A stretch of DNA of 64,000 bases from Brumimicrobium glaciale. Its GTDB lineage: Bacteria; Bacteroidota; Bacteroidia; Flavobacteriales_D; Crocinitomicaceae. Where the stretch lies: the NCBI RefSeq assembly GCF_004152935.1, contig NZ_SETE01000003.1:513876-577875 (forward strand), in the 5' to 3' direction. Below, piece after piece: positions 1 to 64,000 of this stretch. The notes below the pieces were generated by a model. The model was given only the letters and a program-made list of their open reading frames with translations. It was not told where the DNA came from and did not search any database. Numbering within the stretch: the first letter of the stretch is position 1; each line of letters opens with the position of its first letter. A program made the position numbers and the translations under genes.

Positions 1-1
1 A

Positions 2-418
2 AAATTTTCTTTAATAGATAATCTTGAAAGCACAATCAACAAGAGTATTCAAGTTATTGAATTAACTAGAAACTCTATTTTAAAGCAAGCCTTTGAAGGT
101 AGATTGGTATTACAAGACCCCACATATGAACCTGCCAGTAGACTCCTAAAGCAAATAAAAATTGAAAAGGAAAAATATTTAACTAAACAGGTAGAGTTCA
201 AAAAAAATAGACCTAAAAAAATAATTAAAATGAGGAAATCATTAAGTATCGAGGAAGTTCTTAAATCTTCTGACAAACCAATATTAGCTAAAATAGTTTG
301 GCAAGAAAGTAAACATAATGAGGATATTGTAGAGTTCTATGCTCAATTAAAAGAGTTAGGCGAAAAAGTAGTCGAAACTAGAAAAGGATTAAACTCATTG
401 TTAAGTTTGAAAAAATGA
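2..418 (+). CDS. hsdS: Type I restriction-modification specificity subunit HsdS, C-terminal part (5' end outside window)
   Basis: The reading frame is open from base 2, so the gene begins before the window. The segment SILKQAFEGRLVLQD followed by EPASRLL is the typical end of the second conserved helical region of HsdS proteins. HsdS supplies the DNA target recognition of the type I HsdR2M2S1 complex. About 85 residues follow the usual end point. This lysine-rich extension (KKNRPKKIIKMRKSLSIEEV) is longer than in many family members and ends in a helical segment. The stop overlaps the start of the next gene by 4 bases (ATGA), so it is translationally coupled to the ATPase gene. Both target recognition domains lie outside the window, so specificity cannot be judged. 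Confidence 0.85.
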   Translation, partial: KFSLIDNLESTINKSIQVIELTRNSILKQAFEGRLVLQDPTYEPASRLLKQIKIEKEKYLTKQVEFKKNRPKKIIKMRKSLSIEEVLKSSDKPILAKIVWQESKHNEDIVEFYAQLKELGEKVVETRKGLNSLLSLKK

Positions 419-2130
419 GGATTGACAAAGTATATATAGAAGATTTCAAGAATCTTAAAAAGTTCTGTATTGATCTGGATGAAAATCAAATGAACACAGT
501 ACTACTTGGTCAAAATGCTACTGGAAAATCAAATTTTATTGAAGCTCTTGTTAAGATTTTTAAATTTCTTGACTTATCCAACTCGAGTACAAGAAGATTT
601 CCAGAATTCAAATATTGGATTAGATATCAATGTCATGGTAAAACTATTACAATTGAGCACCTTGAAGTTAAAAACTATATAATTAATATTGAAGGAGAAA
701 CAAAAAGTCCCTCCTTAAAATATTTTTTTAGCGATGAAGGAAAGAAAAAATATCTTCCCAAATATATTTTTACCTACTATTCGGGTACTAGCAATCGTTT
801 AGATGAAATTTTCTGGGAGCACCAACGAAATTTTTATAAAGAAATAATAAAAAAGGATTTTGACACCAGGCGGTTAGATAGCTTACGAAGACTTTTTTAT
901 GTAAAGCCTATTCATAGTTTTTTCGTGTTAATGGCATTTTTTTCGTTACAACGAATGGAAAAGAAATCTAAAGTATTTTTAAAGGATATACTAGGTATAG
1001 AAGACCTTGACTCTATTCTGTTTGTTCTCAAAGAAGCAAAATGGGATAATGAAAAAGGCGACCCTAAATTTTGGGGAGCTGAAGGTTTAGTTAAAGACTT
1101 TTTGGATGCTGTTTGGGATTATTCATATTCACCAATTTATCACAAAGCAACAGTTTACCCTGATTTTAGAAGTAAAGGCGTGAAAGAGAATCATCTCTAT
1201 TTATATCTAAAGGATAAGGAGTCACTTAAAAATTTTGCAAGCAAGTACTTTGACATTATTAATCAGAAACCCAATAATACATCTTTATTTAAAGCACTTG
1301 AAAGCTGCTATATTTCAGATATGCTAAAAGAAGCAAAAGTGGTCGTCAAAAAAAAGAAAGATGGTAAGGTAACATTTAAAGAGCTCAGTGAAGGTGAACA
1401 ACAATTACTGACAGTTATTGGATTATTGATTTTTACTAGGGAAGATGAATCATTAGTGCTTTTAGATGAGCCAGATACGCACCTAAATCCAGTATGGAAA
1501 TATGATTATTTACATTATCTAAAAACACTTGTTAAATCTAAGAACAAACTTGAATCTGGTGAAGAAATTGATGAATTAGAAGAGGACAAAACAACACAAA
1601 TAATAATAAATACACATGACCCTTTGGTAATTGGAAGCATGGTTAAATCCCAAGTACGTTTGTTTGGCAAGGAAATAGAAACTCAACATCTCAATGCAGG
1701 AAAATCAAAAGGTAAATTTGAAGAATTAAAACAGCAAGCTTTAAATTTTGCTATTGAGCCAGATATTGACCCGCAGGGATTAGGGGTTGCTGGAATATTA
1801 ACAAGCGAATTGTTTGGCCTACCTAGTATTCTTGATAAAACCACTCAAATAAAACTAAACAGAAAAAGATATTTGCAAGGGAAATTGATGAGAAATGAAT
1901 TATTTGGCAGTGAGCAAGATGAATATTCTGATTTAAAATCAGAAATGGAAAAACTTGGATTTTATGAAGAATCCGAAGATTACTGGTTTAAACAATATTT
2001 GAAAGAAATGTCAAAAGTTGAATCATTTCAAAATATTCAATTTTCAAAAGAAGAGAAAAGTAATTTAAATAAAAGAAGCCAGGAAATCGCAAAGAAAATC
2101 GCAAAGCAAAAAAAGGAAGAAAGAAAATGA
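415..2130 (+). CDS. ABC/SMC-type ATPase, PtuA-like (Septu defence) inside a type I R-M operon
   Basis: A 571-aa ATPase with the ABC/Rad50-type layout. Walker A is GQNATGKS (residues 32-39), the signature is LSEGEQQ (about 324-330), Walker B is LLLDEPDTHLN with D351/E352, and the H-loop is NTHDP with H401. The long insert between Walker A and the signature replaces a coiled coil, as in AAA_15/AAA_21 defence ATPases. The next gene encodes an HNH-like protein, overlapping by 4 bases. An ATPase plus HNH pair is the composition of Septu (PtuA plus PtuB). In that system the ATPase assembles with the nuclease and is thought to control it. The position between hsdS and hsdM recalls the R-linked ORFs of Campylobacter hsd loci. 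The ATPase fold is sure; the Septu assignment is an inference from the pair. Confidence 0.75.
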   Translation: MRIDKVYIEDFKNLKKFCIDLDENQMNTVLLGQNATGKSNFIEALVKIFKFLDLSNSSTRRFPEFKYWIRYQCHGKTITIEHLEVKNYIINIEGETKSPSLKYFFSDEGKKKYLPKYIFTYYSGTSNRLDEIFWEHQRNFYKEIIKKDFDTRRLDSLRRLFYVKPIHSFFVLMAFFSLQRMEKKSKVFLKDILGIEDLDSILFVLKEAKWDNEKGDPKFWGAEGLVKDFLDAVWDYSYSPIYHKATVYPDFRSKGVKENHLYLYLKDKESLKNFASKYFDIINQKPNNTSLFKALESCYISDMLKEAKVVVKKKKDGKVTFKELSEGEQQLLTVIGLLIFTREDESLVLLDEPDTHLNPVWKYDYLHYLKTLVKSKNKLESGEEIDELEEDKTTQIIINTHDPLVIGSMVKSQVRLFGKEIETQHLNAGKSKGKFEELKQQALNFAIEPDIDPQGLGVAGILTSELFGLPSILDKTTQIKLNRKRYLQGKLMRNELFGSEQDEYSDLKSEMEKLGFYEESEDYWFKQYLKEMSKVESFQNIQFSKEEKSNLNKRSQEIAKKIAKQKKEERK

Positions 2131-3020
2131 GGCTTATATCTATTAGTGATTTAAAGGAAACTTTTGATAGGATTAAGGGTACAGGCTCTTTTTCTAATTG
2201 GGAAAAGAATGCCAAGATTCACCTTGAAGCAATAGAAGGGAGAAACAAAAAAGAACGCGCTGCGTATTGGCATAAAAACAATATTTGGACAGAATTATAT
2301 GCAGCGTTTTCCGAGTTATCAGGTGATAAATGTTGGTACACGGAATCAAAAGAAAATTCTGGAGAATGGCAATTTGACCATTTCAGACCTAAAGGTAAGT
2401 CTATTGATGAAGATGGCAAAGAAATATTAAAAGAAGGTTATTGGTGGATGTCTTACGATTGGAGAAATTTTCGATTATCAGGTTCTTTGTCTAACCTCTT
2501 AAGAAAAGGTCGATTTGAAGAGGGTGAAGAAACTCATGGAAAAGGAAATTATTTTCCTTTGAAAGATAGGTCGAAAGTAGCGAAGGAGAAAGACATCAAA
2601 TGTAGAGGTGAAAAACCTCTCCTACTTGACCCTATTAATGCTAGAGATGTTAATCTCCTTTCGTTTGATAAAGATGGAATGCCTTATGAAACATATAATT
2701 CAGATGATAATTCACTTAACCATTTAAGGGCTGCTCTCTCGATAAAATGTTATGGACTGCTACATAAACCCTTAGTTAGAGGTCGGGCGCGTGTATGGAA
2801 TACATGCATTGAAATTGTAGAAGATGCCCAAAATGACTTATTTGTATATAAGGATAATGATGAAAAAATTGATGAGATATTTGAAGAATGTTTTAATAAA
2901 TTAGCTAATCTGGCCAATAAAAAAATGCCACATTCAATAGTAGTATTTAACTATATAAAAGATAAAAAATCAGAAGAAAGCTTTGAATGGCTAGAGGATG
3001 CATTGATAGCAATTGTATAA
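2127..3020 (+). CDS. HNH-like nuclease, PtuB-like partner of the ATPase
   Basis: A 297-aa protein. The core reads C69-W-Y-T-E, then QFDHFRPKG with D84/H85, then YWWMSYDWRNFRLSG and GNYFPL. This follows the TIGR02646/PtuB pattern (CxYCE ... EHFRPK ... YWWLAYDWxNLLxSCxxCN ... FPL). The catalytic-type histidine and the WxNL block are present. Of the four zinc-knuckle cysteines expected, only C69 remains: the second is Thr72, and the later SCxxCN is replaced by SGSLSN. It may be a zinc-free variant or may have lost nuclease activity. The start overlaps the ATPase stop by 4 bases and the end lies 3 bases from hsdM, so all are one transcription unit. It is probably the effector of a Septu-like system. 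Confidence 0.7.
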   Translation: MRLISISDLKETFDRIKGTGSFSNWEKNAKIHLEAIEGRNKKERAAYWHKNNIWTELYAAFSELSGDKCWYTESKENSGEWQFDHFRPKGKSIDEDGKEILKEGYWWMSYDWRNFRLSGSLSNLLRKGRFEEGEETHGKGNYFPLKDRSKVAKEKDIKCRGEKPLLLDPINARDVNLLSFDKDGMPYETYNSDDNSLNHLRAALSIKCYGLLHKPLVRGRARVWNTCIEIVEDAQNDLFVYKDNDEKIDEIFEECFNKLANLANKKMPHSIVVFNYIKDKKSEESFEWLEDALIAIV

Positions 3021-3023
3021 ATT

Positions 3024-4466
3024 ATGGCAACAAATATATTAGTAGCAAAAATATGGTCGTTTTGCGACACTTTAAGAGATGATGGTCTTGGATATGGTGA
3101 TTATTTAGAACAATTAACTTATTTGTTATTTCTTAAAATGGCAGATGAGAATAAAGAACAATACAGTATTCCGAAAGGATGTGATTGGCAATTTCTAAAA
3201 TCAACCAACCAAATTGTTGAAACTTATGAAGAAGTTCTGAAAACACTTTCTAAATCAGGAGGTATGCTCAATAAAATATTTGCTGGGGCATTAAATAAGA
3301 TACATGATTCAGTTAAGCTAAAGAAACTTATAAAGCTAATAGATGAAGAAGATTGGACTTCTAAAGAATTTGATGTTAAGGGAGAAATATATGAGTCCCT
3401 ATTACAAAAAAATGCAGAAAACAGTGGCGCAGGACAGTATTTTACTCCAAGGTCTGTAATTACCACTATGGTTGAATGTATCCAACCGAAACCTAAAGAG
3501 ACCATTTCCGATCCTTCGTGTGGAACGGGTGGTTTTTTCTTAGGAGCATTGAATTATCTAAATAAAAAAAAGTTATCCAAATCTGATGCTGATTTCCTGA
3601 AATTTAAAACATTTCATGGTTGGGAAATTGAAAAATCAACTGCCCGTTTGTGTCTCATGAATCTATTTTTACATGGAGTTGGTGATTTAAAAGAAACACC
3701 TGAAATAGAAGTTACAGACAGTTTAAAACGATGTGAAAAAGGAGAAGTTGAAGATTTTGAAAAAGTTAATATTATTTTAGCAAACCCTCCTTTTGGCGTA
3801 AGTAGTAGTGATATTCCAACTATTGATTTAAAGCAGTCAAAAAAGGACGGATACTTTTTGAGAAAAGATTTTTGGGTAACAACCAGTAACAAACAATTAG
3901 CCTTTTTGCAACATATTGTAACAATGCTAAAAGATGATGGGCGTGCAGCTGTTGTCTTACCTGATAATGTATTATTTGAAGGAGGTGCAGGAGAAACTAT
4001 TCGAAAAAAACTTCTTGAAGAGACTAGCTTACATACAATTTTAAGGCTACCTACTGGAATATTTTATGCACAAGGTGTAAAAGCAAATGTTCTATTTTTT
4101 GATAAAGGAAATGCTACAAAAGAAATCTGGTATTATGATTATAGAACCAACATAAGACATACGCCTAAGAGGAATCCTCTTCAATTAGAACATCTTTCGG
4201 ATTTTATCGAATGCTTTTCTGCTGGAAATAAGAAAAAAAGGAAAGAAACATGGAGTCCTGAAAATGAAATTGGTCGTTGGAGGAAATATACTTACAAAGA
4301 GTTAATAGCAAGAGATAAAACCAACTTAGATATATTTTGGTTAAGAGACGATAGTTTAATTGATTTAGATAATCTTCCAGAGCCAGAAATTTTACTTGAC
4401 GAGATAATTGAAAATATTGAAAGCGCATTAGTTAGTTTCAAATCAATAAAGGAGAATTTAGAATGA
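3024..4466 (+). CDS. hsdM: Type I restriction-modification DNA methyltransferase subunit HsdM
   Basis: A 480-aa N6-adenine methyltransferase of the HsdM family. The N-terminal HsdM_N region (YGDYLEQLTYLLFLKMADE) is followed by GQYFTPRSVI. SAM-binding motif I is DPSCGTGGF (from residue 163) and catalytic motif IV is NPPFG (from residue 254). It methylates adenine in the site chosen by HsdS, protecting host DNA. Length is normal for the family. It is the last gene of the hsdS-ATPase-HNH-hsdM unit. No hsdR appears downstream, so hsdR must lie left of the window or be missing. The ATGATG at the stop begins only a short ORF with no recognisable content. Confidence 0.92.
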   Translation: MATNILVAKIWSFCDTLRDDGLGYGDYLEQLTYLLFLKMADENKEQYSIPKGCDWQFLKSTNQIVETYEEVLKTLSKSGGMLNKIFAGALNKIHDSVKLKKLIKLIDEEDWTSKEFDVKGEIYESLLQKNAENSGAGQYFTPRSVITTMVECIQPKPKETISDPSCGTGGFFLGALNYLNKKKLSKSDADFLKFKTFHGWEIEKSTARLCLMNLFLHGVGDLKETPEIEVTDSLKRCEKGEVEDFEKVNIILANPPFGVSSSDIPTIDLKQSKKDGYFLRKDFWVTTSNKQLAFLQHIVTMLKDDGRAAVVLPDNVLFEGGAGETIRKKLLEETSLHTILRLPTGIFYAQGVKANVLFFDKGNATKEIWYYDYRTNIRHTPKRNPLQLEHLSDFIECFSAGNKKKRKETWSPENEIGRWRKYTYKELIARDKTNLDIFWLRDDSLIDLDNLPEPEILLDEIIENIESALVSFKSIKENLE

Positions 4467-4641
4467 TGCCAGTCCAAGGCAACTATGCTCATTATAATTT
4501 TGTTCAAATGTCGACTACCCAGCTACCGCGAGCTTTTTTGCTTGTGGACTGGTTATAAAACAGAAGTCTAAAAAAAACCTATAAGATAATCGAGAATAGA
4601 AAATGTATTTCGTAGTTTTTTAATTAGCAAGAATTTGAAAT
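4467..4641. other. Gap after hsdM with an imperfect hairpin
   Basis: No gene is visible. Around 4531-4550 the sequence CCGCGAGC, a T run and GCTTGTGG can pair through two G-T wobbles, but the T run lies in the loop rather than after the stem, so this is not a standard terminator. Confidence 0.3.
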
Positions 4642-4890
4642 ATGAAAGCTGCAGATATAAATAAAACTTTGATAGACAACTATTTTTCGTTATTGGAAAA
4701 TTTAAGTTCTGATAATAAATTGGAAATTATAGCTCGACTTTCAAAATCATTAAAAAGTTCAAAAAAGGCCAAAAAGGAAGTTTCACTTAATTCTTTGTAT
4801 GGTTCTTGGGTTTCAGACAAATCAGCTGACGAAATCACTACTGAGTTGAAAGATGCAAAAAACTTTAATCGTGAAAGAGAGAGTCTGTAA
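4642..4890 (+). CDS. Small antitoxin-like protein (VapB-type of Bacteroidota), apparently without its toxin
   Basis: An 82-aa protein, helical at the N-terminus (DNYFSLLENLSSDNKLEIIARLSKSLK) and ending in LYGSWVSDKSADEITTELKDAKNFNRERESL. This resembles the small antitoxins that precede PIN-domain (VapC) toxins in Bacteroidota, whose tails often end in a similar RNFNR-type segment. A PIN toxin would be expected directly downstream. Instead 239 bases without a credible ORF follow, so the gene is an orphan or the toxin has been lost. The assignment rests on remembered family similarity and is moderate at best. Confidence 0.5.
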   Translation: MKAADINKTLIDNYFSLLENLSSDNKLEIIARLSKSLKSSKKAKKEVSLNSLYGSWVSDKSADEITTELKDAKNFNRERESL

Positions 4891-5067
4891 AAAAATTACA
4901 TAAAGGTTCGGTAATTCGGAAATATCGAATAATGATTCAAAGCTATCATTACAAAAATAAATAATTATGCTTCGTATCACAATAATAAGTATTAGGCTGA
5001 CTTTATTACTGCGAAAAGTTCAAAATTCGTTATACTGACTACTGCATGAATTGAATTCACCACAGAT
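4891..5067. other. Non-coding stretch where a toxin gene would be expected
   Basis: AT-rich sequence with stops in all frames. No PIN-domain motif or other coding similarity was seen. Confidence 0.4.
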
Positions 5068-5114
5068 AAAAAATCCGTGAAAATCCGTGTTGCTTGCATC
5101 CGCGTCATCCGCGT
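5068..5114 (-). repeat. Dispersed GC-rich repeat, copy A
   Basis: A run of related units (ATCCGTG, TTGCTTGCATCCGCG, TCATCCGCGT) stands out from the AT-rich background. Its reverse complement matches 60401-60447 with only a few changes, so the two copies lie in opposite orientation. It sits directly after the 3' end of the minus-strand response regulator gene. Confidence 0.75.
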
Positions 5115-5129
5115 GCCATTACAGCGCAA

Positions 5130-5825
5130 CTACCCCGTAAACTTATACCCAACCCCGCGAATACTATGAAACAACTCAGGATTCTTAGCATCCACCTCAA
5201 ACAACTTTCTAAACGATAAAATATAATTATCAATCGTTCTTGTGGTTGGATAAGTATCTTTTCCCCACAATTGGTCTAAAATGAAATCACGTGACAAAAC
5301 CTCTCCTTCATGTTCAACAAAAAGATGTAAAAGTTCAATTTCTCGTTTTGACAATTCAGTGATGAGGTCTTCCTCGTTCTTTACTTCGAAAGTGAGCAGG
5401 TTCACATTAAAATCTCCTATTTCTAAATGCTGTTCTTTAGGTTTTTTGCCTTGGTGTCTTAAGATCAAAACCTGAACACGTAACAGTAATTCCTCTAGAT
5501 CAAATGGTTTTGCAAGAAAATCATCAGCTCCTAAGCGAAGTCCTTTGATTTTATCTGAAGAAGTTCCTTTGGCAGAAACGAATAAAATTGGGGTGTCGGC
5601 AACACTTTTAAACATGGAGCAAATATCCCAACCACTTACTTCTGGCAACATAACATCCAAAATAACCAAATCATATTCTCCAACTTTGTGGGCGTGTTCA
5701 ATTGCGGTTCTTCCATTGGAAATACAAACCACTTGAAAGCCTTCAAGCTTTAAGTTTAATTCAACCACGTTGCTTAAACTTTGCTCATCCTCTATGAGTA
5801 ATATTTTTTTAGAACTGTTTGGCAT
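5130..5825 (-). CDS. OmpR/PhoB-family two-component response regulator
   Basis: A 231-aa two-domain regulator. The receiver domain has the acidic pair E12/D13, phospho-acceptor D57 (LVILDVMLPEVSGWD), S84 and K106 (LAKPFD). The C-terminal winged helix (about 132-231) carries TELSKREIELLHLF, RDFILDQLWG and TIDNYILSFRKLF and ends GVGYKF, all typical of OmpR/PhoB. Phosphorylation should promote dimerisation and DNA binding. No histidine kinase is adjacent, so it is an orphan here and its partner must be encoded elsewhere. Downstream is only a dispersed repeat; upstream is a 345-base gap shared with the divergent isomerase gene. Confidence 0.92.
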   Translation of the reverse strand: MPNSSKKILLIEDEQSLSNVVELNLKLEGFQVVCISNGRTAIEHAHKVGEYDLVILDVMLPEVSGWDICSMFKSVADTPILFVSAKGTSSDKIKGLRLGADDFLAKPFDLEELLLRVQVLILRHQGKKPKEQHLEIGDFNVNLLTFEVKNEEDLITELSKREIELLHLFVEHEGEVLSRDFILDQLWGKDTYPTTRTIDNYILSFRKLFEVDAKNPELFHSIRGVGYKFTG

Positions 5826-6170
5826 TATGCTTTATTATTCGCTTGTTTTATTTTATAAATGTTTTACCGAAATGAGATCATGAATTTATAATTTCCAAAA
5901 CTCAAATACGAGAAGATGGAGAAAATGTTTAAAATCAATTAATCGTAACTTACAAAAATACAATTCACAGTGAGTTTAACGGCAGAAATACATTTTATAA
6001 TCCATGCATTTTCACCAAAGTTAACAGAGGTTATTAGAATTTCTAAAATTTATATGGGAACAAGTAAGTTTAATCGTCTTTTTTTCGTTTATTTTACAGA
6101 AAATTAGAGTCAATTAATTACCGACAGGGTATTTGATTTTGCTCTTTTGAGAATAAAACAACAAATATTA
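5826..6170. other. Divergent intergenic region between response regulator and isomerase
   Basis: 345 bases between divergent genes, so it must hold both promoters. It is AT-rich with long T runs near 6075-6110. I could not pick out a clear paired -33/-7 element on either strand, and no RNA gene is visible. Confidence 0.4.
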
Positions 6171-7157
6171 ATGGATAAACTGGTTGCTCAATTTCCAAAA
6201 CAAATTGCGGATGCTATAGAAATAGCTTCACGCAGTGATCTTTCTTTTTATAAAAACAAAACCTTTAACAATGTAGTTATTTGTGGAATGGGAGGGTCTG
6301 GAATAGGCGGAAAAATGGTTTCACAGCTGTTTGCCGATCAGTCGAGTCTTCCAATTGTTCTGGTTCAGAGCTACAGTGTTCCCTCATTTGTAAATGAGCA
6401 TTCATTGGTGATTGGTTCTTCGTATTCAGGAAATACCGAAGAAACATTAACTGCTGTGAAAATGGCTAACGAAAAAGGTGCAACAATTGTTGGTGTAAGC
6501 TCTGGAGGTGAAATGGCTCGTTTTTGTAAAGAAAATCATTACGATTTTATAAAGTTACCTGGCGGAAATCCACCACGTAGCATGCTGGCTTTCTCTGCTG
6601 TTCAGTTGATTAATATTTTAGCTGTTGCAGGAATTATTGATACAAATGCGATTGATACAATTGCAAAATGTCGTCATTTGTTGAATGATGAATTAATTAC
6701 GATTAAAGACGAAGCTAAAAAATTAGCAAAACACCTTTTCAAAAAGCAATGTATGTTTTATACAGATGCCGATTTAGAATTTGTGGCTATTCGTGCACGT
6801 CAGCAAATCAACGAAAACAGTAAGCGTTTATGTTGGCACCACGTTATTCCTGAAATGAACCACAACGAACTTGTGGGTTGGGCAGGAGGAGATAATAGTT
6901 TTGCTGCAGTATTCTTTATTTCTCAATTTTTAACGGATAGAAATATCAAAAGAACAGAATTGAGTCAAGAAATTATTGGTGGAAAAACAGAAAATATACT
7001 TTCTATTCATGGTAGAGGGAAATCTCTTATTGAAGAATCATTTTATTTCATTCACATTATTGATTGGGCATCTTTGTTTTTGGCAGATATGAACGAAGTT
7101 GATGCTGTTGAAGTGAAAGTGATTGATTATTTAAAAGGAACATTAGACAAAGCATAA
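6171..7157 (+). CDS. Bifunctional phosphoglucose/phosphomannose isomerase (SIS-domain family)
   Basis: A sugar isomerase of the bifunctional PGI/PMI family. It would interconvert glucose-6-phosphate or mannose-6-phosphate with fructose-6-phosphate. Visible marks are the SIS-domain loop VVICGMGGSGIGGK, the phosphate-binding SYSGNTEETL, GGNPPRSMLAFS, and the catalytic-type segment HHVIPEMNHNELVGW. At about 328 residues the length fits this family rather than classic Pgi (about 550). I chose the ATG at 6171 (MDKLVAQFPKQI); a TTG 8 codons upstream is possible but adds nothing conserved. The next gene, lipB, starts 3 bases after the stop, so the two are cotranscribed. Confidence 0.9.
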   Translation: MDKLVAQFPKQIADAIEIASRSDLSFYKNKTFNNVVICGMGGSGIGGKMVSQLFADQSSLPIVLVQSYSVPSFVNEHSLVIGSSYSGNTEETLTAVKMANEKGATIVGVSSGGEMARFCKENHYDFIKLPGGNPPRSMLAFSAVQLINILAVAGIIDTNAIDTIAKCRHLLNDELITIKDEAKKLAKHLFKKQCMFYTDADLEFVAIRARQQINENSKRLCWHHVIPEMNHNELVGWAGGDNSFAAVFFISQFLTDRNIKRTELSQEIIGGKTENILSIHGRGKSLIEESFYFIHIIDWASLFLADMNEVDAVEVKVIDYLKGTLDKA

Positions 7158-7160
7158 TTT

Positions 7161-7865
7161 ATGTTGGCTGAGGTGATATTGGAAGATTTAGGTTCTATCG
7201 ACTATAAAAAGGCGTGGGATTATCAAGAGAAACTCTTTAAATCTGCAGTAGATCTTAAAATAGAAATCCGTAGAAATGAAACTACAGAACAAACAAAAAA
7301 CTATTTGTTGTTTTGTGAGCATCCTCATGTTTATACTTTAGGAAAAAGTGGAGATCAATCCCATTTATTACTTTCTGAAGACCGTTTAGAGGAAATCAAT
7401 GCAACTTATTATAAAATCAATCGGGGAGGTGACATCACTTATCATGGTCCTGGACAATTGGTAATGTATCCGATTTTTGATTTAGAGTCTTATTTCTTTA
7501 CGGATATTCACAAATACATGCGCTTTCTGGAAGAAGCTGTCATTAGAACCTTAGCTGAATACGGAATTGATTCTGGAAGAGTTGAAGGCTATACAGGTGT
7601 TTGGTTAGATGGTGGAACAAACAACGAGCGCAAGATTTGTGCTATGGGAGTAAAGTCCTCTCGTTGGGTTACCATGCATGGTATTGGGTTTAATGTGAAT
7701 ACAGACCTAAATTATTTTAATTTCATTGTTCCTTGCGGCATTGAAGATAAAAGTGTAACTTCACTTGAGAAGGAGTTGGGTCATCCAGTAGATATGGGTG
7801 AGATAAAAACCAAACTTCAAAATCACGTAGCTTCACTTTTTAATGCAAAATACATCAACACATAA
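7161..7865 (+). CDS. lipB: Octanoyl-[acyl-carrier-protein]:protein octanoyltransferase LipB
   Basis: It transfers octanoate from ACP to the lipoyl domains of 2-oxoacid dehydrogenases and the glycine cleavage H protein, the first step of lipoate synthesis. The family signature RGGDITYHGPGQLVMYPI is complete. Catalytic K165 (MGVKSSRW) and C192 (IVPCGI) are present, as is the WVTMHGIGFNVN block. Length (234 aa) is standard. It starts 3 bases after the isomerase and its end overlaps the following serine hydrolase gene by 23 bases, so the three are probably one operon. lipA is not in the window. Confidence 0.95.
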   Translation: MLAEVILEDLGSIDYKKAWDYQEKLFKSAVDLKIEIRRNETTEQTKNYLLFCEHPHVYTLGKSGDQSHLLLSEDRLEEINATYYKINRGGDITYHGPGQLVMYPIFDLESYFFTDIHKYMRFLEEAVIRTLAEYGIDSGRVEGYTGVWLDGGTNNERKICAMGVKSSRWVTMHGIGFNVNTDLNYFNFIVPCGIEDKSVTSLEKELGHPVDMGEIKTKLQNHVASLFNAKYINT

Positions 7866-9069
7866 AAGAGGTTTTTGGAAAAAGGTAAAACGCCTTCTTC
7901 TCTTCTTTTTGTTGTTTTTTGTGTTAATTAATCTCATCATTTTTATTTCTGGTAAAACATATCTTTACAAAGGAATCACAGCAACATATCTACAAGGAAA
8001 ATCTGGCCCAGGAATTTATGATTCTATACTTTTCCCAGTGCGTGTTGCCAGTCATGATAAATCTCCAGAAGAATGGAAGTCGGAACCGACAAATGTTACT
8101 TTATCCAAAGAGTCAATCGATTTTCTAAATGAAATAAAAACCACTTCATTTTTAATTGTAAAAGATGAAAAAATCATTCATGAATCTTATTACGGAGAGC
8201 ATTCGGAAAGCGTAAAAAGCAATTCTTTTTCGATGGCTAAAAGTTTTATTGGACTACTCATCGGAATTGCTGTGGATAAAGGTGAAATAGATGGGTTTGA
8301 TGCGCCAATAACCGAATATCTTCCCTTCGAACTACCACACGATGAAGAAATCACTATTCGACATCTTTTGGGCATGTCAAGCGGTTTAGATTGGTCAGAA
8401 AGTGGAAGTAATCCATTATCTGATAATGCAGAAGCATATTACACTTCAGAATTAACTGAATTCATGAAAAAAGAAGCGTTTGTAGATGCTCCAGGTTTTG
8501 AATTCAAATACGCAAGTGGAAACAGTCAGTTGCTTGGCCTTATTTTAGAAAATGCTACCGGGAAGAATGCAACAGAATACTTTCAAGAAAATATATGGTC
8601 TAAGATTGGTTCCGAAAATGATTTGTTATGGAGTTTAGACAATGAAAATGGCGTTGAAAAAACATTTTGCTGTGCTTATGCTACAACACGCGATTATGCC
8701 CGAATTGGACAACTTATTTTGAACAACGGAAAGTGGGGAGAAGAGCAAATAATTACTGAGAAAACTTTAACCACACTCACCTCGCCATTTAATTTGAAGT
8801 CTGCACATTACGGATTGCATTTTTGGATTTTCAATCACCCAAAAAATCCTGCTATTTATGCACGCGGAATATTAGGTCAGTATATTATTATCATTCCTTC
8901 TTTGAATGTTATAATGGTAAGAACTGGTCACGACAGGAAAGAAAAATATTTTATTCCCAAAAAGAAAAAGGATGATTTCGACTTTGTGCTTAAAAACAGT
9001 TACAAAGAATACCACACATTAGATCTTTTTAATTATTTTTCCATTCTTGATGAAGTTATAGCCCAATAA
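7843..9069 (+). CDS. Membrane-anchored serine hydrolase, beta-lactamase (class C/PBP-like) family
   Basis: A 408-aa protein with a basic N-terminus and one hydrophobic anchor (about residues 17-35), so the domain should face the periplasm. The SxxK nucleophile motif is SMAK (S130, K133) and the second motif is YAS (Y223), followed by GNSQLLGLILENATGK, typical of beta-lactamase/6-aminohexanoate-dimer hydrolase relatives. The third motif (usually HxG/KTG) is not obvious; HYGLHFWIF lies nearby. Such proteins hydrolyse esters, amides or peptides, and the substrate cannot be read from sequence. The ATG lies inside lipB; the next in-frame starts would remove the anchor. Confidence 0.8.
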   Translation: MQNTSTHKRGFWKKVKRLLLFFLLFFVLINLIIFISGKTYLYKGITATYLQGKSGPGIYDSILFPVRVASHDKSPEEWKSEPTNVTLSKESIDFLNEIKTTSFLIVKDEKIIHESYYGEHSESVKSNSFSMAKSFIGLLIGIAVDKGEIDGFDAPITEYLPFELPHDEEITIRHLLGMSSGLDWSESGSNPLSDNAEAYYTSELTEFMKKEAFVDAPGFEFKYASGNSQLLGLILENATGKNATEYFQENIWSKIGSENDLLWSLDNENGVEKTFCCAYATTRDYARIGQLILNNGKWGEEQIITEKTLTTLTSPFNLKSAHYGLHFWIFNHPKNPAIYARGILGQYIIIIPSLNVIMVRTGHDRKEKYFIPKKKKDDFDFVLKNSYKEYHTLDLFNYFSILDEVIAQ

Positions 9070-9079
9070 AGATTAGAAT

Positions 9080-9490
9080 ATGAAAGAGGAGTTGAAAGGT
9101 CCAGAAGTAGAAAACGTATATGTTGCAATAGTACAGGAATTAGGAGAAGACAACGTGATTGTTTACGACGTTTATTTCATCAATGAAAGCGAAGATATTT
9201 TAGAACAAGTTTTAATTACTTCTAAAGGATACGCAACTCCCAAAGAGAACGGAGACAAAGTAGAAACTACAACCTTGAGAAAGGATTTGGGTGGTCTTAT
9301 TCCATTTTCTGCCCAAAAAGTAGAACCTATTATGGAAGATGTAATGGCCTTAACAAATGAATATTGGGTTTGCTTCTGGATTGGAAATAAAATGTATGAT
9401 AAGAAATATGTTTTCCACTCTGATTTAATAAAAGAAGAGAATTTCGAGTATATTCCTTTGTTGAACTTGAAAGGGGTAATGATTGGATGA
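9080..9490 (+). CDS. Conserved hypothetical protein of Bacteroidota (136 aa)
   Basis: No signal peptide or membrane segment. The visible pattern is VYVAIVQE..., VYDVYFINESEDILEQVLITSKGY, TTTLRKDLGGLIPFSAQKVEPIMEDVMALTNEYWVCFWIGNKMYDKKYVF and a closing IPLLNLKGVMI. I recall similar short proteins from flavobacteria, sometimes mislabelled as phenylalanyl-tRNA synthetase alpha fragments; nothing in this sequence supports synthetase activity. It follows the serine hydrolase by 10 bases and is probably the last gene of that operon. Function unknown. Confidence 0.7.
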   Translation: MKEELKGPEVENVYVAIVQELGEDNVIVYDVYFINESEDILEQVLITSKGYATPKENGDKVETTTLRKDLGGLIPFSAQKVEPIMEDVMALTNEYWVCFWIGNKMYDKKYVFHSDLIKEENFEYIPLLNLKGVMIG

Positions 9491-9587
9491 AAATTTTAAC
9501 CGCGAAGGCGCTGAGTTTTCGCTGAGATTAGCAGATAAAAAACAGCAATTTAGCCTCGCTCTCTTCTCTCTTTCTCGCTCTCCTTAT

Positions 9588-10442
9588 TTACCACTTAGGG
9601 CATGTTCCACAATCATTTTGTGATCGTGCAAAAATATTGAATCCTAAATGAACAGATGGAGATACAAATCCAACAACTTGTTCACCTGTTGCAGATCCAT
9701 TGGCTGTTAATTTGATTTTGTTTTGATTCAAAATTCCTCCGTCGAGTTCTAATTGAAGATAAATGTATTGGGCAAATTCGAAACGAACTCCAATATTAGC
9801 CGCCGCACCAATTCCGCTCAATGAAGAAACACGAGGCGATGTATTTGCGTCAAAAGTATAGTCTACTTGTGTTAGGAGCGGTCCAACTTGAATTCCATAA
9901 AGCGTTTGAAATGCAAATTCTGCCTTTCTGGCCTTAAAAAATTGGTCATTGCGCTGAACACCAATTGAAATAAAATTTATTCCACCACTTTGTTCAATAT
10001 TGAATTGATCTCTAGTGAATAAAATATCTTGATTATAACTTCCAGAATAATCTGAATGTGATTCAGGCGCAAAAGTTCCTTCTAGTCCAACAGTTTGGTT
10101 GTTTTCGAAATAAGTATTGTAGCGATCAAAACCAATTGTAATGGCCCATTTTGGTTTAATAAAATAGCCCAGTTTTATATTGAATTGTGGAGAAGAGCTT
10201 GATAAAAATGAGCCCATTCCTTTTCCTTCCGCATTGTCTTGGATACTGGTATTGTTGAGGACGAAATCATATTGGTTTCCATTCAATACAACATTTGAAT
10301 TATTGTATGCACTTCTGTTATACCCTATTTGAGCAAATAATGTTCCTTGCCCATTTGTATTCAATTTACTTTTTCGTTGCGCAAAGATGGGCTGATAAAC
10401 AGCAGTCAATAAAATGAAACTAAGAAGTATTTTAATTTTCAT
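9588..10442 (-). CDS. Predicted outer-membrane beta-barrel protein (284 aa)
   Basis: A clear signal peptide (MKIKILLSFILLTAVYQPIFAQ, cleavage near residue 21) precedes an alternating hydrophobic/polar sequence rich in Gly, Tyr, Phe and Asn (FAQIGYNRSAY, FNIKLGYFIKPKWAITIGFDRY, AAANIGVRFEFAQYIYLQLELDGG, PSVHLGFNIFA), typical of small outer-membrane barrels. The short C-terminal tail (RSQNDCGTCPKW) holds two cysteines. It is transcribed alone on the minus strand, away from the operon on its right. Ligand or role cannot be inferred. The flanking 9491-9587 has a CT-rich tract and a GCGCTGAG-type dispersed motif. Confidence 0.75.
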   Translation of the reverse strand: MKIKILLSFILLTAVYQPIFAQRKSKLNTNGQGTLFAQIGYNRSAYNNSNVVLNGNQYDFVLNNTSIQDNAEGKGMGSFLSSSSPQFNIKLGYFIKPKWAITIGFDRYNTYFENNQTVGLEGTFAPESHSDYSGSYNQDILFTRDQFNIEQSGGINFISIGVQRNDQFFKARKAEFAFQTLYGIQVGPLLTQVDYTFDANTSPRVSSLSGIGAAANIGVRFEFAQYIYLQLELDGGILNQNKIKLTANGSATGEQVVGFVSPSVHLGFNIFARSQNDCGTCPKW

Positions 10443-10544
10443 AAAGTTTTAAAAAGCAAAAAAAGGCATGAAACTCACACCTTGTTATATCCTTCACACT
10501 ATCGAATATGATTGAGCATTGTCATCAATATCGATAAGTTTGAA

Positions 10545-10829
10545 TTATAAAATATTGATAGCCAAGATTATCAAGTCAATAATAACAGTAAGTACAGCAA
10601 GGTTCAAAATTATTTTCAATGGACCAACAGCTATAAGAAACGATAATGTCATCATTGTTGGAAGTACAATTAAAAATAATTGCCAAGTGTGATGAACAGC
10701 TCCCATACCAACAGTTATTCCGCCCAAACAACCAGTTACTAGTAATACTACACTGATGATTCCAAGACGGTTTACTTCCAAATCTTCGCCTAAAAATTTA
10801 TTCCAAATAGTTGCATTTGCATTTCCCAT
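10545..10829 (-). CDS. Small integral membrane protein (94 aa)
   Basis: Three hydrophobic segments are visible at about residues 23-42, 48-68 and 72-93 (LGIISVVLLVTGCLGGITVGMGAV, LFLIVLPTMMTLSFLIAVG, IILNLAVLTVIIDLIILAINIL). The N-terminus (MGNANATIWNKFLGEDLEVNR) is soluble. No family was recognised. It stands alone between two genes read in other directions, with its own upstream region at 10830-10978. Confidence 0.6.
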   Translation of the reverse strand: MGNANATIWNKFLGEDLEVNRLGIISVVLLVTGCLGGITVGMGAVHHTWQLFLIVLPTMMTLSFLIAVGPLKIILNLAVLTVIIDLIILAINIL

Positions 10830-10978
10830 AACTAGTAAAATTTAATATTTTAAAACAAATATAGGGAATTATAAAGTATATTGTTTTGGGTCTTGTTGAA
10901 AACTACTATTATTTTTAAAAAGAGATCATTTAATTACTGAAGAATTTTAGTTTTAATCACTTTAAAACAGTCGTCATT

Positions 10979-11371
10979 ATGGAAGTTGTACTAAAAAAAT
11001 CTTTGGGTTTCGTTGATATAGTTATTTATGATAATGCAATTTTTCATTCGCATATTTTAAGTAAAACACCCCTCACACTAAGCCAAGTAAAAGAAGTTTA
11101 TGAGTTTAGACTTTCCGTTATGGGAGACAAAAAAGCATTGATGTTGTCAACCGGTGCAGACAGATACATTGTTCCTACTCAAGATGCAATTGATTATATT
11201 CAATCTAAAGACAGAACTTTATCTATAAAAGCAGATGCTTTTGTTATTAAAAGTTTTTCTCAACGATTATTTATAAAAACAGCAACTGGATTAAAAAAGA
11301 TGGCAACTCCAATCTCTTTTTTCTCTACTGATTCAAGAGCTATAGAATGGCTTTTGAGTATAAAAGACTAG
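10979..11371 (+). CDS. Small STAS-like protein (DUF7793-type), copy 1
   Basis: A 130-aa soluble protein starting MEVVLKKSLGFVDIVIYDNAIFHSHIL. It has the alternating beta-alpha pattern of STAS/SpoIIAA-like proteins: LMLSTGADRYIVPTQDAIDYIQS, a strand-helix pair, then IKADAFVIKSFSQRLFIKTA and a C-terminal TDSRAIEWLLSIKD. In Bacteroidota such proteins are annotated STAS/SEC14-like or DUF7793; no catalytic residues are obvious. The next gene is a paralogue aligning over the full length, so this is a tandem duplication. The family name is from memory and moderately sure; the duplication is certain. Confidence 0.7.
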   Translation: MEVVLKKSLGFVDIVIYDNAIFHSHILSKTPLTLSQVKEVYEFRLSVMGDKKALMLSTGADRYIVPTQDAIDYIQSKDRTLSIKADAFVIKSFSQRLFIKTATGLKKMATPISFFSTDSRAIEWLLSIKD

Positions 11372-11505
11372 TGGCAAACATTCATTGTATAATTTAATAT
11401 GATTTTATAACTCCAAAATTTCATGTTCATCAAATTATTTTTTCAAATGAATAATTATTTCGGTATCTTTATTCATTAATACATAAGTAGAAATACATTC
11501 ATTTC

Positions 11506-11898
11506 ATGAAAATTGTGGTAAAAAAGGAATTGGGTTTTGCAAATATAATTATCTATGATAATGATGTTTTTCATATTCATATTTTAGATAGAACCCCTAT
11601 AACTCTTGATCAAGCGCAACAAATTGAGGCTTTGAGGTTTTCTCTTACAAAACTTCCTCTGGGCTTAACTTTATCAACGAGTAATGATGATTTTGTTTTA
11701 CCTACTCAGGAAACTATAAAATATATACAGTCTGACAAAAGGAGTTTAACGATTAGAGCCAATGCTTATGTGGTCAAGAGTTTTTCTCATCGTTTGGCTA
11801 TGAAAGCCGCAACTAAAATAAATAAGAAATCTTACAGTTGTGGTTACTTCGAATCAAATGACAAAGCGATTGCTTGGCTTATGAGTTTAAAAACTTAA
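11506..11898 (+). CDS. Small STAS-like protein (DUF7793-type), copy 2
   Basis: A 130-aa paralogue of the preceding gene with identical length. Shared blocks are KKxLGFxxIxIYDNxxFHxHIL, TPITLDQ/TPLTLSQ, LSTSNDDFVLPTQETIKYIQSDKRSL and NAYVVKSFSHRL, and both end AIxWLxSxK. It has its own upstream region (134 bases), so the copies may be separately controlled. The stop codon falls inside an array of the palindromic decamer TTAATTAAGC, which also supplies the stop of the convergent holB gene. Confidence 0.7.
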   Translation: MKIVVKKELGFANIIIYDNDVFHIHILDRTPITLDQAQQIEALRFSLTKLPLGLTLSTSNDDFVLPTQETIKYIQSDKRSLTIRANAYVVKSFSHRLAMKAATKINKKSYSCGYFESNDKAIAWLMSLKT

Positions 11899-11924
11899 TT
11901 AAGCTTAATTAAGCTTAATTAAGC
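11895..11924. repeat. Three tandem copies of the self-complementary decamer TTAATTAAGC
   Basis: Three exact copies between convergent genes, alternating the palindromes TTAATTAA and AAGCTT. The stop codons of both flanking genes lie in the array (TAA at 11896-11898 on plus, TAA at 11921-11919 on minus). Such an array can fold back on itself and might end transcription from both sides, but it has no distinct T tract. Confidence 0.9.
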
Positions 11925-13037
11925 TTTATGAATATAGCGCATCACTTCAAAAGTAATATTAGTAAACAATATTTTACTGTGCGCATTACGTTCAATATTG
12001 TAATGTGCTTCGTTAAATAAATCATTAAATTCCAAAACATTATTTCCAGTGATGAAACGTGCAAATTTAGCTAAGAATGTTGCTTCATCAGTTGAAGTAC
12101 GCATTAATTGATCTTCAGTATAATTCTTCATTAAACTTTGTCTCACCATATATAAAGCGTACTTAATGAAGTGTTTTTGTTCTTCCCGACTTATTTTGGA
12201 CATATTTTCAGCCCAAAACATCATGGGTAGCACTTCTTTTTTGTAGCAAACTCTCATTAGTTCAACAAAACGTTGGTAGTTCATATTAGAGTTTCCTCCT
12301 GCTTTGATCATTTCTAAAGCTGAAGAAACATCTCCTTCCGCACGAGAGGAAACACTTCTTAACAAGTCTTCGTTTGAATGACCTTGATTTCTCAGAAAAC
12401 CAACCAACTCATCGTCATTTAATTGCTTTATTTTGGTAATTTGAGTTCTACTTAAAATTGTTGGCAATACCGTATCTTCATTTTCAACAATCAAAATAAA
12501 CAAAGTATCTTTTGGTGGCTCCTCAATTATCTTTAATAATTTATTAGCGCAAGCAGTATTCATTTCTTCTGCCAACCAGATAATACTGATTTTATATCCT
12601 CCTTCAAAAGACTTTAAAGTCAGTTTTTTAATAATTTCCTCACTTTGATGAACGGAAATTATAGGTTTTCTTCCCTTGTCATCTGAAGCATTAATCCATT
12701 CATTTAGTCCAGTGTAAGGATTATTCAGTACTAATTTTTTCCATAAAGGGAAGAGAGGATCGGAAGTTTTAGAAATTGCTTGAGCAGTTGGAAATGAAAA
12801 ATGAATGTCTGGATGTTCTAATTTTTGAACTTTTTTGCATGCTGAACATTCGCCACAACTATCATTTTCACGTTGATTTTCGCACATCAAATATTGTGAC
12901 AGGGCCAAAGCGATTGATAAGCCGCCATATCCAATATTACCCAATAACAAATGGGCGTGAGAAACCTGCTGACTTCTTACATCATTGATAAACTTTTCCT
13001 TGAGGTCGTTATGTCCTAATACATCTTTAAAAAGCAT
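11919..13037 (-). CDS. holB: DNA polymerase III subunit delta'
   Basis: A 372-aa clamp-loader subunit. The zinc-binding module CGECSACKKVQKLEHPD is intact and followed by the AAA+ region (GYKISIIWLAEEMNTACANKLLKIIEEPPKDTLFILI) and the sensor-type LSRTQ segment. The Walker A position (LLLGNIGYGGLSIA) lacks GKT, as is normal for delta', which does not hydrolyse ATP. It loads the sliding clamp together with DnaX and delta. It is transcribed alone and converges on the STAS-like gene. The start MLFKDVLGHNDLKEKF is standard for the family. Confidence 0.9.
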   Translation of the reverse strand: MLFKDVLGHNDLKEKFINDVRSQQVSHAHLLLGNIGYGGLSIALALSQYLMCENQRENDSCGECSACKKVQKLEHPDIHFSFPTAQAISKTSDPLFPLWKKLVLNNPYTGLNEWINASDDKGRKPIISVHQSEEIIKKLTLKSFEGGYKISIIWLAEEMNTACANKLLKIIEEPPKDTLFILIVENEDTVLPTILSRTQITKIKQLNDDELVGFLRNQGHSNEDLLRSVSSRAEGDVSSALEMIKAGGNSNMNYQRFVELMRVCYKKEVLPMMFWAENMSKISREEQKHFIKYALYMVRQSLMKNYTEDQLMRTSTDEATFLAKFARFITGNNVLEFNDLFNEAHYNIERNAHSKILFTNITFEVMRYIHKA

Positions 13038-13409
13038 TGGATAAAGATAAATAATTCTAATTGGTTATACTTTAAATCTTCAAAGAAAGCTTGTCATAAG
13101 TTTAGAAGTATAAAAGATAGGTTTGAATTTTGATTGAATGAAATTTTAAAATCACTAATTCGGAAGCGATAAACTTACCTTGACAAGATAAATAGTGTCC
13201 GAAAGAAAACGAAAGATTTTTAAATTTATGATAAGAAAACTTCAAAAAAGCATAACGCAGTATTTAGAGTTTTATAGTAAAGACTTGAAAATATGATTTA
13301 AGTCATTTAGTATGGTTCATTTACAAGGTTTTTAGAAAAGTTGTGAACTTGCTGTAGGATATGACTTAACAATTATGTACATTCATAGTACAATTAATAA
13401 AGAACGATA
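13038..13409. other. Divergent intergenic region (372 bases)
   Basis: Holds the promoters for holB (left) and the coiled-coil protein gene (right). A partial FNR-like palindrome TGATTTAAGTCA lies at 13294-13305, but no matching -7 box follows at the spacing seen upstream of nadA. Shortly before the gene, GTACATTCATAGTAC (13377-13391) is a short inverted repeat. No gene or RNA was recognised. Confidence 0.4.
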
Positions 13410-14666
13410 ATGAAAAATAAAAACATTGCACTACTCGCTACATTTACATTAGGTTTAATGGTAACTCCATTGACTTATGCTTCCACAAATACAAATTTTT
13501 CGATTGAAAAAACAGTTCAAGATGGAAAATCAGTTAGCTTTAAAGTTAAGGTTACTTATTTAGGTAAACCAGTTGAGGGTGCTTCTGTTTCTGTAATGAA
13601 AGACGGAAAATCATTAGCACAATCTACCTCTGATAAAAATGGAAACGTATCTTTAAAAGTTGATGGCTATTCTGGCGGAGCAACAACTCTACAAATCACA
13701 AAAGACGGATACAAAACTCAGTCTTTAACTGGATTTATATTAAAAGAAGGAAGTGATTATAAATTTGCAATGGTTCGCGGTACTGGAGTAATAACGACTG
13801 CAGTAGCGAGTGATATTGATAAAATCACAGATAAAAGTGAAGAGGAACTAAAAAAACAAGCAGAAAAAGAGGAGAAAGCTAGAAAAGAGGCTGAAAAAGC
13901 AAATGAAGCTGCAAAGTCATCTCAAGAAAACGCAGCTGAATATGCAGAAAAAACTAAAGCAGAGCAAGAGAAGCTAAAAGAAGCCGAAGCTGCTGCAGCT
14001 GCAAAAAGAGCAACATCTAAGCAAACTGCTGAAGAAGCGGCAGAAATGGAAAAGAAGCTGGGCAATACGGTGGTTGACGAAAAAACACGTGAACAACAAG
14101 CAGCAGAAAGAGACCAACGCATCAATGAATTAGAAAAACAACGTGCAGCGGAGGAAGCAGCAGTTGCAACTTTAGCAGCAAAAAAAGTAGCAGAAAAAGC
14201 AGCAAGATCAGCTGAGGATGATGCCAAAGATAAAGCAAAGGCTCAAAAAGAGGTAGCAAAAGAGAAAGCTAATGCTGAAAAGGAACGTGCTAAGGAGGCA
14301 AAAGTAGCCGCGGCGGAAGAGAAAGATAAAGCTAAAGCTGAAAAAGCGGCTGCTAAAGAGGCTAAAAGTGCTAGAAAAGAAGCTGAACAAGAAGCTAAAG
14401 TAGCCGGTAAAGCAGCAAAAGCAGAGGAAAAGTACACAAAAAGTCTTGCTAAGCTCGTAAGAAGCCAAGAGAATATTCAGGGTAAAAGAGCTAAACTTGA
14501 TAAGTCTCAGGAGAAATTAGATAAAAAAATCAAGAAAGGTAAAATTGATGTAGAAGATGCACGTAAAGAGCAAGAGAAAATCACAGCTTCTCATAAAGCG
14601 CTAGATAAAGACCTTAGAGAAATTGGTGAAGACTTAGATGAATTAAAGAAAAAGTATAAAAAATAA
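13410..14666 (+). CDS. Secreted protein with Ig-like/CNA-B-type domain and long Lys/Glu/Ala coiled coil
   Basis: A 418-aa protein. It has a signal peptide (cleavage near residue 24 after TYA) and a single beta-sandwich-like domain at about 28-115 (VTYLGKPVEGASVSVMKDGKSLAQSTSDKNGNVSLKVDGY, the pattern of carboxypeptidase-regulatory-like or PEGA-type domains). A very long charged helix follows (about 130-418), rich in A, E and K (AEKERAKEAKVAAAEEKDK). Such helices form rods spanning the periplasm or bundles, as in TolA-like proteins. There is no C-terminal anchor or T9SS tail. The low-complexity DNA (AAAGCW repeats) produces spurious antisense reading frames. It has its own terminator. Function unknown. 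Confidence 0.75.
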   Translation: MKNKNIALLATFTLGLMVTPLTYASTNTNFSIEKTVQDGKSVSFKVKVTYLGKPVEGASVSVMKDGKSLAQSTSDKNGNVSLKVDGYSGGATTLQITKDGYKTQSLTGFILKEGSDYKFAMVRGTGVITTAVASDIDKITDKSEEELKKQAEKEEKARKEAEKANEAAKSSQENAAEYAEKTKAEQEKLKEAEAAAAAKRATSKQTAEEAAEMEKKLGNTVVDEKTREQQAAERDQRINELEKQRAAEEAAVATLAAKKVAEKAARSAEDDAKDKAKAQKEVAKEKANAEKERAKEAKVAAAEEKDKAKAEKAAAKEAKSARKEAEQEAKVAGKAAKAEEKYTKSLAKLVRSQENIQGKRAKLDKSQEKLDKKIKKGKIDVEDARKEQEKITASHKALDKDLREIGEDLDELKKKYKK

Positions 14667-14687
14667 TTTATTCATATCACACTTGAT

Positions 14688-14720
14688 AAAGGGTTGTCTT
14701 AACAAAGACAACCCTTTTTT
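14688..14720 (+). terminator. Rho-independent terminator of the coiled-coil protein gene
   Basis: A 13-bp perfect stem (AAAGGGTTGTCTT with AAGACAACCCTTT), a 4-base loop (AACA) and a T tract, 21 bases after the stop. Confidence 0.92.
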
Positions 14721-14842
14721 GATGTTGTTTAATTTAGGAACCTTTTCACAGGATTTAGAAGTATTCGTATTGTGAAAAAAAGAAAACCATTTAGGCACGT
14801 TAATTAAACGCTAGATTGTTGATATTTGTAAAAATTTAATTT

Positions 14843-15697
14843 ATGAAATATCTTCTATTATTACTACTGGTAGCTGGTCAATATGCTACTGCACAAAACG
14901 TAGAGCCTTTCCAATTGTACAATAAAAAAGGAAAGAAAATAAGTGTAAATAAATTTTTTAAGCAAATAGAGAGTAGCGAAATCATATTGTTTGGTGAATT
15001 ACACGATAATCCAATTGCACATTGGTTACAATTGAAAACTACCCAAAAAATGCATTCAAAGCACAACATTTCTCTTGGTGCTGAGATGCTAGAAGCCAAT
15101 AATCAAAAACAAGTTAATGCTTATATATCTGGTGAGATTTCCCAAAAACATTTAGATTCTGTGGCGTCTCTATGGATAAATTATAAAACGGATTACAAAC
15201 CTTTGGTTGATTTCGCTAAAGAAAATAATTTGTCATTTATTGCTACTAATGTTCCTCGGAAATTTGCAAGTCAAGTGTATAGAAATGGTCTGGAATCCCT
15301 AGAAACCGAATTGACAGATGAGGAGAAATCATGTGTTGCACCACTTCCTATTGCCTATGATCCTGAATTACCAGGATATAAATCGATGTTGACTTTGATG
15401 AGTGACCATGCAAACCCAAACTTCCCAAAAGCCCAAGCAATAAAGGACGCTACGATGGCTCATTTTATCTATGAAGAATATCAATCAAATAAAAATCAAT
15501 TCATTCATTTTAATGGCGACTACCACAGTAAGAATTTTGAAGGTATTTACTGGTATTTGAAACGTAAAGACAATACGCTAAATATCATCACCATTTCAAC
15601 TGTTGAGCAGTCAAATGTTTCTAAATTGGAGGATGAATTTAAAGGTCAAGCCGATTATATATTGGTGATTGATAAAGAAATGACAAAAACTTACTAG
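14843..15697 (+). CDS. ChaN-family haem-binding/Tiki-superfamily protein
   Basis: A 284-aa exported protein. The signal peptide ends near residue 17 (GQYATAQ). The domain begins SSEIILFGELHDNPIAHWLQ, the diagnostic GExHDN motif of the ChaN/DUF399 family, and closes FIHFNGDYHSKNFEGIYWYL with the second conserved histidine. ChaN-like proteins bind haem at the cell surface or belong to a metalloprotease-like fold (EreA/ChaN, Tiki); which applies here cannot be decided. The LD-carboxypeptidase gene starts 5 bases after the stop, so the two are probably cotranscribed. Confidence 0.82.
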   Translation: MKYLLLLLLVAGQYATAQNVEPFQLYNKKGKKISVNKFFKQIESSEIILFGELHDNPIAHWLQLKTTQKMHSKHNISLGAEMLEANNQKQVNAYISGEISQKHLDSVASLWINYKTDYKPLVDFAKENNLSFIATNVPRKFASQVYRNGLESLETELTDEEKSCVAPLPIAYDPELPGYKSMLTLMSDHANPNFPKAQAIKDATMAHFIYEEYQSNKNQFIHFNGDYHSKNFEGIYWYLKRKDNTLNIITISTVEQSNVSKLEDEFKGQADYILVIDKEMTKTY

Positions 15698-15702
15698 CGA
15701 CA

Positions 15703-16596
15703 ATGTTACCAAAAAATCTTCAAAAAGGCGATACTATTGCGATTGTTGCACCCGCCAAAGGAATTGAAAAACAGTATGTTGATTTCGCTGTAAAAACTAT
15801 CGAAGAAAATGGTTTCAAAGCTGTTGTTTCTAAACATTGCTTAGGTCAGCATAATTATTTTTCTGGAACTTTAAAAGAACGCTCAGAAGACTTACAGTGG
15901 GCAATTGATAATGATGACGTAAAAGCCATTCTATGTGCCCGTGGCGGTTATGGTTGTATTCAAATAATTGACAGAATAAGTTGGGCAGGTTTTATTGATG
16001 ACCCAAAATGGTTGCTTGGTTTTTCTGATGTTACGGTGTTTCATCAGCATTTGGCAAAGCTTGGAGCGGCTTCAATTCATTCAACAATGCCCTTAAATTT
16101 TGAAACCAATTCAGCAGCTGCTTTGGAGAGTTTATTTGCTGGAATTCAAAACAAAAGTTTACATTACGAATGGCAAACAAATACCAAGAACATTGAAGGT
16201 AAAGTCTCTGGTAAAGTAATAGGAGGGAACCTTACTGTTTTAACGGGTTTAATAGGGACAAAGCACCAACCAGATTATCAGAATACAATTTTGTTTTTGG
16301 AAGACGTTGGAGAACATTTGTATGCGATAGACAGACACTTTTATCAATTGAGTAAAGTCGGAATATTAGATCAAATTCGGGGATTAATTATAGGCGATTT
16401 TAGCGGAATTAAAGATACCAATCCGCCTTATGGGAGTGATTTATTCGAAATCATAAAGTCTCACTTTACTTATCACTCAATTCCTATTGCATTTGATTTT
16501 CCAGCTGGACATTTAGATGATAACCGCGCACTAGTTTTTGGTAAAGAAGCTACGTTTATCTCTAGTTCTAATTCTGGTGAACTTATTTTCGAATAG
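15703..16596 (+). CDS. LD-carboxypeptidase (peptidase family S66)
   Basis: A 297-aa cytoplasmic LdcA-type enzyme that removes the terminal D-Ala from muropeptide tetrapeptides during cell-wall recycling. The nucleophile lies in GFSDVT (S108), the triad glutamate in FLEDVGEH (E200) and the triad histidine in FPAGHLDDN (H270). The substrate-side ARGGYG block is present. Length matches the family. The 3' end overlaps the convergent hemD by 14 bases, which leaves no room for a terminator between them. Confidence 0.92.
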   Translation: MLPKNLQKGDTIAIVAPAKGIEKQYVDFAVKTIEENGFKAVVSKHCLGQHNYFSGTLKERSEDLQWAIDNDDVKAILCARGGYGCIQIIDRISWAGFIDDPKWLLGFSDVTVFHQHLAKLGAASIHSTMPLNFETNSAAALESLFAGIQNKSLHYEWQTNTKNIEGKVSGKVIGGNLTVLTGLIGTKHQPDYQNTILFLEDVGEHLYAIDRHFYQLSKVGILDQIRGLIIGDFSGIKDTNPPYGSDLFEIIKSHFTYHSIPIAFDFPAGHLDDNRALVFGKEATFISSSNSGELIFE

Positions 16597-17254
16597 GGTA
16601 GAAGTGCGCTTCTAAAACATCTTTTAATTCATCAAAAGAAGAGTAGGTGAGCGTTTGATCTGCTTTTATGCCGTTTTTATTCAAGAAAGCTTCTGTGGTT
16701 TTTCCCCAAGCAATTACTTTTTGATCCTCTGTAACTTTATTGACTAGCAAATATGATTCAACATTTGTTGGGCTCGTAAAGACTAAAACAGTAGGTTTTT
16801 CTTTAAGATGAACCGGTGTTAGCGCTGTTTCATAAACGACTAAATCTGTAATTTGTTGATTTTCTAAACGCTCTTGCATCGAACGTTGCGAATAATTGGA
16901 TTGCGGAAATAATACTTTTCTATTCCCTACAAAGTCTTTAAACTCTTTACTGACCAAAGCGGGAATTCCACTTGTTACTCCAGTAAAAGCTATCGAATAA
17001 CCTTGTGCTGAAACATAATCTGAAGTTACTTTTCCTATCGTTGCAATATCAACATTTGAAGGAATGGAACAACGCTCTAAATAGAATTTTGCTGAACGTG
17101 GACTGGTGAAGAAAATAACATCAAAACTTATTGTTGGACAATCAAAAGGAGCTTCAATAAAGGAAATCATTGAAGTGTCATTGATATTTATCTCCGCAGC
17201 CTTAACATAAGCTAAAAATTCAGGCTGTGTTACATTTTTGGAGATGAATAACAT
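16583..17254 (-). CDS. hemD: Uroporphyrinogen-III synthase
   Basis: A 223-aa protein. It closes hydroxymethylbilane to uroporphyrinogen III with inversion of ring D. The family is poorly conserved. Visible landmarks are IFFTSPRSAKFYL, ATIGKVTSDYV, LVVYETALTPVHL and VLVFTSPTNVESYLL followed by VIAWGKTTEAFL, the usual two-lobe repeat with TSP(R/T)(S/N) turns. Position is strong support: it follows hemC by 3 bases in the hemA-hemC-hemD unit. Confidence 0.9.
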   Translation of the reverse strand: MLFISKNVTQPEFLAYVKAAEININDTSMISFIEAPFDCPTISFDVIFFTSPRSAKFYLERCSIPSNVDIATIGKVTSDYVSAQGYSIAFTGVTSGIPALVSKEFKDFVGNRKVLFPQSNYSQRSMQERLENQQITDLVVYETALTPVHLKEKPTVLVFTSPTNVESYLLVNKVTEDQKVIAWGKTTEAFLNKNGIKADQTLTYSSFDELKDVLEAHFYPIRK

Positions 17255-17257
17255 TGA

Positions 17258-18142
17258 TTATTTCGGTTGTATTTCATTGAGAATCTCGTTGATGATATCA
17301 GGATTATCAACAGCAGAATACGTACTGAATTTAGCGCCATTTTCCCATTTTTCAGCGAATGCTACATGAACAGTCTTGTCCTCGTCACAAAAGATCCCTA
17401 ATGGCAGTTGACAACCTCCGTCTAACTTTCTCAAAACTCCTCTTTCTATTTCAATTCTCTCTTGAACAGCTTCGTCATTCATTGCTTTAAGAATCTTGGC
17501 TAAATCAGTATCTTCTTCTCTGATTTGAAGTCCTAAAACGCCTTGTGCAGGACAAGGAATGAACAATGTTGGATCTAAAGTACTTATTGTTAAATCTGAT
17601 AAATCTAAATCTAAACGTTTAATACCCGCCATTGCTAAAACGATAGCGTCGTATTGACCATCTCTTAGTTTATTTACGCGCGTTCCAACGTTTCCTCTTA
17701 AATCTTTTATTTCAAAATCGTCACGGAAGGTAATCAATTGTGATTTTCTTCTCGCTGAAGAAGTTCCGATAACAGGGTTTTTCTTAATTCCGAAAACTTC
17801 ATTGTCATCAACAGATTCATTTCTGATCAATAATAATTCTGAAGGATCTTCTCTGTAGGAAACTGCTGCAATTTGCAATCCTGCTGGAGAAGTTGTTTCT
17901 AAATCTTTGTGTGAATGAACCGCTAAATCAATGGATTTGTCAAGCAAAGCAGCTTCAATTTCTTTTGTGAAAAATCCTTTTCCTTCCATTTTGTCAAAAC
18001 TCAAGTGCTGAATTCTGTCTCCTTGTGTAGAGATTACTTTGATTTCAACTTCTTGACCTAATTTCAGTAGCTCATCTTTTACAAAATTTGCTTGCCACAA
18101 TGCAAGATCACTTCCACGTGATCCAATGATTATTTTCTTCAT
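17258..18142 (-). CDS. hemC: Hydroxymethylbilane synthase (porphobilinogen deaminase)
   Basis: A 294-aa enzyme polymerising four porphobilinogen molecules. Conserved blocks are GSRGSDLALWQ, HSHKDLE, GTSSARRKSQL, RGNVGTRV, and the cofactor attachment loop LDGGCQLPLG with C244, which carries the dipyrromethane primer. Length is normal. The start overlaps the hemA stop by 4 bases, showing translational coupling. Confidence 0.97.
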   Translation of the reverse strand: MKKIIIGSRGSDLALWQANFVKDELLKLGQEVEIKVISTQGDRIQHLSFDKMEGKGFFTKEIEAALLDKSIDLAVHSHKDLETTSPAGLQIAAVSYREDPSELLLIRNESVDDNEVFGIKKNPVIGTSSARRKSQLITFRDDFEIKDLRGNVGTRVNKLRDGQYDAIVLAMAGIKRLDLDLSDLTISTLDPTLFIPCPAQGVLGLQIREEDTDLAKILKAMNDEAVQERIEIERGVLRKLDGGCQLPLGIFCDEDKTVHVAFAEKWENGAKFSTYSAVDNPDIINEILNEIQPK

Positions 18143-19362
18143 CTTTTAAGTAATATTTCTTTCGCCATTTTCATGGGAACGCTCATGTATTTCTTTTCGA
18201 AATAAGCGATGATTTTTTCAACTGTTTCTTTTGATTGATCGTCAAGACTTTCCATTTCCTTGGCAAAAACATGTTTTATTGCAGTTGCTTTAATTTCTTT
18301 TACTGTTTCTGGAACAATTCTCATTGCTCTTTCCACTTCACGTTCGTGAGCTAATAATTTAAAAACTCCAACTGCTTCTTCAACGATTGTTTCAACATGA
18401 ATAATCTCTCTAGCTCTTTTTTCTAAGTTTTTAGAAGAAATCTTTTGCAAGTAATCAATTGAAATATAGTCTAGTGGAAAATCCTGTGTTACTTGAGGGT
18501 GCAAGTCGCTTGGGATAGCTAAATCTATCACCACTTTTGAATCGGTGTCTCCTTGTAATAAATGTTCGTACAGCGCAGGACTTATAATAGAAGAATCTGA
18601 TCCTGTACAAGTAATTATAATGTCAAATCCTTTTTTGTAAAGTGGTAATTCGTTTAGAGAAAAAGCCTCACCATTTAATTGTTGAGCCAATAGTTGAGCT
18701 TTACTTAATGTACGGTTAAATACCGAAAAATTAGTAAATCCATGTTTCTTCAAAAAACGACTCATGTTGGTGTTGGTTACCCCAGCACCAATAATAAGGA
18801 TTCTAGCATCTAGCGGAATGTCTTTTACACGTAAAGTGTGATATGCCAATGAAACAACTGATACCGGACTGTGTGCAATGTTTGTCTGAGTATAAATACG
18901 TTTCGCAGTTTCGATGGTGTGTCTAATCATTAATCGAATAGAATCTCCCGTAAGATTATACTCTTTACAAATATCAAAAGACTTTCTAATTTGAGTTATG
19001 ATTTCTCGTTCACCAATCACCATAGAATCAATAGAAGAAGTCACTTTAATTAGGTGTTCCACCCCATGAAAATCTCTATATCTTTCGACTTGGTGACCAA
19101 ATAAATTGATTTGATCTTGGTCGAAATCTGGAAATAAGAATTGTAAATATTGTTGGAATTCAGGAATTTCTATCTCTTCTTTTTTAGAAATGATAAACTC
19201 AACGCGGTTACATGTTGAAACATACATCAATTCGTCTAACTGAAATTTTTCTTTCAGTAAAGTAAGCTTTTCTTTCTGGTGATCAGGGGCAATATGCAAC
19301 CTACCAATCTGATTAACCTCAAGTTGGCGGTGTGTAAATGCAAATATGTGGATCCCTTTCAC
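18139..19362 (-). CDS. hemA: Glutamyl-tRNA reductase
   Basis: A 407-aa enzyme making glutamate-1-semialdehyde from Glu-tRNA, the first step of the C5 pathway to haem. The catalytic cysteine is in YVSTCNRVEF (C51). Other marks are SSIDSMVIGEREIITQIR, the NADPH-binding ILIIGAGVTNTNMSRFL, FNRTLSKAQLLA and a C-terminal dimerisation helix. It is the first gene of the hemA-hemC-hemD unit. Its promoter should lie at 19363-19490. Confidence 0.97.
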   Translation of the reverse strand: MKGIHIFAFTHRQLEVNQIGRLHIAPDHQKEKLTLLKEKFQLDELMYVSTCNRVEFIISKKEEIEIPEFQQYLQFLFPDFDQDQINLFGHQVERYRDFHGVEHLIKVTSSIDSMVIGEREIITQIRKSFDICKEYNLTGDSIRLMIRHTIETAKRIYTQTNIAHSPVSVVSLAYHTLRVKDIPLDARILIIGAGVTNTNMSRFLKKHGFTNFSVFNRTLSKAQLLAQQLNGEAFSLNELPLYKKGFDIIITCTGSDSSIISPALYEHLLQGDTDSKVVIDLAIPSDLHPQVTQDFPLDYISIDYLQKISSKNLEKRAREIIHVETIVEEAVGVFKLLAHEREVERAMRIVPETVKEIKATAIKHVFAKEMESLDDQSKETVEKIIAYFEKKYMSVPMKMAKEILLKR

Positions 19363-19490
19363 TCTCTTTTCCCTTATTTTGCTGTAAATATCGTGATAAC
19401 GCCTGTTTTTATTGTCATAGCTTTGTCAGAATTTCTTATTTAGAATGTTTATAAACTAAATAGGATGATATTGTCTTTTTTAGACAAAAA

Positions 19491-20004
19491 TGGTTCTATA
19501 TGATTTTGTTGGGTAGATTTAAAATTAATATTTTTAATTGAAGCTAAACGGTTGTTAAATTGGTTCTACTTTTATTTAAATGTAAACTTTCTATTAAAAT
19601 ACATTTCGCTTAATTTGGTAAGTTCATGCTATTTAAGTATTTATTATTCTAAGTCCCATAGGGACGGCATGTTAATAGGGATGGACGTAAGTCCATCCGT
19701 CAAACGATACAAACCGAAACAAAACCCAACAAAATCGACCTAATTGCATGCAATTAGGTCGATTTTGTTGGGTTTTGTATTATATCTATTTGTTTTAAAC
19801 CAAGGACTGATGTCCTTGGCTATTAATATGCCGTCCCGACGGGACTAATCAACTGAAATACAGACCGCCATATGCTTGCTTGTGAATATGAAATAATGAT
19901 TTTGATAAATACTTTGAAATACAACTCGTGTAGGTTACAGTTAAATTCGTAGTAGAACCATTAATTTTTCGAAGGATTAAAATTGATTAACCACAGTATT
20001 TCAT
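19491..20004 (+). repeat. 514-bp palindrome-rich non-coding element, copy 1 (inverted relative to copy 2)
   Basis: The whole segment from TGGTTCTATATGATTTTG to CCACAGTATTTCAT recurs in reverse complement at 56141-56656, with scattered substitutions. The core 19661-19837 can fold as a cloverleaf. The outer stem GGGACGGCATGTTAATAG (19661-19678) pairs with CTATTAATATGCCGTCCC (19820-19837). Inside are three hairpins: 19679-19698 (GGATGGAC-GTAA-GTCCATCC), a perfect 60-bp palindrome at 19719-19778, and 19800-19819 (CCAAGGAC-TGAT-GTCCTTGG). TGGTTCTAC at 19561-19569 and its complement at 19952-19960 form a wider inverted repeat. The short ORF across it has no credible protein. It may be a REP/BIME-like or IS200/IS605-related non-autonomous element; no transposase is nearby. 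Confidence 0.92.
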
Positions 20005-20050
20005 ATGGAGGCACAAAAATTTATATTTTAAATCCAATGAGGAAAAGGGA

Positions 20051-20653
20051 TTATTTGAAACTGTACTTTAATCCAATTCCACTTTTACTCAACGAAAGTT
20101 GGTCAAAGAATATAGTGTTTGATTTTTTTCTATGATTGCGGTGTCGGAGGTATTGAACTAAATCAAAAACCAATAAAAACCCTCCTTGTAAGATCAAAGA
20201 GTTTCCATAACCTTCAAAACGGAGTTGATTATCTGGATAAGTATCTGCTATCGATTTTAATAGAAATCCTGATCCAATATAGAAAATATTTAAACCATCG
20301 TTAATTAAATAAAGTTGTTCGTTAGCATATTGCTCTTCAATAAGTTTTCCATTGCTTATTTTTTCTTTACCATATTTTCTCGATTGAAATAAACCTGGAA
20401 CTGCAATTCCTAAATTCACAATGTTCCAAAAAACATTCATTTGATGGAAGTATTTCATAGCGCCTTTATCATACGCCCAGCCGATTGATCCAACAGCTAT
20501 GTTTGTGGAAGCCCAAGAAGTCAAAACAACCATCCCTGTTTTATTGATGCGTAATCTTTCGTTGTTGAAATCATTATTCGTGGCCAATTGTGCATTAGTT
20601 TGAAATGCACAAGCGATAAAGATTAAAAAGGAGATTAATTGTTGTTTAAACAT
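20051..20653 (-). CDS. Exported/membrane protein, DUF6992-like (200 aa)
   Basis: A signal peptide (MFKQQLISFLIFIACAFQTNAQ) is followed by several moderately hydrophobic segments: MVVLTSWASTNIAVGSIGWAY, MNVFWNIVNLGIAVPGLF, GLNIFYIGSGFLLKSIA and NSLILQGGFLLVFDLVQYLRHRNHRKK. The protein is therefore membrane-embedded with a polar C-terminus ending SGIGLKYSFK. I recall similar proteins in Bacteroidota under DUF6992; no function is known. It lies directly beside the palindromic repeat element, with 46 bases between. Confidence 0.65.
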   Translation of the reverse strand: MFKQQLISFLIFIACAFQTNAQLATNNDFNNERLRINKTGMVVLTSWASTNIAVGSIGWAYDKGAMKYFHQMNVFWNIVNLGIAVPGLFQSRKYGKEKISNGKLIEEQYANEQLYLINDGLNIFYIGSGFLLKSIADTYPDNQLRFEGYGNSLILQGGFLLVFDLVQYLRHRNHRKKSNTIFFDQLSLSKSGIGLKYSFK

Positions 20654-20755
20654 CGTTTAAATTTATTTGAGTTGAATAAATATACATAAAACGAGTGAGT
20701 TCTTTGGTTTTCTTGCGGACACTATTTAATTCCAAAGCGCTCAAATTTATTTTAA

Positions 20756-20791
20756 AAACAAAAAGTCCGCCTTATTGAAAAAGCGGACTTT
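20756..20791 (-). terminator. Terminator downstream of the 119-aa protein gene
   Basis: On the minus strand a 9-bp stem (AAAGTCCGC with GCGGACTTT) closes a 12-base loop and is followed by a T-rich tract (the A run at 20756-20763). Confidence 0.85.
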
Positions 20792-20815
20792 GAAATATAT
20801 TTAAAATTTTAGATG

Positions 20816-21175
20816 CTAGTAAAGCTCTTCTTTTAAAGCTGTACGGTAATCTTTAATTTCTTCTCTGTTAATTTTATGATCTGATTTTAACATCAAATTC
20901 AAAAGGTTTAAAAGGTTTTCTTTGTCTTCAATTTCTAAAGGAAACTCTCCACCTTCTTCGTCTTCTTCCCATAATGCTTGCACATCATAAGCCTCTTTTT
21001 CTTTAAGGTATTCGAAAGTTAAACGTGTAACTTTAGCCAATAGTGGATCTACTTCTTTAAGCGCAAGTTCTCTTAATTCAGTTAGTTCTTGAATTAATCC
21101 TTCTGCAAGTACACCTTCTTTTTCAACTAAAGCGATGATCTTATCTATTTTCTGATTTGCTATACCTGTCTTCAT
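20816..21175 (-). CDS. Conserved hypothetical acidic helical protein (119 aa)
   Basis: Soluble and strongly acidic (EEDEEGGEFPLEIEDKEN). Predominantly helical with no signal peptide. Opens MKTGIANQKIDKIIALVEKEGVLAEGLIQELTELRELAL and ends NREEIKDYRTALKEELY. No enzyme motif or DNA-binding helix is visible and no family was recognised. It has its own terminator, so it is probably a single-gene unit. Confidence 0.65.
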   Translation of the reverse strand: MKTGIANQKIDKIIALVEKEGVLAEGLIQELTELRELALKEVDPLLAKVTRLTFEYLKEKEAYDVQALWEEDEEGGEFPLEIEDKENLLNLLNLMLKSDHKINREEIKDYRTALKEELY

Positions 21176-21242
21176 ACCCTATTAAAATTTAGAACACAAA
21201 TTTAATACCTTAATACAATTAACAACCTGTTTTCATCTTTTT

Positions 21243-21830
21243 TTAATTGAACTTGTAAATCAAACCAACATTAGCTCCGAAAATAGTGGTATTCTTCTGC
21301 TCTATTAGCAATGGCATGTCATATATGTTTTCGGATTCGTTGAAGTTTTTGTTTTTGTCATTTTTATCAAATACAAGATGATACTTTACAGTAGCGTCAA
21401 TTGAGATTTTATTGGTTAAATCAACGCTAATTCCAACTTTGGGAGATACTCCTAAGTAGGCTTCTGACCCTGAATATTCAGCAATGAAATCCGCATATTC
21501 GTATGTAAAGTTGTATATTCCTAAATTCAAACCTACGTAAGGTTGAATCTTTTCTGTTAGAAATCTATATTCAACACCAACCGTAATTGGCATAATTTTT
21601 CTTTTAAGAATGTAGTTTTTTTCTTTAAACATAAGCGATTCAAATAAAACTTCAGCTTGTACTTTTTCTGATATTTCATAGGTAATTCCAAAGTCAAACC
21701 CTAAATACAAATCAGATGTAGCTTTGTTTAGTGGATTTCCTATTGCAAAGCCAGCCTTAACACCAAATTGTGAAAATGCTGCTGAGGACAAGAACAACAT
21801 TGTTACTGTAATAAATAAAATATTTTTCAT
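21243..21830 (-). CDS. Outer-membrane beta-barrel protein, tandem paralogue 1 (OMP_b-brl type)
   Basis: I place the start at the ATG ending at 21830 (MKNILFITVTMLFLSSAAFSQ), because this gives a clean signal peptide like those of its neighbours; 19 more codons upstream are open. The mature part (about 175 aa) starts FGVKAGFAIGNPLNKA and has strands typical of 8-stranded porin-like barrels: LYLGFDFGITYEISEKVQAEVLFE, MPITVGVEYRFLTEKIQPYVGLNLGIYNF and VSPKVGISVDLTNKISIDATVKYHLVF, ending FGANVGLIYKFN. It is one of four tandem minus-strand paralogues. Role unknown. Confidence 0.8.
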   Translation of the reverse strand: MKNILFITVTMLFLSSAAFSQFGVKAGFAIGNPLNKATSDLYLGFDFGITYEISEKVQAEVLFESLMFKEKNYILKRKIMPITVGVEYRFLTEKIQPYVGLNLGIYNFTYEYADFIAEYSGSEAYLGVSPKVGISVDLTNKISIDATVKYHLVFDKNDKNKNFNESENIYDMPLLIEQKNTTIFGANVGLIYKFN

Positions 21831-21978
21831 GAGTATACTTTTAGTTAAACAGAGTTCAAACATAATCAATTCTAGTTTAGATCTCAAATTATCCCCTTTC
21901 TGAATAGGATTGACTTACTGATTAGGAAACAATTTTAATCAATTTTTTAGCCTTACTAAAACCGAATAAGAACTTGTT

Positions 21979-22545
21979 TTAAAAGTTATACTGAACTCCT
22001 AAATTACCAGCGATTATTGGGTTATTAACACTACCATTACTCGCTTGTCGGACAATTACATGATGTTTGAATGTAAAATCAATTACAATATTCTCCGTTA
22101 ACGCGTAGTTTACCCCAACTTTTGGATGAAATGTGAAATAATGGCTGTAGTAACTTTCTCCTTTGAGTCTAGTGCCCAGTGTCATCACTCCTAGATTTAA
22201 CCCAACAAATGGTTTTAGCTTTCCTTTAAAGAAACTATAATCTACTCCAACTGTAATGGGAATAAAACTAGAAAGAGTTTTATTATCTTCTAATTTTTGT
22301 CCTAATGCATAATCATTTGGATCATAAAGTGTTAAAACATTGTTTCTAAACATTCCTTCAAATAAAACCTCTGCTCGAAATCTTTCCGTTACTTCATAAG
22401 TGAACCCTAAATCTAATCCATAGTGCAATAATCCTTTACTTTGAAGTGTTTTTCCTACTGCCAAACCTCCTTTTACGCCTAATTGCGAAAATGATTCATT
22501 GGGTAGTGATAGAATTAGAATTATAGTAAATAGTAAGCTTCTCAT
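21979..22545 (-). CDS. Outer-membrane beta-barrel protein, tandem paralogue 2
   Basis: A 188-aa protein with signal peptide MRSLLFTIILILSLPNESFSQ and mature start LGVKGGLAVGKTLQ. It shares the family frame with its neighbours: a LDLGFTYEVTERFRAEVLFEGMF block, IPITVGVDYSFFKGKLKPFVGLNLGVM, then FHPKVGVNYALTENIVIDFTFKHHVI and a terminal NLGVQYNF. Spacing to the next paralogues is 100-150 bases, so each may have its own promoter. Divergence is concentrated in the loops between strands, as expected for surface-exposed turns. Confidence 0.8.
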   Translation of the reverse strand: MRSLLFTIILILSLPNESFSQLGVKGGLAVGKTLQSKGLLHYGLDLGFTYEVTERFRAEVLFEGMFRNNVLTLYDPNDYALGQKLEDNKTLSSFIPITVGVDYSFFKGKLKPFVGLNLGVMTLGTRLKGESYYSHYFTFHPKVGVNYALTENIVIDFTFKHHVIVRQASNGSVNNPIIAGNLGVQYNF

Positions 22546-22665
22546 AGGACCAATTTTTTATTTAAATTAATAATTCCGTTATCAATTTATGATTAGTTTC
22601 TAGTGTCGTAATTTGATAATATTCTTTATGCCTTAGTATGCTATAAAAGGCGTGAAATATTTTTT

Positions 22666-23226
22666 TTAGAATAGATAATTTATCCCAATATTTATCCCAA
22701 ACACATTAGAATAACTGGTGTTAGAATTGGTTCCGTAAATGATAAAATGGCTTTTTAAAGCAAAATCAAATAATAAACTTTCTGAAATTGCTACATTCAT
22801 ACCTATTTTTGGATGTATTGTTAAGTTTTGATTACTGCCTCTACTGTGATCATTTTTATATCCTAATGAAATAATTCCAACATTTAGTCCTGCGTAAGGC
22901 TGGATTTTTCCTTTTAGAAATCGGTAATCAATACCTAAAGTTACTGGAATATTACTTGAAATTATAACGTCTTCTTTTTTTGTTCCGTCCAAAGTGTTAG
23001 ATTCCAAATAGGTAATCCTTTGTTTGTTAAATACTCCCTCAATAATTAGTTCCCCTCGAAGTCTGTCATTGATGTCGTAAGTCATTCCTAAATAGCCACC
23101 AGCATGCATAAAAGAAGCATTTTTTGGGTTTCCGTAGAGTGCAAAACCTCCTTTTAAACCGAGCTGAGAAAATGCTGCAGTAGACAAGAATAACGTTGTT
23201 ATTGTAATAAATAAAATACTTTTCAT
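22666..23226 (-). CDS. Outer-membrane beta-barrel protein, tandem paralogue 3
   Basis: A 186-aa protein with signal peptide MKSILFITITTLFLSTAAFSQ, almost the same as that of paralogue 1, and mature start LGLKGGFALYGNP. Conserved frame: YLGMTYDINDRLRGELIIEGVF, IPVTLGIDYRFLKGKIQPYAGLNVGIISLGY, IHPKIGMNVAISESLLFDFALKSHFI and GINIGINYLF at the C-terminus. The terminal aromatic residue fits the outer-membrane insertion signal. Signal-peptide identity with paralogue 1 suggests a recent duplication within the array. Confidence 0.8.
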   Translation of the reverse strand: MKSILFITITTLFLSTAAFSQLGLKGGFALYGNPKNASFMHAGGYLGMTYDINDRLRGELIIEGVFNKQRITYLESNTLDGTKKEDVIISSNIPVTLGIDYRFLKGKIQPYAGLNVGIISLGYKNDHSRGSNQNLTIHPKIGMNVAISESLLFDFALKSHFIIYGTNSNTSYSNVFGINIGINYLF

Positions 23227-23307
23227 GATAAATTCTTTAGTTAATTAGAAGTTCAGGATCTTAAATTTTATAACCTTTAAATACCCAATGTGTTGTATTA
23301 AAAAGGA

Positions 23308-23877
23308 TTAGAATAAATAATTAATCCCAATGCTAGCCCCGAAAAATTGACTTTTAAATCCATTTGTTAATTTTTGATGACCAAGGAAATGATACTTTAA
23401 TGTTAGATCAAGGAGCAAGTTTTCTGTGAGAACAATATTTGCCCCGATTTTTGGTTGAAATGTAAAAAACTGTGTACTGTAACTATCATTTGGATACCTT
23501 ACTTCATCAGAAAAAACGCCAAGGTTTAATCCAACAAATGGTTGTATTTTTCCTGTAAGAATTCTGTAATCTGCCCCTATAGTGATTGGGATTCTACTGG
23601 AAGTTGCGTCACCCTCTTCATATTTAAAGCCATTCATTGATCCATTTGATGTAACATAAATCACCCTCTCTTTACCGAACATACCCTCAACAAGTATTTC
23701 TCCACGAAATCTTTCACTGAAGTCGTAAGTTATTCCAAGATGACCTCCAATGTTCAAATTATAGCCGGGCCCCACAAATTGTCCAAAAGACAGGCCGCCT
23801 TTAACGCCTAATTGAGAGAATACAGGGGCAATTGCTAAGGAAATAAAGATGACTATTAATGATATTGTAGTTTTCAT
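23308..23877 (-). CDS. Outer-membrane beta-barrel protein, tandem paralogue 4
   Basis: A 189-aa protein with signal peptide MKTTISLIVIFISLAIAPVFSQ and mature start LGVKGGLSFGQFV. Conserved frame: HLGITYDFSERFRGEILVEGMFGKERVIYV, IPITIGADYRILTGKIQPFVGLNLGVF, FQPKIGANIVLTENLLLDLTLKYHFLG and ASIGINYLF at the C-terminus. It is the most upstream member of the four-gene array and is separated from accC by a terminator. Confidence 0.8.
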   Translation of the reverse strand: MKTTISLIVIFISLAIAPVFSQLGVKGGLSFGQFVGPGYNLNIGGHLGITYDFSERFRGEILVEGMFGKERVIYVTSNGSMNGFKYEEGDATSSRIPITIGADYRILTGKIQPFVGLNLGVFSDEVRYPNDSYSTQFFTFQPKIGANIVLTENLLLDLTLKYHFLGHQKLTNGFKSQFFGASIGINYLF

Positions 23878-23985
23878 ATTGTAGGATTAGTTTTAATAGT
23901 TTAATTCAAGTGATTTATATTGAGTGCATTACCCTTTAAATTGTGTGGGTTGATGCAGCGAAGATAATTTAAAATTAGTTATTAA

Positions 23986-24021
23986 ACCAAAAAAAGTCCA
24001 GACGATACTGTCTGGACTTTT
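23986..24021 (-). terminator. Terminator of the accC operon
   Basis: A perfect 12-bp stem (AAAAGTCCAGAC with GTCTGGACTTTT) with a 6-base loop. On the minus strand it is followed by a T tract, placing it after accC at the end of the yceD-to-accC run. Confidence 0.92.
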
Positions 24022-24043
24022 AAAATTGTGTGGATTTTAAATC

Positions 24044-25378
24044 TTAAAATTTAAAAGTATCCATGAAAGCTGTTGTAAAATCTCCAGCATTAAATTTCTC
24101 ATCTACCATTAATTTTTGGTGGAAAGGAATTGTGCTTTTTACACCTTCAATTATATATTCATCTAAAGCACGACGCATTTTAAGAATTGCTTCTTCACGT
24201 GTTTGTGCAACAGTAATCAATTTTGCAATCATTGAATCGTAGTGAGAAGGAATTGTGTATCCTGCATAAACATGCGTATCGATACGAATTCCATGTCCAC
24301 CTGGTTCATGATATTCAGTAATTTTTCCTGGAGAAGGACGGAAGTTGTTATAAGGATCCTCAGCATTAATACGACATTGAATCGCGTGCATGATTGGCTC
24401 ATAATTTTTACCGCTGATCTTACTTCCAGCTGCTAATTTAATTTGCTCTTTTACCAAGTCAAAGTTAATTACCTCTTCAGTAATTGTGTGTTCAACTTGA
24501 ATACGCGTGTTCATTTCCATGAAATAAAAATCCCTATTTTTATCTACAAGGAATTCTACCGTACCAACACCTTCATATTTTACAGCTTTTGCTGCTTTAA
24601 TAGCTGCTGCTCCCATTTCCTTACGCAACTTTTTAGTCATGAATGGAGAAGGAGTTTCTTCTACTAATTTCTGGTGTCTACGTTGAATTGAACAGTCACG
24701 CTCTGAAAGGTGACATACGTTTCCGTATTGATCTCCTGCGATTTGAATTTCAATATGGCGAGGCATTTCGATGTACTTCTCCATATATAAACCATCATTT
24801 CCAAATGCTGCTTTAGATTCCTGACGAGCAGAATTCCAAGCATCTTCCATTTCTTCTGGTTTAGAAACTATACGCATTCCTTTTCCACCACCACCGGCAG
24901 TTGCTTTAAGGATGACAGGATATTTAATTTTGTCTGCTATTTTGTAAGTTTCTTCTAAGTTTTTTAGAAGACCTTTCGAACCAGGAATACAAGGAACGCC
25001 AGCTTTAATCATTGTCGCTTTCGCGTTGGCTTTGTCTCCCATTCCATCAATTTGTTCTGGGGTAGCACCAATGAATTTAATATTGTGTTCTTGACAAACT
25101 CTTGAAAACTTAGCGTTTTCAGAGAGGAAACCATATCCTGGGTGAATTGCATCAGCATTAGTAATTTCTGCTGCAGCAATAATATTAGGTATTTGTAAAT
25201 AGGATAATGAGCTAGCTGCTGGTCCTATACATACAGCCTCATCGGCGAAACGAACATGCAAACTTTCCTTGTCGGCTATACTGTATACAGCGACAGTTTT
25301 AATTCCCATTTCCTTACATGTTCTGATAACACGTAAGGCGATCTCGCCCCTATTAGCAATCAATATTTTCTTGAACAT
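24044..25378 (-). CDS. accC: Acetyl-CoA carboxylase, biotin carboxylase subunit
   Basis: A 444-aa ATP-grasp enzyme that carboxylates biotin on AccB. It opens [25 protein letters not shown] and carries the glycine-rich ATP loop [44 protein letters not shown], the [17 protein letters not shown] active-site block and [18 protein letters not shown]. Length is standard for stand-alone AccC. It follows accB by 48 bases at the end of the fatty-acid/phospholipid cluster, before a strong terminator. Confidence 0.97.
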
Positions 25379-25426
25379 GCCTTTTGGGTATTTAATTTTT
25401 CTTAAAGTTATAATAATGCACCAATT

Positions 25427-25939
25427 TTATGATGGATCAACTAAGAACAAAGGTTGGTCATACTCTACTGGAGAAGCATCATCAACTAGTACTTTTATAA
25501 TTTTACCTTGAATCTCTGATTCAATTTCATTGAACAATTTCATTGCCTCAATGATACAAACAGGATCACCATTTTTGATTGTGCTACCTACTTCAACAAA
25601 TACTGGTTTTTCAGGAGATGGAGAACGGTAGAATGTTCCAATCATTGGAGATTTAACAGTGATGTATTTACTGTCATCGTCCTCTGCAGCATTTGCGTCT
25701 GGTGCTGGAGCTACTGGAGCAACTGCTTGTGGCATTTGTGCCTGCATCTGTTGTTGCATTGGCTGCTGCATCTGCTGCATTGGTTGTTGAATGTAAACTG
25801 TTTTCTCTTCAGATTCATTCTTTCTTTTTGGCTCAGACTTAATTGTAATTTTAAAGTCTTTTTCTTCGATTTCTACTTCTGTTACTCCAGATTTAGAAAC
25901 GAATTTAATCAGTTCTTGGATTTCTTTTTGATTCATCAT
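25427..25939 (-). CDS. accB: Acetyl-CoA carboxylase, biotin carboxyl carrier protein
   Basis: A 170-aa carrier. The biotinylation motif EAMKLFNEIE places the lysine at about residue 134 in the C-terminal hammerhead domain, with GTFYRSPSPEKPVFVEVG at its start. The N-terminal dimerisation region (IQELIKFVSKSGVTEVEIEEKDFKI) is joined by a flexible Gln/Met/Pro/Ala linker (QQPMQQMQQPMQQQMQAQ), a usual feature. The first codon is one of two adjacent ATGs. It carries carboxybiotin from AccC to the carboxyltransferase. Confidence 0.96.
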   Translation of the reverse strand: MMNQKEIQELIKFVSKSGVTEVEIEEKDFKITIKSEPKRKNESEEKTVYIQQPMQQMQQPMQQQMQAQMPQAVAPVAPAPDANAAEDDDSKYITVKSPMIGTFYRSPSPEKPVFVEVGSTIKNGDPVCIIEAMKLFNEIESEIQGKIIKVLVDDASPVEYDQPLFLVDPS

Positions 25940-25975
25940 GTGTGAATATTTATAGGATAAATGTACGTATTTTTT

Positions 25976-26968
25976 TTAAGAATTATAAGCCCACCTGAGG
26001 TAAATTGCTCCCCAAGTAAAACCTCCACCGAATGCAGAAAGCACGATGTTGTCACCTTTTTTCAACTTCTTCTCCCAATCCCAAAGGCATAAAGGAAGCG
26101 TTCCAGCTGTGGTGTTACCATATTTTTGAATATTGATCATTACCTTTTCTTTTGGTAAGCCCATGCGATTTGCTGTAGCATCAATAATTCGTAAATTGGC
26201 TTGGTGTGGTACCAACCAATCTACAGTTTCCGCTGTTAAATTATTGCGTTCCATTATTTCAGCAGAAACATCCGCCATGTTTGTTACCGCAAATTTAAAT
26301 ACTGCTTTTCCTTCCTGATAAACATAATGTAAACGTTCATCTACAGTCTTATGACTTGCTGGTAGTTTTGAACCTCCAGCAGGTTGTACTAAATATTTTC
26401 TTCCTTCACCGTCACTTTTCAGGACACTGTCAACGATACCATAACCTTCTTCGTTTGGTTCTAACAAAACTGCACCACCACCATCTCCAAAAATCACACA
26501 AGTTGCGCGATCTTCATAATCGATGATCGAAGACATTTTATCTGCTCCAATGACAATAACTTTTTTGTATTTACCTGTCTCAATAAACTGAGAACCGGTA
26601 GTTAATGCATATATAAATCCAGAACAAGCAGCGTTAACGTCAAAACTCCAAGCATTTTTCATTCCTGTTTTATCAGAAATTATATTTGCAGTTGCAGGAA
26701 ACGGATGATCAGGAGTAACAGTAGCACATATAACTAAATCGATTTCTTCTGGAGAAATTCCCTTTTTGGCCAGTAATTTATTTACTGCGGCTACTCCAAT
26801 GTCTGAAGTAGGATTACCATCTCCAAGCATACGCCTTTCATGAATACCTGTTCGTGAAACTATCCACTCATCAGTTGTGTCAATCATTTTCTCAAGGTCC
26901 TTATTTGTAAGAACATTGTCAGGGACGTACCCTTGAACACCTGTAATTGCTGCTGTTATTTTTTTCAT
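25976..26968 (-). CDS. fabH: 3-oxoacyl-ACP synthase III (KAS III)
   Basis: A 330-aa condensing enzyme that starts fatty-acid elongation from acyl-CoA and malonyl-ACP. The catalytic cysteine is in [13 protein letters not shown] (C115), the catalytic histidine in VPHQANLRI and the asparagine in [11 protein letters not shown]; the GGGFTWGA end is typical. Its start and the plsX stop share one base (TAATG), so translation is coupled. A second, more divergent KAS III-like gene is found at 39188. Confidence 0.97.
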
Positions 26969-27906
26969 TATGTAAAAGCTTCTTTTATCTTTTTAGTCAA
27001 TTCAGAGCTGGCAACATCATACGCCAAGCACATCATGTTCTTCACAGCAATATCATTAGAGATCCCGTGACCAATAATAACATCTGAATTAACGCCCAAT
27101 ATAGGAGTTCCGCCGTAATTTTCATAATTAAAGCGTTCAAAGTAGCTGTCTTTTATTCCCAAATCCTTTGCAATAGAATAAATTCCTTCGGCTTGTTTTA
27201 AAACAATATTACCTGTGAATCCATCACATACAACTACATCTGCTTTGCCATTAAATAAATCACGACCTTCGATATTTCCAATAAAATTGAAATCATCTGA
27301 ATCCTTCATTAATTTGAAAGCAGATTGCGTAAGTAAGTTTCCTTTTCCTTCTTCTTCACCAATGTTTAATAATCCAACACGTGGATTTTCAATGTTCATT
27401 ACGTTTTTGGCGTAAAGTGAACCTAAACTAGCGAATTGGTATAAAACATCTGGTTTACAATCTGCGTTTGCACCTACATCTAAAATGATGGAATTTTTTC
27501 CACCAACTATAGGCAAAACAGAAGTAATACACGGACGAATTACACCTGGAATGGCATTTACTTTATATATAGAACCAACAAGCATAGCACCGGTATTACC
27601 TGTACTAGCAAATGAATCTATTTTTTTATGGGCTAAAAGCTCAAAACCAACAGAAATTGAACTGTTTGGTTTTTGGGGAATTGCTCGTGTAGGATGATCC
27701 TCCATCGTAATGATGTCAGGAGCATTAACCACAGAGATACGTTCAGAAACTACACCTTTTTCTTTCAAAATAGGCATAATCTCGTCCTCTCGACCGATGA
27801 GAACTAATTCTACATCTTCGGGCAGTTGCTCGAGGGCTAAAATAGCGCCAAGAACATTTGCTCTTGGCGCAAAATCGCCACCGCTAATATCTAATCCAAG
27901 TTTCAT
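26968..27906 (-). CDS. plsX: Phosphate acyltransferase PlsX
   Basis: A 312-aa enzyme forming acyl-phosphate from acyl-ACP for phospholipid synthesis. Family marks are the [17 protein letters not shown] opening (a DxxGGD-type motif), [38 protein letters not shown] and [17 protein letters not shown]. It lies between rpmF and fabH, the standard bacterial arrangement, which links ribosome and membrane-lipid production. Confidence 0.97.
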
Positions 27907-27942
27907 AAGTGTATTTACACTTTGTTGTGCTGGATCAGCAAA

Positions 27943-28134
27943 TTATACTGCTACTTCTTTCTCAGCAATTACTTGACCTTTGTAGTAAAGTTTACCTTCG
28001 TACCAGTGTGCACGGTGAAATAAATGTGGTTGTCCTGTTGTTGGACAAGTTGAGATATTTCCAGCTATTGCTTTTTTGTGTGTACGTCTTTTATCTCTTC
28101 TTGTAGTCGACGTTCTTCTTTTTGGATGTGCCAT
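27943..28134 (-). CDS. rpmF: 50S ribosomal protein L32
   Basis: A 63-aa basic protein ([20 protein letters not shown]...) with the standard L32 opening and the [24 protein letters not shown] segment. Only one of the usual zinc-type cysteines is kept, as is common in this phylum. It lies between yceD and plsX with 21 and 36 bases of spacing. Confidence 0.97.
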
Positions 28135-28155
28135 TTTACTTTATATTTAAGGTTT

Positions 28156-28683
28156 TTAATTCAAATTTCTTAATGCGTCCCAACGCGGATCTGTATCGTC
28201 CTCTTCGTCGGAATCATCTTCATCAGGTTCTGATGAATCAACATATTTATCTATTAAATCTAACATTTCTTCATTGCAATCGTCTTCTTCATGTACTGTT
28301 CGACTTGGCAATGCCACAGTTAACAGTTCATATAAAGTTGACGCGAGATCAATTGTAAATGCTGATATAGGAAGGACAATTAAATTTTCATCCACACTTT
28401 CCTCTTCGCCAAACTTATAAATAATTTGATGCGAAACCTCCACTGGGACGTCCATTAAATCTGTACATCGATCGCATGATTTTTGAATTGTACCAGACAT
28501 TTCAAAATCACCAATCAACATGGTGTCTTTCTTATTCAGTTGGAAATCGACTTTTACATCGCCTCCTAGAATAATAGAATACGCTAACTCTTCAAAGAAC
28601 GCTGTCGTTATTTCAAACTCAAATGAATGTTTTCCATTCTTTAAGCCCTCAAACGGTATAATAAACTCTTTATTCGAAGCCAT
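28156..28683 (-). CDS. yceD: YceD/DUF177-family protein (large ribosomal RNA accumulation protein-like)
   Basis: About 175 aa, starting MASNKEFIIPFEGLKNGKHSFEFEI; I chose the ATG ending at 28683, since the extra upstream TTG codons add nothing. The DUF177 core is CDRCTDLMDVPVEVSHQIIYKFGEEE followed by IDLASTLYELLTVALPSRTVHEEDDC. The tail is very acidic (EPDEDDSDEEDDTDPRWDALRNL) and keeps the family DPRW/ALxxL ending. It precedes rpmF in almost all bacteria and affects 23S rRNA levels. It is the first gene of the run that ends with accC. Confidence 0.9.
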   Translation of the reverse strand: MASNKEFIIPFEGLKNGKHSFEFEITTAFFEELAYSIILGGDVKVDFQLNKKDTMLIGDFEMSGTIQKSCDRCTDLMDVPVEVSHQIIYKFGEEESVDENLIVLPISAFTIDLASTLYELLTVALPSRTVHEEDDCNEEMLDLIDKYVDSSEPDEDDSDEEDDTDPRWDALRNLN

Positions 28684-28882
28684 AATGTCCAAAAAATTTG
28701 GAGTGCAAATGTATAAAAATATATAGACATCGCAATTCTTCTTACAAAAGAATCTACAAAGTTACTCTTTTTTGTACGAAACAAGTTATGAACACATGTT
28801 AACTTTTATTTTTTTACCCATTTCTGAGACTTATTTTTACTCCTTTTTTACTTTCTCGGGCGTGATTGTTATTTTTACCCTA

Positions 28883-29509
28883 ATGTTTCATACTGAAAAA
28901 ATAAATTACGGACCTGTCTCGGTTTTTTTACTCTATTACGATGATTTCGTAACGGAGGAACATCTGCATAATTTATTACCGGCAGAACATCAAAAACTAG
29001 AAACACTTAAACATCCCTCCAGAAGAAGGGAGTATGTGGCAACACGTGTTTTGAGAACAATGCATTTTGGGAATGAACCAATTCTTTATTCTGAAATTGG
29101 TGCTCCTTATGTAGAGGGGGAAGGATTTATTTCAATTTCACATGCAAATCATGTGGTTGGAATGGCTTATTGTAAATCTTTTCAAGTAGGACTAGACTTA
29201 GAACCAATTCACGAAAAAGTGATGCGGGTGAAACACAAGTTTCTAAGTGCCGAAGAAAAAGAATTGACCGACACCTCATCTGTTGAAGAAATGATAAAAG
29301 TTTGGTCGGGTAAAGAAGCTTTGTATAAATTAGCTGGACGAAAAGAAATTATCTTTGCTGAAAATTTATTGCTCACAAGGATCGATGACCTCAAATGGAA
29401 AGGTAGAATTTATTTCTCTAACAATAGGAAGGAAGTGGAACTCACTTTGGATACTAAAAACAATTTTGTAATTTCAATTAATGCATCTCCAGTTTATGAA
29501 GTTAAGTAA
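28883..29509 (+). CDS. 4'-phosphopantetheinyl transferase superfamily protein
   Basis: Transfers 4'-phosphopantetheine from CoA to carrier proteins. The Sfp/AcpT core is visible: SRRREYVATRVLR, PYVEGEGFISISHANHVVGMAY, the magnesium-binding VGLDLEP and KVWSGKEALYKLAGRKEI (the WxxKEAxxK motif). I placed the start at 28883 (MFHTEKINYGPVSVF). An upstream in-frame extension of 37 codons is hydrophobic and lies in the divergent promoter region, so it is unlikely to be coding. The end overlaps the PcrB-like gene by 14 bases. Confidence 0.88.
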   Translation: MFHTEKINYGPVSVFLLYYDDFVTEEHLHNLLPAEHQKLETLKHPSRRREYVATRVLRTMHFGNEPILYSEIGAPYVEGEGFISISHANHVVGMAYCKSFQVGLDLEPIHEKVMRVKHKFLSAEEKELTDTSSVEEMIKVWSGKEALYKLAGRKEIIFAENLLLTRIDDLKWKGRIYFSNNRKEVELTLDTKNNFVISINASPVYEVK

Positions 29510-30242
29510 AGAAATATTCAATAAGTTAAATTCGAAAACTGGTCAAATTGCTGTTTTAATTGATCCAGAAGAGACAAATTCCGTTGAAAAACTTCAAATA
29601 ATCGTTGAAAAAGCAAAATTCGCCAGTGTGGATTACTTCTTTATCGGAGGAAGCACAGTCACGAGATCAGATTTTCAAAAGACAACTTCTATTTTGAAAT
29701 CTTTGACGGATATTCCTCTGGTTATTTTCCCTGGAGATCATCAACAATTATCAAATGACGCAGATGCATTGCTGTATTTGAGTTTGCTGTCAGGTAGAAA
29801 TCCGGAGTATTTAATTGGTCAGCATGTGAAAAGTGCCCAAGAAGTGATTCAACTGGATTTAGAAATAATTCCAACCGCTTATATTTTAATTGACGGAGGA
29901 AAACAATCGACTGTTGCGTATGTGAGCCAAACTACCCCAATTCCTAGAGACAACACACAAATAGCTTTGAATACTGCCATTGCAGGAACGCTTCAAGGAA
30001 ATAAAGTGGTGTATTTTGATGCTGGAAGTGGAGCGAACCAACCTGTAGATGCGCAATTAATTAAACAAGTGAAAGCGCAATTAGAAACGGTGACGATTGT
30101 TGGCGGTGGAGTGCGTTCTATTGAGCAAATTGAAGCCCTAAAGTCTGTTGGAACAAATGTGATTGTGATTGGGAATAAAATAGAGGAAGACATTGATTTT
30201 TTGTTGGATATTCAGAATTACAAATCTAAAGTGTTGTCATGA
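29496..30242 (+). CDS. Geranylgeranylglyceryl-phosphate synthase-like protein (PcrB/GGGPS family)
   Basis: A 248-aa TIM-barrel prenyltransferase. Landmarks are IAVLIDPEE, YFFIGGSTVTRSDF, PLVIFPGDHQQLSNDADALLYLSLLSGRNPEYLIGQH, the TAYILIDGGKQSTVAYVSQT strand, YFDAGSGANQPV and TIVGGGVRSIEQI (phosphate-binding loop). Archaea use the enzyme to join geranylgeranyl to glycerol-1-phosphate. Bacteroidota carry group II homologues whose physiological product is little known. I use the ATG at 29496 (MKLSKEIFNKL), inside the end of the PPTase gene. The following gene overlaps its stop by 4 bases. Confidence 0.88.
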   Translation: MKLSKEIFNKLNSKTGQIAVLIDPEETNSVEKLQIIVEKAKFASVDYFFIGGSTVTRSDFQKTTSILKSLTDIPLVIFPGDHQQLSNDADALLYLSLLSGRNPEYLIGQHVKSAQEVIQLDLEIIPTAYILIDGGKQSTVAYVSQTTPIPRDNTQIALNTAIAGTLQGNKVVYFDAGSGANQPVDAQLIKQVKAQLETVTIVGGGVRSIEQIEALKSVGTNVIVIGNKIEEDIDFLLDIQNYKSKVLS

Positions 30243-31855
30243 AATTCATTAGTGTTAGAAGGTTAGCAGCTGTTTTAAAGCTGGAAGTTTCACGCACAAA
30301 TGATGAATTAATTCATAAATTAAAACAGTCGGTTGATCAACATTTCCTTAAAAATCAAATTCTAAATGCTTTTGGACAAGATTTCGCTCAACAAGAGCTG
30401 ATCTTTATTTTAAATCAACTAAAAGAGGAGAATATTCCTGTTTTCCATGAATGGATTGAAGAAGATCGTCTCTTGGTTGAATATTTATTTAGTTCTGGAG
30501 AAATTATTTTGGAAAATGAAGATGTGATTTTATCTAAGGAAAATGACTTATTTGAAACATATCAAAATTTCCTTGAAACTTATCTAGCTCCAATTTTATC
30601 AAAGAAACTTTCTGAATTCATAAAGGAAGGAAACTTAACAGAATTGGGTAATCATTTAAGATTTAGTCCACTTTTGGCTAAGAAGAAACGCATTGAAATT
30701 CAGCAGGCGGTAGTTTCCTACTTGCGACAATCGATTGCTCAATTAAAAGTAAGTCATGACCAAGAATTACAAAAGCAACTTAAACTCGTTTTTTCGATAG
30801 AGTTCGTTCAGTTACTGAATGAATTAGATGAAAGTTTCTACGCTGATTCTATAAAATATTTTGACACAGCAAGACTAGTCGTTCAAAGGAATGATTTAAG
30901 TCTGTTGGTTCTGGACAGAATTAAATCTGCTATTTTAAGTTTAAATTTGAACAAAGAAGACCATCAAAAGGTGGTAGATTTCAGTAGTTCAAATGCTTTT
31001 AGAGCAAGAGTTAAAAAACCAAACTCAAGAATCAATGAGATGGTGAAATCACCTTTCTTTATTGTAGCGGTGATAGTGGTTTTGGTGAATTTTATTTTTT
31101 TGGATTCGGAGGGGGAAGTGGAAATTAATAATAGTGAAGAGAACGTATTTGTAACTTCATATTTAGATGATAATGAAATTAGAGACTTTCCATTCCTGAT
31201 AGACACGTTTAACCTTGAGATAACTTACAAAATTCTTCAAGAAGCGAGTGTTGCCAATTATCGCCCGCTTTATATTGGTGTTAAAAATGACACTTTAGAT
31301 GTTAATTATAATCTTTCGAAATACTATGCACCACCACCTGACATTGAAGTTATTGAGATAGATTCAACAATTCCACCAAAAAGTGAGATTGAGAAAAATA
31401 AAATAAGACAAAATCACGATAAGATCTCTGAATATTTTAAGGATTTATCTTTTGAAAAGAAATGTCCGGATTGGTACGATTCAAAAATAAAAATTACAAT
31501 AGGCACAACTCAGAAGATTAGAAATGTTGGCTCAAAGAAGTATGAAGACACAGATTTTATTTATGAAGCTTATCCAGTTATTTTAGAAAACACTTCTGAC
31601 AGCACTATTATAATTGGTTATGGTTCTCAGATTCCATTGATTTTAGAATTGAAAGATGAAAGTGGAGAATGGAAAGCTACCGAAACTATGTTTACTTACA
31701 TGTGTGGGAATGGACTTCCTTCAATTTTATTACCCAAAGGAGAGATCGTTCTGACTTCAGTTCCTGTTATGAAAGACGAGAAGAAAATTCGATTTAGGTT
31801 GAAAATTGGTGGGAATTATTCTAGGGAATTTGGTGGGGTTTTAAGTAATGAGTGA
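30239..31855 (+). CDS. Unknown single-pass membrane protein (538 aa)
   Basis: An N-terminal helical, charged region of about 265 residues (HWIEEDRLLVEYLF..., RKKRIEIQQAVVSYLRQSIAQLKV) precedes one transmembrane segment (about 272-287, FFIVAVIVVLVNFIFL). About 250 residues of mixed composition follow (CPDWYDSKIKITIGTTQKI, YPVILENTSDSTIIIGYGSQIPLILELKD). By charge the first part should be cytoplasmic and the last part periplasmic. I recognise no family. The start overlaps the PcrB-like gene by 4 bases (ATGA), so it is coupled to a lipid gene rather than to the condensin-like operon that starts 68 bases after its stop. Confidence 0.6.
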   Translation: MKFISVRRLAAVLKLEVSRTNDELIHKLKQSVDQHFLKNQILNAFGQDFAQQELIFILNQLKEENIPVFHEWIEEDRLLVEYLFSSGEIILENEDVILSKENDLFETYQNFLETYLAPILSKKLSEFIKEGNLTELGNHLRFSPLLAKKKRIEIQQAVVSYLRQSIAQLKVSHDQELQKQLKLVFSIEFVQLLNELDESFYADSIKYFDTARLVVQRNDLSLLVLDRIKSAILSLNLNKEDHQKVVDFSSSNAFRARVKKPNSRINEMVKSPFFIVAVIVVLVNFIFLDSEGEVEINNSEENVFVTSYLDDNEIRDFPFLIDTFNLEITYKILQEASVANYRPLYIGVKNDTLDVNYNLSKYYAPPPDIEVIEIDSTIPPKSEIEKNKIRQNHDKISEYFKDLSFEKKCPDWYDSKIKITIGTTQKIRNVGSKKYEDTDFIYEAYPVILENTSDSTIIIGYGSQIPLILELKDESGEWKATETMFTYMCGNGLPSILLPKGEIVLTSVPVMKDEKKIRFRLKIGGNYSREFGGVLSNE

Positions 31856-31923
31856 TGCGTTTTTCCGGAAAATGAGTAAGTTTGGAAAAAGACACTTTTT
31901 AAGCTAATACTTGAAGTAATAAA

Positions 31924-33120
31924 ATGAATACTTTCAACGACATAAAGGAATTGGTATCTGCTCTAAAAAGAGAAGAGAAATTGATTTCTGAAATGTTTAG
32001 TAAGCGGAAATCCATTGACTATAAATATAGTGATGCTATTGAATTAGTCGATACTGACGAAAATCGAATTGACTTCTTGATTGCAAGAGCTGTAATTCGG
32101 GAAAACGGAGGTTATTTAGAACTTGATGATCAATATTTAGACTTTTTCGAGCAGATATTGGATGTAAATGAGGAAATCAATCTTTCTTATATTGATGAGA
32201 ATATTAAAAACATCAAAGAAAATATTGGTTACTTTCTCAATGAAAATAGTGAAACGCGAAAGTATGGTTATCTAAAGTTTATTAAAAAAACACTTAGAAA
32301 AATTGGAAGTATAACAATCAGAAGTGTAGTTGATATTCGACGAAATATTGAGAATACTTTCAAAAATGAGGCGAACTATAAGAACAAGCAACTAAAACTT
32401 GAAAATCTGGATCAAAAACGGAGTTTAGTTGAGAAACTGATTGTCCAAACATTGCTTTTAATTGATAAAGAAGAACTGACTTTTTTCAATAGGGCTTTAG
32501 ATGAAGAATTAAAAAGAGTAATTGTCGATTTGAAATTTCAGCTTAGAGAATGTTCACACAACTTAATTGAAATAGAAAAACAGATTATTGATTATCTGAA
32601 TCAAATCAAACATCAAGGAAAGTTCTTAGAAAAACTGAGAAAGCTAAAGTATTTGAAAGACCACTTTACGATTGAAGCTGAAACAGATATTAAGCAGATT
32701 TTAGCCAATAAGAATCAGGTCATTTTTGAAAAGAGAATTCCTGAACCTTTGAATTTGTCGCTTGATTTTATCCGAGAAAATGAAAAAGCGTTTGAAGCGA
32801 TTAAAAGAATTGCTGAAAATCATAAAGACAGAAAACTGTTCAAACCTGAAATAGCTGATTATATCTCTTCGGAATTTCTTGAGAATACAATAGAAGAAGA
32901 GATAATGATTAACTTGGATGAGTTGCGAAATCAATTTATTGCAACAAGTGATAATTTATTCAATTTCATTATGAATTATGACTTTTTGAGACAAGTTGAT
33001 TTTGATGAAAGAGTAACAATATTCTGTCAAATCACTTCACAATATGAAAAAGATTTAAGAATTGAAGATGATTTTGAAATAGCAAACGGAGTCGAATTTG
33101 CTCTGGTTTATCCAAAATAA
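31924..33120 (+). CDS. Kleisin-like condensin subunit, JetA/MukF-like (Wadjet-type)
   Basis: A 398-aa soluble, mainly helical protein. The N-terminus (ELVSALKREEKLISEMFSKRKSIDYKYSDAIELVDTDENRIDFLIARAVIRENGGYLELDDQYLDFFEQIL) looks like a winged-helix dimerisation region. The centre is long helices (residues about 140-240, SLVEKLIVQTLLLIDKEEL). The C-terminus is again compact. Size and position as the first of four genes match JetA of Wadjet and MksF/MukF kleisins, which bridge the SMC heads. Direct sequence similarity is too low to see by eye; the call depends on the next three genes, especially the SMC. Confidence 0.6.
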   Translation: MNTFNDIKELVSALKREEKLISEMFSKRKSIDYKYSDAIELVDTDENRIDFLIARAVIRENGGYLELDDQYLDFFEQILDVNEEINLSYIDENIKNIKENIGYFLNENSETRKYGYLKFIKKTLRKIGSITIRSVVDIRRNIENTFKNEANYKNKQLKLENLDQKRSLVEKLIVQTLLLIDKEELTFFNRALDEELKRVIVDLKFQLRECSHNLIEIEKQIIDYLNQIKHQGKFLEKLRKLKYLKDHFTIEAETDIKQILANKNQVIFEKRIPEPLNLSLDFIRENEKAFEAIKRIAENHKDRKLFKPEIADYISSEFLENTIEEEIMINLDELRNQFIATSDNLFNFIMNYDFLRQVDFDERVTIFCQITSQYEKDLRIEDDFEIANGVEFALVYPK

Positions 33121-33125
33121 GTAAT

Positions 33126-33698
33126 ATGATTACAAAATATACTTCCGAAATATTTGATGTTCTTCGTAGAGGACAATTTATTTGTTCCAATAGTCCGAAC
33201 GAACATATTCAAACACTTTACAGGGTTTTAGAATACGATAAAACCTTCGAGGATTTGTATGCTTATTTTTATCAAATCAATTATATTTTAGAGCATGGAA
33301 ATGAGTATTTCTATTTCAGTCGAGATGAAAAAAATGTTGATTTGGATAGAAAGCTTAGAAAGGCATTTGAATGGATTGATGTTTTAGATTTCTTTAAAAC
33401 TTTTGATTCATCTTTTGATGTTGGATATAGATTTTCACCTTCCGATATTATTAATCAACTAAAAAACAACGCTGATTTAACTTCAAAGTTTGATTATCTT
33501 AAGAAAGTCAGTGGTGATAAAACGAGTCATTCAGATAGGGTTAAAAAGATAATTGGCAAATTAGTAGATGATAATTTCATAATGCTTGAAGACGAAATAT
33601 CTGAAACATATAAAGTAATGACTTCTTTCAATTATTTAAAAGAAATCATTACAGCTATTAATATTCCAGAAGAAGTAGAAAATGAGATACCTGAATAA
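33126..33698 (+). CDS. MukE/JetB-like KITE subunit of the condensin-like complex
   Basis: A 190-aa protein. It begins YTSEIFDVLRRGQFICSNSPNEHIQTLYRVLEYDKTFEDLYAYFYQINYILEHGNEYFYF, following the MukE/JetB pattern (a winged-helix start with LxxGxFI, then LY, then a GYFYF-like strand). The second half (DRVKKIIGKLVDDNFIMLEDEISETYKVMTSFNYLKEII) looks like another winged helix. KITE subunits bind the kleisin as dimers. It starts 5 bases after the kleisin-like gene and overlaps the SMC gene by 17 bases. The family call is moderately sure from pattern plus context. Confidence 0.65.
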   Translation: MITKYTSEIFDVLRRGQFICSNSPNEHIQTLYRVLEYDKTFEDLYAYFYQINYILEHGNEYFYFSRDEKNVDLDRKLRKAFEWIDVLDFFKTFDSSFDVGYRFSPSDIINQLKNNADLTSKFDYLKKVSGDKTSHSDRVKKIIGKLVDDNFIMLEDEISETYKVMTSFNYLKEIITAINIPEEVENEIPE

Positions 33699-36600
33699 GA
33701 TTGTATTTATAAACAGTGCATCAGTAAGCTATGCTGAAATTGAACTAGATGGAAATGTTCATTTAATCGGAACTCAAGGAGTAGGTAAGAGTACTTTATT
33801 ACGTGCCATTCTGTTCTTCTACAATGCGAATAAATCCAAATTAGGAATTCCAAGAGAAAAGAAAGGATTTGATGATTATTACTTTCAATATCAAAACTCA
33901 TATATCATTTATGAAGTTGAAAAAGAGGGTGTACCTTTCTGTGTTTTGGCTTATAAGGTAAATGGAAAAGTTGCGTTTAGATTCTTTAATTCTAGATATG
34001 AAAGAGAGCTATTTATTGATGAAAATAATAGAGCTTTTGAAAGTTGGGATAAAATAAGAAATGCTTTAGGTAAAGAAATTCATTACAGTACAATTGTATC
34101 CAGTTATGAGGATTTCCGAAGGATAATTTATGGAGACAATAAAGGACTGAAACCTGATTTTAGGAAATACGCATTGATAGAGAGTAAGCAATATCAAAAT
34201 ATTCCTAGAACAATTCAAAATGTTCTTTTGAACTCAAACCTAGAGGCTAAATTTATCAAAGACACGATTATAAACTCTATAAATGAAGATGAAACTACGA
34301 TAGATATAGAAAACTATTCGAAAGTTCATTTAATAGATTTTGAAAGAGAAATCAATGACATAAGAATATGGTTTAAAGCCAATAAAAAAGGTGAAATTGT
34401 TATTCGGAATCAAGCAGAAAGAGTCATTGATAAATACCGTATTCATAATTTTTTGATTGGGGAAAAGAAACAATTGGCCCATGCTTTAGGATTTAGGATG
34501 GATTTTATTGAGAAAGAAAAACCACTTTTGATTTCTAATTCTTCCAAAGAAAACAATGTATTAATCGAGCTTTTTAATAAGAGGGAAAACTTAAAAGACC
34601 TTCATTTAAAAAGAGAACAAAAATTAGTTTCTGATATTGATTATGTAAAGAAAGAATTAATCAAAGCGGCAAAAAAGCAAACTGAATACGACAATCAAAA
34701 TATAGATGAAGTAATTCGGAAAGTAATTCAGAGAGACACTTTAGAAAGAGAACTCAGAACTTTAGGAGAAGAAAAGAGCTTATTAAAATCTGCTTTTGGT
34801 CAAATTAGTCAAAAGTATGAATCTTTAATTTCGCAAGTTCAAAATCAACAACAAGAGTTTACTAATCACCGAAGTGCTGAGGTTAATAACATTAAGAGTG
34901 AGTCTGGCGAGAGCAGGGAAAAACTTTTTGAGACCTACGTAAAGCTTATTGTTCAAGTTGAAAATGATAATCAAACTGAAAAAGAAACGGCATTTAATGA
35001 ATTAAATAGTGTAGTTGAAAGAGAAAACACCTTAAAAAGGAAGAAATCCGAGTTGAAATATCAGGTCTTTTATGATGTTGAAATTAATAAATGTAAAATA
35101 GAGATCAACGAAATTAAAGAAAAAGTTGCGGGTGCGAATAGCACTATTCTTAATTCAAAAAATGAGGTAAATATACTGCGAAAAGAATGGGAGCTTGAAG
35201 AAAAAGAAATCGTGAGATCAACAGGGTTAAAAGTAGACTCAATCAATAGCAAAAAAACTAAATTTACTGATCAAATTCAATTGTTAGAGAATAAGATTGC
35301 CCAAAGTAAATCTTCACTTTACGGTTGGTTAAATGATTACGTTCCGAATTGGGAAAATACTATTGGAAAAGTAATTGATGAAGACAATGTTCTTTTTAAT
35401 TCTGAATTGAATCCTAAATTAATCAATGAGCGTTCAGATACCTTTTTTGGTGTTGAATTGAATTTAAACGGATTAAATAACCGTACTAAAACTTTAACAG
35501 AGTACAATGATGAGATTACAGAATTTAAAATAGAAAATGCTAATCTACATAAATCACTTCTTCAACTAAATGAGGATAAGGAAGATGATTTACAAAAGCT
35601 TAAAACAAAATTCAGGAAAAAGCTTAAAGGTTTTAAAGATGTTATTGCAGAGAATGAATATTTTATTGAGCAATCTGACCAAAAATTAAAGAAGATTCAA
35701 GTTGAATTGAGTGAATGGCTTGAAAAATCTAAATCAGAGAAAATTAAGATTTCAAATGAGATTGAAAATAAGCTGAATGAAGTTACTTCTGACAAAGTAA
35801 AAGCACAAGATAAGCTAGGGAAAATTAAAATTGGAATAAAGCGTAAAATCACTTTAAAAGAAAACGAAAGAGATTCCGCGATTTTAAGTTTACAGACTTT
35901 GAATCAAACTAGAATTGATGAAATTCAACTTAATATTTCTAATAATAAAGAAGAATCTGAAAAACGAGTTCAAGAGTTAAGAAAAGAAGAAACTTCTGAA
36001 CTTGATATTAAAGGAGCTGATATCAAAAGGATTACTCTAATTGAAAACAGATTATTGGAAGTTGAAAAAGCAATCGAATACATTAGAAATAATGAAGCTA
36101 TTGTAATTGAATACAAGAAAGATAAAAGAGAGCTTTTTGACCGAATTCCTGAGTTTAGGGCTGAAAAAATAACTTTGGAAAAAAGACAAAATTTAATTCT
36201 AGAAGAACATAAAGATGAAATTGTTAAACTAGATAAAAAGTATTTTGATCAGAAAACGGTTGTTGATGGTATACAATCAGAAGTCGACGAATTTAATACA
36301 GACGAAAAAGAATTTGCGGAATTCAAAAAACTTGATGCCTTCATAAATATTCAAACTTATTTTTCTGATGCAATTTCAGAAGATAAAGACTTGAAAACTG
36401 CTCACTCTATTATTTCAGAGATCAAGGGGAGGTATTATAAAGGAATTGAGAATTTCAAAGAGTTACAACAAAATATCAATGCTTTTAACGGTAATTTCAC
36501 CTATAAAAACATTTTCTCTTTTAAAACTGACTTAAACAATGATGAAGACTTTTTAAGTTTTGCATCAGATTTAAAGGAGTTTACGGAAGAAGATAAAATC

Positions 36601-37383
36601 AATGAGTTTGAGAAAAGGGTGAATTCACGATTTGCTCATATTATTCAATTGATTGGACGCGAAACAGCAGAATTAAACTCCAAAAAAGGAGATATTGAGA
36701 AGATTATTAAAAAAATCAATGATGATTTCAGCAGTAAAAACTTTGTGGAAGCCATCAAAGAAATGGAAATACGCACATTAGCAAGTTCAAACCCAGTCGT
36801 TAGATTACTGATTAAGATTCAAGAGTTTAATGATGAAAACAGTTTCCTTTTAGGAGAAACCAACCTTTTCACTTCCACTGATAGTAATTCTAAAAATCAA
36901 AAGGCTGTAGAACTTTTAAAGGAACTGGTAAAAGCGATAGAAAAACACAAAAGTCCAACGTTAACCTTGTCTGAATCCTTTGAATTACAATTCAAAATTG
37001 TAGAAAATGACAACAATTCTGGTTGGGTTGAGAAACTATCAAATGTGGGGAGTGAAGGAACAGATGTTCTGGTAAAAGCGATGATAAATATCCTTCTCTT
37101 AAATGTTTTCAAAGACAGTGCTTCTAAGAAATTTAAAGATTTCAAATTGCATTGCATGATGGATGAAATTGGAAGATTACACCCTAATAACGTTAAAGGT
37201 ATTTTAAGATTTGCGAACGAAAGAAATATCTTGTTGATTAACGGTTCGCCGACAAGTCAAAACGCTACCGATTACAAGTACACATATAAATTGGCAAAAG
37301 TTCAATCAGAATCAGATGCTAAGAAGTACATCACGAAGATTAATCGATTGGTTAAAATCAATACAAAGGTTCCTAATAAATGA
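33682..37383 (+). CDS. SMC/MukB-like ATPase, JetC-like (Wadjet-type), 1233 aa
   Basis: The Walker A GTQGVGKS (residues 30-37) lies in the N-terminal head. About 850 residues of heptad-rich charged coiled coil follow (about 260-1010). The C-terminal head has a signature-like NVGSEGTDVL (about 1121-1130) and Walker B CMMDEIGRLHPNN with D1161/E1162. The pattern LIGTQGVGKSTLLRAILFFYNA is MukB/JetC-like rather than Rad50-like, and no CxxC zinc hook is present. Such ATPases extrude DNA loops; in Wadjet the complex recognises small circular plasmids. It overlaps both neighbours by a few bases, so the four products are coordinately made. The length is at the upper end of what I recall for JetC, suggesting a longer arm. 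Confidence 0.85.
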   Translation: MRYLNKIVFINSASVSYAEIELDGNVHLIGTQGVGKSTLLRAILFFYNANKSKLGIPREKKGFDDYYFQYQNSYIIYEVEKEGVPFCVLAYKVNGKVAFRFFNSRYERELFIDENNRAFESWDKIRNALGKEIHYSTIVSSYEDFRRIIYGDNKGLKPDFRKYALIESKQYQNIPRTIQNVLLNSNLEAKFIKDTIINSINEDETTIDIENYSKVHLIDFEREINDIRIWFKANKKGEIVIRNQAERVIDKYRIHNFLIGEKKQLAHALGFRMDFIEKEKPLLISNSSKENNVLIELFNKRENLKDLHLKREQKLVSDIDYVKKELIKAAKKQTEYDNQNIDEVIRKVIQRDTLERELRTLGEEKSLLKSAFGQISQKYESLISQVQNQQQEFTNHRSAEVNNIKSESGESREKLFETYVKLIVQVENDNQTEKETAFNELNSVVERENTLKRKKSELKYQVFYDVEINKCKIEINEIKEKVAGANSTILNSKNEVNILRKEWELEEKEIVRSTGLKVDSINSKKTKFTDQIQLLENKIAQSKSSLYGWLNDYVPNWENTIGKVIDEDNVLFNSELNPKLINERSDTFFGVELNLNGLNNRTKTLTEYNDEITEFKIENANLHKSLLQLNEDKEDDLQKLKTKFRKKLKGFKDVIAENEYFIEQSDQKLKKIQVELSEWLEKSKSEKIKISNEIENKLNEVTSDKVKAQDKLGKIKIGIKRKITLKENERDSAILSLQTLNQTRIDEIQLNISNNKEESEKRVQELRKEETSELDIKGADIKRITLIENRLLEVEKAIEYIRNNEAIVIEYKKDKRELFDRIPEFRAEKITLEKRQNLILEEHKDEIVKLDKKYFDQKTVVDGIQSEVDEFNTDEKEFAEFKKLDAFINIQTYFSDAISEDKDLKTAHSIISEIKGRYYKGIENFKELQQNINAFNGNFTYKNIFSFKTDLNNDEDFLSFASDLKEFTEEDKINEFEKRVNSRFAHIIQLIGRETAELNSKKGDIEKIIKKINDDFSSKNFVEAIKEMEIRTLASSNPVVRLLIKIQEFNDENSFLLGETNLFTSTDSNSKNQKAVELLKELVKAIEKHKSPTLTLSESFELQFKIVENDNNSGWVEKLSNVGSEGTDVLVKAMINILLLNVFKDSASKKFKDFKLHCMMDEIGRLHPNNVKGILRFANERNILLINGSPTSQNATDYKYTYKLAKVQSESDAKKYITKINRLVKINTKVPNK

Positions 37384-38231
37384 AACTAACATTAAAAATA
37401 GCTAAGGTATTGGTTCAACTTATCGATGGTGAAGCAATTCCTGCAAGTTCAGCAAAAAGTAAATTAATTGACGATTTAGTATCCGAAAACATCATTTTTC
37501 GTAAAGGTAAACAGCGCAAGACTTTAGAACTTTTAAATGAAGAAGCCTTACATATATACTTAGCTAATCAACTGCAAATTAATGATTTGAAAAAGTATAT
37601 TTCTGCTGTGGAAAATACTGAATCCTCTCGTACAGATTTTGTAAAAATCACCACTGATTCTAAACATTCGAAAGAAAGAGCATTTAAAGGGTTTCTAATT
37701 AACTGTTATCACCCTATAGTTGGGAAGTTAAATGGACAAGAATTCATTGTTAATCCTAGTCCTGGTAGCTTTGTTTTTATATATGACTTCGAGACTTTTA
37801 AGATTCCAAAAAACGTGACAGTAGTTGGAGTGGAAAATGCCAAAAACTTCAGTCAGATTGAAGAGCAGAAACAACTTTTTAAAGACATAAATCCTCTGTT
37901 TGTATCACGTTATCCGCAAAATCAAAACAAAGATTTTATTCAATGGATGAAATCAATTCCTAATGACTACCTACATTTTGGAGACTTTGATTTTGCTGGG
38001 ATTGGTATTTATTTGAATGAATATAAAAAGAAAATTATAGGAAAATCATCGTTTTTCATTCCTAAAAATATTGATATTATTTTGTCCAAATACGGAAATA
38101 GAAAACGTTATGATATTCAAAAAATGAATTTTAATCAAGAAGATATTAAAGATGAGAAACTTCTAGGTCTGGTTTACTTAATCGCTTTAGAGAAGAAAGG
38201 ATTGGATCAAGAGTTTTTTATTGGGAAGTGA
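37380..38231 (+). CDS. Toprim-domain nuclease subunit, JetD-like (Wadjet-type)
   Basis: A 283-aa protein. The N-terminus looks like a winged helix (KVLVQLIDGEAIPASSAKSKLIDDLVSENIIFRKGKQRKTLEL). The C-terminal half carries a Toprim-like core: TVVGVENAKNF with the acidic E152, then HFGDFDFAGIGIYLNEY with the DxD pair D202/D204, as in topoisomerase VI A/JetD proteins. JetD cleaves the DNA that the condensin part has recognised. It is shorter than the JetD I remember (about 350-400 aa), so the N-terminal module may be reduced. The start overlaps the SMC stop by 4 bases. This is the clearest sign that the operon is Wadjet-like and not a housekeeping MukBEF. Confidence 0.72.
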   Translation: MKLTLKIAKVLVQLIDGEAIPASSAKSKLIDDLVSENIIFRKGKQRKTLELLNEEALHIYLANQLQINDLKKYISAVENTESSRTDFVKITTDSKHSKERAFKGFLINCYHPIVGKLNGQEFIVNPSPGSFVFIYDFETFKIPKNVTVVGVENAKNFSQIEEQKQLFKDINPLFVSRYPQNQNKDFIQWMKSIPNDYLHFGDFDFAGIGIYLNEYKKKIIGKSSFFIPKNIDIILSKYGNRKRYDIQKMNFNQEDIKDEKLLGLVYLIALEKKGLDQEFFIGK

Positions 38232-38313
38232 TAGATGGTTTAAATATAAACCCTCTTTACTCCAACCATTTTCACTAAGTTTAAATTCCATTCTAGACAA
38301 AAAGCCTAATCAA

Positions 38314-38697
38314 ATGATTCAAGTAGTTTGTGCTGTAATTTTAAGAGACAAAAAAATGCTCATTGCCCAACGCAGTGAGAAAATGAAGCTACCTTTGAAA
38401 TGGGAGTTCCCTGGAGGGAAGTTAGAAGAAGGTGAAAGTGAAGAGCAAGCTATTGTTAGAGAAATCAAAGAAGAACTAAACATTGAAATCCTTCCAGTAA
38501 AAAAGATATCTTCTCATGTTCATGATTATGGTGATTTTAAAATAAACTTGATTGCTTATTTATGTGATTATGTTGCTGGAGAAATTAAGCTTTTGGAACA
38601 TCAAGATTATAAATTCGTTGAGTTTGATAAATTATTAGATTTTGATTTGGCGGATGCGGATATTCCAATTATAGAAAAATTGAAAATACTTTTGTAA
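38314..38697 (+). CDS. NUDIX hydrolase, MutT-like (8-oxo-dGTP diphosphatase type)
   Basis: About 127 aa, starting MIQVVCAVILRDKKMLIAQRSEKMKLPLKWEFPGGKLEEGES. The Nudix box GGKLEEGESEEQAIVREIKEELNIE is complete (GX5EX7REUXEEXGU with Asn-Ile at the end). The ATG at 38314 is preferred to an earlier in-frame start because the family begins here. Such proteins clean oxidised or other unwanted NTPs. In Bacteroidota they are often found with DUF3427 helicases, as here: the helicase remnant starts at the last base of this gene (TAATG). Confidence 0.88.
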   Translation: MIQVVCAVILRDKKMLIAQRSEKMKLPLKWEFPGGKLEEGESEEQAIVREIKEELNIEILPVKKISSHVHDYGDFKINLIAYLCDYVAGEIKLLEHQDYKFVEFDKLLDFDLADADIPIIEKLKILL

Positions 38698-39120
38698 TGA
38701 TAGAAGGAATTTACGAACAGCTGATCACAAAATTATTCGCTTCTAAATTAGAGGAACTTGATAGCGATTTAATAGAAGGTGATCTCGTTAAATCAGTAGA
38801 ATATTTTTCTCCAACTACAAGGTATAATGATTACGCAGTTAGTGATACGCTTTTTCACTGGCAATCTCAAAATCAAACACGTTCAGACAGGGGTGAAGGG
38901 TTGACTTATGTTACTCATCAAGATCTAAACAAAAAAAATTCTACTTTTCACCAGTGAGAAAGCAAAAGATATATTTGGAAACACAATAGGATATGTTTTT
39001 ATTGGTGAAGGAAATATTCAAGATTATTATGGAACTAAGCCTATGAGTATAAATTGGCTTTTGAATGAACCAATTCCTCAATATTTATGGAATGCTTCTG
39101 CTAAAATGTCCGTTGGATAA
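38697..39120 (+). pseudogene. Remnant of a DUF3427-type superfamily II helicase (internal deletion and frameshift)
   Basis: The first about 24 codons (MIEGIYEQLITKLFASKLEE) resemble the very start of DUF3427 helicases. They then run directly into the far C-terminal DUF3427 part (YFSPTTRYNDYAVSDTLFHWQSQNQTRSDRGEGLTYVTH). The whole helicase core (Walker A, DEAD/DEAH, about 700-900 residues) is missing. At an A8 run near 38931-38938 the frame breaks. The +1 frame continues KKILLFTSEKAKDIFGNTIGYVFIGEGN...YYGTKPMSINWLLNEPIP to a stop at 39120. So there are two independent lesions and no function is expected. Confidence 0.78.
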
Positions 39121-39187
39121 GGTTATATTAACATCTACTCTATTGCAAAATCCATAACTTTTAATTAATTTAAAGGAAAATCAAACA

Positions 39188-40252
39188 ATGTCAAAAAGCG
39201 TAAAAATTATAGGTACAGGAAGTTATATTCCGGGAAATGTGACTAAAAATGAGTCTTTTAGTTCTCACCGTTTCTTTAATATTGATGGTTCTAAAATTAA
39301 GGAGTCGAATACCGATATAATTGAGAAATTTAAAGCCATAACAGGGATTGAGGAAAGAAAATACTTCGATAATAACTTGGTGACATCAGATATGGCATTT
39401 TTTGCTGCGAATGAAGCAATAAAGGATGCTAAAGTGAATCCTGAAGAAATCGATTACATTGTTGTAGCGCATAATTATGGCGATGTAAAATACAATTCCA
39501 TTCAAAGTGATATGGTTCCTAGTTTAGCTTCGCGGGTCAAACATTTGTTGCAAATAGAAAATCCCAATTGTGTAGCTTATGATATACTTTTTGGTTGTCC
39601 AGGATGGTTGGAAGGGATAATTCAGATGAATGCATATATCAAAGCTGGAATGGCGAAAACATGTTTAGTAATAGGTGCTGAAGGACTTTCTAGAGTCATC
39701 GACCAACATGACAGAGATTCTATGATTTATAGTGATGGTGCAGGAGCTGCTGTTATTCAATTAACAGAATCTACGGGAGGAATCATTGCACATTCAACAG
39801 AAACACACACAAAAGAAGAAGCCCATTTTATTCACTTCGATAAGAGTTATGAAAAACTTGAAAATAGTGCCAGACATTATATTAAAATGTATGGGAGGAA
39901 AGTCTATAATTTTGCTTTGAAAAATGTGCCTGTAGCCATGAAATCTTGTTTAGATAAAAGCGGTGTTTCAATTGATCAAATTAAAAAAATAATTATTCAT
40001 CAAGCCAATGAAAAGATGGATGAAGCTATTTGCGAACGTTTCTTTAAACTTTGCAATCGCGAAGTTCCAAATAACATAATGCCCATGAGTATTGGTGAGC
40101 TTGGAAATAGCAGTGTTGCTACAATTCCAACGTTATTGGATCTCATTTTGAAATTAAAAATGAAGGGTCATAAAATAGAGAAAGGCGATCATGTGATGTT
40201 TGCCAGTGTTGGTGCTGGAATGAATATTAATGCTGTGGTTTATCAGTTCTAA
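39188..40252 (+). CDS. 3-oxoacyl-ACP synthase III family protein (KAS III paralogue)
   Basis: A 354-aa thiolase-fold protein. The catalytic cysteine is in ILFGCPGWLEG (C137), the histidine in IIHQANEKMDE and the asparagine in GELGNSSVATIP. Compared with fabH at 25976 it is longer and has a diverged active site (FGCPGW in place of NAACSGF), and the insert RFFNIDGSKIKESNTDIIEKFKAITGIEERK is characteristic of a separate subfamily. Such paralogues often work in secondary metabolism, olefin or pigment synthesis, or use unusual starters. No partner genes are nearby, so the substrate is unknown. Confidence 0.85.
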   Translation: MSKSVKIIGTGSYIPGNVTKNESFSSHRFFNIDGSKIKESNTDIIEKFKAITGIEERKYFDNNLVTSDMAFFAANEAIKDAKVNPEEIDYIVVAHNYGDVKYNSIQSDMVPSLASRVKHLLQIENPNCVAYDILFGCPGWLEGIIQMNAYIKAGMAKTCLVIGAEGLSRVIDQHDRDSMIYSDGAGAAVIQLTESTGGIIAHSTETHTKEEAHFIHFDKSYEKLENSARHYIKMYGRKVYNFALKNVPVAMKSCLDKSGVSIDQIKKIIIHQANEKMDEAICERFFKLCNREVPNNIMPMSIGELGNSSVATIPTLLDLILKLKMKGHKIEKGDHVMFASVGAGMNINAVVYQF

Positions 40253-40505
40253 GCACTCTACTCTCTTTTTCTTTCTCATTCTGTTTCTCTTTCTCACTCT
40301 TTCATAACGTAAAAGATTAAGCAGCGCTGCGTTGATTTTTCGCACTTGTACAGAGCTTTCCGAAGTAAAGGTTCGCAAAGAACAACGTAAATTCTCACGC
40401 TGCAAAAACCGAAGGCGAATGTGATTTGTCTTCAAAAAATATCTCGTTTTTAACAGTAAAAAATAAAAATCCCGTAATATTTTATTCTACATTTGGAATA
40501 AAATA
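40253..40505. other. Intergenic stretch with pyrimidine-rich tract
   Basis: Starts with a CT-rich run (about 40258-40300) like that at 9550-9585, followed by sequence with no credible gene on either strand. Confidence 0.4.
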
Positions 40506-41108
40506 ATGTCGATAGAACGAAGAGTACAATTGGTTGAAATGTTATTTTATGATTTAGAGTTAGAAGGCGCTCAGTTTAAAAAAGAATCAGGATTGGGATG
40601 CGTTGCCGGCTGCGGAAAATGCTGTACACATCCAGATTTAGATGCTTCACCATTAGAGTTTTTACCTTGGGCATTTCATTTGTTTTTGAATGGAGAAGCC
40701 GAAAATACACTTGATATTATCAACGAAACCGACACTAGAACCTGTCACATTTATAAATCACTATCAGTTTTAGGTAAAGGCCGATGTACCGACTATAAAT
40801 ACCGTGGATTAATTTGTCGCCTATTTGGATTTGGTGCCAGTAGAGATAAATACGGTAATTTAAGATTAGCCACTTGCAAAATCATTAAAGAAGGTCAAGC
40901 CGAAAACTACAATGCTACTGTGGAGGCTATTTCAAATGGAATGCAAGTTCCAATATTTACTGAGTATTACATGAAATTGAATCAGATAGATCATCACATG
41001 GGAAATAAAATTCTACCTGTTAACAAAGCACTTAAGTTAGCTTTGGAAGAGGTTTTACAATATTATCATTATCGACCTGATGCTATTAATGGATTGAATT
41101 GTGGGTAG
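40506..41108 (+). CDS. YkgJ-family cysteine cluster protein
   Basis: A 200-aa soluble protein of the CxxxCxxCC family (YkgJ/UPF0153). The cluster GLGCVAGCGKCCTHPDLDASPLEF (from about residue 30) and the later RTCHIYK and CTDYKYRGLICRLFGFGASRD supply the conserved cysteines, likely binding zinc or an Fe-S cluster. The biochemical function of the family is unknown. It is transcribed alone between spacers of 253 and 247 bases. Confidence 0.85.
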   Translation: MSIERRVQLVEMLFYDLELEGAQFKKESGLGCVAGCGKCCTHPDLDASPLEFLPWAFHLFLNGEAENTLDIINETDTRTCHIYKSLSVLGKGRCTDYKYRGLICRLFGFGASRDKYGNLRLATCKIIKEGQAENYNATVEAISNGMQVPIFTEYYMKLNQIDHHMGNKILPVNKALKLALEEVLQYYHYRPDAINGLNCG

Positions 41109-41355
41109 ATAATTCATTACTCTAAACTATATTTCATTCCTATCCATAAATCTGAGAGTAATCATTGAGGTCTTATAATTATAATTATAATCTTTTTTAT
41201 GGGGCAAAAAATCATGCATAAAGCAGTTGATACGCTGTTTTAAATTTGTTTTCTAAATTTATTTGATATGGTTTTTTTGAATTAAGATTGATTAATTTCC
41301 AACGTATTTGTAAGAGTGTACGTTACTATTTTTCAAACACTTAATTCTACAAATT
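41109..41355. other. Intergenic region before the large T9SS protein
   Basis: AT-rich, with an (ATTATA)n-like run near 41175-41195 and no gene. It presumably holds the promoter of the 1265-aa protein. Confidence 0.4.
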
Positions 41356-44300
41356 ATGAAAAATTATATTCTATTACTGACAATTATTTGCTCTTCCTTT
41401 TTCTTAAAAGCACAGATGGTTCAATTCGAGCAAGTTGGTCCGCTTCCTCCAGAACTACCAAACATAACCAATTTTAAAGGTGTTTGGAATGGAGATGCTA
41501 AAGCTATTGACGTTGATGGGGACAATGATGAGGACCTCTTGATCCTTGGTTCGATTGGGTCGAACACAGGAATAACAGAGCTTTATTTAAACGACGGAAA
41601 TGGTGAATATACTTTATCTACTGGATCATCTTTTACAGGAGTCTATCATGGAGAAGCCGCCTTTGCAGATATTGATGGGGACAATGATCCTGATTTAATA
41701 CTTATGGGTGGTGATATGATTAGTCAATCATCAGAAATATATATCAATGATGGATTGGGTAATTTTACACTAGATGGCACGACCTCTTTTCAATTATTAT
41801 TTAATAGTTTTTTGGGAGTTTCAGATATAGACGGTGACGGAGATTTGGATTTACTAATGTCAGGATATGCAAACTTTAATACTCCGGTTACCAACCTATA
41901 CATTAATGACGGATCAGGTAGCTTTGCGCTTTCAACTACAAATTCTATTTCTGGTTTTGCAGATGGTGCAGTTGATTTCGCAGATATTGATGGCGATAAT
42001 GATCAAGATTTATTTATTTCTGGAAGAAAGGACGGTTCCTTAACAGGGCTTTCAGAGCTTTATATTAATGATGGAACAGGAGTTTTTTCACTTGCTTCAG
42101 GGGTTTTATTTCCACCAACTTCTTATGGTACCGTTGATTTTGGAGATGTTAATGGAGATAATCATCAAGATTTATTAATCACAGGTGCAAACGTAATTGA
42201 CTATTATTCTAATCTTTACATAAATGACGGTCTAGGAAACTTTAGCTTGGTTCCAGGAAATCCGTTACCCGAAACTGGTAGGGGAGATGTCGCATTAGTA
42301 GATATTGATGGAGATAATGACTTAGATATATGTATGACAGGTATTGGTTATTTAGGTCAAGGTTTTTTTGTACAATATTACAATGATGGCTTGGGAAATT
42401 ATACCAACGGATTAGGGAATAATGTTTATGGGACAACTAACGGAGCAATTGTCTTTTCAGATATTGATGGAGATAATGATAAAGATTTTTTTATTACAGG
42501 ACAAACTGGTGAAGGACTTAAAACGCAACTCTATACCAACGATGCATTGGGTAACTTTACTCATGTATCGGGAACTTCATTTCTAAATACAGAGTTCGCT
42601 AAGATTTATTTTGGAGATATTGATGGCGATAGTGACCAAGATGTCCTAATTCTTGGAGAGCCTTCTAGAATTTACAAGAATGATGGAATTGGGAATTATG
42701 ATTACGTTACTGGAACTTCCATTTCAAACTTAAGATTCAATGATGCTGTTTTGCAAGATATGGACAGTGATAATGATCTTGATTTATTAATTTCAGGATG
42801 GAGTAGTAATGTAATGGTTTGTGAATACTACACCAATGATGGTACAGGTAATTTTACTTTGGTTTCATCATCACCTCTTAATCAGGTTTATAGTTCTAGG
42901 ACTTCCTTTTCAGATATTGATGGAGATGGAGATATTGACCTTCTTCAAACAGGTATTATTATGAGTGGAGAAATAATTACAGAAACTTATAATAACGATG
43001 GATTTGGAAATTTAAGTCTTTCTTTTGGTTTTCCAACTAACTCAGGAGTGGGGTCATCCCCATCAGGCCCAGGGACAATTACTTTTGGAGATATCGACGG
43101 AGATAATGACCAAGATGTTTTATTAACAGGACGTGATAGCACCCTTGCATTAGTTTCTCAGCTTTATAGAAATGATGGGTCTGGAAACTTTAGTCTTATT
43201 GCGGGAACCTCATTTATTGGTGTAAAAGGTTGTTCTGTAGCCTTTGCTGATGTTGATGGAGACAATGACCAAGACATTATATTATCTGGCGAAGTCTCAA
43301 ATTATAATTACATTACTTATCTCTACAAGAATGATGGAGCTGGAAACTATAGTCTTGATCCGGGAACAACCTTTACAGGTGTGGAAAAGGGTTCTATTGC
43401 CTTTGCTGATGTTGATGGAGACGCTGATTTAGACCTAATAATTACTGGAGTTGATGCCGGTAATTCGCGGGTTGCTGAATTATACATCAATGATGGATTA
43501 GGTAATTTTACTATTCTCTTAGGAATGCCATTTACAGAAGTGAAAATGAGTTCTATTGCATTTTCTGATATCGACGGAGACAATGATCCTGATTTACTGT
43601 TGACAGGAAATGCATCAAGTGGTTTGGTTACGCGACTTTATAGAAATAAACCTTGTTATCCTAATTCAGGCCAAGACGTTCAAATTGCTTGTGGATCCTA
43701 TACTTGGATAGACAGTATTACCTATACCGCTTCCAATAACACCGCTACTTTTTCACTTGTAAATAGTGCGAATTGTGATTCGATTGTAACATTAGATTTA
43801 ACGATAAATCCAGTTCCAACAAGAGATACAACGGTTGTCGCTTGTCAAGAGTTTGAATGGTATGGAAACTTCTATACTTCGTCGAATATTTACACATATA
43901 CCAAAGTAAATCCCATTGGTTGTGACTCTATTATCATTTTAGATTTAGTGATTACTCAACCCACAACAAGCAATTTAACCGTTGTTGATTGTGAGCAGTT
44001 TATATGGTTTGGAAACATTTATACAAGCTCAAATTTATATACGCATACTCTTATCAATAATGCTGGTTGTGATTCAATTATCACCTTAGATTTAACAATC
44101 AATCAACCAACAACAAGAGATACAATTGCTGTGGAATGTGAGCAATTTACTTGGTATGGAAACACATATACGAACTCAGATTTTTACACACATACACTTC
44201 TAAATAGTGTAGGTTGTGACTCAGTGATTATATTAGATTTAACAATTAATCAACCAACGACTAAAGACACCATAGCGTTAGCATGTGGTCAATTTACATG

Positions 44301-45153
44301 GTATGGAAATATATACACATCTTCAAATTTTTATACGCATACGCTCTTAAATAGTGTGGGCTGTGATTCCATAATTACGTTGGATTTAACCATTGGTAAT
44401 CCATCAGTCGGAGATACTATTGCAAATGCTTGTGAACAGTTTACTTGGTATGGAAATACATATTATACATCAAACTTTTACACGCATATACTCACTAATA
44501 TGTATGGATGTGATTCAACCGTTTACTTAGATTTAACAATCGGTAATTCAAACGTTGGAGATACAACTGCAACTGCTTGTGTGGAATTCACATGGTATGG
44601 AAATACTTACAGTTCAAGCAATACCTACACCCATACATTAACCAATGCTTCTGGTTGTGATTCCTTGGTAACACTTGATTTAACGATTAATGAGGTAAAT
44701 ATTGGAGTTGCATTGGATGTTGGGGTGTTTACAAGTCAGGCCAATGGAGCTACTTATCAATGGTACAATTGTGAGCCGTTGAATGAAGAGATTTCAGGAG
44801 AAACAAATCAATCTTATACACCAAGAGAAAATGGAAGGTATTCTGTGATTGTTACCCAAGGTGGTTGTGTAGATACTTCAGATTGTATTACTTTAAATAA
44901 CGTTGGAGCAGCATCTTATGCTAAACTAGATTATAAATTATATCCTAACCCTGTGGTTAACCAGTTGACTATTGAAAGTCAAGGAAATATATATGAAATA
45001 GAAATATATAGTATAACAGGACAAAGACTTATCGCTTTTCGACCTCAAACTAAAGACATAAAAATAGATTTTTCAACTTACGGAAAAGGGGTGTATTTAG
45101 TAAAAATGCATTCTGAAGGTCAGGTAACAACCTCAAGGGTAATAAAACAATAA
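41356..45153 (+). CDS. Large T9SS-secreted protein with FG-GAP/VCBS repeats and 49-residue repeats
   Basis: A 1265-aa exported protein. A signal peptide (MKNYILLLTIICSSFFLKAQ) is followed by about 13 FG-GAP/VCBS-like units (roughly 20-770) with the calcium-binding-type motif D-x-D-G-D-x-D-x-D (DIDGDNDPDL) and the partner LYINDGxGNF. They should fold as one or two beta-propellers. Then come six 49-residue units (about 815-1110) of the form CDSIITLDLTI ... CEQFTWYGNTYTSSNFYTHTL, each with two cysteines that could form a disulfide. An Ig-like SPRYSV-type segment follows. The last about 80 residues are a type A T9SS sorting domain (YKLYPNPVVNQLTIES ... KGVYLVKMHSEGQVTTSRVIKQ). It is likely cell-surface attached and adhesin-like. 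Confidence 0.9.
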   Translation: MKNYILLLTIICSSFFLKAQMVQFEQVGPLPPELPNITNFKGVWNGDAKAIDVDGDNDEDLLILGSIGSNTGITELYLNDGNGEYTLSTGSSFTGVYHGEAAFADIDGDNDPDLILMGGDMISQSSEIYINDGLGNFTLDGTTSFQLLFNSFLGVSDIDGDGDLDLLMSGYANFNTPVTNLYINDGSGSFALSTTNSISGFADGAVDFADIDGDNDQDLFISGRKDGSLTGLSELYINDGTGVFSLASGVLFPPTSYGTVDFGDVNGDNHQDLLITGANVIDYYSNLYINDGLGNFSLVPGNPLPETGRGDVALVDIDGDNDLDICMTGIGYLGQGFFVQYYNDGLGNYTNGLGNNVYGTTNGAIVFSDIDGDNDKDFFITGQTGEGLKTQLYTNDALGNFTHVSGTSFLNTEFAKIYFGDIDGDSDQDVLILGEPSRIYKNDGIGNYDYVTGTSISNLRFNDAVLQDMDSDNDLDLLISGWSSNVMVCEYYTNDGTGNFTLVSSSPLNQVYSSRTSFSDIDGDGDIDLLQTGIIMSGEIITETYNNDGFGNLSLSFGFPTNSGVGSSPSGPGTITFGDIDGDNDQDVLLTGRDSTLALVSQLYRNDGSGNFSLIAGTSFIGVKGCSVAFADVDGDNDQDIILSGEVSNYNYITYLYKNDGAGNYSLDPGTTFTGVEKGSIAFADVDGDADLDLIITGVDAGNSRVAELYINDGLGNFTILLGMPFTEVKMSSIAFSDIDGDNDPDLLLTGNASSGLVTRLYRNKPCYPNSGQDVQIACGSYTWIDSITYTASNNTATFSLVNSANCDSIVTLDLTINPVPTRDTTVVACQEFEWYGNFYTSSNIYTYTKVNPIGCDSIIILDLVITQPTTSNLTVVDCEQFIWFGNIYTSSNLYTHTLINNAGCDSIITLDLTINQPTTRDTIAVECEQFTWYGNTYTNSDFYTHTLLNSVGCDSVIILDLTINQPTTKDTIALACGQFTWYGNIYTSSNFYTHTLLNSVGCDSIITLDLTIGNPSVGDTIANACEQFTWYGNTYYTSNFYTHILTNMYGCDSTVYLDLTIGNSNVGDTTATACVEFTWYGNTYSSSNTYTHTLTNASGCDSLVTLDLTINEVNIGVALDVGVFTSQANGATYQWYNCEPLNEEISGETNQSYTPRENGRYSVIVTQGGCVDTSDCITLNNVGAASYAKLDYKLYPNPVVNQLTIESQGNIYEIEIYSITGQRLIAFRPQTKDIKIDFSTYGKGVYLVKMHSEGQVTTSRVIKQ

Positions 45154-45178
45154 ATTCGTTCAAGGCTACAAAAAAAAT

Positions 45179-45217
45179 AACTGTTCATGAATGTAATTAT
45201 TCATGAGCAGTTTTTTT
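45179..45217 (+). terminator. Terminator of the large T9SS protein gene
   Basis: A stem of about 13 bp (AACTGTTCATGAA with TTCATGAGCAGTT, one T-G wobble) and a T7 tract, 26 bases after the stop. Confidence 0.9.
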
Positions 45218-45393
45218 GTCGAAAACGCTATAAAAATTTTCCGAAATATTATCACTACCTATCAGATGCAGCCGTTGGATTCATTTGAGGTGGGTTAATT
45301 ATTCTTATCAAAACACAGTGATTGTTCAATAAAAGCCGTAGTTTTCTCCTTTATAATGGTGATTACACAACCTCTAATTAAATTCTTGAAAAT

Positions 45394-45753
45394 ATGAAGA
45401 CTTCAAAATCTGTTTTAACCCTTTTATTTACAGTGTTATTTATGTTAACCATAAGCAGTTGTAAAAAATGTAAAAATGAAAATCCAAGTGCTCGAATTAT
45501 AAATAACGGTACAGAAAAGGTGAGTGTTCAAATTAAAACCTCTGGTGGAAATACGGTAAATATTAATAATGTTCAGGCCAATACTTCTTCAAAATATGAA
45601 AGCTATGCGCCAGGTAATGTAACTTTTACAATTGCTGTTGATAATAACGGCAACTTTGTTGAGAAAGTACACATGGACGATTGCTATGATTACGATATTG
45701 CTATTGATAAAGATAACAATATATCGACTTTTGTTATTGATAGAAATGATTAA
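45394..45753 (+). CDS. Small lipoprotein (119 aa), unknown function
   Basis: A signal peptide II is visible (SVLTLLFTVLFMLTISSC, lipobox LTISSC with cysteine at about 24). A KKCKN stretch and one beta-rich domain follow (SARIINNGTEKVSVQIKTSGGNTVNINNVQANTSSKYESYAPGNVTFTIAVDN). It looks like a small Ig-like or transthyretin-type fold. The 3' end overlaps the GNAT gene by 8 bases, in a different frame. No family was recognised. Confidence 0.7.
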   Translation: MKTSKSVLTLLFTVLFMLTISSCKKCKNENPSARIINNGTEKVSVQIKTSGGNTVNINNVQANTSSKYESYAPGNVTFTIAVDNNGNFVEKVHMDDCYDYDIAIDKDNNISTFVIDRND

Positions 45754-46324
45754 TACTCGACTAGGAGCTTCGAATGATATAGATGGAATTCTATCTCTTC
45801 AGGAAAAATATCTATACCGCAATCTAAATGAATTTGAACGAAAAAAAGGATTTGTAACTACTCCTTTTACTACAGCTCAAATTGAAGAAATTATTCTTCA
45901 AAATGGAATGTTTGTGGCAATTAATGATACGCACAAAGTGATTGCTTATGCATTTGCTGGAAGCTGGAAATATTTTGAACAATGGGAAATCTTTAATTAT
46001 ATGGTTTCTCGTTTTCCAGATTTAACATTTAAAGGAAATAAAATAACCACCAAAAATAGCTTTCAGTATGGTCCTGTTTGCATTGACGAAAAATACCGTG
46101 GAAGTGGTTTGTTGAATCAACTTTTTGAGGAAATGAGAGTCGAACTTTTAAAGAAATATCCAATCTCCATTACTTTTATCAATAATATCAATAAAATTTC
46201 TGAAAGCGCGCATACAAGAAAGTTGGGTTGGGAAACGATTGATGAGTTTAAATTCAACGACAATAGTTACATCTGTTTGGCTTTAGATATGGAAGTTTCA
46301 GTCCTGCCGGAAACAGTGAAATAG
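45746..46324 (+). CDS. GNAT-family N-acetyltransferase
   Basis: About 192 aa. The start MINTRLGASNDIDGILSLQEKYLYRNLNEFERKKGF is chosen over a longer frame that runs through the lipoprotein gene with no family similarity. The acetyl-CoA motif A is YGPVCIDEKYRGSGLLNQLFEEM (the RGxGL loop), preceded by MFVAINDTHKVIAYAFAGSW and followed by FINNINKISESAHTRKLGWETIDEFKFND. The substrate is unknown. Overlap with the lipoprotein gene suggests cotranscription. Confidence 0.82.
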   Translation: MINTRLGASNDIDGILSLQEKYLYRNLNEFERKKGFVTTPFTTAQIEEIILQNGMFVAINDTHKVIAYAFAGSWKYFEQWEIFNYMVSRFPDLTFKGNKITTKNSFQYGPVCIDEKYRGSGLLNQLFEEMRVELLKKYPISITFINNINKISESAHTRKLGWETIDEFKFNDNSYICLALDMEVSVLPETVK

Positions 46325-46527
46325 TTAATTTTTTATAAATCACCCTGTTAATAATTGCTTAAATATCAAACGGCTATCATTTTTTTGTATCTTAGATTTG
46401 TCATTGTGAATAATGATAGTTTAGGAATCTTTCAAAGATGAATTTAGGAACTATATATGAGCTCTAAAATTCATTGTTAGATTTTGGGGGGAATTAATAT
46501 AATTAATCATTTAAAAAAAACAAAAAA

Positions 46528-46758
46528 ATGGATTCAGGTAAAGTAGTAATTGGAGTAGTAGCAGGAATGGCAGTAGGAGCAATTTTAGGAGTATTGTTTG
46601 CACCACATAAAGGTACAGATACAAGAGATTTAATTTCAAGCAAAAGCTCAGACACGATCAATGATTTAAAATTGAAAGTTACTGGTGTTATGGACTCCCT
46701 TGCAAACAAATTGCACAGTGAAGAGAAAGAACTTTCTGAAAAGATAAAGAAAGCATAG
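46528..46758 (+). CDS. YtxH-domain small membrane protein (76 aa)
   Basis: One glycine-rich N-terminal transmembrane segment (KVVIGVVAGMAVGAILGVLFAPHKGTDTRDLI, the defining YtxH pattern) is followed by an amphipathic C-terminal helix (DLKLKVTGVMDSLANKLHSEEKEL). Such proteins are general-stress or envelope proteins. A TAGATTTG sequence (46393-46400) resembles the Bacteroidota -7 box, 127 bases upstream of the start; a long 5' leader is then implied. A strong terminator follows the gene. Confidence 0.82.
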   Translation: MDSGKVVIGVVAGMAVGAILGVLFAPHKGTDTRDLISSKSSDTINDLKLKVTGVMDSLANKLHSEEKELSEKIKKA

Positions 46759-46784
46759 GTTTTTATAAGCATAAGTTTTTGATG

Positions 46785-46848
46785 ACAACTCACATAAAAA
46801 CATTCTTTTAAAAGAGGAATTGGATTATGTGAGTTGTTTTTTTTTTTG
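46785..46848 (+). terminator. Terminator of the ytxH-like gene
   Basis: A 13-bp stem (ACAACTCACATAA with TTATGTGAGTTGT) around a 27-base loop, followed by a T11 run. Confidence 0.9.
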
Positions 46849-46881
46849 GATAGAATTTGATAATCTCTACTTGAATGCAAT

Positions 46882-46926
46882 TGTAACAAATGTTACACTT
46901 TCTTAAATGATAGTGAATTAATTTAA
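46882..46926 (+). promoter_or_regulatory. Candidate Crp/Fnr-type operator and -7 box upstream of the 137-aa membrane protein gene
   Basis: The near-palindrome TGTAACAAATGTTACA (46882-46897) matches TGTAACAATTGTTACA at 52259. The distance from its centre to a TAATTTAA box (46919-46926) is 29.5 bases, the same as in the three other candidate promoters of this window. The start codon is 16 bases further. The -7 box is a weak match (TTAA for TTTG). Confidence 0.5.
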
Positions 46927-46942
46927 TAGAAAATTAAACGCT

Positions 46943-47356
46943 ATGAACGGGAAAAACAACATTGCCATCGGGTTTCTAACTATGGGGCTATTTATGGCCT
47001 ATGGATTTTTATTAATTTATCTCCGTGACTTTGCTCCCGGGAAAGAAGACTGGGTAGATTCCTATTCTTATGGAAAGCATTTTGAAACCCGTCTAGCTCA
47101 CGTCCATGGAAATTTATTCGCATTCTTAAATATACTTATTGGATATTTACTGCTAAGATTTAGCAATCAATTGAAAAACGTTAAAACGATTTCTTGGTTG
47201 GCTTTAATTGGACTTCTTATGCCTGTTGGTATTTTGCTAGAAGTGTATTTTGGACTTTCCCCAATTTTTGTTCTAATAGGAGCAATCTCAATGACTATTT
47301 CTGTGATTTGGTTAGGATTTTCATTCTTGAAAATGAAAAACATAAAAGTCAACTAA
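46943..47356 (+). CDS. Four-helix integral membrane protein (137 aa)
   Basis: Four transmembrane segments are visible at about 7-27, 52-70, 80-100 and 105-127. A conserved-looking loop FETRLAHVHGNLFAFLNILIGYLL contains two histidines, of the type that can hold a haem or metal near the membrane, although this is speculation. No family name comes to mind. It precedes a second small membrane protein gene by 1 base, so the two form an operon. A TGTAACA-type palindrome lies in the promoter region. Confidence 0.7.
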   Translation: MNGKNNIAIGFLTMGLFMAYGFLLIYLRDFAPGKEDWVDSYSYGKHFETRLAHVHGNLFAFLNILIGYLLLRFSNQLKNVKTISWLALIGLLMPVGILLEVYFGLSPIFVLIGAISMTISVIWLGFSFLKMKNIKVN

Positions 47357-47357
47357 T

Positions 47358-47759
47358 ATGAAAACTAAAAAAGTATTTCGAAATGTATCAGCCATAATTC
47401 TGGCAGGATTTGGACTGTTGACTTTGTTTTTAAGTTTCTCTGTTATTTTTGATTTCTTTGGGATCAGAGAAAAGGAAGGAAACTATGTTTTGCTTGTTGT
47501 TTGGGCAAATTTCATCGCGAGTCTACTCTATTTGTTCGCTGCTTTTGGTTTCGTCAAACTTAAACGATGGACAACTTTACTTTTGGGATTGGCTTCTATC
47601 ATTTTAATTACTGCTTTCATTTTATTAAGAATTCATATTCATAATGGAGGTATTTATGAATTAAAAACTGTCAACGCAATGATTTTCAGAATTGGATTGA
47701 CTGTTCTATTCATGATAATCGCTTATCTCACCATTACTAAAGGAAGCAGAAGGAATTGA
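47358..47759 (+). CDS. Four-helix integral membrane protein (133 aa)
   Basis: Four predicted membrane segments are visible: ISAIILAGFGLLTLFLSFSVIF, YVLLVVWANFIASLLYLFAAFGF, TTLLLGLASIILITAFILL and MIFRIGLTVLFMIIAYLTI. The protein has a short loop HIHNGGIYELKTVNAM with two histidines. It is unrelated by eye to the previous gene but translationally adjacent. Function is unknown; coexpression suggests the two work together in the membrane. Confidence 0.7.
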   Translation: MKTKKVFRNVSAIILAGFGLLTLFLSFSVIFDFFGIREKEGNYVLLVVWANFIASLLYLFAAFGFVKLKRWTTLLLGLASIILITAFILLRIHIHNGGIYELKTVNAMIFRIGLTVLFMIIAYLTITKGSRRN

Positions 47760-47766
47760 ATAGTAT

Positions 47767-47860
47767 ATTGGTCTCAGAAAAAGTTAAAACTATGCACTTC
47801 TGTGCATCTCGCTTTAGCTTCTAAAAAAACTTTTATATCAATCAATTAGATTTTGATAGT
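47767..47860 (+). repeat. About 94-bp dispersed repeat, copy 1
   Basis: The sequence from ATTGGTCTCAGAAA through GTGCATCTCGCTTTAGCTTC to TTAGATTTTGAT recurs in the same orientation at 48956-49062, with substitutions and an extra small hairpin there. It lies just after the stop of the 133-aa membrane protein gene. Confidence 0.8.
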
Positions 47861-48147
47861 TACAGCATTTTATGCTCATATGAACCGTTGGTACTTTAAG
47901 TTCATAGTGGTTCTGTTTGAGGCCTATTGAGGGTTAGGTTTGACATGTAGAATTTATTGATTAGGCAATGATTCAGTGCGTTACTTAAATCATAAAAATC
48001 TCACAAACAAATATTGATGATTTATTTCATTATATTTATTTAACTTTTTTACAGGTTCAATATACTGAGTTTTTCAAAAATCATTATTAAATTTAGCTAC
48101 TACTAACTATTTTGAAAATTATTAGAATTTAAACTAAAACTAAAAAT
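47861..48147. other. AT-rich intergenic region
   Basis: No gene is visible. Long T/A runs at 48020-48130 before the next start probably include its promoter. Confidence 0.35.
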
Positions 48148-48486
48148 ATGAAAAAAACAGCAATTACTATTTTCGCAGCATTTTCTCTTTTATTAGTCCC
48201 TACAGCATTAAATGCACAGGAAAATGATAAAAATATTGACAAACCTTTAACAGAGCGATTAAAAGATAAGGTCATAATAGAAAAAACAGAACGTTCTAAT
48301 GAAATAGAGTCAAGACTAAACGAAATCTATGAAATGGATAAGTCTGATATGAGCTTTGGAGAAAAAAGAGCTTTAAGAAAAGAAGTACGTTCAATAGAAA
48401 AAACGACATCTGGTGGAGGTGGAGGAATATATATATCAGTAGGAGGTTTACTGCTAATCATTATTCTATTAATTATCTTGTTGTAA
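48148..48486 (+). CDS. Small exported protein with C-terminal glycine-rich membrane anchor (112 aa)
   Basis: A signal peptide ending near ALNAQ (residue 23) is followed by a charged helical region (PLTERLKDKVIIEKTERSNEIESRLNEIYEMDKSDMSFGEKRALRKEVRSIEKTT). The end is GGGGGIYISVGGLLLIIILLIILL, a Gly-rich linker and a transmembrane helix at the extreme C-terminus. The helix plus GGG-TM tail is common in small Bacteroidota proteins of unknown function. A terminator follows. Confidence 0.75.
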   Translation: MKKTAITIFAAFSLLLVPTALNAQENDKNIDKPLTERLKDKVIIEKTERSNEIESRLNEIYEMDKSDMSFGEKRALRKEVRSIEKTTSGGGGGIYISVGGLLLIIILLIILL

Positions 48487-48528
48487 GAATAAGTAGTCTT
48501 AAACAGATGATTTAAAAAGTATTACTTA

Positions 48529-48568
48529 AATAATCACTTAGCATTAAATGTTAAGTGATTATTTTTTT
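48529..48568 (+). terminator. Terminator of the Gly-rich tail protein gene
   Basis: A stem of about 11 bp (AATCACTTA with TAAGTGATT plus flanking pairs) with an ATT-rich loop, then a T7 run. Confidence 0.85.
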
Positions 48569-48582
48569 GTGGTGGTTTAAAG

Positions 48583-48894
48583 TTGATAGGCTCTTTTGGT
48601 TTATGGCGTATAACTAGAGAGTGGTTTTTTCATAAATTAATAATAGTTAAAAAACCAACAGTTAGTAGTATAGTTAATATTCATAATGTATTTTTAGTTT
48701 TACTTCTTTTCTTTGCTGTAGCTTGTGATAAAGACAAGAATAAAACAAATGGTGTTTGCTATTGTGATTTTGCAGACGAAGAGAAGCAAGAAAATGATGA
48801 GACATATTTATCAAAATCAGAACAATTAGACACATGCAATATACACGTTAATAATGCTGGCCCATTTGGAGGTGAGTGTGAATTGAAACAGTAG
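48583..48894 (+). CDS. Possible small lipoprotein (103 aa frame, start uncertain)
   Basis: The open frame has no ATG near a sensible start; the first possible codon is TTG at 48583. A lipobox-like segment VFLVLLLFFAVAC is followed by DKDKNKTNGVCYCDFADEEKQEN and a cysteine-containing tail (CNIHVNNAGPFGGECEL), as in small secreted lipoproteins. About 32 residues upstream of the hydrophobic segment are atypical, so translation may start at a non-ATG codon near 48670 or the gene may have lost its start. A terminator lies downstream, supporting transcription. Confidence 0.45.
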   Translation: MIGSFGLWRITREWFFHKLIIVKKPTVSSIVNIHNVFLVLLLFFAVACDKDKNKTNGVCYCDFADEEKQENDETYLSKSEQLDTCNIHVNNAGPFGGECELKQ

Positions 48895-48929
48895 TTTTTT
48901 GATTGAAATAATCACTAATCTATAACATT

Positions 48930-48956
48930 GCATCGCTTTAGAGCGGTGCTTTTTTA
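48930..48956 (+). terminator. Terminator downstream of the small lipoprotein frame
   Basis: An 8-bp stem (GCATCGCT with AGCGGTGC, one wobble), loop TTAG and T6, directly abutting the second copy of the 100-bp repeat. Confidence 0.88.
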
Positions 48957-49062
48957 TTGGTCTCAGAAATAGCTAAAAGTATGCTCCCGATAAGCCATCG
49001 GGATTAGTGCATCTAGCTTTAGCTTCTAAAAACCTTTATATCCAACATTAGATTTTGATGTT
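48956..49062 (+). repeat. About 107-bp dispersed repeat, copy 2
   Basis: A direct copy of 47767-47860, about 1.2 kb downstream. It carries an inserted hairpin (CCCGAT-AAGCC-ATCGGG, near 48986-49003) where copy 1 has a short ACTTCT spacer. Both copies start at or near the 3' end of a transcription unit. Confidence 0.8.
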
Positions 49063-49222
49063 AGAAAAAAGACAAAAAGTCTAACATCTAATATCTAAAT
49101 TTTTCGCTAGATATAGAATTTTATTCTCAAACCTATGGCACTCTTAGTCCTTAGTGGTTAAGTTTTTAAGACTCACTAAAACTTTCCTCAACTTTTCGTA
49201 TATTGTATCCAACAAACTAATT

Positions 49223-49882
49223 ATGGAACAAGCAATTAAGATTTTCATCATTATCCACGCCGGCTTTGGTGGGATAGCATTTGTCGCAGGACTGATTGCG
49301 ATGATCAGTAAAAAAGGACAACGTACACATAGAAAAACAGGCTTAATTTTCTTTTATTCAATGGTGATTTCAGCCGTTAGCGCCATGTTTATATCTGTTC
49401 TTCCAAATCACGAAAGTCCGTTTCTTTTTGCAGTTGGTTTATTTAGTCTCTACTTTGTTTTAATCGGAAAAAGAGCTATGAGATTTAAGCATAAGAACCC
49501 GAATTTAATTTTCGATAAGTGGATGGCGTGGGTCATGATTTTAACAGGTATTCTAATGATTTTTTTACCCATTGTTCTCACGCAAAAATTCAATATTGTT
49601 CTTGGAGTTTTTGCTGTTGTAGGAATTCTTTCTGCAATCAAAAATTTACGCTTATACAAAAACCCTGAAAAACTAAGGAAAGGTTGGCTGAAAATGCATT
49701 TAGGAAACATTATGGGTGGATATATTGCCGCAGTTACTGCTTTTGTAGTGGTAAATCAAATTTTTCCTAGTTTCTATGGTTGGTTTATTCCTGGAATAAT
49801 TGGCGGATTATTCATTATCTTTTGGATGAAAAGAGTCGAGAATAATTCGGTTGTAAAAGTAGTTGCTAAAGAAGATAAATAG
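49223..49882 (+). CDS. DUF2306-like polytopic membrane protein (about 219 aa)
   Basis: The start MEQAIKIFIIIHAGFGGIAFVAGLIAMISKKGQRTHRKTGLIFFYSM is chosen; an earlier in-frame GTG adds 23 unlikely residues. About seven hydrophobic segments are visible, with HAGFGGIAFVAG and GQRTHRKTG in the first third and KMHLGNIMGGYIAAVTAFVVVN near the end, a pattern I associate with DUF2306-type membrane proteins. Histidines lie near membrane faces. Function unknown. The AraC regulator gene follows 35 bases later and may be cotranscribed. Confidence 0.72.
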   Translation: MEQAIKIFIIIHAGFGGIAFVAGLIAMISKKGQRTHRKTGLIFFYSMVISAVSAMFISVLPNHESPFLFAVGLFSLYFVLIGKRAMRFKHKNPNLIFDKWMAWVMILTGILMIFLPIVLTQKFNIVLGVFAVVGILSAIKNLRLYKNPEKLRKGWLKMHLGNIMGGYIAAVTAFVVVNQIFPSFYGWFIPGIIGGLFIIFWMKRVENNSVVKVVAKEDK

Positions 49883-49917
49883 TATTTTAGCACAAGAACA
49901 ACAGAAAACAACCCAAA

Positions 49918-50760
49918 ATGCCAATAGAAAATATTCCTGAAATTTATATCAACGACGAAAATAGTAAGCCAGATTTGTTTGTTTATGATTTTAAAATGGC
50001 AAGCGATGTCGTGAGAAGTAAAGTTAATTTAGGAATGAATATGTTTAGTTTTTTACAAGTGGGTAAAAAGCAAGTTCATTTTGCAGGGACTTCTGTAGCG
50101 GTCAATAAAGACCAATCCTTAATACTCAAAAAAGGAAATTGGCTCTGGACAGAATTACTAGATACAGATGCTACTTATTATTGTAAACTCTTATTTTTTT
50201 CCGAGAATATCCTCAAAAAATTTATAGAGAAACATATAAAAAATAAGTATAAAATAGATGACGAAGTTCCTTGCTTCACTATTGGAAACGACGCTTATAT
50301 AGCTTCTTACATTAATTCATTAACTACTATTGGTGAAGCGCCAAAAGAATTCATGAAGAGTTTGCTTTCTATAAAATTTGAAGAATTAATGCTTTATCTC
50401 GTTCACAAATATGGCAAGAGCTTCGAACGTTATTTGCAATCTTTAATCATAGATAGCACTACTCCATTAAAGAGAATGGTTGAAAGTAAAGTTCATTCAA
50501 ATTTAAAATTAGAAGAAATTGCGTTTTTATGTAACATGAGTTTATCTACATTTAAACGTAAATTTTTAAGTGAATTTAAAGTTTCTCCCGGAAAATGGTT
50601 AAAAGATCAACGCTTGCTAAAAGCTAAAGAAACATTGGCACAAGGAACTTTAAAACCTTCTGATATCTATCTGGATTTTGGTTATAATAACCTTTCTAAT
50701 TTCAGCATCGCTTTTAAAAACAAGTTTGGTGTAAGTCCAAGTGAGGTTCCTACCTCATAA
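49918..50760 (+). CDS. AraC-family transcriptional regulator
   Basis: A 280-aa protein. The C-terminal AraC domain has two helix-turn-helix motifs: LKLEEIAFLCNMSLSTFKRKFLSEFKVSPGKWLKDQRLLKAKETLAQ and KPSDIYLDFGYNNLSNFSIAFKNKFGVSPSEV. The N-terminal 170 residues form a cupin-like sensing domain (VNLGMNMFSFLQVGKKQVHFAGTSVAVNKDQSLILKKGNWLWTELLD). Effector and targets are unknown. The next gene, the GlcG/HbpS-like protein, starts 114 bases later and the DUF2306-like gene lies before it; either may be a target. Confidence 0.88.
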   Translation: MPIENIPEIYINDENSKPDLFVYDFKMASDVVRSKVNLGMNMFSFLQVGKKQVHFAGTSVAVNKDQSLILKKGNWLWTELLDTDATYYCKLLFFSENILKKFIEKHIKNKYKIDDEVPCFTIGNDAYIASYINSLTTIGEAPKEFMKSLLSIKFEELMLYLVHKYGKSFERYLQSLIIDSTTPLKRMVESKVHSNLKLEEIAFLCNMSLSTFKRKFLSEFKVSPGKWLKDQRLLKAKETLAQGTLKPSDIYLDFGYNNLSNFSIAFKNKFGVSPSEVPTS

Positions 50761-50874
50761 GTATATTTCAATTTTGACCTTATTTCATAACAAACTGACC
50801 TTTTTTAGTAACTACAAAAGCTTTTACTCTCTGTATATTTGCATCATAATTAGAAACTTAAAAAATAAAATATT

Positions 50875-51273
50875 ATGAATATCACATTAGAACAAGCAGA
50901 AAAAGCGATCGCAGTAGCAAAATCAAAAGCAGTTGAAATCGATACAAAAATGAATATTGCAATTGTTGATGCAGGTGCAAATTTAGTAGCTTTCGGACGT
51001 ATGGACGGAGCATGGTTAGGTTCATTAGATATCTCAATCAAAAAAGCGAAAACAGCTCGTTTCTTTGACATGAATACAGGAATCGTTGGTGAATTATCTC
51101 AGCCAGGTCAACCGTTATATAATATCGAACATTCAAACAACGGATTGATTACTTTCCCAGGAGGTATTCCAATTAAAAATGCAGCTGGTGAAATTATCGG
51201 AGCTATTGGAGTGAGTGGAAGTGCTGTTGAAAATGACCATATCGTTGCTGAAGCAGGTGCGATGTCATTATAA
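50875..51273 (+). CDS. GlcG/HbpS-family haem-binding-like protein
   Basis: A 132-aa protein of the DUF336 family. It shows the sequence [58 protein letters not shown] and the glycine-rich end [38 protein letters not shown]. Relatives include GlcG and the haem-degrading HbpS; several members form octamers. A TATATTTG box (50834-50841) 33 bases before the start is a candidate -7 element, but no -33 partner was found. It has a very strong terminator and may be highly expressed. Confidence 0.88.
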
Positions 51274-51292
51274 GAATAAATTAATTTTGAGA

Positions 51293-51328
51293 GAGGGTAA
51301 GTAGTTCGCTACTTACCCTCTTTTTTTT
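51293..51328 (+). terminator. Strong terminator of the GlcG/HbpS-like gene
   Basis: A perfect 12-bp stem (GAGGGTAAGTAG with CTACTTACCCTC) closed by the stable TTCG tetraloop and followed by T8. Confidence 0.97.
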
Positions 51329-51341
51329 GACCTTTTTTTTA

Positions 51342-51594
51342 ATGTTGTCTATTCTTGGAGTGACTTCTAACAAGGAAACCGTTAATTTATCTTGAGTAGT
51401 TATTGGATCTATGGTTGCCGGAATGATATTTTTCTCAGGACCACATTTCAGGTGGTTCATTTAATCCAGCAAGAAGTTTTGTTCCAGCGCTTATTTCTGG
51501 AAACTTAACATCGCTTTGGATCTATATTGCAGCTCTAATAGTAGGCGCTGTTTTAGCAGTTTTTACTTGGAGACTATTTAGGAAAGTGGATTAA
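51342..51594 (+). pseudogene. Aquaporin (MIP family) C-terminal remnant
   Basis: The tail SGGSFNPARSFVPALISGNLTSLWIYIAALIVGAVLAVFTWRLF contains the second NPA box and last membrane helix of an aquaporin. In another frame just upstream VVIGSMVAGMIFFSGP gives helix 5, and before it GVTSNKETVNLS ends at an in-frame TGA (about 51393). So there is one stop and one frameshift (near 51445-51455). The whole N-terminal half with the first NPA box is absent, replaced by the terminator region of the previous gene. It is a clear decayed gene. Confidence 0.85.
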
Positions 51595-51613
51595 AATCAC
51601 TAATTCATCTAAA

Positions 51614-52114
51614 TTAATCTACAATCTTCTCATGAAAAATTTCAACTGTTCTTTCGTCTTCAATCTTAAATATCTGAATTGATTTTATATTGCTATTTTC
51701 GTTATAACGAACTGATAATGGAAGTTCTTTTACGTCATCATTTTGAAGCTCTATTTTTCCTCCAGAATCATTTTCCTCTATGATTTGTAAATATGGTTTT
51801 TTAATAACCAGTTCTTCTATTATTTTATTGTTCTCATCTAAAAGGTGAACGACCAACTTGCCGAGTTCTCTTGGCGGATAAATAAGTTCACTCTCTTCTA
51901 ATCTGCCGGGAATAAGTTCTGTATTCGCTAATGAAATTTCCGTTTTATTGTTTTTGCTTTTTACGATTTCAAAATTTAGAACAACAATCTTTGTAGATAG
52001 ATCTTCATCAGGAATTTCAACGTCTGGCACAGAATAAGTGATTGTGTTTTGAGGTGAACTACAACTTGCAGTAAACAATAGAAGACCGATGGACAATAAA
52101 TTAGCTAAGCGCAT
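51614..52114 (-). CDS. Lipoprotein (166 aa), paralogue of the gene at 55466
   Basis: Signal peptide II MRLANLLSIGLLLFTASC with lipobox TASC. The mature part has a linker rich in acidic residues and a beta-rich domain (STKIVVLNFEIVKSKNNKTEISLANTELIPGRLEE..., PPRELGKLVVHLLDENNKIIEELVIKKPYLQIIEE..., LPLSVRYNENSNIKSIQIFKI). The protein at 55466-55966 aligns throughout. That copy lies directly upstream of an M64-type peptidase gene, while this one has no peptidase partner. Unknown function. Confidence 0.75.
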   Translation of the reverse strand: MRLANLLSIGLLLFTASCSSPQNTITYSVPDVEIPDEDLSTKIVVLNFEIVKSKNNKTEISLANTELIPGRLEESELIYPPRELGKLVVHLLDENNKIIEELVIKKPYLQIIEENDSGGKIELQNDDVKELPLSVRYNENSNIKSIQIFKIEDERTVEIFHEKIVD

Positions 52115-52258
52115 AAGTGAAGTTTATTTTCAATAAATCTATAAATAAACCCGTTAAAATCATAATTTATTTTTAACATTTCATCATTTCCTTTTAAAAT
52201 AACCTAAATACCTGTTTGCGTTTTTTGTCTTTACCACAAACCTTTATTGCTTGGTATT

Positions 52259-52303
52259 TGTAACAATTGTTACACTTTTTTCTCACCTATTATTTTAATT
52301 TTA
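52259..52303 (+). promoter_or_regulatory. Candidate Crp/Fnr-type operator and -7 box upstream of the Kelch-like T9SS protein gene
   Basis: The perfect 16-bp palindrome TGTAACAATTGTTACA (52259-52274) has its centre 29.5 bases before TAATTTTA (52296-52303), a near match to TAnnTTTG. The geometry is the same as at 46882 and upstream of nadA. The palindrome is exact, so it is unlikely to be accidental in this sequence. Confidence 0.55.
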
Positions 52304-52345
52304 TAAGCTAAAGTTGAGAAACTATTTTCAGCTAAACCATTACTT

Positions 52346-53965
52346 ATGAATACGATAAAATATTTTCTGCTTATCTCTAGCTTTTTTTTTACAACTTATA
52401 ATTATTCCCAAACAGCTCCTTTTGAAATTTCAATTGAACCAATGAATATTACCGGTTTAGGAGGAATTCAATCTTATGCTTTTGGTCAACACAATGGGAA
52501 ATGGCTTATTATCGGTGGTCGATTAGACGGATTGCACAGAAGACAACCTAACGCTGCGTTTGATATTGCAGGACACAATAATCAATTGATTGTTGTTGAT
52601 CCAGTTACACAAACGAAATGGTCTGCTCCTTTGACTTCTTTACCGATTTCGATTCAAGAACAATTGAGTTCCACAAATATGGAGTTTTCCCAAGATGGAG
52701 AATATTTATACTGCGTTGGTGGATATGGATATAGCGGAACTGAAGGAGACCACACAACATTCAAAAATTTAACTGCTATTAAAGTTCCGGATGTAATTAA
52801 TGCAGTGATTAACAACACGAATTTCACCAGTTTTTTCCGTCAAATTACAGATCCACAATTTCAAGTTACTGGTGGAATCTTGAGAAAAATGGGTTCAACT
52901 CATTATCTTATGGGAGGACAAAAATTCATTGGTAGATATAATCCTATGGGTCCAAATAACGGTCCTGGTTTCATTCAAGAATATACAGATGCTATTCGGA
53001 AATTTGACTTAGTGGATGATGGAACGAATATTACAATAACACATTTACCTTCTCATTTTGATGCAGCTAATTTACACAGAAGAGACTATAATGCAGAACA
53101 TCAAATAATGCCAGATGGAAGTCAAGCAATAACAATGTTTTCAGGTGTTTTTCAACATGCTGTAGATTTGCCTTTTTTAAATTCTGTGACAGTTGATAAC
53201 AATGGATACACTGTGAATAACACTTTTCAACAATATTATAACCATTATCATTGCTCAACCATACCATTGTATTCTGAATCAGAGAACGAAATGCACACTG
53301 TGTTTTTTGGAGGAATTGCTCAGTTTTATGACAATGCAGGAACGCTTGTACAAGACGACAATGTTCCTTTTGTGAATACAATTGCAAGGGTAACTAGAGA
53401 TGCCGCTGGAGATATGGCGGAGTATAAACTACCTATTGAAATGCCAGCACTTCTAGGAGCAGGGTCAGAGTTTATCCCTAATTTGAATTTACCTCATTTT
53501 ACGAATGACGTATTCAAATTAGACAGTGTTACTACAGATAGTGTTTTAATCGGATATATTTTTGGAGGAATAAGCAGTACGCAGCCCAATATATTCTTCA
53601 TCAATGACGGAACACAAAGTGATGCGCATAGCCAGATTTTCAAAGTTTATATTAAAAAACCTGAGCCTTTGTCTGTAGATCAATTAAATGATGCAAGTAT
53701 AAGTTTACTTAACTTGATGATTTACCCAAATCCTAATGATGGCGTATTGAATATTTCCTTTAATCTGACTAAAAAGGAAGAAGTGACAATATCAATTTTA
53801 GATTCAAAAGGGGCTTTAATGGATAAGATTTTACTTCAAAATCTAACTGCTGGGAAAAACGTATATTCAAAAAACATCAGCAAATTAACGGGTGGAAATG
53901 TTTACTTTATTTCCCTAGAAACCGCTACTGAGAAAGCTACGCATAAATTGATTGTAGGAAAATAA
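52346..53965 (+). CDS. T9SS-secreted Kelch-like beta-propeller protein (539 aa)
   Basis: Signal peptide MNTIKYFLLISSFFFTTYNYSQ. Repeated blocks such as HNGKWLIIGGRLDGLHRR, DGEYLYCVGGYGYSG, GSTHYLMGGQKFIGRYN, QAITMFSGVFQ, MHTVFFGGIAQFYDN and LIGYIFGGISS carry the double-glycine strand of Kelch repeats, giving a beta-propeller. The last about 75 residues are a type A T9SS sorting domain (LNLMIYPNPNDGVLNISF ... TGGNVYFISLETATEKATHKLIVGK). It should be exported through the outer membrane. No catalytic motif is visible. A TGTAACA-type operator lies upstream. Confidence 0.85.
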   Translation: MNTIKYFLLISSFFFTTYNYSQTAPFEISIEPMNITGLGGIQSYAFGQHNGKWLIIGGRLDGLHRRQPNAAFDIAGHNNQLIVVDPVTQTKWSAPLTSLPISIQEQLSSTNMEFSQDGEYLYCVGGYGYSGTEGDHTTFKNLTAIKVPDVINAVINNTNFTSFFRQITDPQFQVTGGILRKMGSTHYLMGGQKFIGRYNPMGPNNGPGFIQEYTDAIRKFDLVDDGTNITITHLPSHFDAANLHRRDYNAEHQIMPDGSQAITMFSGVFQHAVDLPFLNSVTVDNNGYTVNNTFQQYYNHYHCSTIPLYSESENEMHTVFFGGIAQFYDNAGTLVQDDNVPFVNTIARVTRDAAGDMAEYKLPIEMPALLGAGSEFIPNLNLPHFTNDVFKLDSVTTDSVLIGYIFGGISSTQPNIFFINDGTQSDAHSQIFKVYIKKPEPLSVDQLNDASISLLNLMIYPNPNDGVLNISFNLTKKEEVTISILDSKGALMDKILLQNLTAGKNVYSKNISKLTGGNVYFISLETATEKATHKLIVGK

Positions 53966-54025
53966 AAAAGAGATTCCTCTGGTGTCGAAAATTATAGATT
54001 TTGTCACCAGAGGAATCCCTCTTAA
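53962..54025 (-). terminator. Terminator between convergent genes, mainly for the M64 peptidase gene
   Basis: A perfect 13-bp stem (GATTCCTCTGGTG 53972-53984 with CACCAGAGGAATC 54005-54017). On the minus strand it is followed by a T-rich run, on the plus strand only by weak T/A sequence. Confidence 0.75.
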
Positions 54026-54083
54026 AAAATTCCGACTAAGTTTGATAATTCCTTTGCTTGAATTTACAACGTCATTTAATTCC

Positions 54084-55463
54084 TTATTTCTTTACAATTC
54101 GATGGGTATATAATTTAATTCCATTGTCATCATAAATGTTCAATAGATAAGTTTGCGACTCAATATCTCCCATTTTGAATAAATAAGTCTGTGAAGCATC
54201 AGAACTTAAAGTTTCAGTTTTAATGATTTGTCCCGTTGTTGAAAGCAATTCAAAAGTCAATTTCCTTGTAGATTTTTTATTGGATTTTAAATAAATCACA
54301 TCAGTACTTGGATTTGGATAAATCACAAAACTCGATTCTTTGGCTTGAATTTCCTCAATTCCTAATCCACTCTTATTGATTTGCCAGGTCACCGTATTCA
54401 AGTGAATTGTTTCATGATTATCTGTTCGCACCAATGGAGTATTGTCAACTACACTGAAATTTAAAGTATTTAATCCGTCAACTAAATCAATTGAAGCGAT
54501 AGAAATATTTGTATTTAAAATGTCAATTTCAACGCCATTTAATTCCCACGAAAATTCAAGTGTATTCGGATTCGGTAAGATCAATGAAACTTCAAAATCT
54601 AAATCGATTGACCCCATTTGAAGTGACGTTTGCGTTGGATTGAAGTCATCTATTGGTCCTTGAATTTGATGTATCCTTTCAATAGTAGCTTCCTTGCAAA
54701 CTGCACAATATTCATTGTTTAAAAAGCGCATTTCACAACTTTGATGAGGTCTATTCCATGATGCATCTTCTGGAAAAGGAAAAATATCAACGTTATCAGT
54801 TCCTATCCAATTTTTCCATTTGTTAGTTGAAGGATTATCATCTTGCGTTTTATTTGGCCTTTCGCCAGTGCTTGCAAACCAATATTCATCCGCCAAGTTG
54901 GCAAAAGAATGCCCTATTTCATGAATGAAAATTTCTTTTGCATTCGTATGTGCTGAAAAATAAGCGTAATCTCCTGCGCAACCTCCATATTCGGGAGTAT
55001 TTACAACCACAACTGCAATGTCAAAGTTGGGAACATTAGCCGCTAACACTTGAGTCGTTAAGTTTGTATTTGAAGTATAAATACACCTGTGAATATCTTG
55101 ATAATCGAAAGCAGTTTCTAAATATGTATCTGGATTGCTTATTGGAAATACTGGTTCCGCAACATCAGTGGCTGTGGCCGGATGCTTAATTCCGCTCTCA
55201 TTTGAAATCACTTTAATTGCGATAACATTAAAGTATTCACTGTAGTTTGAATAGGGCACTTTAGTAAACAAATAATCTTTCAAACCAGTTGCATCCGTAA
55301 TGAATTTCCCTTGATCAGCAGAAGTATAACCATCTCCTAAAATCACGAGATTTATGCGTTTGTCTGACGGACCGCTATTGTGTAAAACAATGGTATCAAA
55401 AACTTGAGAAAAAGTCACTCCACAGAATAGCAGAACAAACGGCAATAGAATTATTTTTTTCAT
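54084..55463 (-). CDS. Secreted M64-family metallopeptidase with T9SS tail (459 aa)
   Basis: Signal peptide MKKIILLPFVLLFCGVTFSQ, then the M64 start RINLVILGDGYTSADQGKF. The zinc site is HEIGHSFANLADEYW (H-E-x-x-H plus a downstream acidic ligand), about residue 185. A non-catalytic beta-sandwich region is followed by the sorting domain SSFVIYPNPSTDVIYLKSN ... YLLNIYDDNGIKLYTHRIVKK. M64 includes IgA peptidase-like proteins; the substrate here is unknown. The lipoprotein gene 2 bases upstream is cotranscribed. Confidence 0.88.
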   Translation of the reverse strand: MKKIILLPFVLLFCGVTFSQVFDTIVLHNSGPSDKRINLVILGDGYTSADQGKFITDATGLKDYLFTKVPYSNYSEYFNVIAIKVISNESGIKHPATATDVAEPVFPISNPDTYLETAFDYQDIHRCIYTSNTNLTTQVLAANVPNFDIAVVVVNTPEYGGCAGDYAYFSAHTNAKEIFIHEIGHSFANLADEYWFASTGERPNKTQDDNPSTNKWKNWIGTDNVDIFPFPEDASWNRPHQSCEMRFLNNEYCAVCKEATIERIHQIQGPIDDFNPTQTSLQMGSIDLDFEVSLILPNPNTLEFSWELNGVEIDILNTNISIASIDLVDGLNTLNFSVVDNTPLVRTDNHETIHLNTVTWQINKSGLGIEEIQAKESSFVIYPNPSTDVIYLKSNKKSTRKLTFELLSTTGQIIKTETLSSDASQTYLFKMGDIESQTYLLNIYDDNGIKLYTHRIVKK

Positions 55464-55465
55464 AA

Positions 55466-55966
55466 TTAAATAGTAATATTTTCTTGGTATAATTCAAGAT
55501 CTCCTGATGGAAGAATATTCAGAATCTTAATGGATTTTATATTGTTTTTTCGATTAAATCTTAAGTAAAATTGACTTTTTTCTAATCGGTTATTTTGCGT
55601 GTTCATTTCACCTTCATTTCCATATTGTTCGATGGTTTGAATGAGCGGATTTTTTATAATCATTTCTTCTTGAACCACTTTTTTATCATCCAGAAGTTGA
55701 ATAATTAAATTATCGGTCTGTCTTGGTGCATTAATAATTGTGTTTTCCTTTATCGTTCCCGGAACAACTTGTGTTTCTGTTAAAGTTATTATCGTTTTTT
55801 TGTCACCACGTTTTTCAATATCAAAATATAGAAAAACGATTTTTGAAACATCTTCTATCTCTGGAGTTTCAACTTCTTCTTCCATGGAAATATTTGAATC
55901 GTGGGTGGTTCCACAAGCAGAAATAAATAGTAAACCAAGTATCAGAAATAAATAAGATAATCGCAT
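55466..55966 (-). CDS. Lipoprotein (166 aa), paralogue of the gene at 51614
   Basis: Signal peptide II MRLSYLFLILGLLFISAC with lipobox ISAC. Same length as the copy at 51614 and same block order: SKIVFLYFDIEKRGDKKTIITLTETQVVPGTIKENTI, APRQTDNLIIQLLDDKKVVQEEMIIKNPLIQTIEQ and LRFNRKNNIKSIKILNI. It ends 2 bases before the M64 peptidase gene, so both are produced together. It might anchor or inhibit the peptidase; this is inference from position only. Confidence 0.78.
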   Translation of the reverse strand: MRLSYLFLILGLLFISACGTTHDSNISMEEEVETPEIEDVSKIVFLYFDIEKRGDKKTIITLTETQVVPGTIKENTIINAPRQTDNLIIQLLDDKKVVQEEMIIKNPLIQTIEQYGNEGEMNTQNNRLEKSQFYLRFNRKNNIKSIKILNILPSGDLELYQENITI

Positions 55967-56140
55967 AATTAGCGTGAATTTTCAATAAAAATATGGATTA
56001 ACTAACTGTTATCATAACTAATTCTTGAGTTTCGTTAAAAAGTCTCTTCAAAAAAAGAGAAAATATCTTTCACGACTTCCTATCAAAGATTTAAAGTTGT
56101 ATTCATCTTAAAGGATATGTTTGCAAATAAACGGCTCTAA
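55967..56140. other. Intergenic region before the second palindromic element
   Basis: AT-rich sequence holding the promoter of the lipoprotein-M64 unit; no gene was seen. Confidence 0.35.
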
Positions 56141-56656
56141 ATGAAATACTGTGGGTAATCAATTTTAATCCTTCGAAAAATTAATGGTTCTACTACGAAT
56201 TTAACTGTAGCCTACATGAGTTGTATTTTAAAGTATTTATCAATATTATCATTTCATTTTTACAAGCAAGCATATGGTGGTCTGTATTTCAATTGATTAG
56301 TCCCGGCGGGACGGCATATTAATAGCCAAGGACGTAAGTCCTTGGTTTAAAACAAATAGATATAATACAAATCCCCACAAAATCGACCTAATTGCATGCA
56401 ATTAGGTCGATTTTGTGGGGATTTGTTTCGGTTTGTATCGTTTGGCGGATGGACTTACGTCCATCCCTATTAACATGCCGTCCCGCCGGGACTTCGGACA
56501 GTAAGTACTTAAATAACAGGGGTTTATCAAATTAAGCGAATTAGATTTTTAATAGAAAGTTTCCATTTAAATAAAAGTAGAACCAAATTAACAATCGTTT
56601 AGCTTCAATTAAAACCATAGATTTTAAAACTACCCACACAAAATCATATAGAACCA
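56141..56656 (-). repeat. 516-bp palindrome-rich non-coding element, copy 2 (inverted relative to copy 1)
   Basis: Reverse complement of 19491-20004. The central 60-bp palindrome lies at 56367-56426. Its arms differ from copy 1 at two positions (ACAAATCCCCACAA against ACAAAACCCAACAA) and both changes are mirrored in the other arm, so pairing stays perfect. The outer stem (56308-56325 with 56467-56484) is identical to copy 1 when read on the minus strand, including the single G-T pair. The loop of one side hairpin differs (GTAA here, TGAT in copy 1). The element ends 39 bases before the VIT transporter gene. Confidence 0.92.
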
Positions 56657-56695
56657 AATAAACAATTACATTTGAATTAAGAATTCTATTTTAAA

Positions 56696-57436
56696 ATGAA
56701 TTCTACAAAACTTGATGTTATGGATGACAAATCAGTTAACCTCGATACTTATTTAGACAATCATTTCATAAACCGCAGTAATTGGTTGAGAGCAGCCGTA
56801 CTTGGCGCAAATGATGGAATATTATCCACTGCAAGTTTAGCCATTGGTGTTGCTGCGGCAAGTGATTCAAGAGAAGCGATTGTGCTAGCAACGCTGGCGG
56901 GATTGGTTGCAGGAGCTTTATCGATGGCAGCTGGAGAATATGTTTCTGTAAGTTCACAAACCGATTTAGAAAAAGCGGATATCGAGAGAGAGCGCATAGA
57001 ATTAGAAGAAACACCTGAACAGGAATTACAGTTTTTAGCCGAAATTTATGAAGGCAGAGGACTTAAAAAGGAAACTGCAATGATTGTAGCACTCGAGCTC
57101 ACCGAAAAAGATGCTTTAAGAGCACATGTGAGAGACGAGTTGGGAATCAATGAATCGAATAAAGCTAAACCTATTCAGGCTGCCTTTGCTTCAGGTGCGT
57201 CATTTACAGTGGGCGGAATGTTGCCATTTTTAGTCACGCTCTTTCTTTCTCTAGAAGGCATGGAATATTCCCTTTATGCTTTTGCTATTTTCTTTTTAAT
57301 TCTTCTTGGAGCATTGTCAGCAAGAGCAGGCGGTTCAAGTATATGGAAAGCAGTGGTGAGAATTACTTTTTGGGGAACCGTGGCTATGGGATTAACTGCA
57401 TTTGTAGGGTATTTGTTTAATGTGAATGTGGGGTAG
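56696..57436 (+). CDS. VIT1/CCC1-family iron/manganese transporter
   Basis: A 246-aa membrane protein. The family start RSNWLRAAVLGANDGILSTASLAIGVAAA is followed by AGLVAGALSMAAGEYVSVSSQTDLEKADIERERIELEETPEQEL, the cytoplasmic metal-binding helical region with many glutamates, then FTVGGMLPFLVTLFL and two more helices. It has five membrane segments in total. Members move Fe2+ or Mn2+ out of the cytoplasm by proton antiport. It starts 39 bases after the palindromic element, which therefore contributes to or interrupts its promoter region. Confidence 0.9.
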   Translation: MNSTKLDVMDDKSVNLDTYLDNHFINRSNWLRAAVLGANDGILSTASLAIGVAAASDSREAIVLATLAGLVAGALSMAAGEYVSVSSQTDLEKADIERERIELEETPEQELQFLAEIYEGRGLKKETAMIVALELTEKDALRAHVRDELGINESNKAKPIQAAFASGASFTVGGMLPFLVTLFLSLEGMEYSLYAFAIFFLILLGALSARAGGSSIWKAVVRITFWGTVAMGLTAFVGYLFNVNVG

Positions 57437-57731
57437 TTTTGCTAACCATCATGTTGGTTAATGACTGTCACATCTTTTCTTTCAAAAGAAGCCAAAATGA
57501 AATATCCTGAGATTTTGAATAAGAATTTTGAGCAAATGTTTTAAGTAATGTCCGTGTTTCTTAATAAGAATCCATGAAGAAACAAGCAAATATAAAATTA
57601 GATTTATCGGAAAATGAACGTAAAAAGCTATGCTCAAATAAAGATGAAACACCGATTTTAATTTGTCTCACTCTGATTTATAAAACCCTTGAAGTCAATC
57701 ACTAAAATTAAATGTTAGTATAATCCCAAAG
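57437..57731. other. Spacer with gene debris
   Basis: A 43-codon frame (57574-57705, MKKQANIKLDLSENERKKL...) may be the start of a decayed small gene, but nothing confirms it. Otherwise no gene is seen. Confidence 0.3.
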
Positions 57732-57798
57732 TCTAACCTCTAACCTCTAACCTCTAACCTCTAAAAGTCTAATGTCTAATATCTAACTTCTAATGTCT
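57732..57798. repeat. Heptamer tandem repeat (TCTAACC)n and degenerate continuation
   Basis: Four exact TCTAACC units (57732-57759) and a partial fifth are followed by looser variants (GTCTAAT, ATCTAAC, TTCTAAT). A shorter related run occurs at 49079-49098. It lies just after the stop of the convergent minus-strand 112-aa gene. Confidence 0.9.
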
Positions 57799-57810
57799 CT
57801 AAATCGCGAG

Positions 57811-58149
57811 TTAATACAACAAATCACCATAACCCCAAATTAGAGTTCCCACCAATCCTGTAATTCCAGAGGTCAATGACAAGACTTCATGTCTCACATC
57901 TTTGATTTTTATAGTATTTATTTTTTCTTTCAGTCCAATATTAGATCGAAATAAATTTTCTAGTTCTGACTTTTTCAAATTCGAAAGTAAAAACTGAACC
58001 ACTACAGATACAAAACTTAAAATAGCGCCAGATCTTGCAAACCAATCTCCTTCTGAATCTAGAGAAGCGTAAGCGGATATTAAGCTGAAAGCAATTCCAA
58101 AAGTTAATAAAATGATGGGTTGTCGGTATTTCTTTTTATCAATAATCAT
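57811..58149 (-). CDS. Small membrane protein (112 aa)
   Basis: Three hydrophobic segments are visible: about 12-27 (PIILLTFGIAFSLISAYASL), 38-57 (SGAILSFVSVVVQFLLSNL) and 92-110 (LTSGITGLVGTLIWGYGDLLY). An acidic loop separates the last two. No family is recognised. The start MIIDKKKYRQP gives a positive-inside N-terminus. Function unknown. Confidence 0.6.
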   Translation of the reverse strand: MIIDKKKYRQPIILLTFGIAFSLISAYASLDSEGDWFARSGAILSFVSVVVQFLLSNLKKSELENLFRSNIGLKEKINTIKIKDVRHEVLSLTSGITGLVGTLIWGYGDLLY

Positions 58150-58273
58150 TTGAATGGTGTTTTTTGAGAAGCAAATTAAAAACTATTTACCGAATTACTC
58201 TACTAAAGGTTAAACATTTCTAACGTTAAGATTTTGTTCCTAAATTGATGGTTTAAATCACGAAATTAAAGAA

Positions 58274-58500
58274 ATGATTAAAGATAATTTCTTGAAGCCA
58301 CTTTCAACCTTCGCTTTGACCGGAGAATGGATCAAAGATGATTAATCTCATTTGAATAATACACTCTTTTGGAATACCGCAGAACCTTACATTTATTTCC
58401 GCACCACAGATGACAGTCGCCTGCTGATTGTTGGAGAAGATGAAGATTTTAAATACTTTATTTCATGTGTAAATTTGAGTATTATTCAAAACACATATTG
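58274..58500 (+). pseudogene. Remnant of an FAD-dependent oxidoreductase (DAO family)
   Basis: The frame reads FLKPLSTFALTGEWIKDD, a TAA stop, then SHLNNTLFWNTAEPYIYFRTTDDSRLLIVGEDEDFKY before losing similarity. The segment LFWxTAxPYxYxRTTxDxRxxxGGEDEDF is characteristic of the middle of DAO-type oxidoreductases. The N-terminal FAD-binding and C-terminal parts are missing, so this is a decayed fragment. Confidence 0.75.
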
Positions 58501-58736
58501 ATTCTATTATTATAGTCAATTTGAGATTACAATTCTTTGAAGAAAAAGTAAATCTATTGCCCACTAAACCCAAATCCATACATCTTCACCAACACCAATC
58601 CAAAAAGATCTGCGAGATCTGAGAAAGAACTTCTTCTCAACCCATCTCTTAACGATTAATGTGAGACATTCAGTCAACATACGATCCCTAAGTTCCGCTA
58701 TTCCTTTACATTCTCCTAAAAAGTCCTTACTTTTGC
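58501..58736. other. Spacer before the aldehyde dehydrogenase gene
   Basis: No gene is visible. A TAnnTTTG box with partner could not be found, though the TTTGCATG just before the start is close to the -7 consensus only by chance. Confidence 0.3.
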
Positions 58737-60308
58737 ATGAATCAAAAAATCAAAGAATACATGTCAGGAATTGATATCAAAGAGGTACTTAGTCAATTAG
58801 GAGTTAAAAACGAAGTCAACAGAGGAGCATCAACAGGTAAAAATTGGATCGATACTAAAGGCGATGTTATTGATTCATTTACACCAGTAGATGGTTCAAA
58901 AATCGGACAAGTAAAATTAGCATCAGTAGCAGATTATAACGAAGCAGTTGATGTAGCAACATCAGCATTTCATGAGTGGAGACAATGGACAGCGCCAGCG
59001 CGTGGAGAAGTTGTTCGTCAAATTGGAAATGCTTTAAGAGAATATAAAGAGCCACTTGGTAAACTTGTTTCTTACGAAATGGGGAAATCTTACCAAGAAG
59101 GTTTAGGTGAAGTTCAAGAAATGATTGATATCTGTGATTTCGCAGTAGGTCTTTCTCGTCAACTTTACGGATTAACAATGCACTCTGAGCGTCCAGGACA
59201 CAGAATGTATGAGCAATATCACCCACTAGGAGTTGTTGGAGTAATTTCAGCATTTAACTTCCCAGTTGCAGTTTGGAGTTGGAATACAGCTTTGGCATGG
59301 GTTTGTGGAGACTCATGTGTATGGAAACCATCTGAAAAAACACCTTTAACATCTATCGCTTGTCAAAATATCGCACAAGAAGTATTTGCTAAAAACAATG
59401 TTCCAGAAGGAGTTTCTACAATGGTAATTGGTGGTCCAGAAATTGGAAAAGCATTAGCTGAAGACAAAAGAATCGCTTTGGTTTCTGCAACAGGATCAAC
59501 AAGAATGGGTCGTTCTGTTTCTGAAGCAGTAGCGAAACGTTTAGGAAAATCATTATTAGAGTTAGGAGGAAACAACGCAATGATCATCACACAAGATGCA
59601 GACTTGAAAATTGTTGTTCCAGGTGCTGTATTTGGTGCTGTTGGAACTGCAGGACAACGTTGTACTTCTACACGTCGTTTGATTATTCACGATAGCATTT
59701 ACGACAAAGTAATGAAAACTATCGTTGGAGCTTACGGTCAAATTAAGATTGGTAATCCATTAGATGAAAACATGCATGTTGGACCGCTTATCGATAAAGA
59801 TGCTGTAAACAATTACTTAAACGCAATTGCATCAGCTAAGAAAGAAGGTGGAAAAGAATTGGTTGAAAGTGGAGTATTAGAAGGAAAAGGATACGAATCA
59901 GGATGCTACGTTAGACCAGCAATTATCGAAGTTGAGAATCACTACGAAACGGTACAAAACGAAACATTCGCACCGATTCTTTATGTGATGAAATATTCAG
60001 GAGATGTTACCGAAGCACTTAAACTTCAAAATGGAGTTGTTCAAGGTTTATCTTCTGCAATCATGACTACAAACTTACGTGAAGCAGAGCATTTCTTATC
60101 AGCATTAGGTTCTGATTGTGGAATTGCAAACGTTAATATCGGTACTTCAGGTGCTGAGATTGGTGGAGCTTTCGGAGGTGAAAAAGAAACAGGAGGTGGA
60201 CGTGAGTCTGGTTCTGATGCTTGGAAAGTTTACATGAGAAGACAAACAAATACGATCAACTATACAACTGAATTGCCATTGGCGCAAGGTATCAAGTTCG
60301 ATTTGTAA
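58737..60308 (+). CDS. Aldehyde dehydrogenase, ALDH7 type (aminoadipate semialdehyde/piperidine-6-carboxylate dehydrogenase-like)
   Basis: A 523-aa NAD-dependent dehydrogenase. The catalytic cysteine is in GTAGQRCTSTRRL (C309) and the general base in LELGGNNAMI (E275). Other marks are FNFPVAVWSWNTALAWVCGDSCVWKPSEKTPL, SATGSTRMGRSVSEAVAKRLGKS and the NETFAPILYVMKY block. The ELGGNNA and AGQRCTSTRR versions separate ALDH7 from other ALDHs. The family oxidises alpha-aminoadipic semialdehyde in lysine breakdown. No other lysine-pathway gene is nearby. A terminator follows. Confidence 0.92.
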   Translation: MNQKIKEYMSGIDIKEVLSQLGVKNEVNRGASTGKNWIDTKGDVIDSFTPVDGSKIGQVKLASVADYNEAVDVATSAFHEWRQWTAPARGEVVRQIGNALREYKEPLGKLVSYEMGKSYQEGLGEVQEMIDICDFAVGLSRQLYGLTMHSERPGHRMYEQYHPLGVVGVISAFNFPVAVWSWNTALAWVCGDSCVWKPSEKTPLTSIACQNIAQEVFAKNNVPEGVSTMVIGGPEIGKALAEDKRIALVSATGSTRMGRSVSEAVAKRLGKSLLELGGNNAMIITQDADLKIVVPGAVFGAVGTAGQRCTSTRRLIIHDSIYDKVMKTIVGAYGQIKIGNPLDENMHVGPLIDKDAVNNYLNAIASAKKEGGKELVESGVLEGKGYESGCYVRPAIIEVENHYETVQNETFAPILYVMKYSGDVTEALKLQNGVVQGLSSAIMTTNLREAEHFLSALGSDCGIANVNIGTSGAEIGGAFGGEKETGGGRESGSDAWKVYMRRQTNTINYTTELPLAQGIKFDL

Positions 60309-60330
60309 TCGTTAAAATTATATTTTTCAA

Positions 60331-60360
60331 AAGTCTCGGCGGTAACGTCGGGACTTTTTT
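60331..60360 (+). terminator. Terminator of the aldehyde dehydrogenase gene
   Basis: An 11-bp stem (AAGTCTCGGCG with CGTCGGGACTT, two wobbles), loop GTAA and a T tract. Confidence 0.9.
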
Positions 60361-60400
60361 GCTTTTGTTAGATTGTTGGGTGCTTGATAGGGATGATGGA

Positions 60401-60447
60401 ACGCGGATGACGCGGATGCAAGCAGCGCGGATTAGCACGGATTTTTT
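60401..60447 (+). repeat. Dispersed GC-rich repeat, copy B
   Basis: Reverse complement of 5068-5114, with ACGCGGATGACGCGGATGCA as the longest shared core. It lies after the terminator of the aldehyde dehydrogenase gene. Confidence 0.75.
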
Positions 60448-60645
60448 ACATCTGGTTAATGCAGAATTTAGTCCCGTTTTTTTAATAGGAATCACGAATT
60501 ACTCTCTTTTTTCACTGTGATATCTGTGGAAATAAATTAAGTACCAAAGGCGCTTTAACTTAACCCTTCTTCCTTTTTTTTCTTCTCTGCGGATCTCTGC
60601 ACCTCTGCGGAACTCTGCGTAATTTTTCTTTTTTATCTCCTTTCA
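60448..60645. other. Intergenic region with CTCTGCG-type repeats
   Basis: Contains a run of short related units (TCTGCGGATCTCTGCACC, TCTGCGGAACTCTGCG, about 60585-60620) like those common in flavobacterial intergenic DNA. No gene is seen. Confidence 0.5.
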
Positions 60646-60688
60646 TGATTTACATCATATTTTAATCAATCCCCACCCCTTATATTTG
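60646..60688 (+). promoter_or_regulatory. FNR-type box and -7 box (upstream candidate promoter of nadAB)
   Basis: TGATTTACATCA (60646-60657), an exact TGAT-N4-ATCA match, is followed after 23 bases by TATATTTG (60681-60688), a full TAnnTTTG -7 box. The centre of the operator lies about 42 bases before the expected start of transcription, the class II activator position. Confidence 0.6.
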
Positions 60689-60860
60689 TCCCATATTAGA
60701 ATAGCAATTGAGCTGCTAGTGAATATAAAAACTGAAACGATTCTCAATATCACATTTTTTCATCTCTCTAAATGTCCTTGGGAATTGTTTCTTTTTTTTC
60801 ATAAAACTTACAATTCCATCTTAAAAATAATAAAAGACTAATTTATCTCTTATTAAAAAG

Positions 60861-60903
60861 TGACTTAGGTCATATTTTTTCTGTTCCTGTGGAATTACAT
60901 TTG
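60861..60903 (+). promoter_or_regulatory. Crp/FNR-type box and -7 box (proximal candidate promoter of nadAB)
   Basis: The perfect palindrome-like TGACTTAGGTCA (60861-60872) is followed after 23 bases by TACATTTG (60896-60903), a TAnnTTTG -7 box. Spacing is identical to the upstream pair. The nadA start codon lies 85 bases beyond the -7 box. Confidence 0.62.
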
Positions 60904-60988
60904 GGCGTTAATCATTGAAGAGAATTATGGCCTCCGTTTTTATGAAATTTCGGACAGTATTCTACACTTCAATTATCGAATATTCAAA

Positions 60989-61951
60989 ATGAAAACTTTA
61001 AATAAAGAAGATCTAAAAAAGGCATTAATCTCTCTGAAAAAGAAGAAAAACGCTGTGATTCTAGCACATTATTATCAAGAAAAAGATATTCAAGATGTGG
61101 CAGATTATATTGGAGACAGTTTAGGATTGGCTATAGAAGCTTCCAAAACTGATGCTGATATTATTGTTTTTGCTGGAGTTCATTTCATGGCAGAAACAGC
61201 TAAATTATTGAACCCAACACGAAAAGTTGTACTTCCAGATTTAGCAGCAGGTTGTTCTTTGGCCGATTCTTGTCCTCCTGATCAATTCAAAGCATTTATT
61301 GACGCGCATCCAGATCATAAAGTTGTGACTTATGTGAATTGCACCGCCGAAGTAAAAGCATTGAGCGATATCGTTTGTACTTCTTCAAATGCGGTTGATA
61401 TTATCAATTCATTTCCAATTGATCAGAAAATAATTTTTGCTCCAGATAAAAACTTGGGGAAATACCTGCAAAAAGAAACGGGTCGTGATTTAGTTTTATG
61501 GGAAGGCGCTTGTATCGTTCATGAAGCTTTTTCATTCGATAAATTATTGAAATTAAAACTCGAATATCCTAAAGCGAAAGTTGTTGCTCATCCTGAATCT
61601 GAACCTCATATTTTAGAAGTCGCAGATTATGTTGGGTCGACCAGTAAAATGATCAATTACATAAAAACTTCCGAAGCTGATACTTTTATCGTGGGAACAG
61701 AAGCTGGAATTTTACACGAATTGAGTAAACAAGCACCAGGCAAAAATTTGATTCCTTTACCGATTCACGAGGACAATACGTGTGCTTGCAGTGAATGTGC
61801 TTTTATGAAAGTAAACACATTAGAAAAAGTCTACAATTGCTTATTGCATGAAACACCAGAAGTTAAAATTGATCCTGAAATTTTCGATAGAGCGAAAGCA
61901 CCGATTGTAAAAATGATAGAATTCTCAAATCTAGTTCCCCTTGAAAACTAA
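60989..61951 (+). CDS. nadA: Quinolinate synthase NadA
   Basis: A 320-aa [4Fe-4S] enzyme condensing iminoaspartate with dihydroxyacetone phosphate to quinolinate. Marks are [62 protein letters not shown], and [18 protein letters not shown] with cluster-ligand cysteines. Length is usual for the short NadA form. nadB overlaps its end by 11 bases, so NAD synthesis steps are coupled. Its cluster is oxygen-sensitive, which fits the FNR-type boxes upstream. Confidence 0.96.
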
Positions 61952-63455
61952 ATTCGATATATTGATTGTTGGGGCCGGAATAGCTGGATTATCTCAAGCC
62001 ATTGTCTTAGCAGAAAAAGATAATTCTCTTTCAATTGGAGTGGTCAGTAAATCTAAATTGCAAGAAACCAATACACGTTTGGCGCAAGGTGGAATTGCTG
62101 CGGTAATGTCAACACAAAGTGATAGTTATTTAGCGCATATTGAAGACACTTTAAACGCTTCTCAGCATAAAGCGAATAAAGAAGTGGTTAATTATGTGGT
62201 GGAACATGCGCATGAGGGAATTCACCAACTTGAAAATTGGGGAGTTCAGTTTGATCACATTCAGAACCAATATCATTATGGTTTAGAAGGTGGACATTCA
62301 CAAGCCAGAGTTCTTCATGTAAAAGACCAAACAGGAGCTGCAGTTCATGATCAATTGATAAGTCAAATTAAGAATCACGATTCAATTTCTGTTATAGAAT
62401 ACAGCGAGATCGTTGAATTATTATTGAACAATAACGGAGAAGTTGGTGGCGCTTTAATTTACAATCACAAAGATAAAACTACGCTTCAGTACTCCGCAAA
62501 AATTGTAGTAATGGCCACAGGTGGAATGGGACAATTGTTTCAATACACTACCAATTCGGCCATTGCAACAGGAGACGGAATAGCTTTAGCCAATCATATT
62601 GGTGCTGAGATCTGTAATTTACATTCGATTCAGTTTCACCCAACAGCTTTTAGAGAAGCTGGGAAAAGTCAATTATTCCTGATATCGGAAGCGGTGAGAG
62701 GAGCAGGAGCACACATCATCAATAAAAAGGGAGAACGCTTTCTTTTTGCTTATGATATTAGAGGAGAACTCGCGACACGTGATGTGATTTCTGCTGCTAT
62801 TTATCAAGAATTGAAAACTTCTGGAGAAGAAGAAGTGTACTTGGATTGTCGACATATTCCAAAAGAAGAATTAGCTCATGAATTTCCATATATCTTAGAA
62901 AATTGCTTGAAAGGAGGATTTGATTTATCATTTCAACCTGTTCCAATTACTCCAGCAGCACATTACAGTTGCGGCGGAATTCAAGTGAATATGAATGGAG
63001 AAAGTAACGTTCCAAATTTTTATGCAATTGGAGAATGTGCAAATACTGGTTTGCATGGAAACAATAGATTAGCTTCAAATTCTTTACTCGAAGCAATTGT
63101 TTTTACCCAAAATGTGGCCAATAATATTCTAGAAAAAGTTAAACAAAAGGAATTCAAATCTATACTACCTGAAGAATTAATTGAATTTTCAAACGATGAA
63201 CCTGATTTCTGTAAAGCGGAAACGAATGTATTGAAAACTGTTTTGACGGCTTACTTTATCTCGAAAAGCGAAAATGATAAAGTCGAATTGTTGGAGATGG
63301 TAAGTTATTTTAATCAACAACTAAAAAATATTGATTCAAGCGAGTTGTCAGTTCTTCATTTTAGATGGAAATTAACACTTGTAGACCTCTTGTTAAAAGA
63401 GGAATTAAATCTTGAGAAAAACACAGATAACTTTATCCTAAATAAAAGTATATAA
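61941..63455 (+). CDS. nadB: L-aspartate oxidase NadB
   Basis: A 504-aa FAD enzyme making iminoaspartate for NadA. The dinucleotide-binding [23 protein letters not shown] is complete; further marks are [69 protein letters not shown] and [22 protein letters not shown]. The start is a TTG at 61941 ([11 protein letters not shown]), inside the end of nadA; no later ATG would keep the FAD loop. nadC is not in the window. Confidence 0.96.
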
Positions 63456-63652
63456 TCATAGTAATCAAGTTGACTATGCCCTATATTTGTGGACTCTAAA
63501 CTCTTTATTTTTGTGACACCGCATTGATAAAGGATTTAGGATAATACCATTTTGATTTATGAAGTTCGTCAACAAACGGATTTTAACTTCTCTCGTAATT
63601 TACTTCGGGTTTTTGAATCATAATCGGTATACATTTAGGGAATAACGAAGGG
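63456..63652. other. Intergenic region before the CLC gene
   Basis: TATATTTG (63482-63489) is a perfect -7-type box, but no -33 element or operator was recognised upstream, and the start of the CLC gene is 164 bases away. Confidence 0.35.
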
Positions 63653-64000
63653 ATGATAAAAGATAAGCTCAAGCAATTTTATAAGAATTTCAAATACTTT
63701 AGTCGAACACTAAAAACATATACCCTCAAAAAGTACAATCTCGCTGAGATTTTGATCATTTGGTCGAAACGACAATTGTCTCGTTTTCAATTTTTGGTGC
63801 TTTCTGGAATTATCGTGGGAGCTTTGGGTGGACTAGCGGGAATTACCCTAAAAACAATCGTCCATTATATTCAGTTTTTCTTAAGTAACAATCTTCCAAT
63901 TACTCAAAAAATTGTTGCTCATGCTGTCTTTCCATTGATTGGAATTCTTCTGACAACATTAGTCGCTCGCTATTTATACAAAAGTAAAAAAGAGGTAAAG
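63653..64000 (+). CDS. CLC-type chloride channel/transporter, N-terminal part (gene continues past the window)
   Basis: The open frame runs to the last base. After a basic N-terminal segment (MIKDKLKQFYKNFKYFSR) the first helices RFQFLVLSGIIVGALGGLAGITLKTIVHYIQFFL and FPLIGILLTTLVARYLYK resemble the start of CLC family proteins. The selectivity motifs (GSGIP, GxEGP) lie beyond the window edge, so the assignment rests on the first two helices only. Confidence 0.75.
   Translation, partial: MIKDKLKQFYKNFKYFSRTLKTYTLKKYNLAEILIIWSKRQLSRFQFLVLSGIIVGALGGLAGITLKTIVHYIQFFLSNNLPITQKIVAHAVFPLIGILLTTLVARYLYKSKKEVK

Follow-up and report, generated by a model that had tools for sequence, protein, structure and literature searches.

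Four adjacent genes of Brumimicrobium glaciale, within a 64,000-nucleotide stretch of DNA (the window), had been taken in a sequence-only reading for a Wadjet-like condensin operon. Do they encode a machine that restricts plasmids or a condensin that organises the chromosome, and, if the former, a Wadjet system of which type? We think it likely that their products, here called A to D, form a four-subunit SMC-nuclease complex of the Wadjet (JetABCD/MksFEBG) group, of a type for which PADLOC holds no model, and that this complex restricts incoming plasmids.

Gene layout and subunits

The operon was confirmed, with its four frames exactly at the positions first given for them (Table 1), and so were the overlaps said to join the last three genes, since the spacing is +5 bp between A and B, -17 bp between B and C and -4 bp between C and D. 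Of the 76 B/C pairs in relatives, 64 share the -17 overlap, and 48 of the 70 C/D junctions measure -4 or -1. Most of the best 80 related loci, which include some close kin of one another, repeat this gene set and order, so the cluster exceeds chance. Co-directional genes for a kleisin, a KITE protein, an SMC protein and a Toprim protein, the gene set that characterises the Wadjet/Mks group, are all present.

Table 1. Positions in the window of the operon, its protein features and the surrounding insertion
Feature	Position	Strand	Size or residues	Basis
Operon A-B-C-D	31924..38231	+	398 / 190 / 1233 / 283 aa	
A, predicted kleisin (MksF/JetA-like)	31924..33120	+	398 aa	
B, KITE subunit (MksE/JetB-like)	33126..33698	+	190 aa	Pfam PF21980
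C, SMC ATPase (MksB/JetC-like)	33682..37383	+	1233 aa	Pfam PF12128 and ABC motifs
Walker A of C, GTQGVGKST	33769..33795	+	30-38	alignment of 8 and pattern scan
Signature-like NVGSEGTD and Walker B HCMMDEIG of C	37042..37173	+	1121-1128 (NVGSEGTD)	conserved blocks, alignment of 8
D, short JetD/MksG-like nuclease (predicted)	37380..38231	+	283 aa	Pfam PF23947 and structure model
Predicted winged helix of D	37380..37649	+	1-90	structure model; weak MarR/ArsR-type matches, Z about 5-6
Predicted Toprim domain of D	37677..38228	+	100-283	structure model and alignment
Putative catalytic residues of D	37833-37835; 37983-37985; 37989-37991	+	E152; D202; D204	conservation
Accessory insertion (approximate)	31834..40446	.	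8.6 kb	A-D with a NUDIX gene, a DUF3427 remnant and a KASIII gene

A kleisin and a KITE fold had been predicted for the first two products. A has no Pfam match passing the cut-off and none in PADLOC or NCBIfam. Its AlphaFold model is of medium confidence (pLDDT 79.8, pTM 0.43), and in a Foldseek search of the PDB ranks 1-9 all went to chains of JetABCD, MukBEF, MukE-MukF or MukF entries, headed by 8q72_E (E 6.8e-5), a chain that we infer from its length to be JetA. Alignment to MukF with VIA-align gave a Z of 13.4, close to the helical background near 12, and comparing its kleisin profile with that of type I JetA gave no significant match (E 0.29). From its fold alone, A models as a MukF/JetA-type kleisin. 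B is MksE (Pfam PF21980, E 2.9e-44, passing the cut-off), in agreement with the predicted KITE fold.

C matches Pfam PF12128 (DUF3584) over residues 18-1193 (E 6.6e-49) and has the layout of an SMC protein, with the Walker A already noted near one end and the signature-like motif and Walker B (HCMMDEI) near the other. Residues G30, Q32, G33, G35, K36, S37 and T38 are invariant in the eight aligned sequences; in a scan of 80 C proteins the Walker A pattern occurred in all, the signature pattern in 74 and the Walker B pattern in 78. The description of this SMC as long holds against the JetC-sized reading frames of eight JetD_C-bearing operons (1114-1158 aa) but not against the PADLOC JetC2 and JetC3 models (1361-1472 positions), and the remark that it has no zinc hook says little, as SMC proteins do not require one. 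Searches of PDB sequences with phmmer gave only spurious matches for C and for D.

D matches Pfam PF23947 (DUF7281; E 1e-8, passing the cut-off), whereas its JetD_C match fails the cut-off (E 0.0081) and the N-terminal JetD domain gave no Pfam match. The short length and the VEN and DxD motifs first noted in this JetD-like protein were borne out: VEN and GDFD are present, D is 281-302 aa long in 70 of 70 cases, and E152, N153, D202 and D204 (the last two forming the DxD) are invariant in all 71 aligned Ds. In a profile comparison D matches JetD only weakly (probability 40, E 2.9e-4), with its catalytic E and DxD opposite the JetD motifs EN and GDxD; in MksG, the mutations E236A and D279A drastically impaired nuclease activity, according to PMC10123090. 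Re-alignment of the structure model ranked MksG (8b7f_A, Z 12.4) before TopoVI-A (1d3y, Z 11.3) and JetD (7til_B, Z 10.7), with Spo11 close behind and the next family, the DnaG primases, also Toprim proteins, at Z 6.3. The top 50 of Foldseek by itself held TopoVI-A and Spo11 and neither JetD nor MksG, both of which came from the re-alignment. D therefore models as a winged helix plus a Toprim domain, nearest to MksG and then to TopoVI-A, JetD and Spo11, the Toprim fold being the one expected of the product starting at 37380. Only the winged helix precedes the Toprim domain in the model; the Toprim glutamate stands at position 152, versus 253 in locus L173, and about 100 N-terminal residues of JetD are absent from D.

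Predicted action and its target

We propose that A and B bridge the ATPase heads of two C subunits, yielding a motor that would extrude DNA loops and on which D, a predicted Toprim nuclease of the JetD/MksG/TopoVI-A/Spo11 kind, would dock. Having run round a small circular DNA, the motor would stall and D would cut the circle, whereby the operon would restrict incoming plasmids. Loop extrusion, the sensing of circular DNA, cleavage and plasmid defence are inferred here from type I Wadjet, and the Wadjet systems described in the relevant parts of PMC10586767, PMC10123090 and PMC12647877 act on plasmids or circular DNA. Since D retains the Toprim domain and one winged helix without the roughly 100 N-terminal residues of JetD, its activating contact with the motor should differ.

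That same truncation could be read otherwise: in a defence complex of identical build, the short D and the divergent motor might sense another DNA state, the main targets being phage genomes, integrative elements or large circles. A 157-kb plasmid that itself carries an ABCD copy would fit such a complex, as would the possibility, raised in the review PMC10586767, that the substrates of type II and III systems are different ones. Since the described systems cited above target plasmids or circular DNA and the catalytic residues of D are unchanged, we consider these other targets unlikely and retain plasmid restriction.

An accessory operon and its relatives

Of 150 genomes of the family, two have the operon, counting its own. 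Empty sites, in which a 538-aa gene adjoins YkgJ, were found in two of six congener stretches: in one (genome G442, locus L200) two conserved insertion flanks lie 131 bp apart, and in the other (G415, L202) the flanking genes are also neighbours. The other four stretches are uninformative on this point, as no YkgJ match lies within them. The operon is here an accessory insertion and, given its D, its rarity in the family and the empty sites, no member of a housekeeping MukBEF clade, the counter-possibility raised earlier. We rejected the upstream 538-aa gene (30239-31855) as a possible fifth component: it has no match in 26 related regions and adjoins pcrB without the operon in five of the six congener stretches. 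The gene set, folds, catalytic residues, co-inheritance and accessory distribution were all computed, and the Wadjet-like interpretation as a whole gains support from the Toprim fold of D, the kleisin model of A, the identity of B as MksE and the accessory distribution.

Among 395 genomes of the taxonomic class, 27 have a B of any kind; D is seen in 8 of these, in one case truncated by a contig end. Used by itself PF23947 detects D poorly, for it finds D in 5 of the 395 and misses the Ds of genomes G146 and G199. Members of the operon class in Bacteroidota have the order ABCD, with D in 70 of 76 evaluable loci, and the order CBAD occurs on three proteobacterial plasmids, of Pseudomonas sp. Leaf58, Aromatoleum aromaticum EbN1 and Vibrio breoganii. 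Across 65 loci, the distances between Ds correlate with the A, B and C distances (r 0.81-0.87; none of 999 permutations reached as high). The tree took 51 of 80 named loci; L147 was left out, and 19 further rows (outgroups, long branches and near-duplicates) were dropped from the later set. Within the Bacteroidota relatives D has been lost repeatedly. One D-less sister complex characterises genus g50 (MksE in all 40 genomes, D in one), in which no ScpA was found in the eleven genomes tested and no Smc in the three tested. ABCD and D-less complexes coexist in one organism, on Persicobacter replicons and in genome G146, where the C frame of the ABCD copy is broken.

C was matched in 38 plasmid records, of which 8 were opened. 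The Persicobacter plasmid pPP6 carries ABCD and an annotated relaxase gene, and the Raoultella record (L145) holds only a 222-aa C fragment beside a transposase gene. As instances of plasmid carriage we discarded the Parabacteroides record, in which chromosomal-type genes surround the match, and that of Phocaeicola, which was without annotation as opened. L142, the one locus that viral contigs yielded, lies near the D-less L036 and is probably bacterial rather than viral. Comparing the first 101 of 165 selected reading frames near ABCD loci with all 101 near D-less f43 loci, we saw no clear enrichment of known defence families; PADLOC (E 1e-10) matched 107 families versus 35 in the control (25 each shown), from which no enrichment is claimed because many models match one protein.

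The D-less sister in g50, together with a genome (G000) that has no ScpA match and no Smc match passing the cut-off, brings up the idea that the complex is an MksBEF condensin which organises the chromosome where canonical Smc is missing, D being its accessory nuclease or regulator. We judge this very unlikely, since the operon occurs in just 2 of 150 family genomes, its site is empty in two congeners and the catalytic residues of D are conserved; moreover, three tested congeners have neither the operon nor an Smc passing the cut-off, so the operon is dispensable there. The shorter family of D and its weak sequence match to JetD could suggest that D has lost its nuclease activity and serves just to gate or unload the motor, but this is very unlikely with E152, D202 and D204 invariant in 71 of 71 sequences.

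With plasmid restriction as the preferred reading, bacteria related to Flavobacterium carry a four-gene operon, combining a DNA motor and a nuclease, that probably destroys invading plasmids. The class is widespread, unrecognised by the defence-gene library used (PADLOC) and equipped with an unusually short nuclease. Since PADLOC misses it, a Bacteroidota survey of plasmid barriers based on PADLOC models would undercount. A natural nuclease without the long N-terminal part of JetD would show which parts of JetD are needed for activation, and organisms with both ABCD and D-less complexes offer a way to study how a restriction machine becomes a condensin. PMC10197239 reports that no known condensin could be identified in its two Bacteroidetes species, yet chromosome arms are aligned in one; relatives lacking the nuclease are candidate condensins of this kind elsewhere in the Bacteroidota.

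Placement among known systems

PADLOC gave no match for A or B at E up to 1, C matched JetC1 over 54 residues (8.6e-7) and D matched JetD1 (7.2e-5), whereas in two control type I operons of the same taxonomic class the best model reached 2.3e-55 or better for all eight proteins. Pairwise BLASTP of the four proteins against one type I operon gave nothing significant (best E 0.25). Judged by sequence, the operon is not Wadjet type I. The JetA2-D2 and JetA3-D3 models matched no window protein at E up to 1, the positive controls being type I operons only. The proposal of an unclassified Wadjet type stands against the PADLOC models; in print, the Wadjet-group census PMC7617805 may include the class. 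That census filtered MksF at 400-1200 aa, and part of the class may be missing from it, since 59 of the 74 A proteins, among them a few fragments, were called at less than 400 aa. A literature search found no title or abstract on a DUF7281 Wadjet or a fourth-type Wadjet, and no paper for DUF7281.

We tentatively suggest, at somewhat less than even odds, that the operon is a fourth Wadjet type, defined by its short DUF7281 nuclease and present in Bacteroidota (ABCD) and on proteobacterial plasmids (CBAD), that the nuclease was dropped several times in the Bacteroidota branch, and that a genus without Smc or ScpA in tested genomes adopted one sister lacking the nuclease as its core condensin, so that a plasmid-killing machine and a chromosome organiser may interconvert within one family.

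Wadjet type I is exemplified by JetABCD of E. coli GF4-3 and P. aeruginosa PA14 and by MksFEBG of C. glutamicum. The operon shares with it the order kleisin-KITE-SMC-nuclease, the SMC ATPase motifs and a predicted TopoVI-A-like Toprim domain with E and DxD. The lengths differ from those in the two type I controls (A 484-489 aa, here 398; C 1133-1137, here 1233; D 392-397, here 283), and type I JetD, of about 390 aa, has before its Toprim domain a long N-terminal part of which the window D lacks about 100 residues. With MukBEF and nuclease-less MksBEF the operon has in common a kleisin, KITE and SMC of one group, and D-less relatives of its family include L036, L125, L128 and those of genus g50; it differs in having a nuclease and in being accessory. 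TopoVI-A and Spo11 share the predicted Toprim fold of D (1d3y, Z 11.3; 8urq, Z 10.6), but the winged-helix part of D has no invariant tyrosine (Y73 is conserved in at least 90%, not all) and its partner is an SMC motor. The proteobacterial-plasmid operons likewise place a DUF7281-type D (281-290 aa there) beside an SMC and small subunits, and differ in their C-B-A-D order, remote sequences and annotation as "ATP-binding protein" and hypothetical proteins. In a profile comparison the window D matches the Ds of the C-B-A-D operons along its full length (probability 98, E 1.4e-14 over 262 columns). The two C-B-A-D sets scanned match MksE, DUF3584 and DUF7281 and are missed by PADLOC; their Ds and the window D all match PF23947, which places the operon in the DUF7281-nuclease class as defined here. 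The best reading of the operon is a Wadjet-group plasmid-restriction system of a type absent from PADLOC.

Operon genes, predicted folds and active site

All four reading frames proposed by the sequence-only reading are present at the positions it gave, with A and B separated by 5 bp and overlaps of 17 bp between B and C and of 4 bp between C and D. The 17-bp overlap recurs in 64 of 76 pairs of relatives, and the C/D junction measures -4 or -1 in 48 of 70. PADLOC returned only JetC1 for C (8.6e-7 over 54 residues), only JetD1 for D (7.2e-5) and no match for A or B, and nothing in NCBIfam came close to its cut-off for the four proteins. Since the eight proteins of two type I (JetABCD) operons from same-class genomes each scored 2.3e-55 or better with their best model, the PADLOC result does not reflect a failure of the tool. 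Pairwise BLASTP of A, B, C and D against one type I operon gave no significant match.

Positions and profile matches of the operon genes, neighboring genes and Walker A-deficient SMCs
Feature	Stretch	Position	Size (aa)	Match or appearance
Operon A-D	window	31924-38231 (+)
A, kleisin-like	window		398	no Pfam match above cut-off
B, KITE/MksE-like	window		190	Pfam MksE, E 2.9e-44
C, SMC ATPase	window		1233	Pfam DUF3584, nearly full length, E 6.6e-49
D, short JetD/MksG-like	window		283	Pfam DUF7281, 1e-8 (above cut-off); JetD_C, 0.0081 (below cut-off)
Flanking gene	window	30239-31855	538	single hydrophobic stretch (by eye); TssM/IcmF in NCBIfam, weak at 4.2e-4 and well short of the cut-off
NUDIX gene, then short DUF3427 remnant	window	38221-38954		remnant PF11907, 7.1e-7
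Secreted-looking protein	window	41356-45153	1265	many repeats; C-terminal region, judged by eye alone, resembles a sorting signal for type IX secretion
SMC of MksBEF-like cluster	L053 (f4)	6440-9592		Walker A lost
SMC of MksBEF-like cluster	L055 (f4)	8842-11904		Walker A lost

The model of D (pLDDT 89, 71-row alignment) consists of a winged helix (residues 1 to 90) and a Toprim domain (100 to 283). On re-alignment, its closest PDB chain was Corynebacterium glutamicum MksG (8b7f_A; Z 12.4, 150 residues, 3.3 Å), followed by TopoVI-A (1d3y, 11.3), JetD (7til_B, 10.7) and Spo11 (8urq, 10.6), which are tied, and then by DnaG primase, likewise a Toprim protein (Z 6.3). The top 50 Foldseek rows, taken alone, include TopoVI-A and Spo11; JetD and MksG are absent from them. 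Residues E152, N153, D202 and D204 are invariant in 71/71 rows and fall, weakly, on the EN and GDxD motifs of JetD in a profile alignment with seven JetDs that spans only the Toprim domain (probability 40, E 2.9e-4). The invariant E of the JetD set is residue 253 in locus L173, so that D is about 100 residues shorter ahead of the active site. For the model of A (pLDDT 79.8), the top nine Foldseek chains belong to JetABCD, MukBEF, MukE-MukF or MukF entries, and re-alignment with MukF (Z 13.4) is barely above the helical background.

Accessory distribution, insertion site and plasmid copies

B occurs in 27/395 genomes of the taxonomic class, eight of which, counting the window genome and one cut by a contig end, have D (0.9 kb behind C in L032); the others hold D-less relatives, except G359, whose contig is not long enough to judge. 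Within the window's family, 2/150 genomes carry the operon, its own included, the second being a Crocinitomix contig identical to L082. The 538-aa gene directly adjoins a YkgJ-like gene in two congeners, G442 and G415; the other four congener stretches contain no YkgJ match and are uninformative. Because the matching flanks lie 131 bp apart in G442 versus 8.6 kb in the window, the operon is an insertion, together with the NUDIX gene, the DUF3427 remnant, which is the tail of a degraded gene, and a KASIII gene. GC content is 0.28-0.33 within the insertion versus 0.31-0.38 outside. The 538-aa gene adjoins pcrB in five of six congener stretches, where its products are divergent (34-52 percent identity).

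Three plasmids, from Pseudomonas sp. Leaf58, Aromatoleum aromaticum and Vibrio breoganii, carry operons in C-B-A-D order, whose four genes are in every case annotated as ATP-binding or hypothetical proteins. The D proteins of these operons (281-290 aa) align with the window D along its entire length (probability 98, E 1.4e-14). Pfam MksE, DUF3584 and DUF7281 are all matched by the Leaf58 and Vibrio sets, whose best PADLOC score is 3.2e-7, to a non-Wadjet family (best Jet match, 5.2e-5). Persicobacter psychrovividus has ABCD on a 157-kb plasmid that is typed as non-mobilizable and bears a gene annotated as a relaxase; a 380-kb replicon holds two genes of fitting size, then C, without D.

Conservation and probable loss of D

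Among the best 80 of at least 462 related stretches from an SMC-alignment scan of named genomes, D follows C in 70. Four loci end at a contig end, L135 inside a recognizable D, so that D is present in 70/76 evaluable loci; two of the 70 (L087 and L094) have C and D and no A or B match. D measures 281-302 aa (median, 284), and across 65 loci its pairwise distances correlate with the A, B and C distances (r 0.81-0.87; 0/999 permutations as high). The source records are for the most part labelled Bacteroidota; one record each from Fibrobacter, Melioribacter, Desulfuromusa and a Bathymodiolus endosymbiont may reflect transfer or mis-binning.

Six loci lack D (L097, also without A; L106; L125; L128; L129; and L139, also without A or B), and tblastn, which detected two D-bearing control loci, found no D remnant in them. 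The D label requires eight changes on a 76-row SMC-head tree and seven on a careful 57-row tree, at least four of them forced by well-supported branches; these counts carry no direction. The placement of single D-less rows within D-bearing clades, with L106 next to L116 and L129 next to L130, suggests loss of D.

A separate D-less sister clade falls in family f43 (L038-L051, mostly genus g50). In g50, MksE matches in 40/40 genomes (weak or partial in G538, G542 and G559) and D in one, G553, which holds an ABCD operon. A, B and C occur in all 11 g50 stretches fetched, other ORFs intervening in two, and the ABC ATPase motifs are intact. ScpA was found in none of 11 g50 genomes, nor Smc above cut-off in three; since ScpA occurs in only 81/395 class genomes, its absence is common class-wide and not specific to g50. 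This nuclease-less complex is a candidate core condensin. Smc was not found above cut-off in the window genome or congeners G400, G415 and G430, nor ScpA in the window genome. The L053 and L055 clusters apparently represent decaying or pseudo-ATPase condensins; G085 and G207, hosts of such SMCs, have full Smc (TIGR02168, ~1e-300) and ScpA.

Relation to known Wadjet systems

The class is absent from PADLOC models, and our search of the open literature brought up no work dealing with it specifically. In PMC7617805, a census of the Wadjet group was made with iterative profiles, and MksF proteins were filtered to lengths of 400-1200 aa; 59/74 A proteins are shorter than 400 aa as called, and the census may include the class in part. 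Of the 30 sampled genomes that carry canonical JetD (PF09983), 24 come from a single genus of the same phylum, g223 (family f84), and some of these have up to four matches.

By homology to JetABCD and MksBEFG, A, B and C would extrude DNA loops and D would cut once extrusion of a small circle completes, in line with the model described in PMC10586767. Since D lacks the N-terminal part of JetD, its activation contact probably differs from that of JetD.
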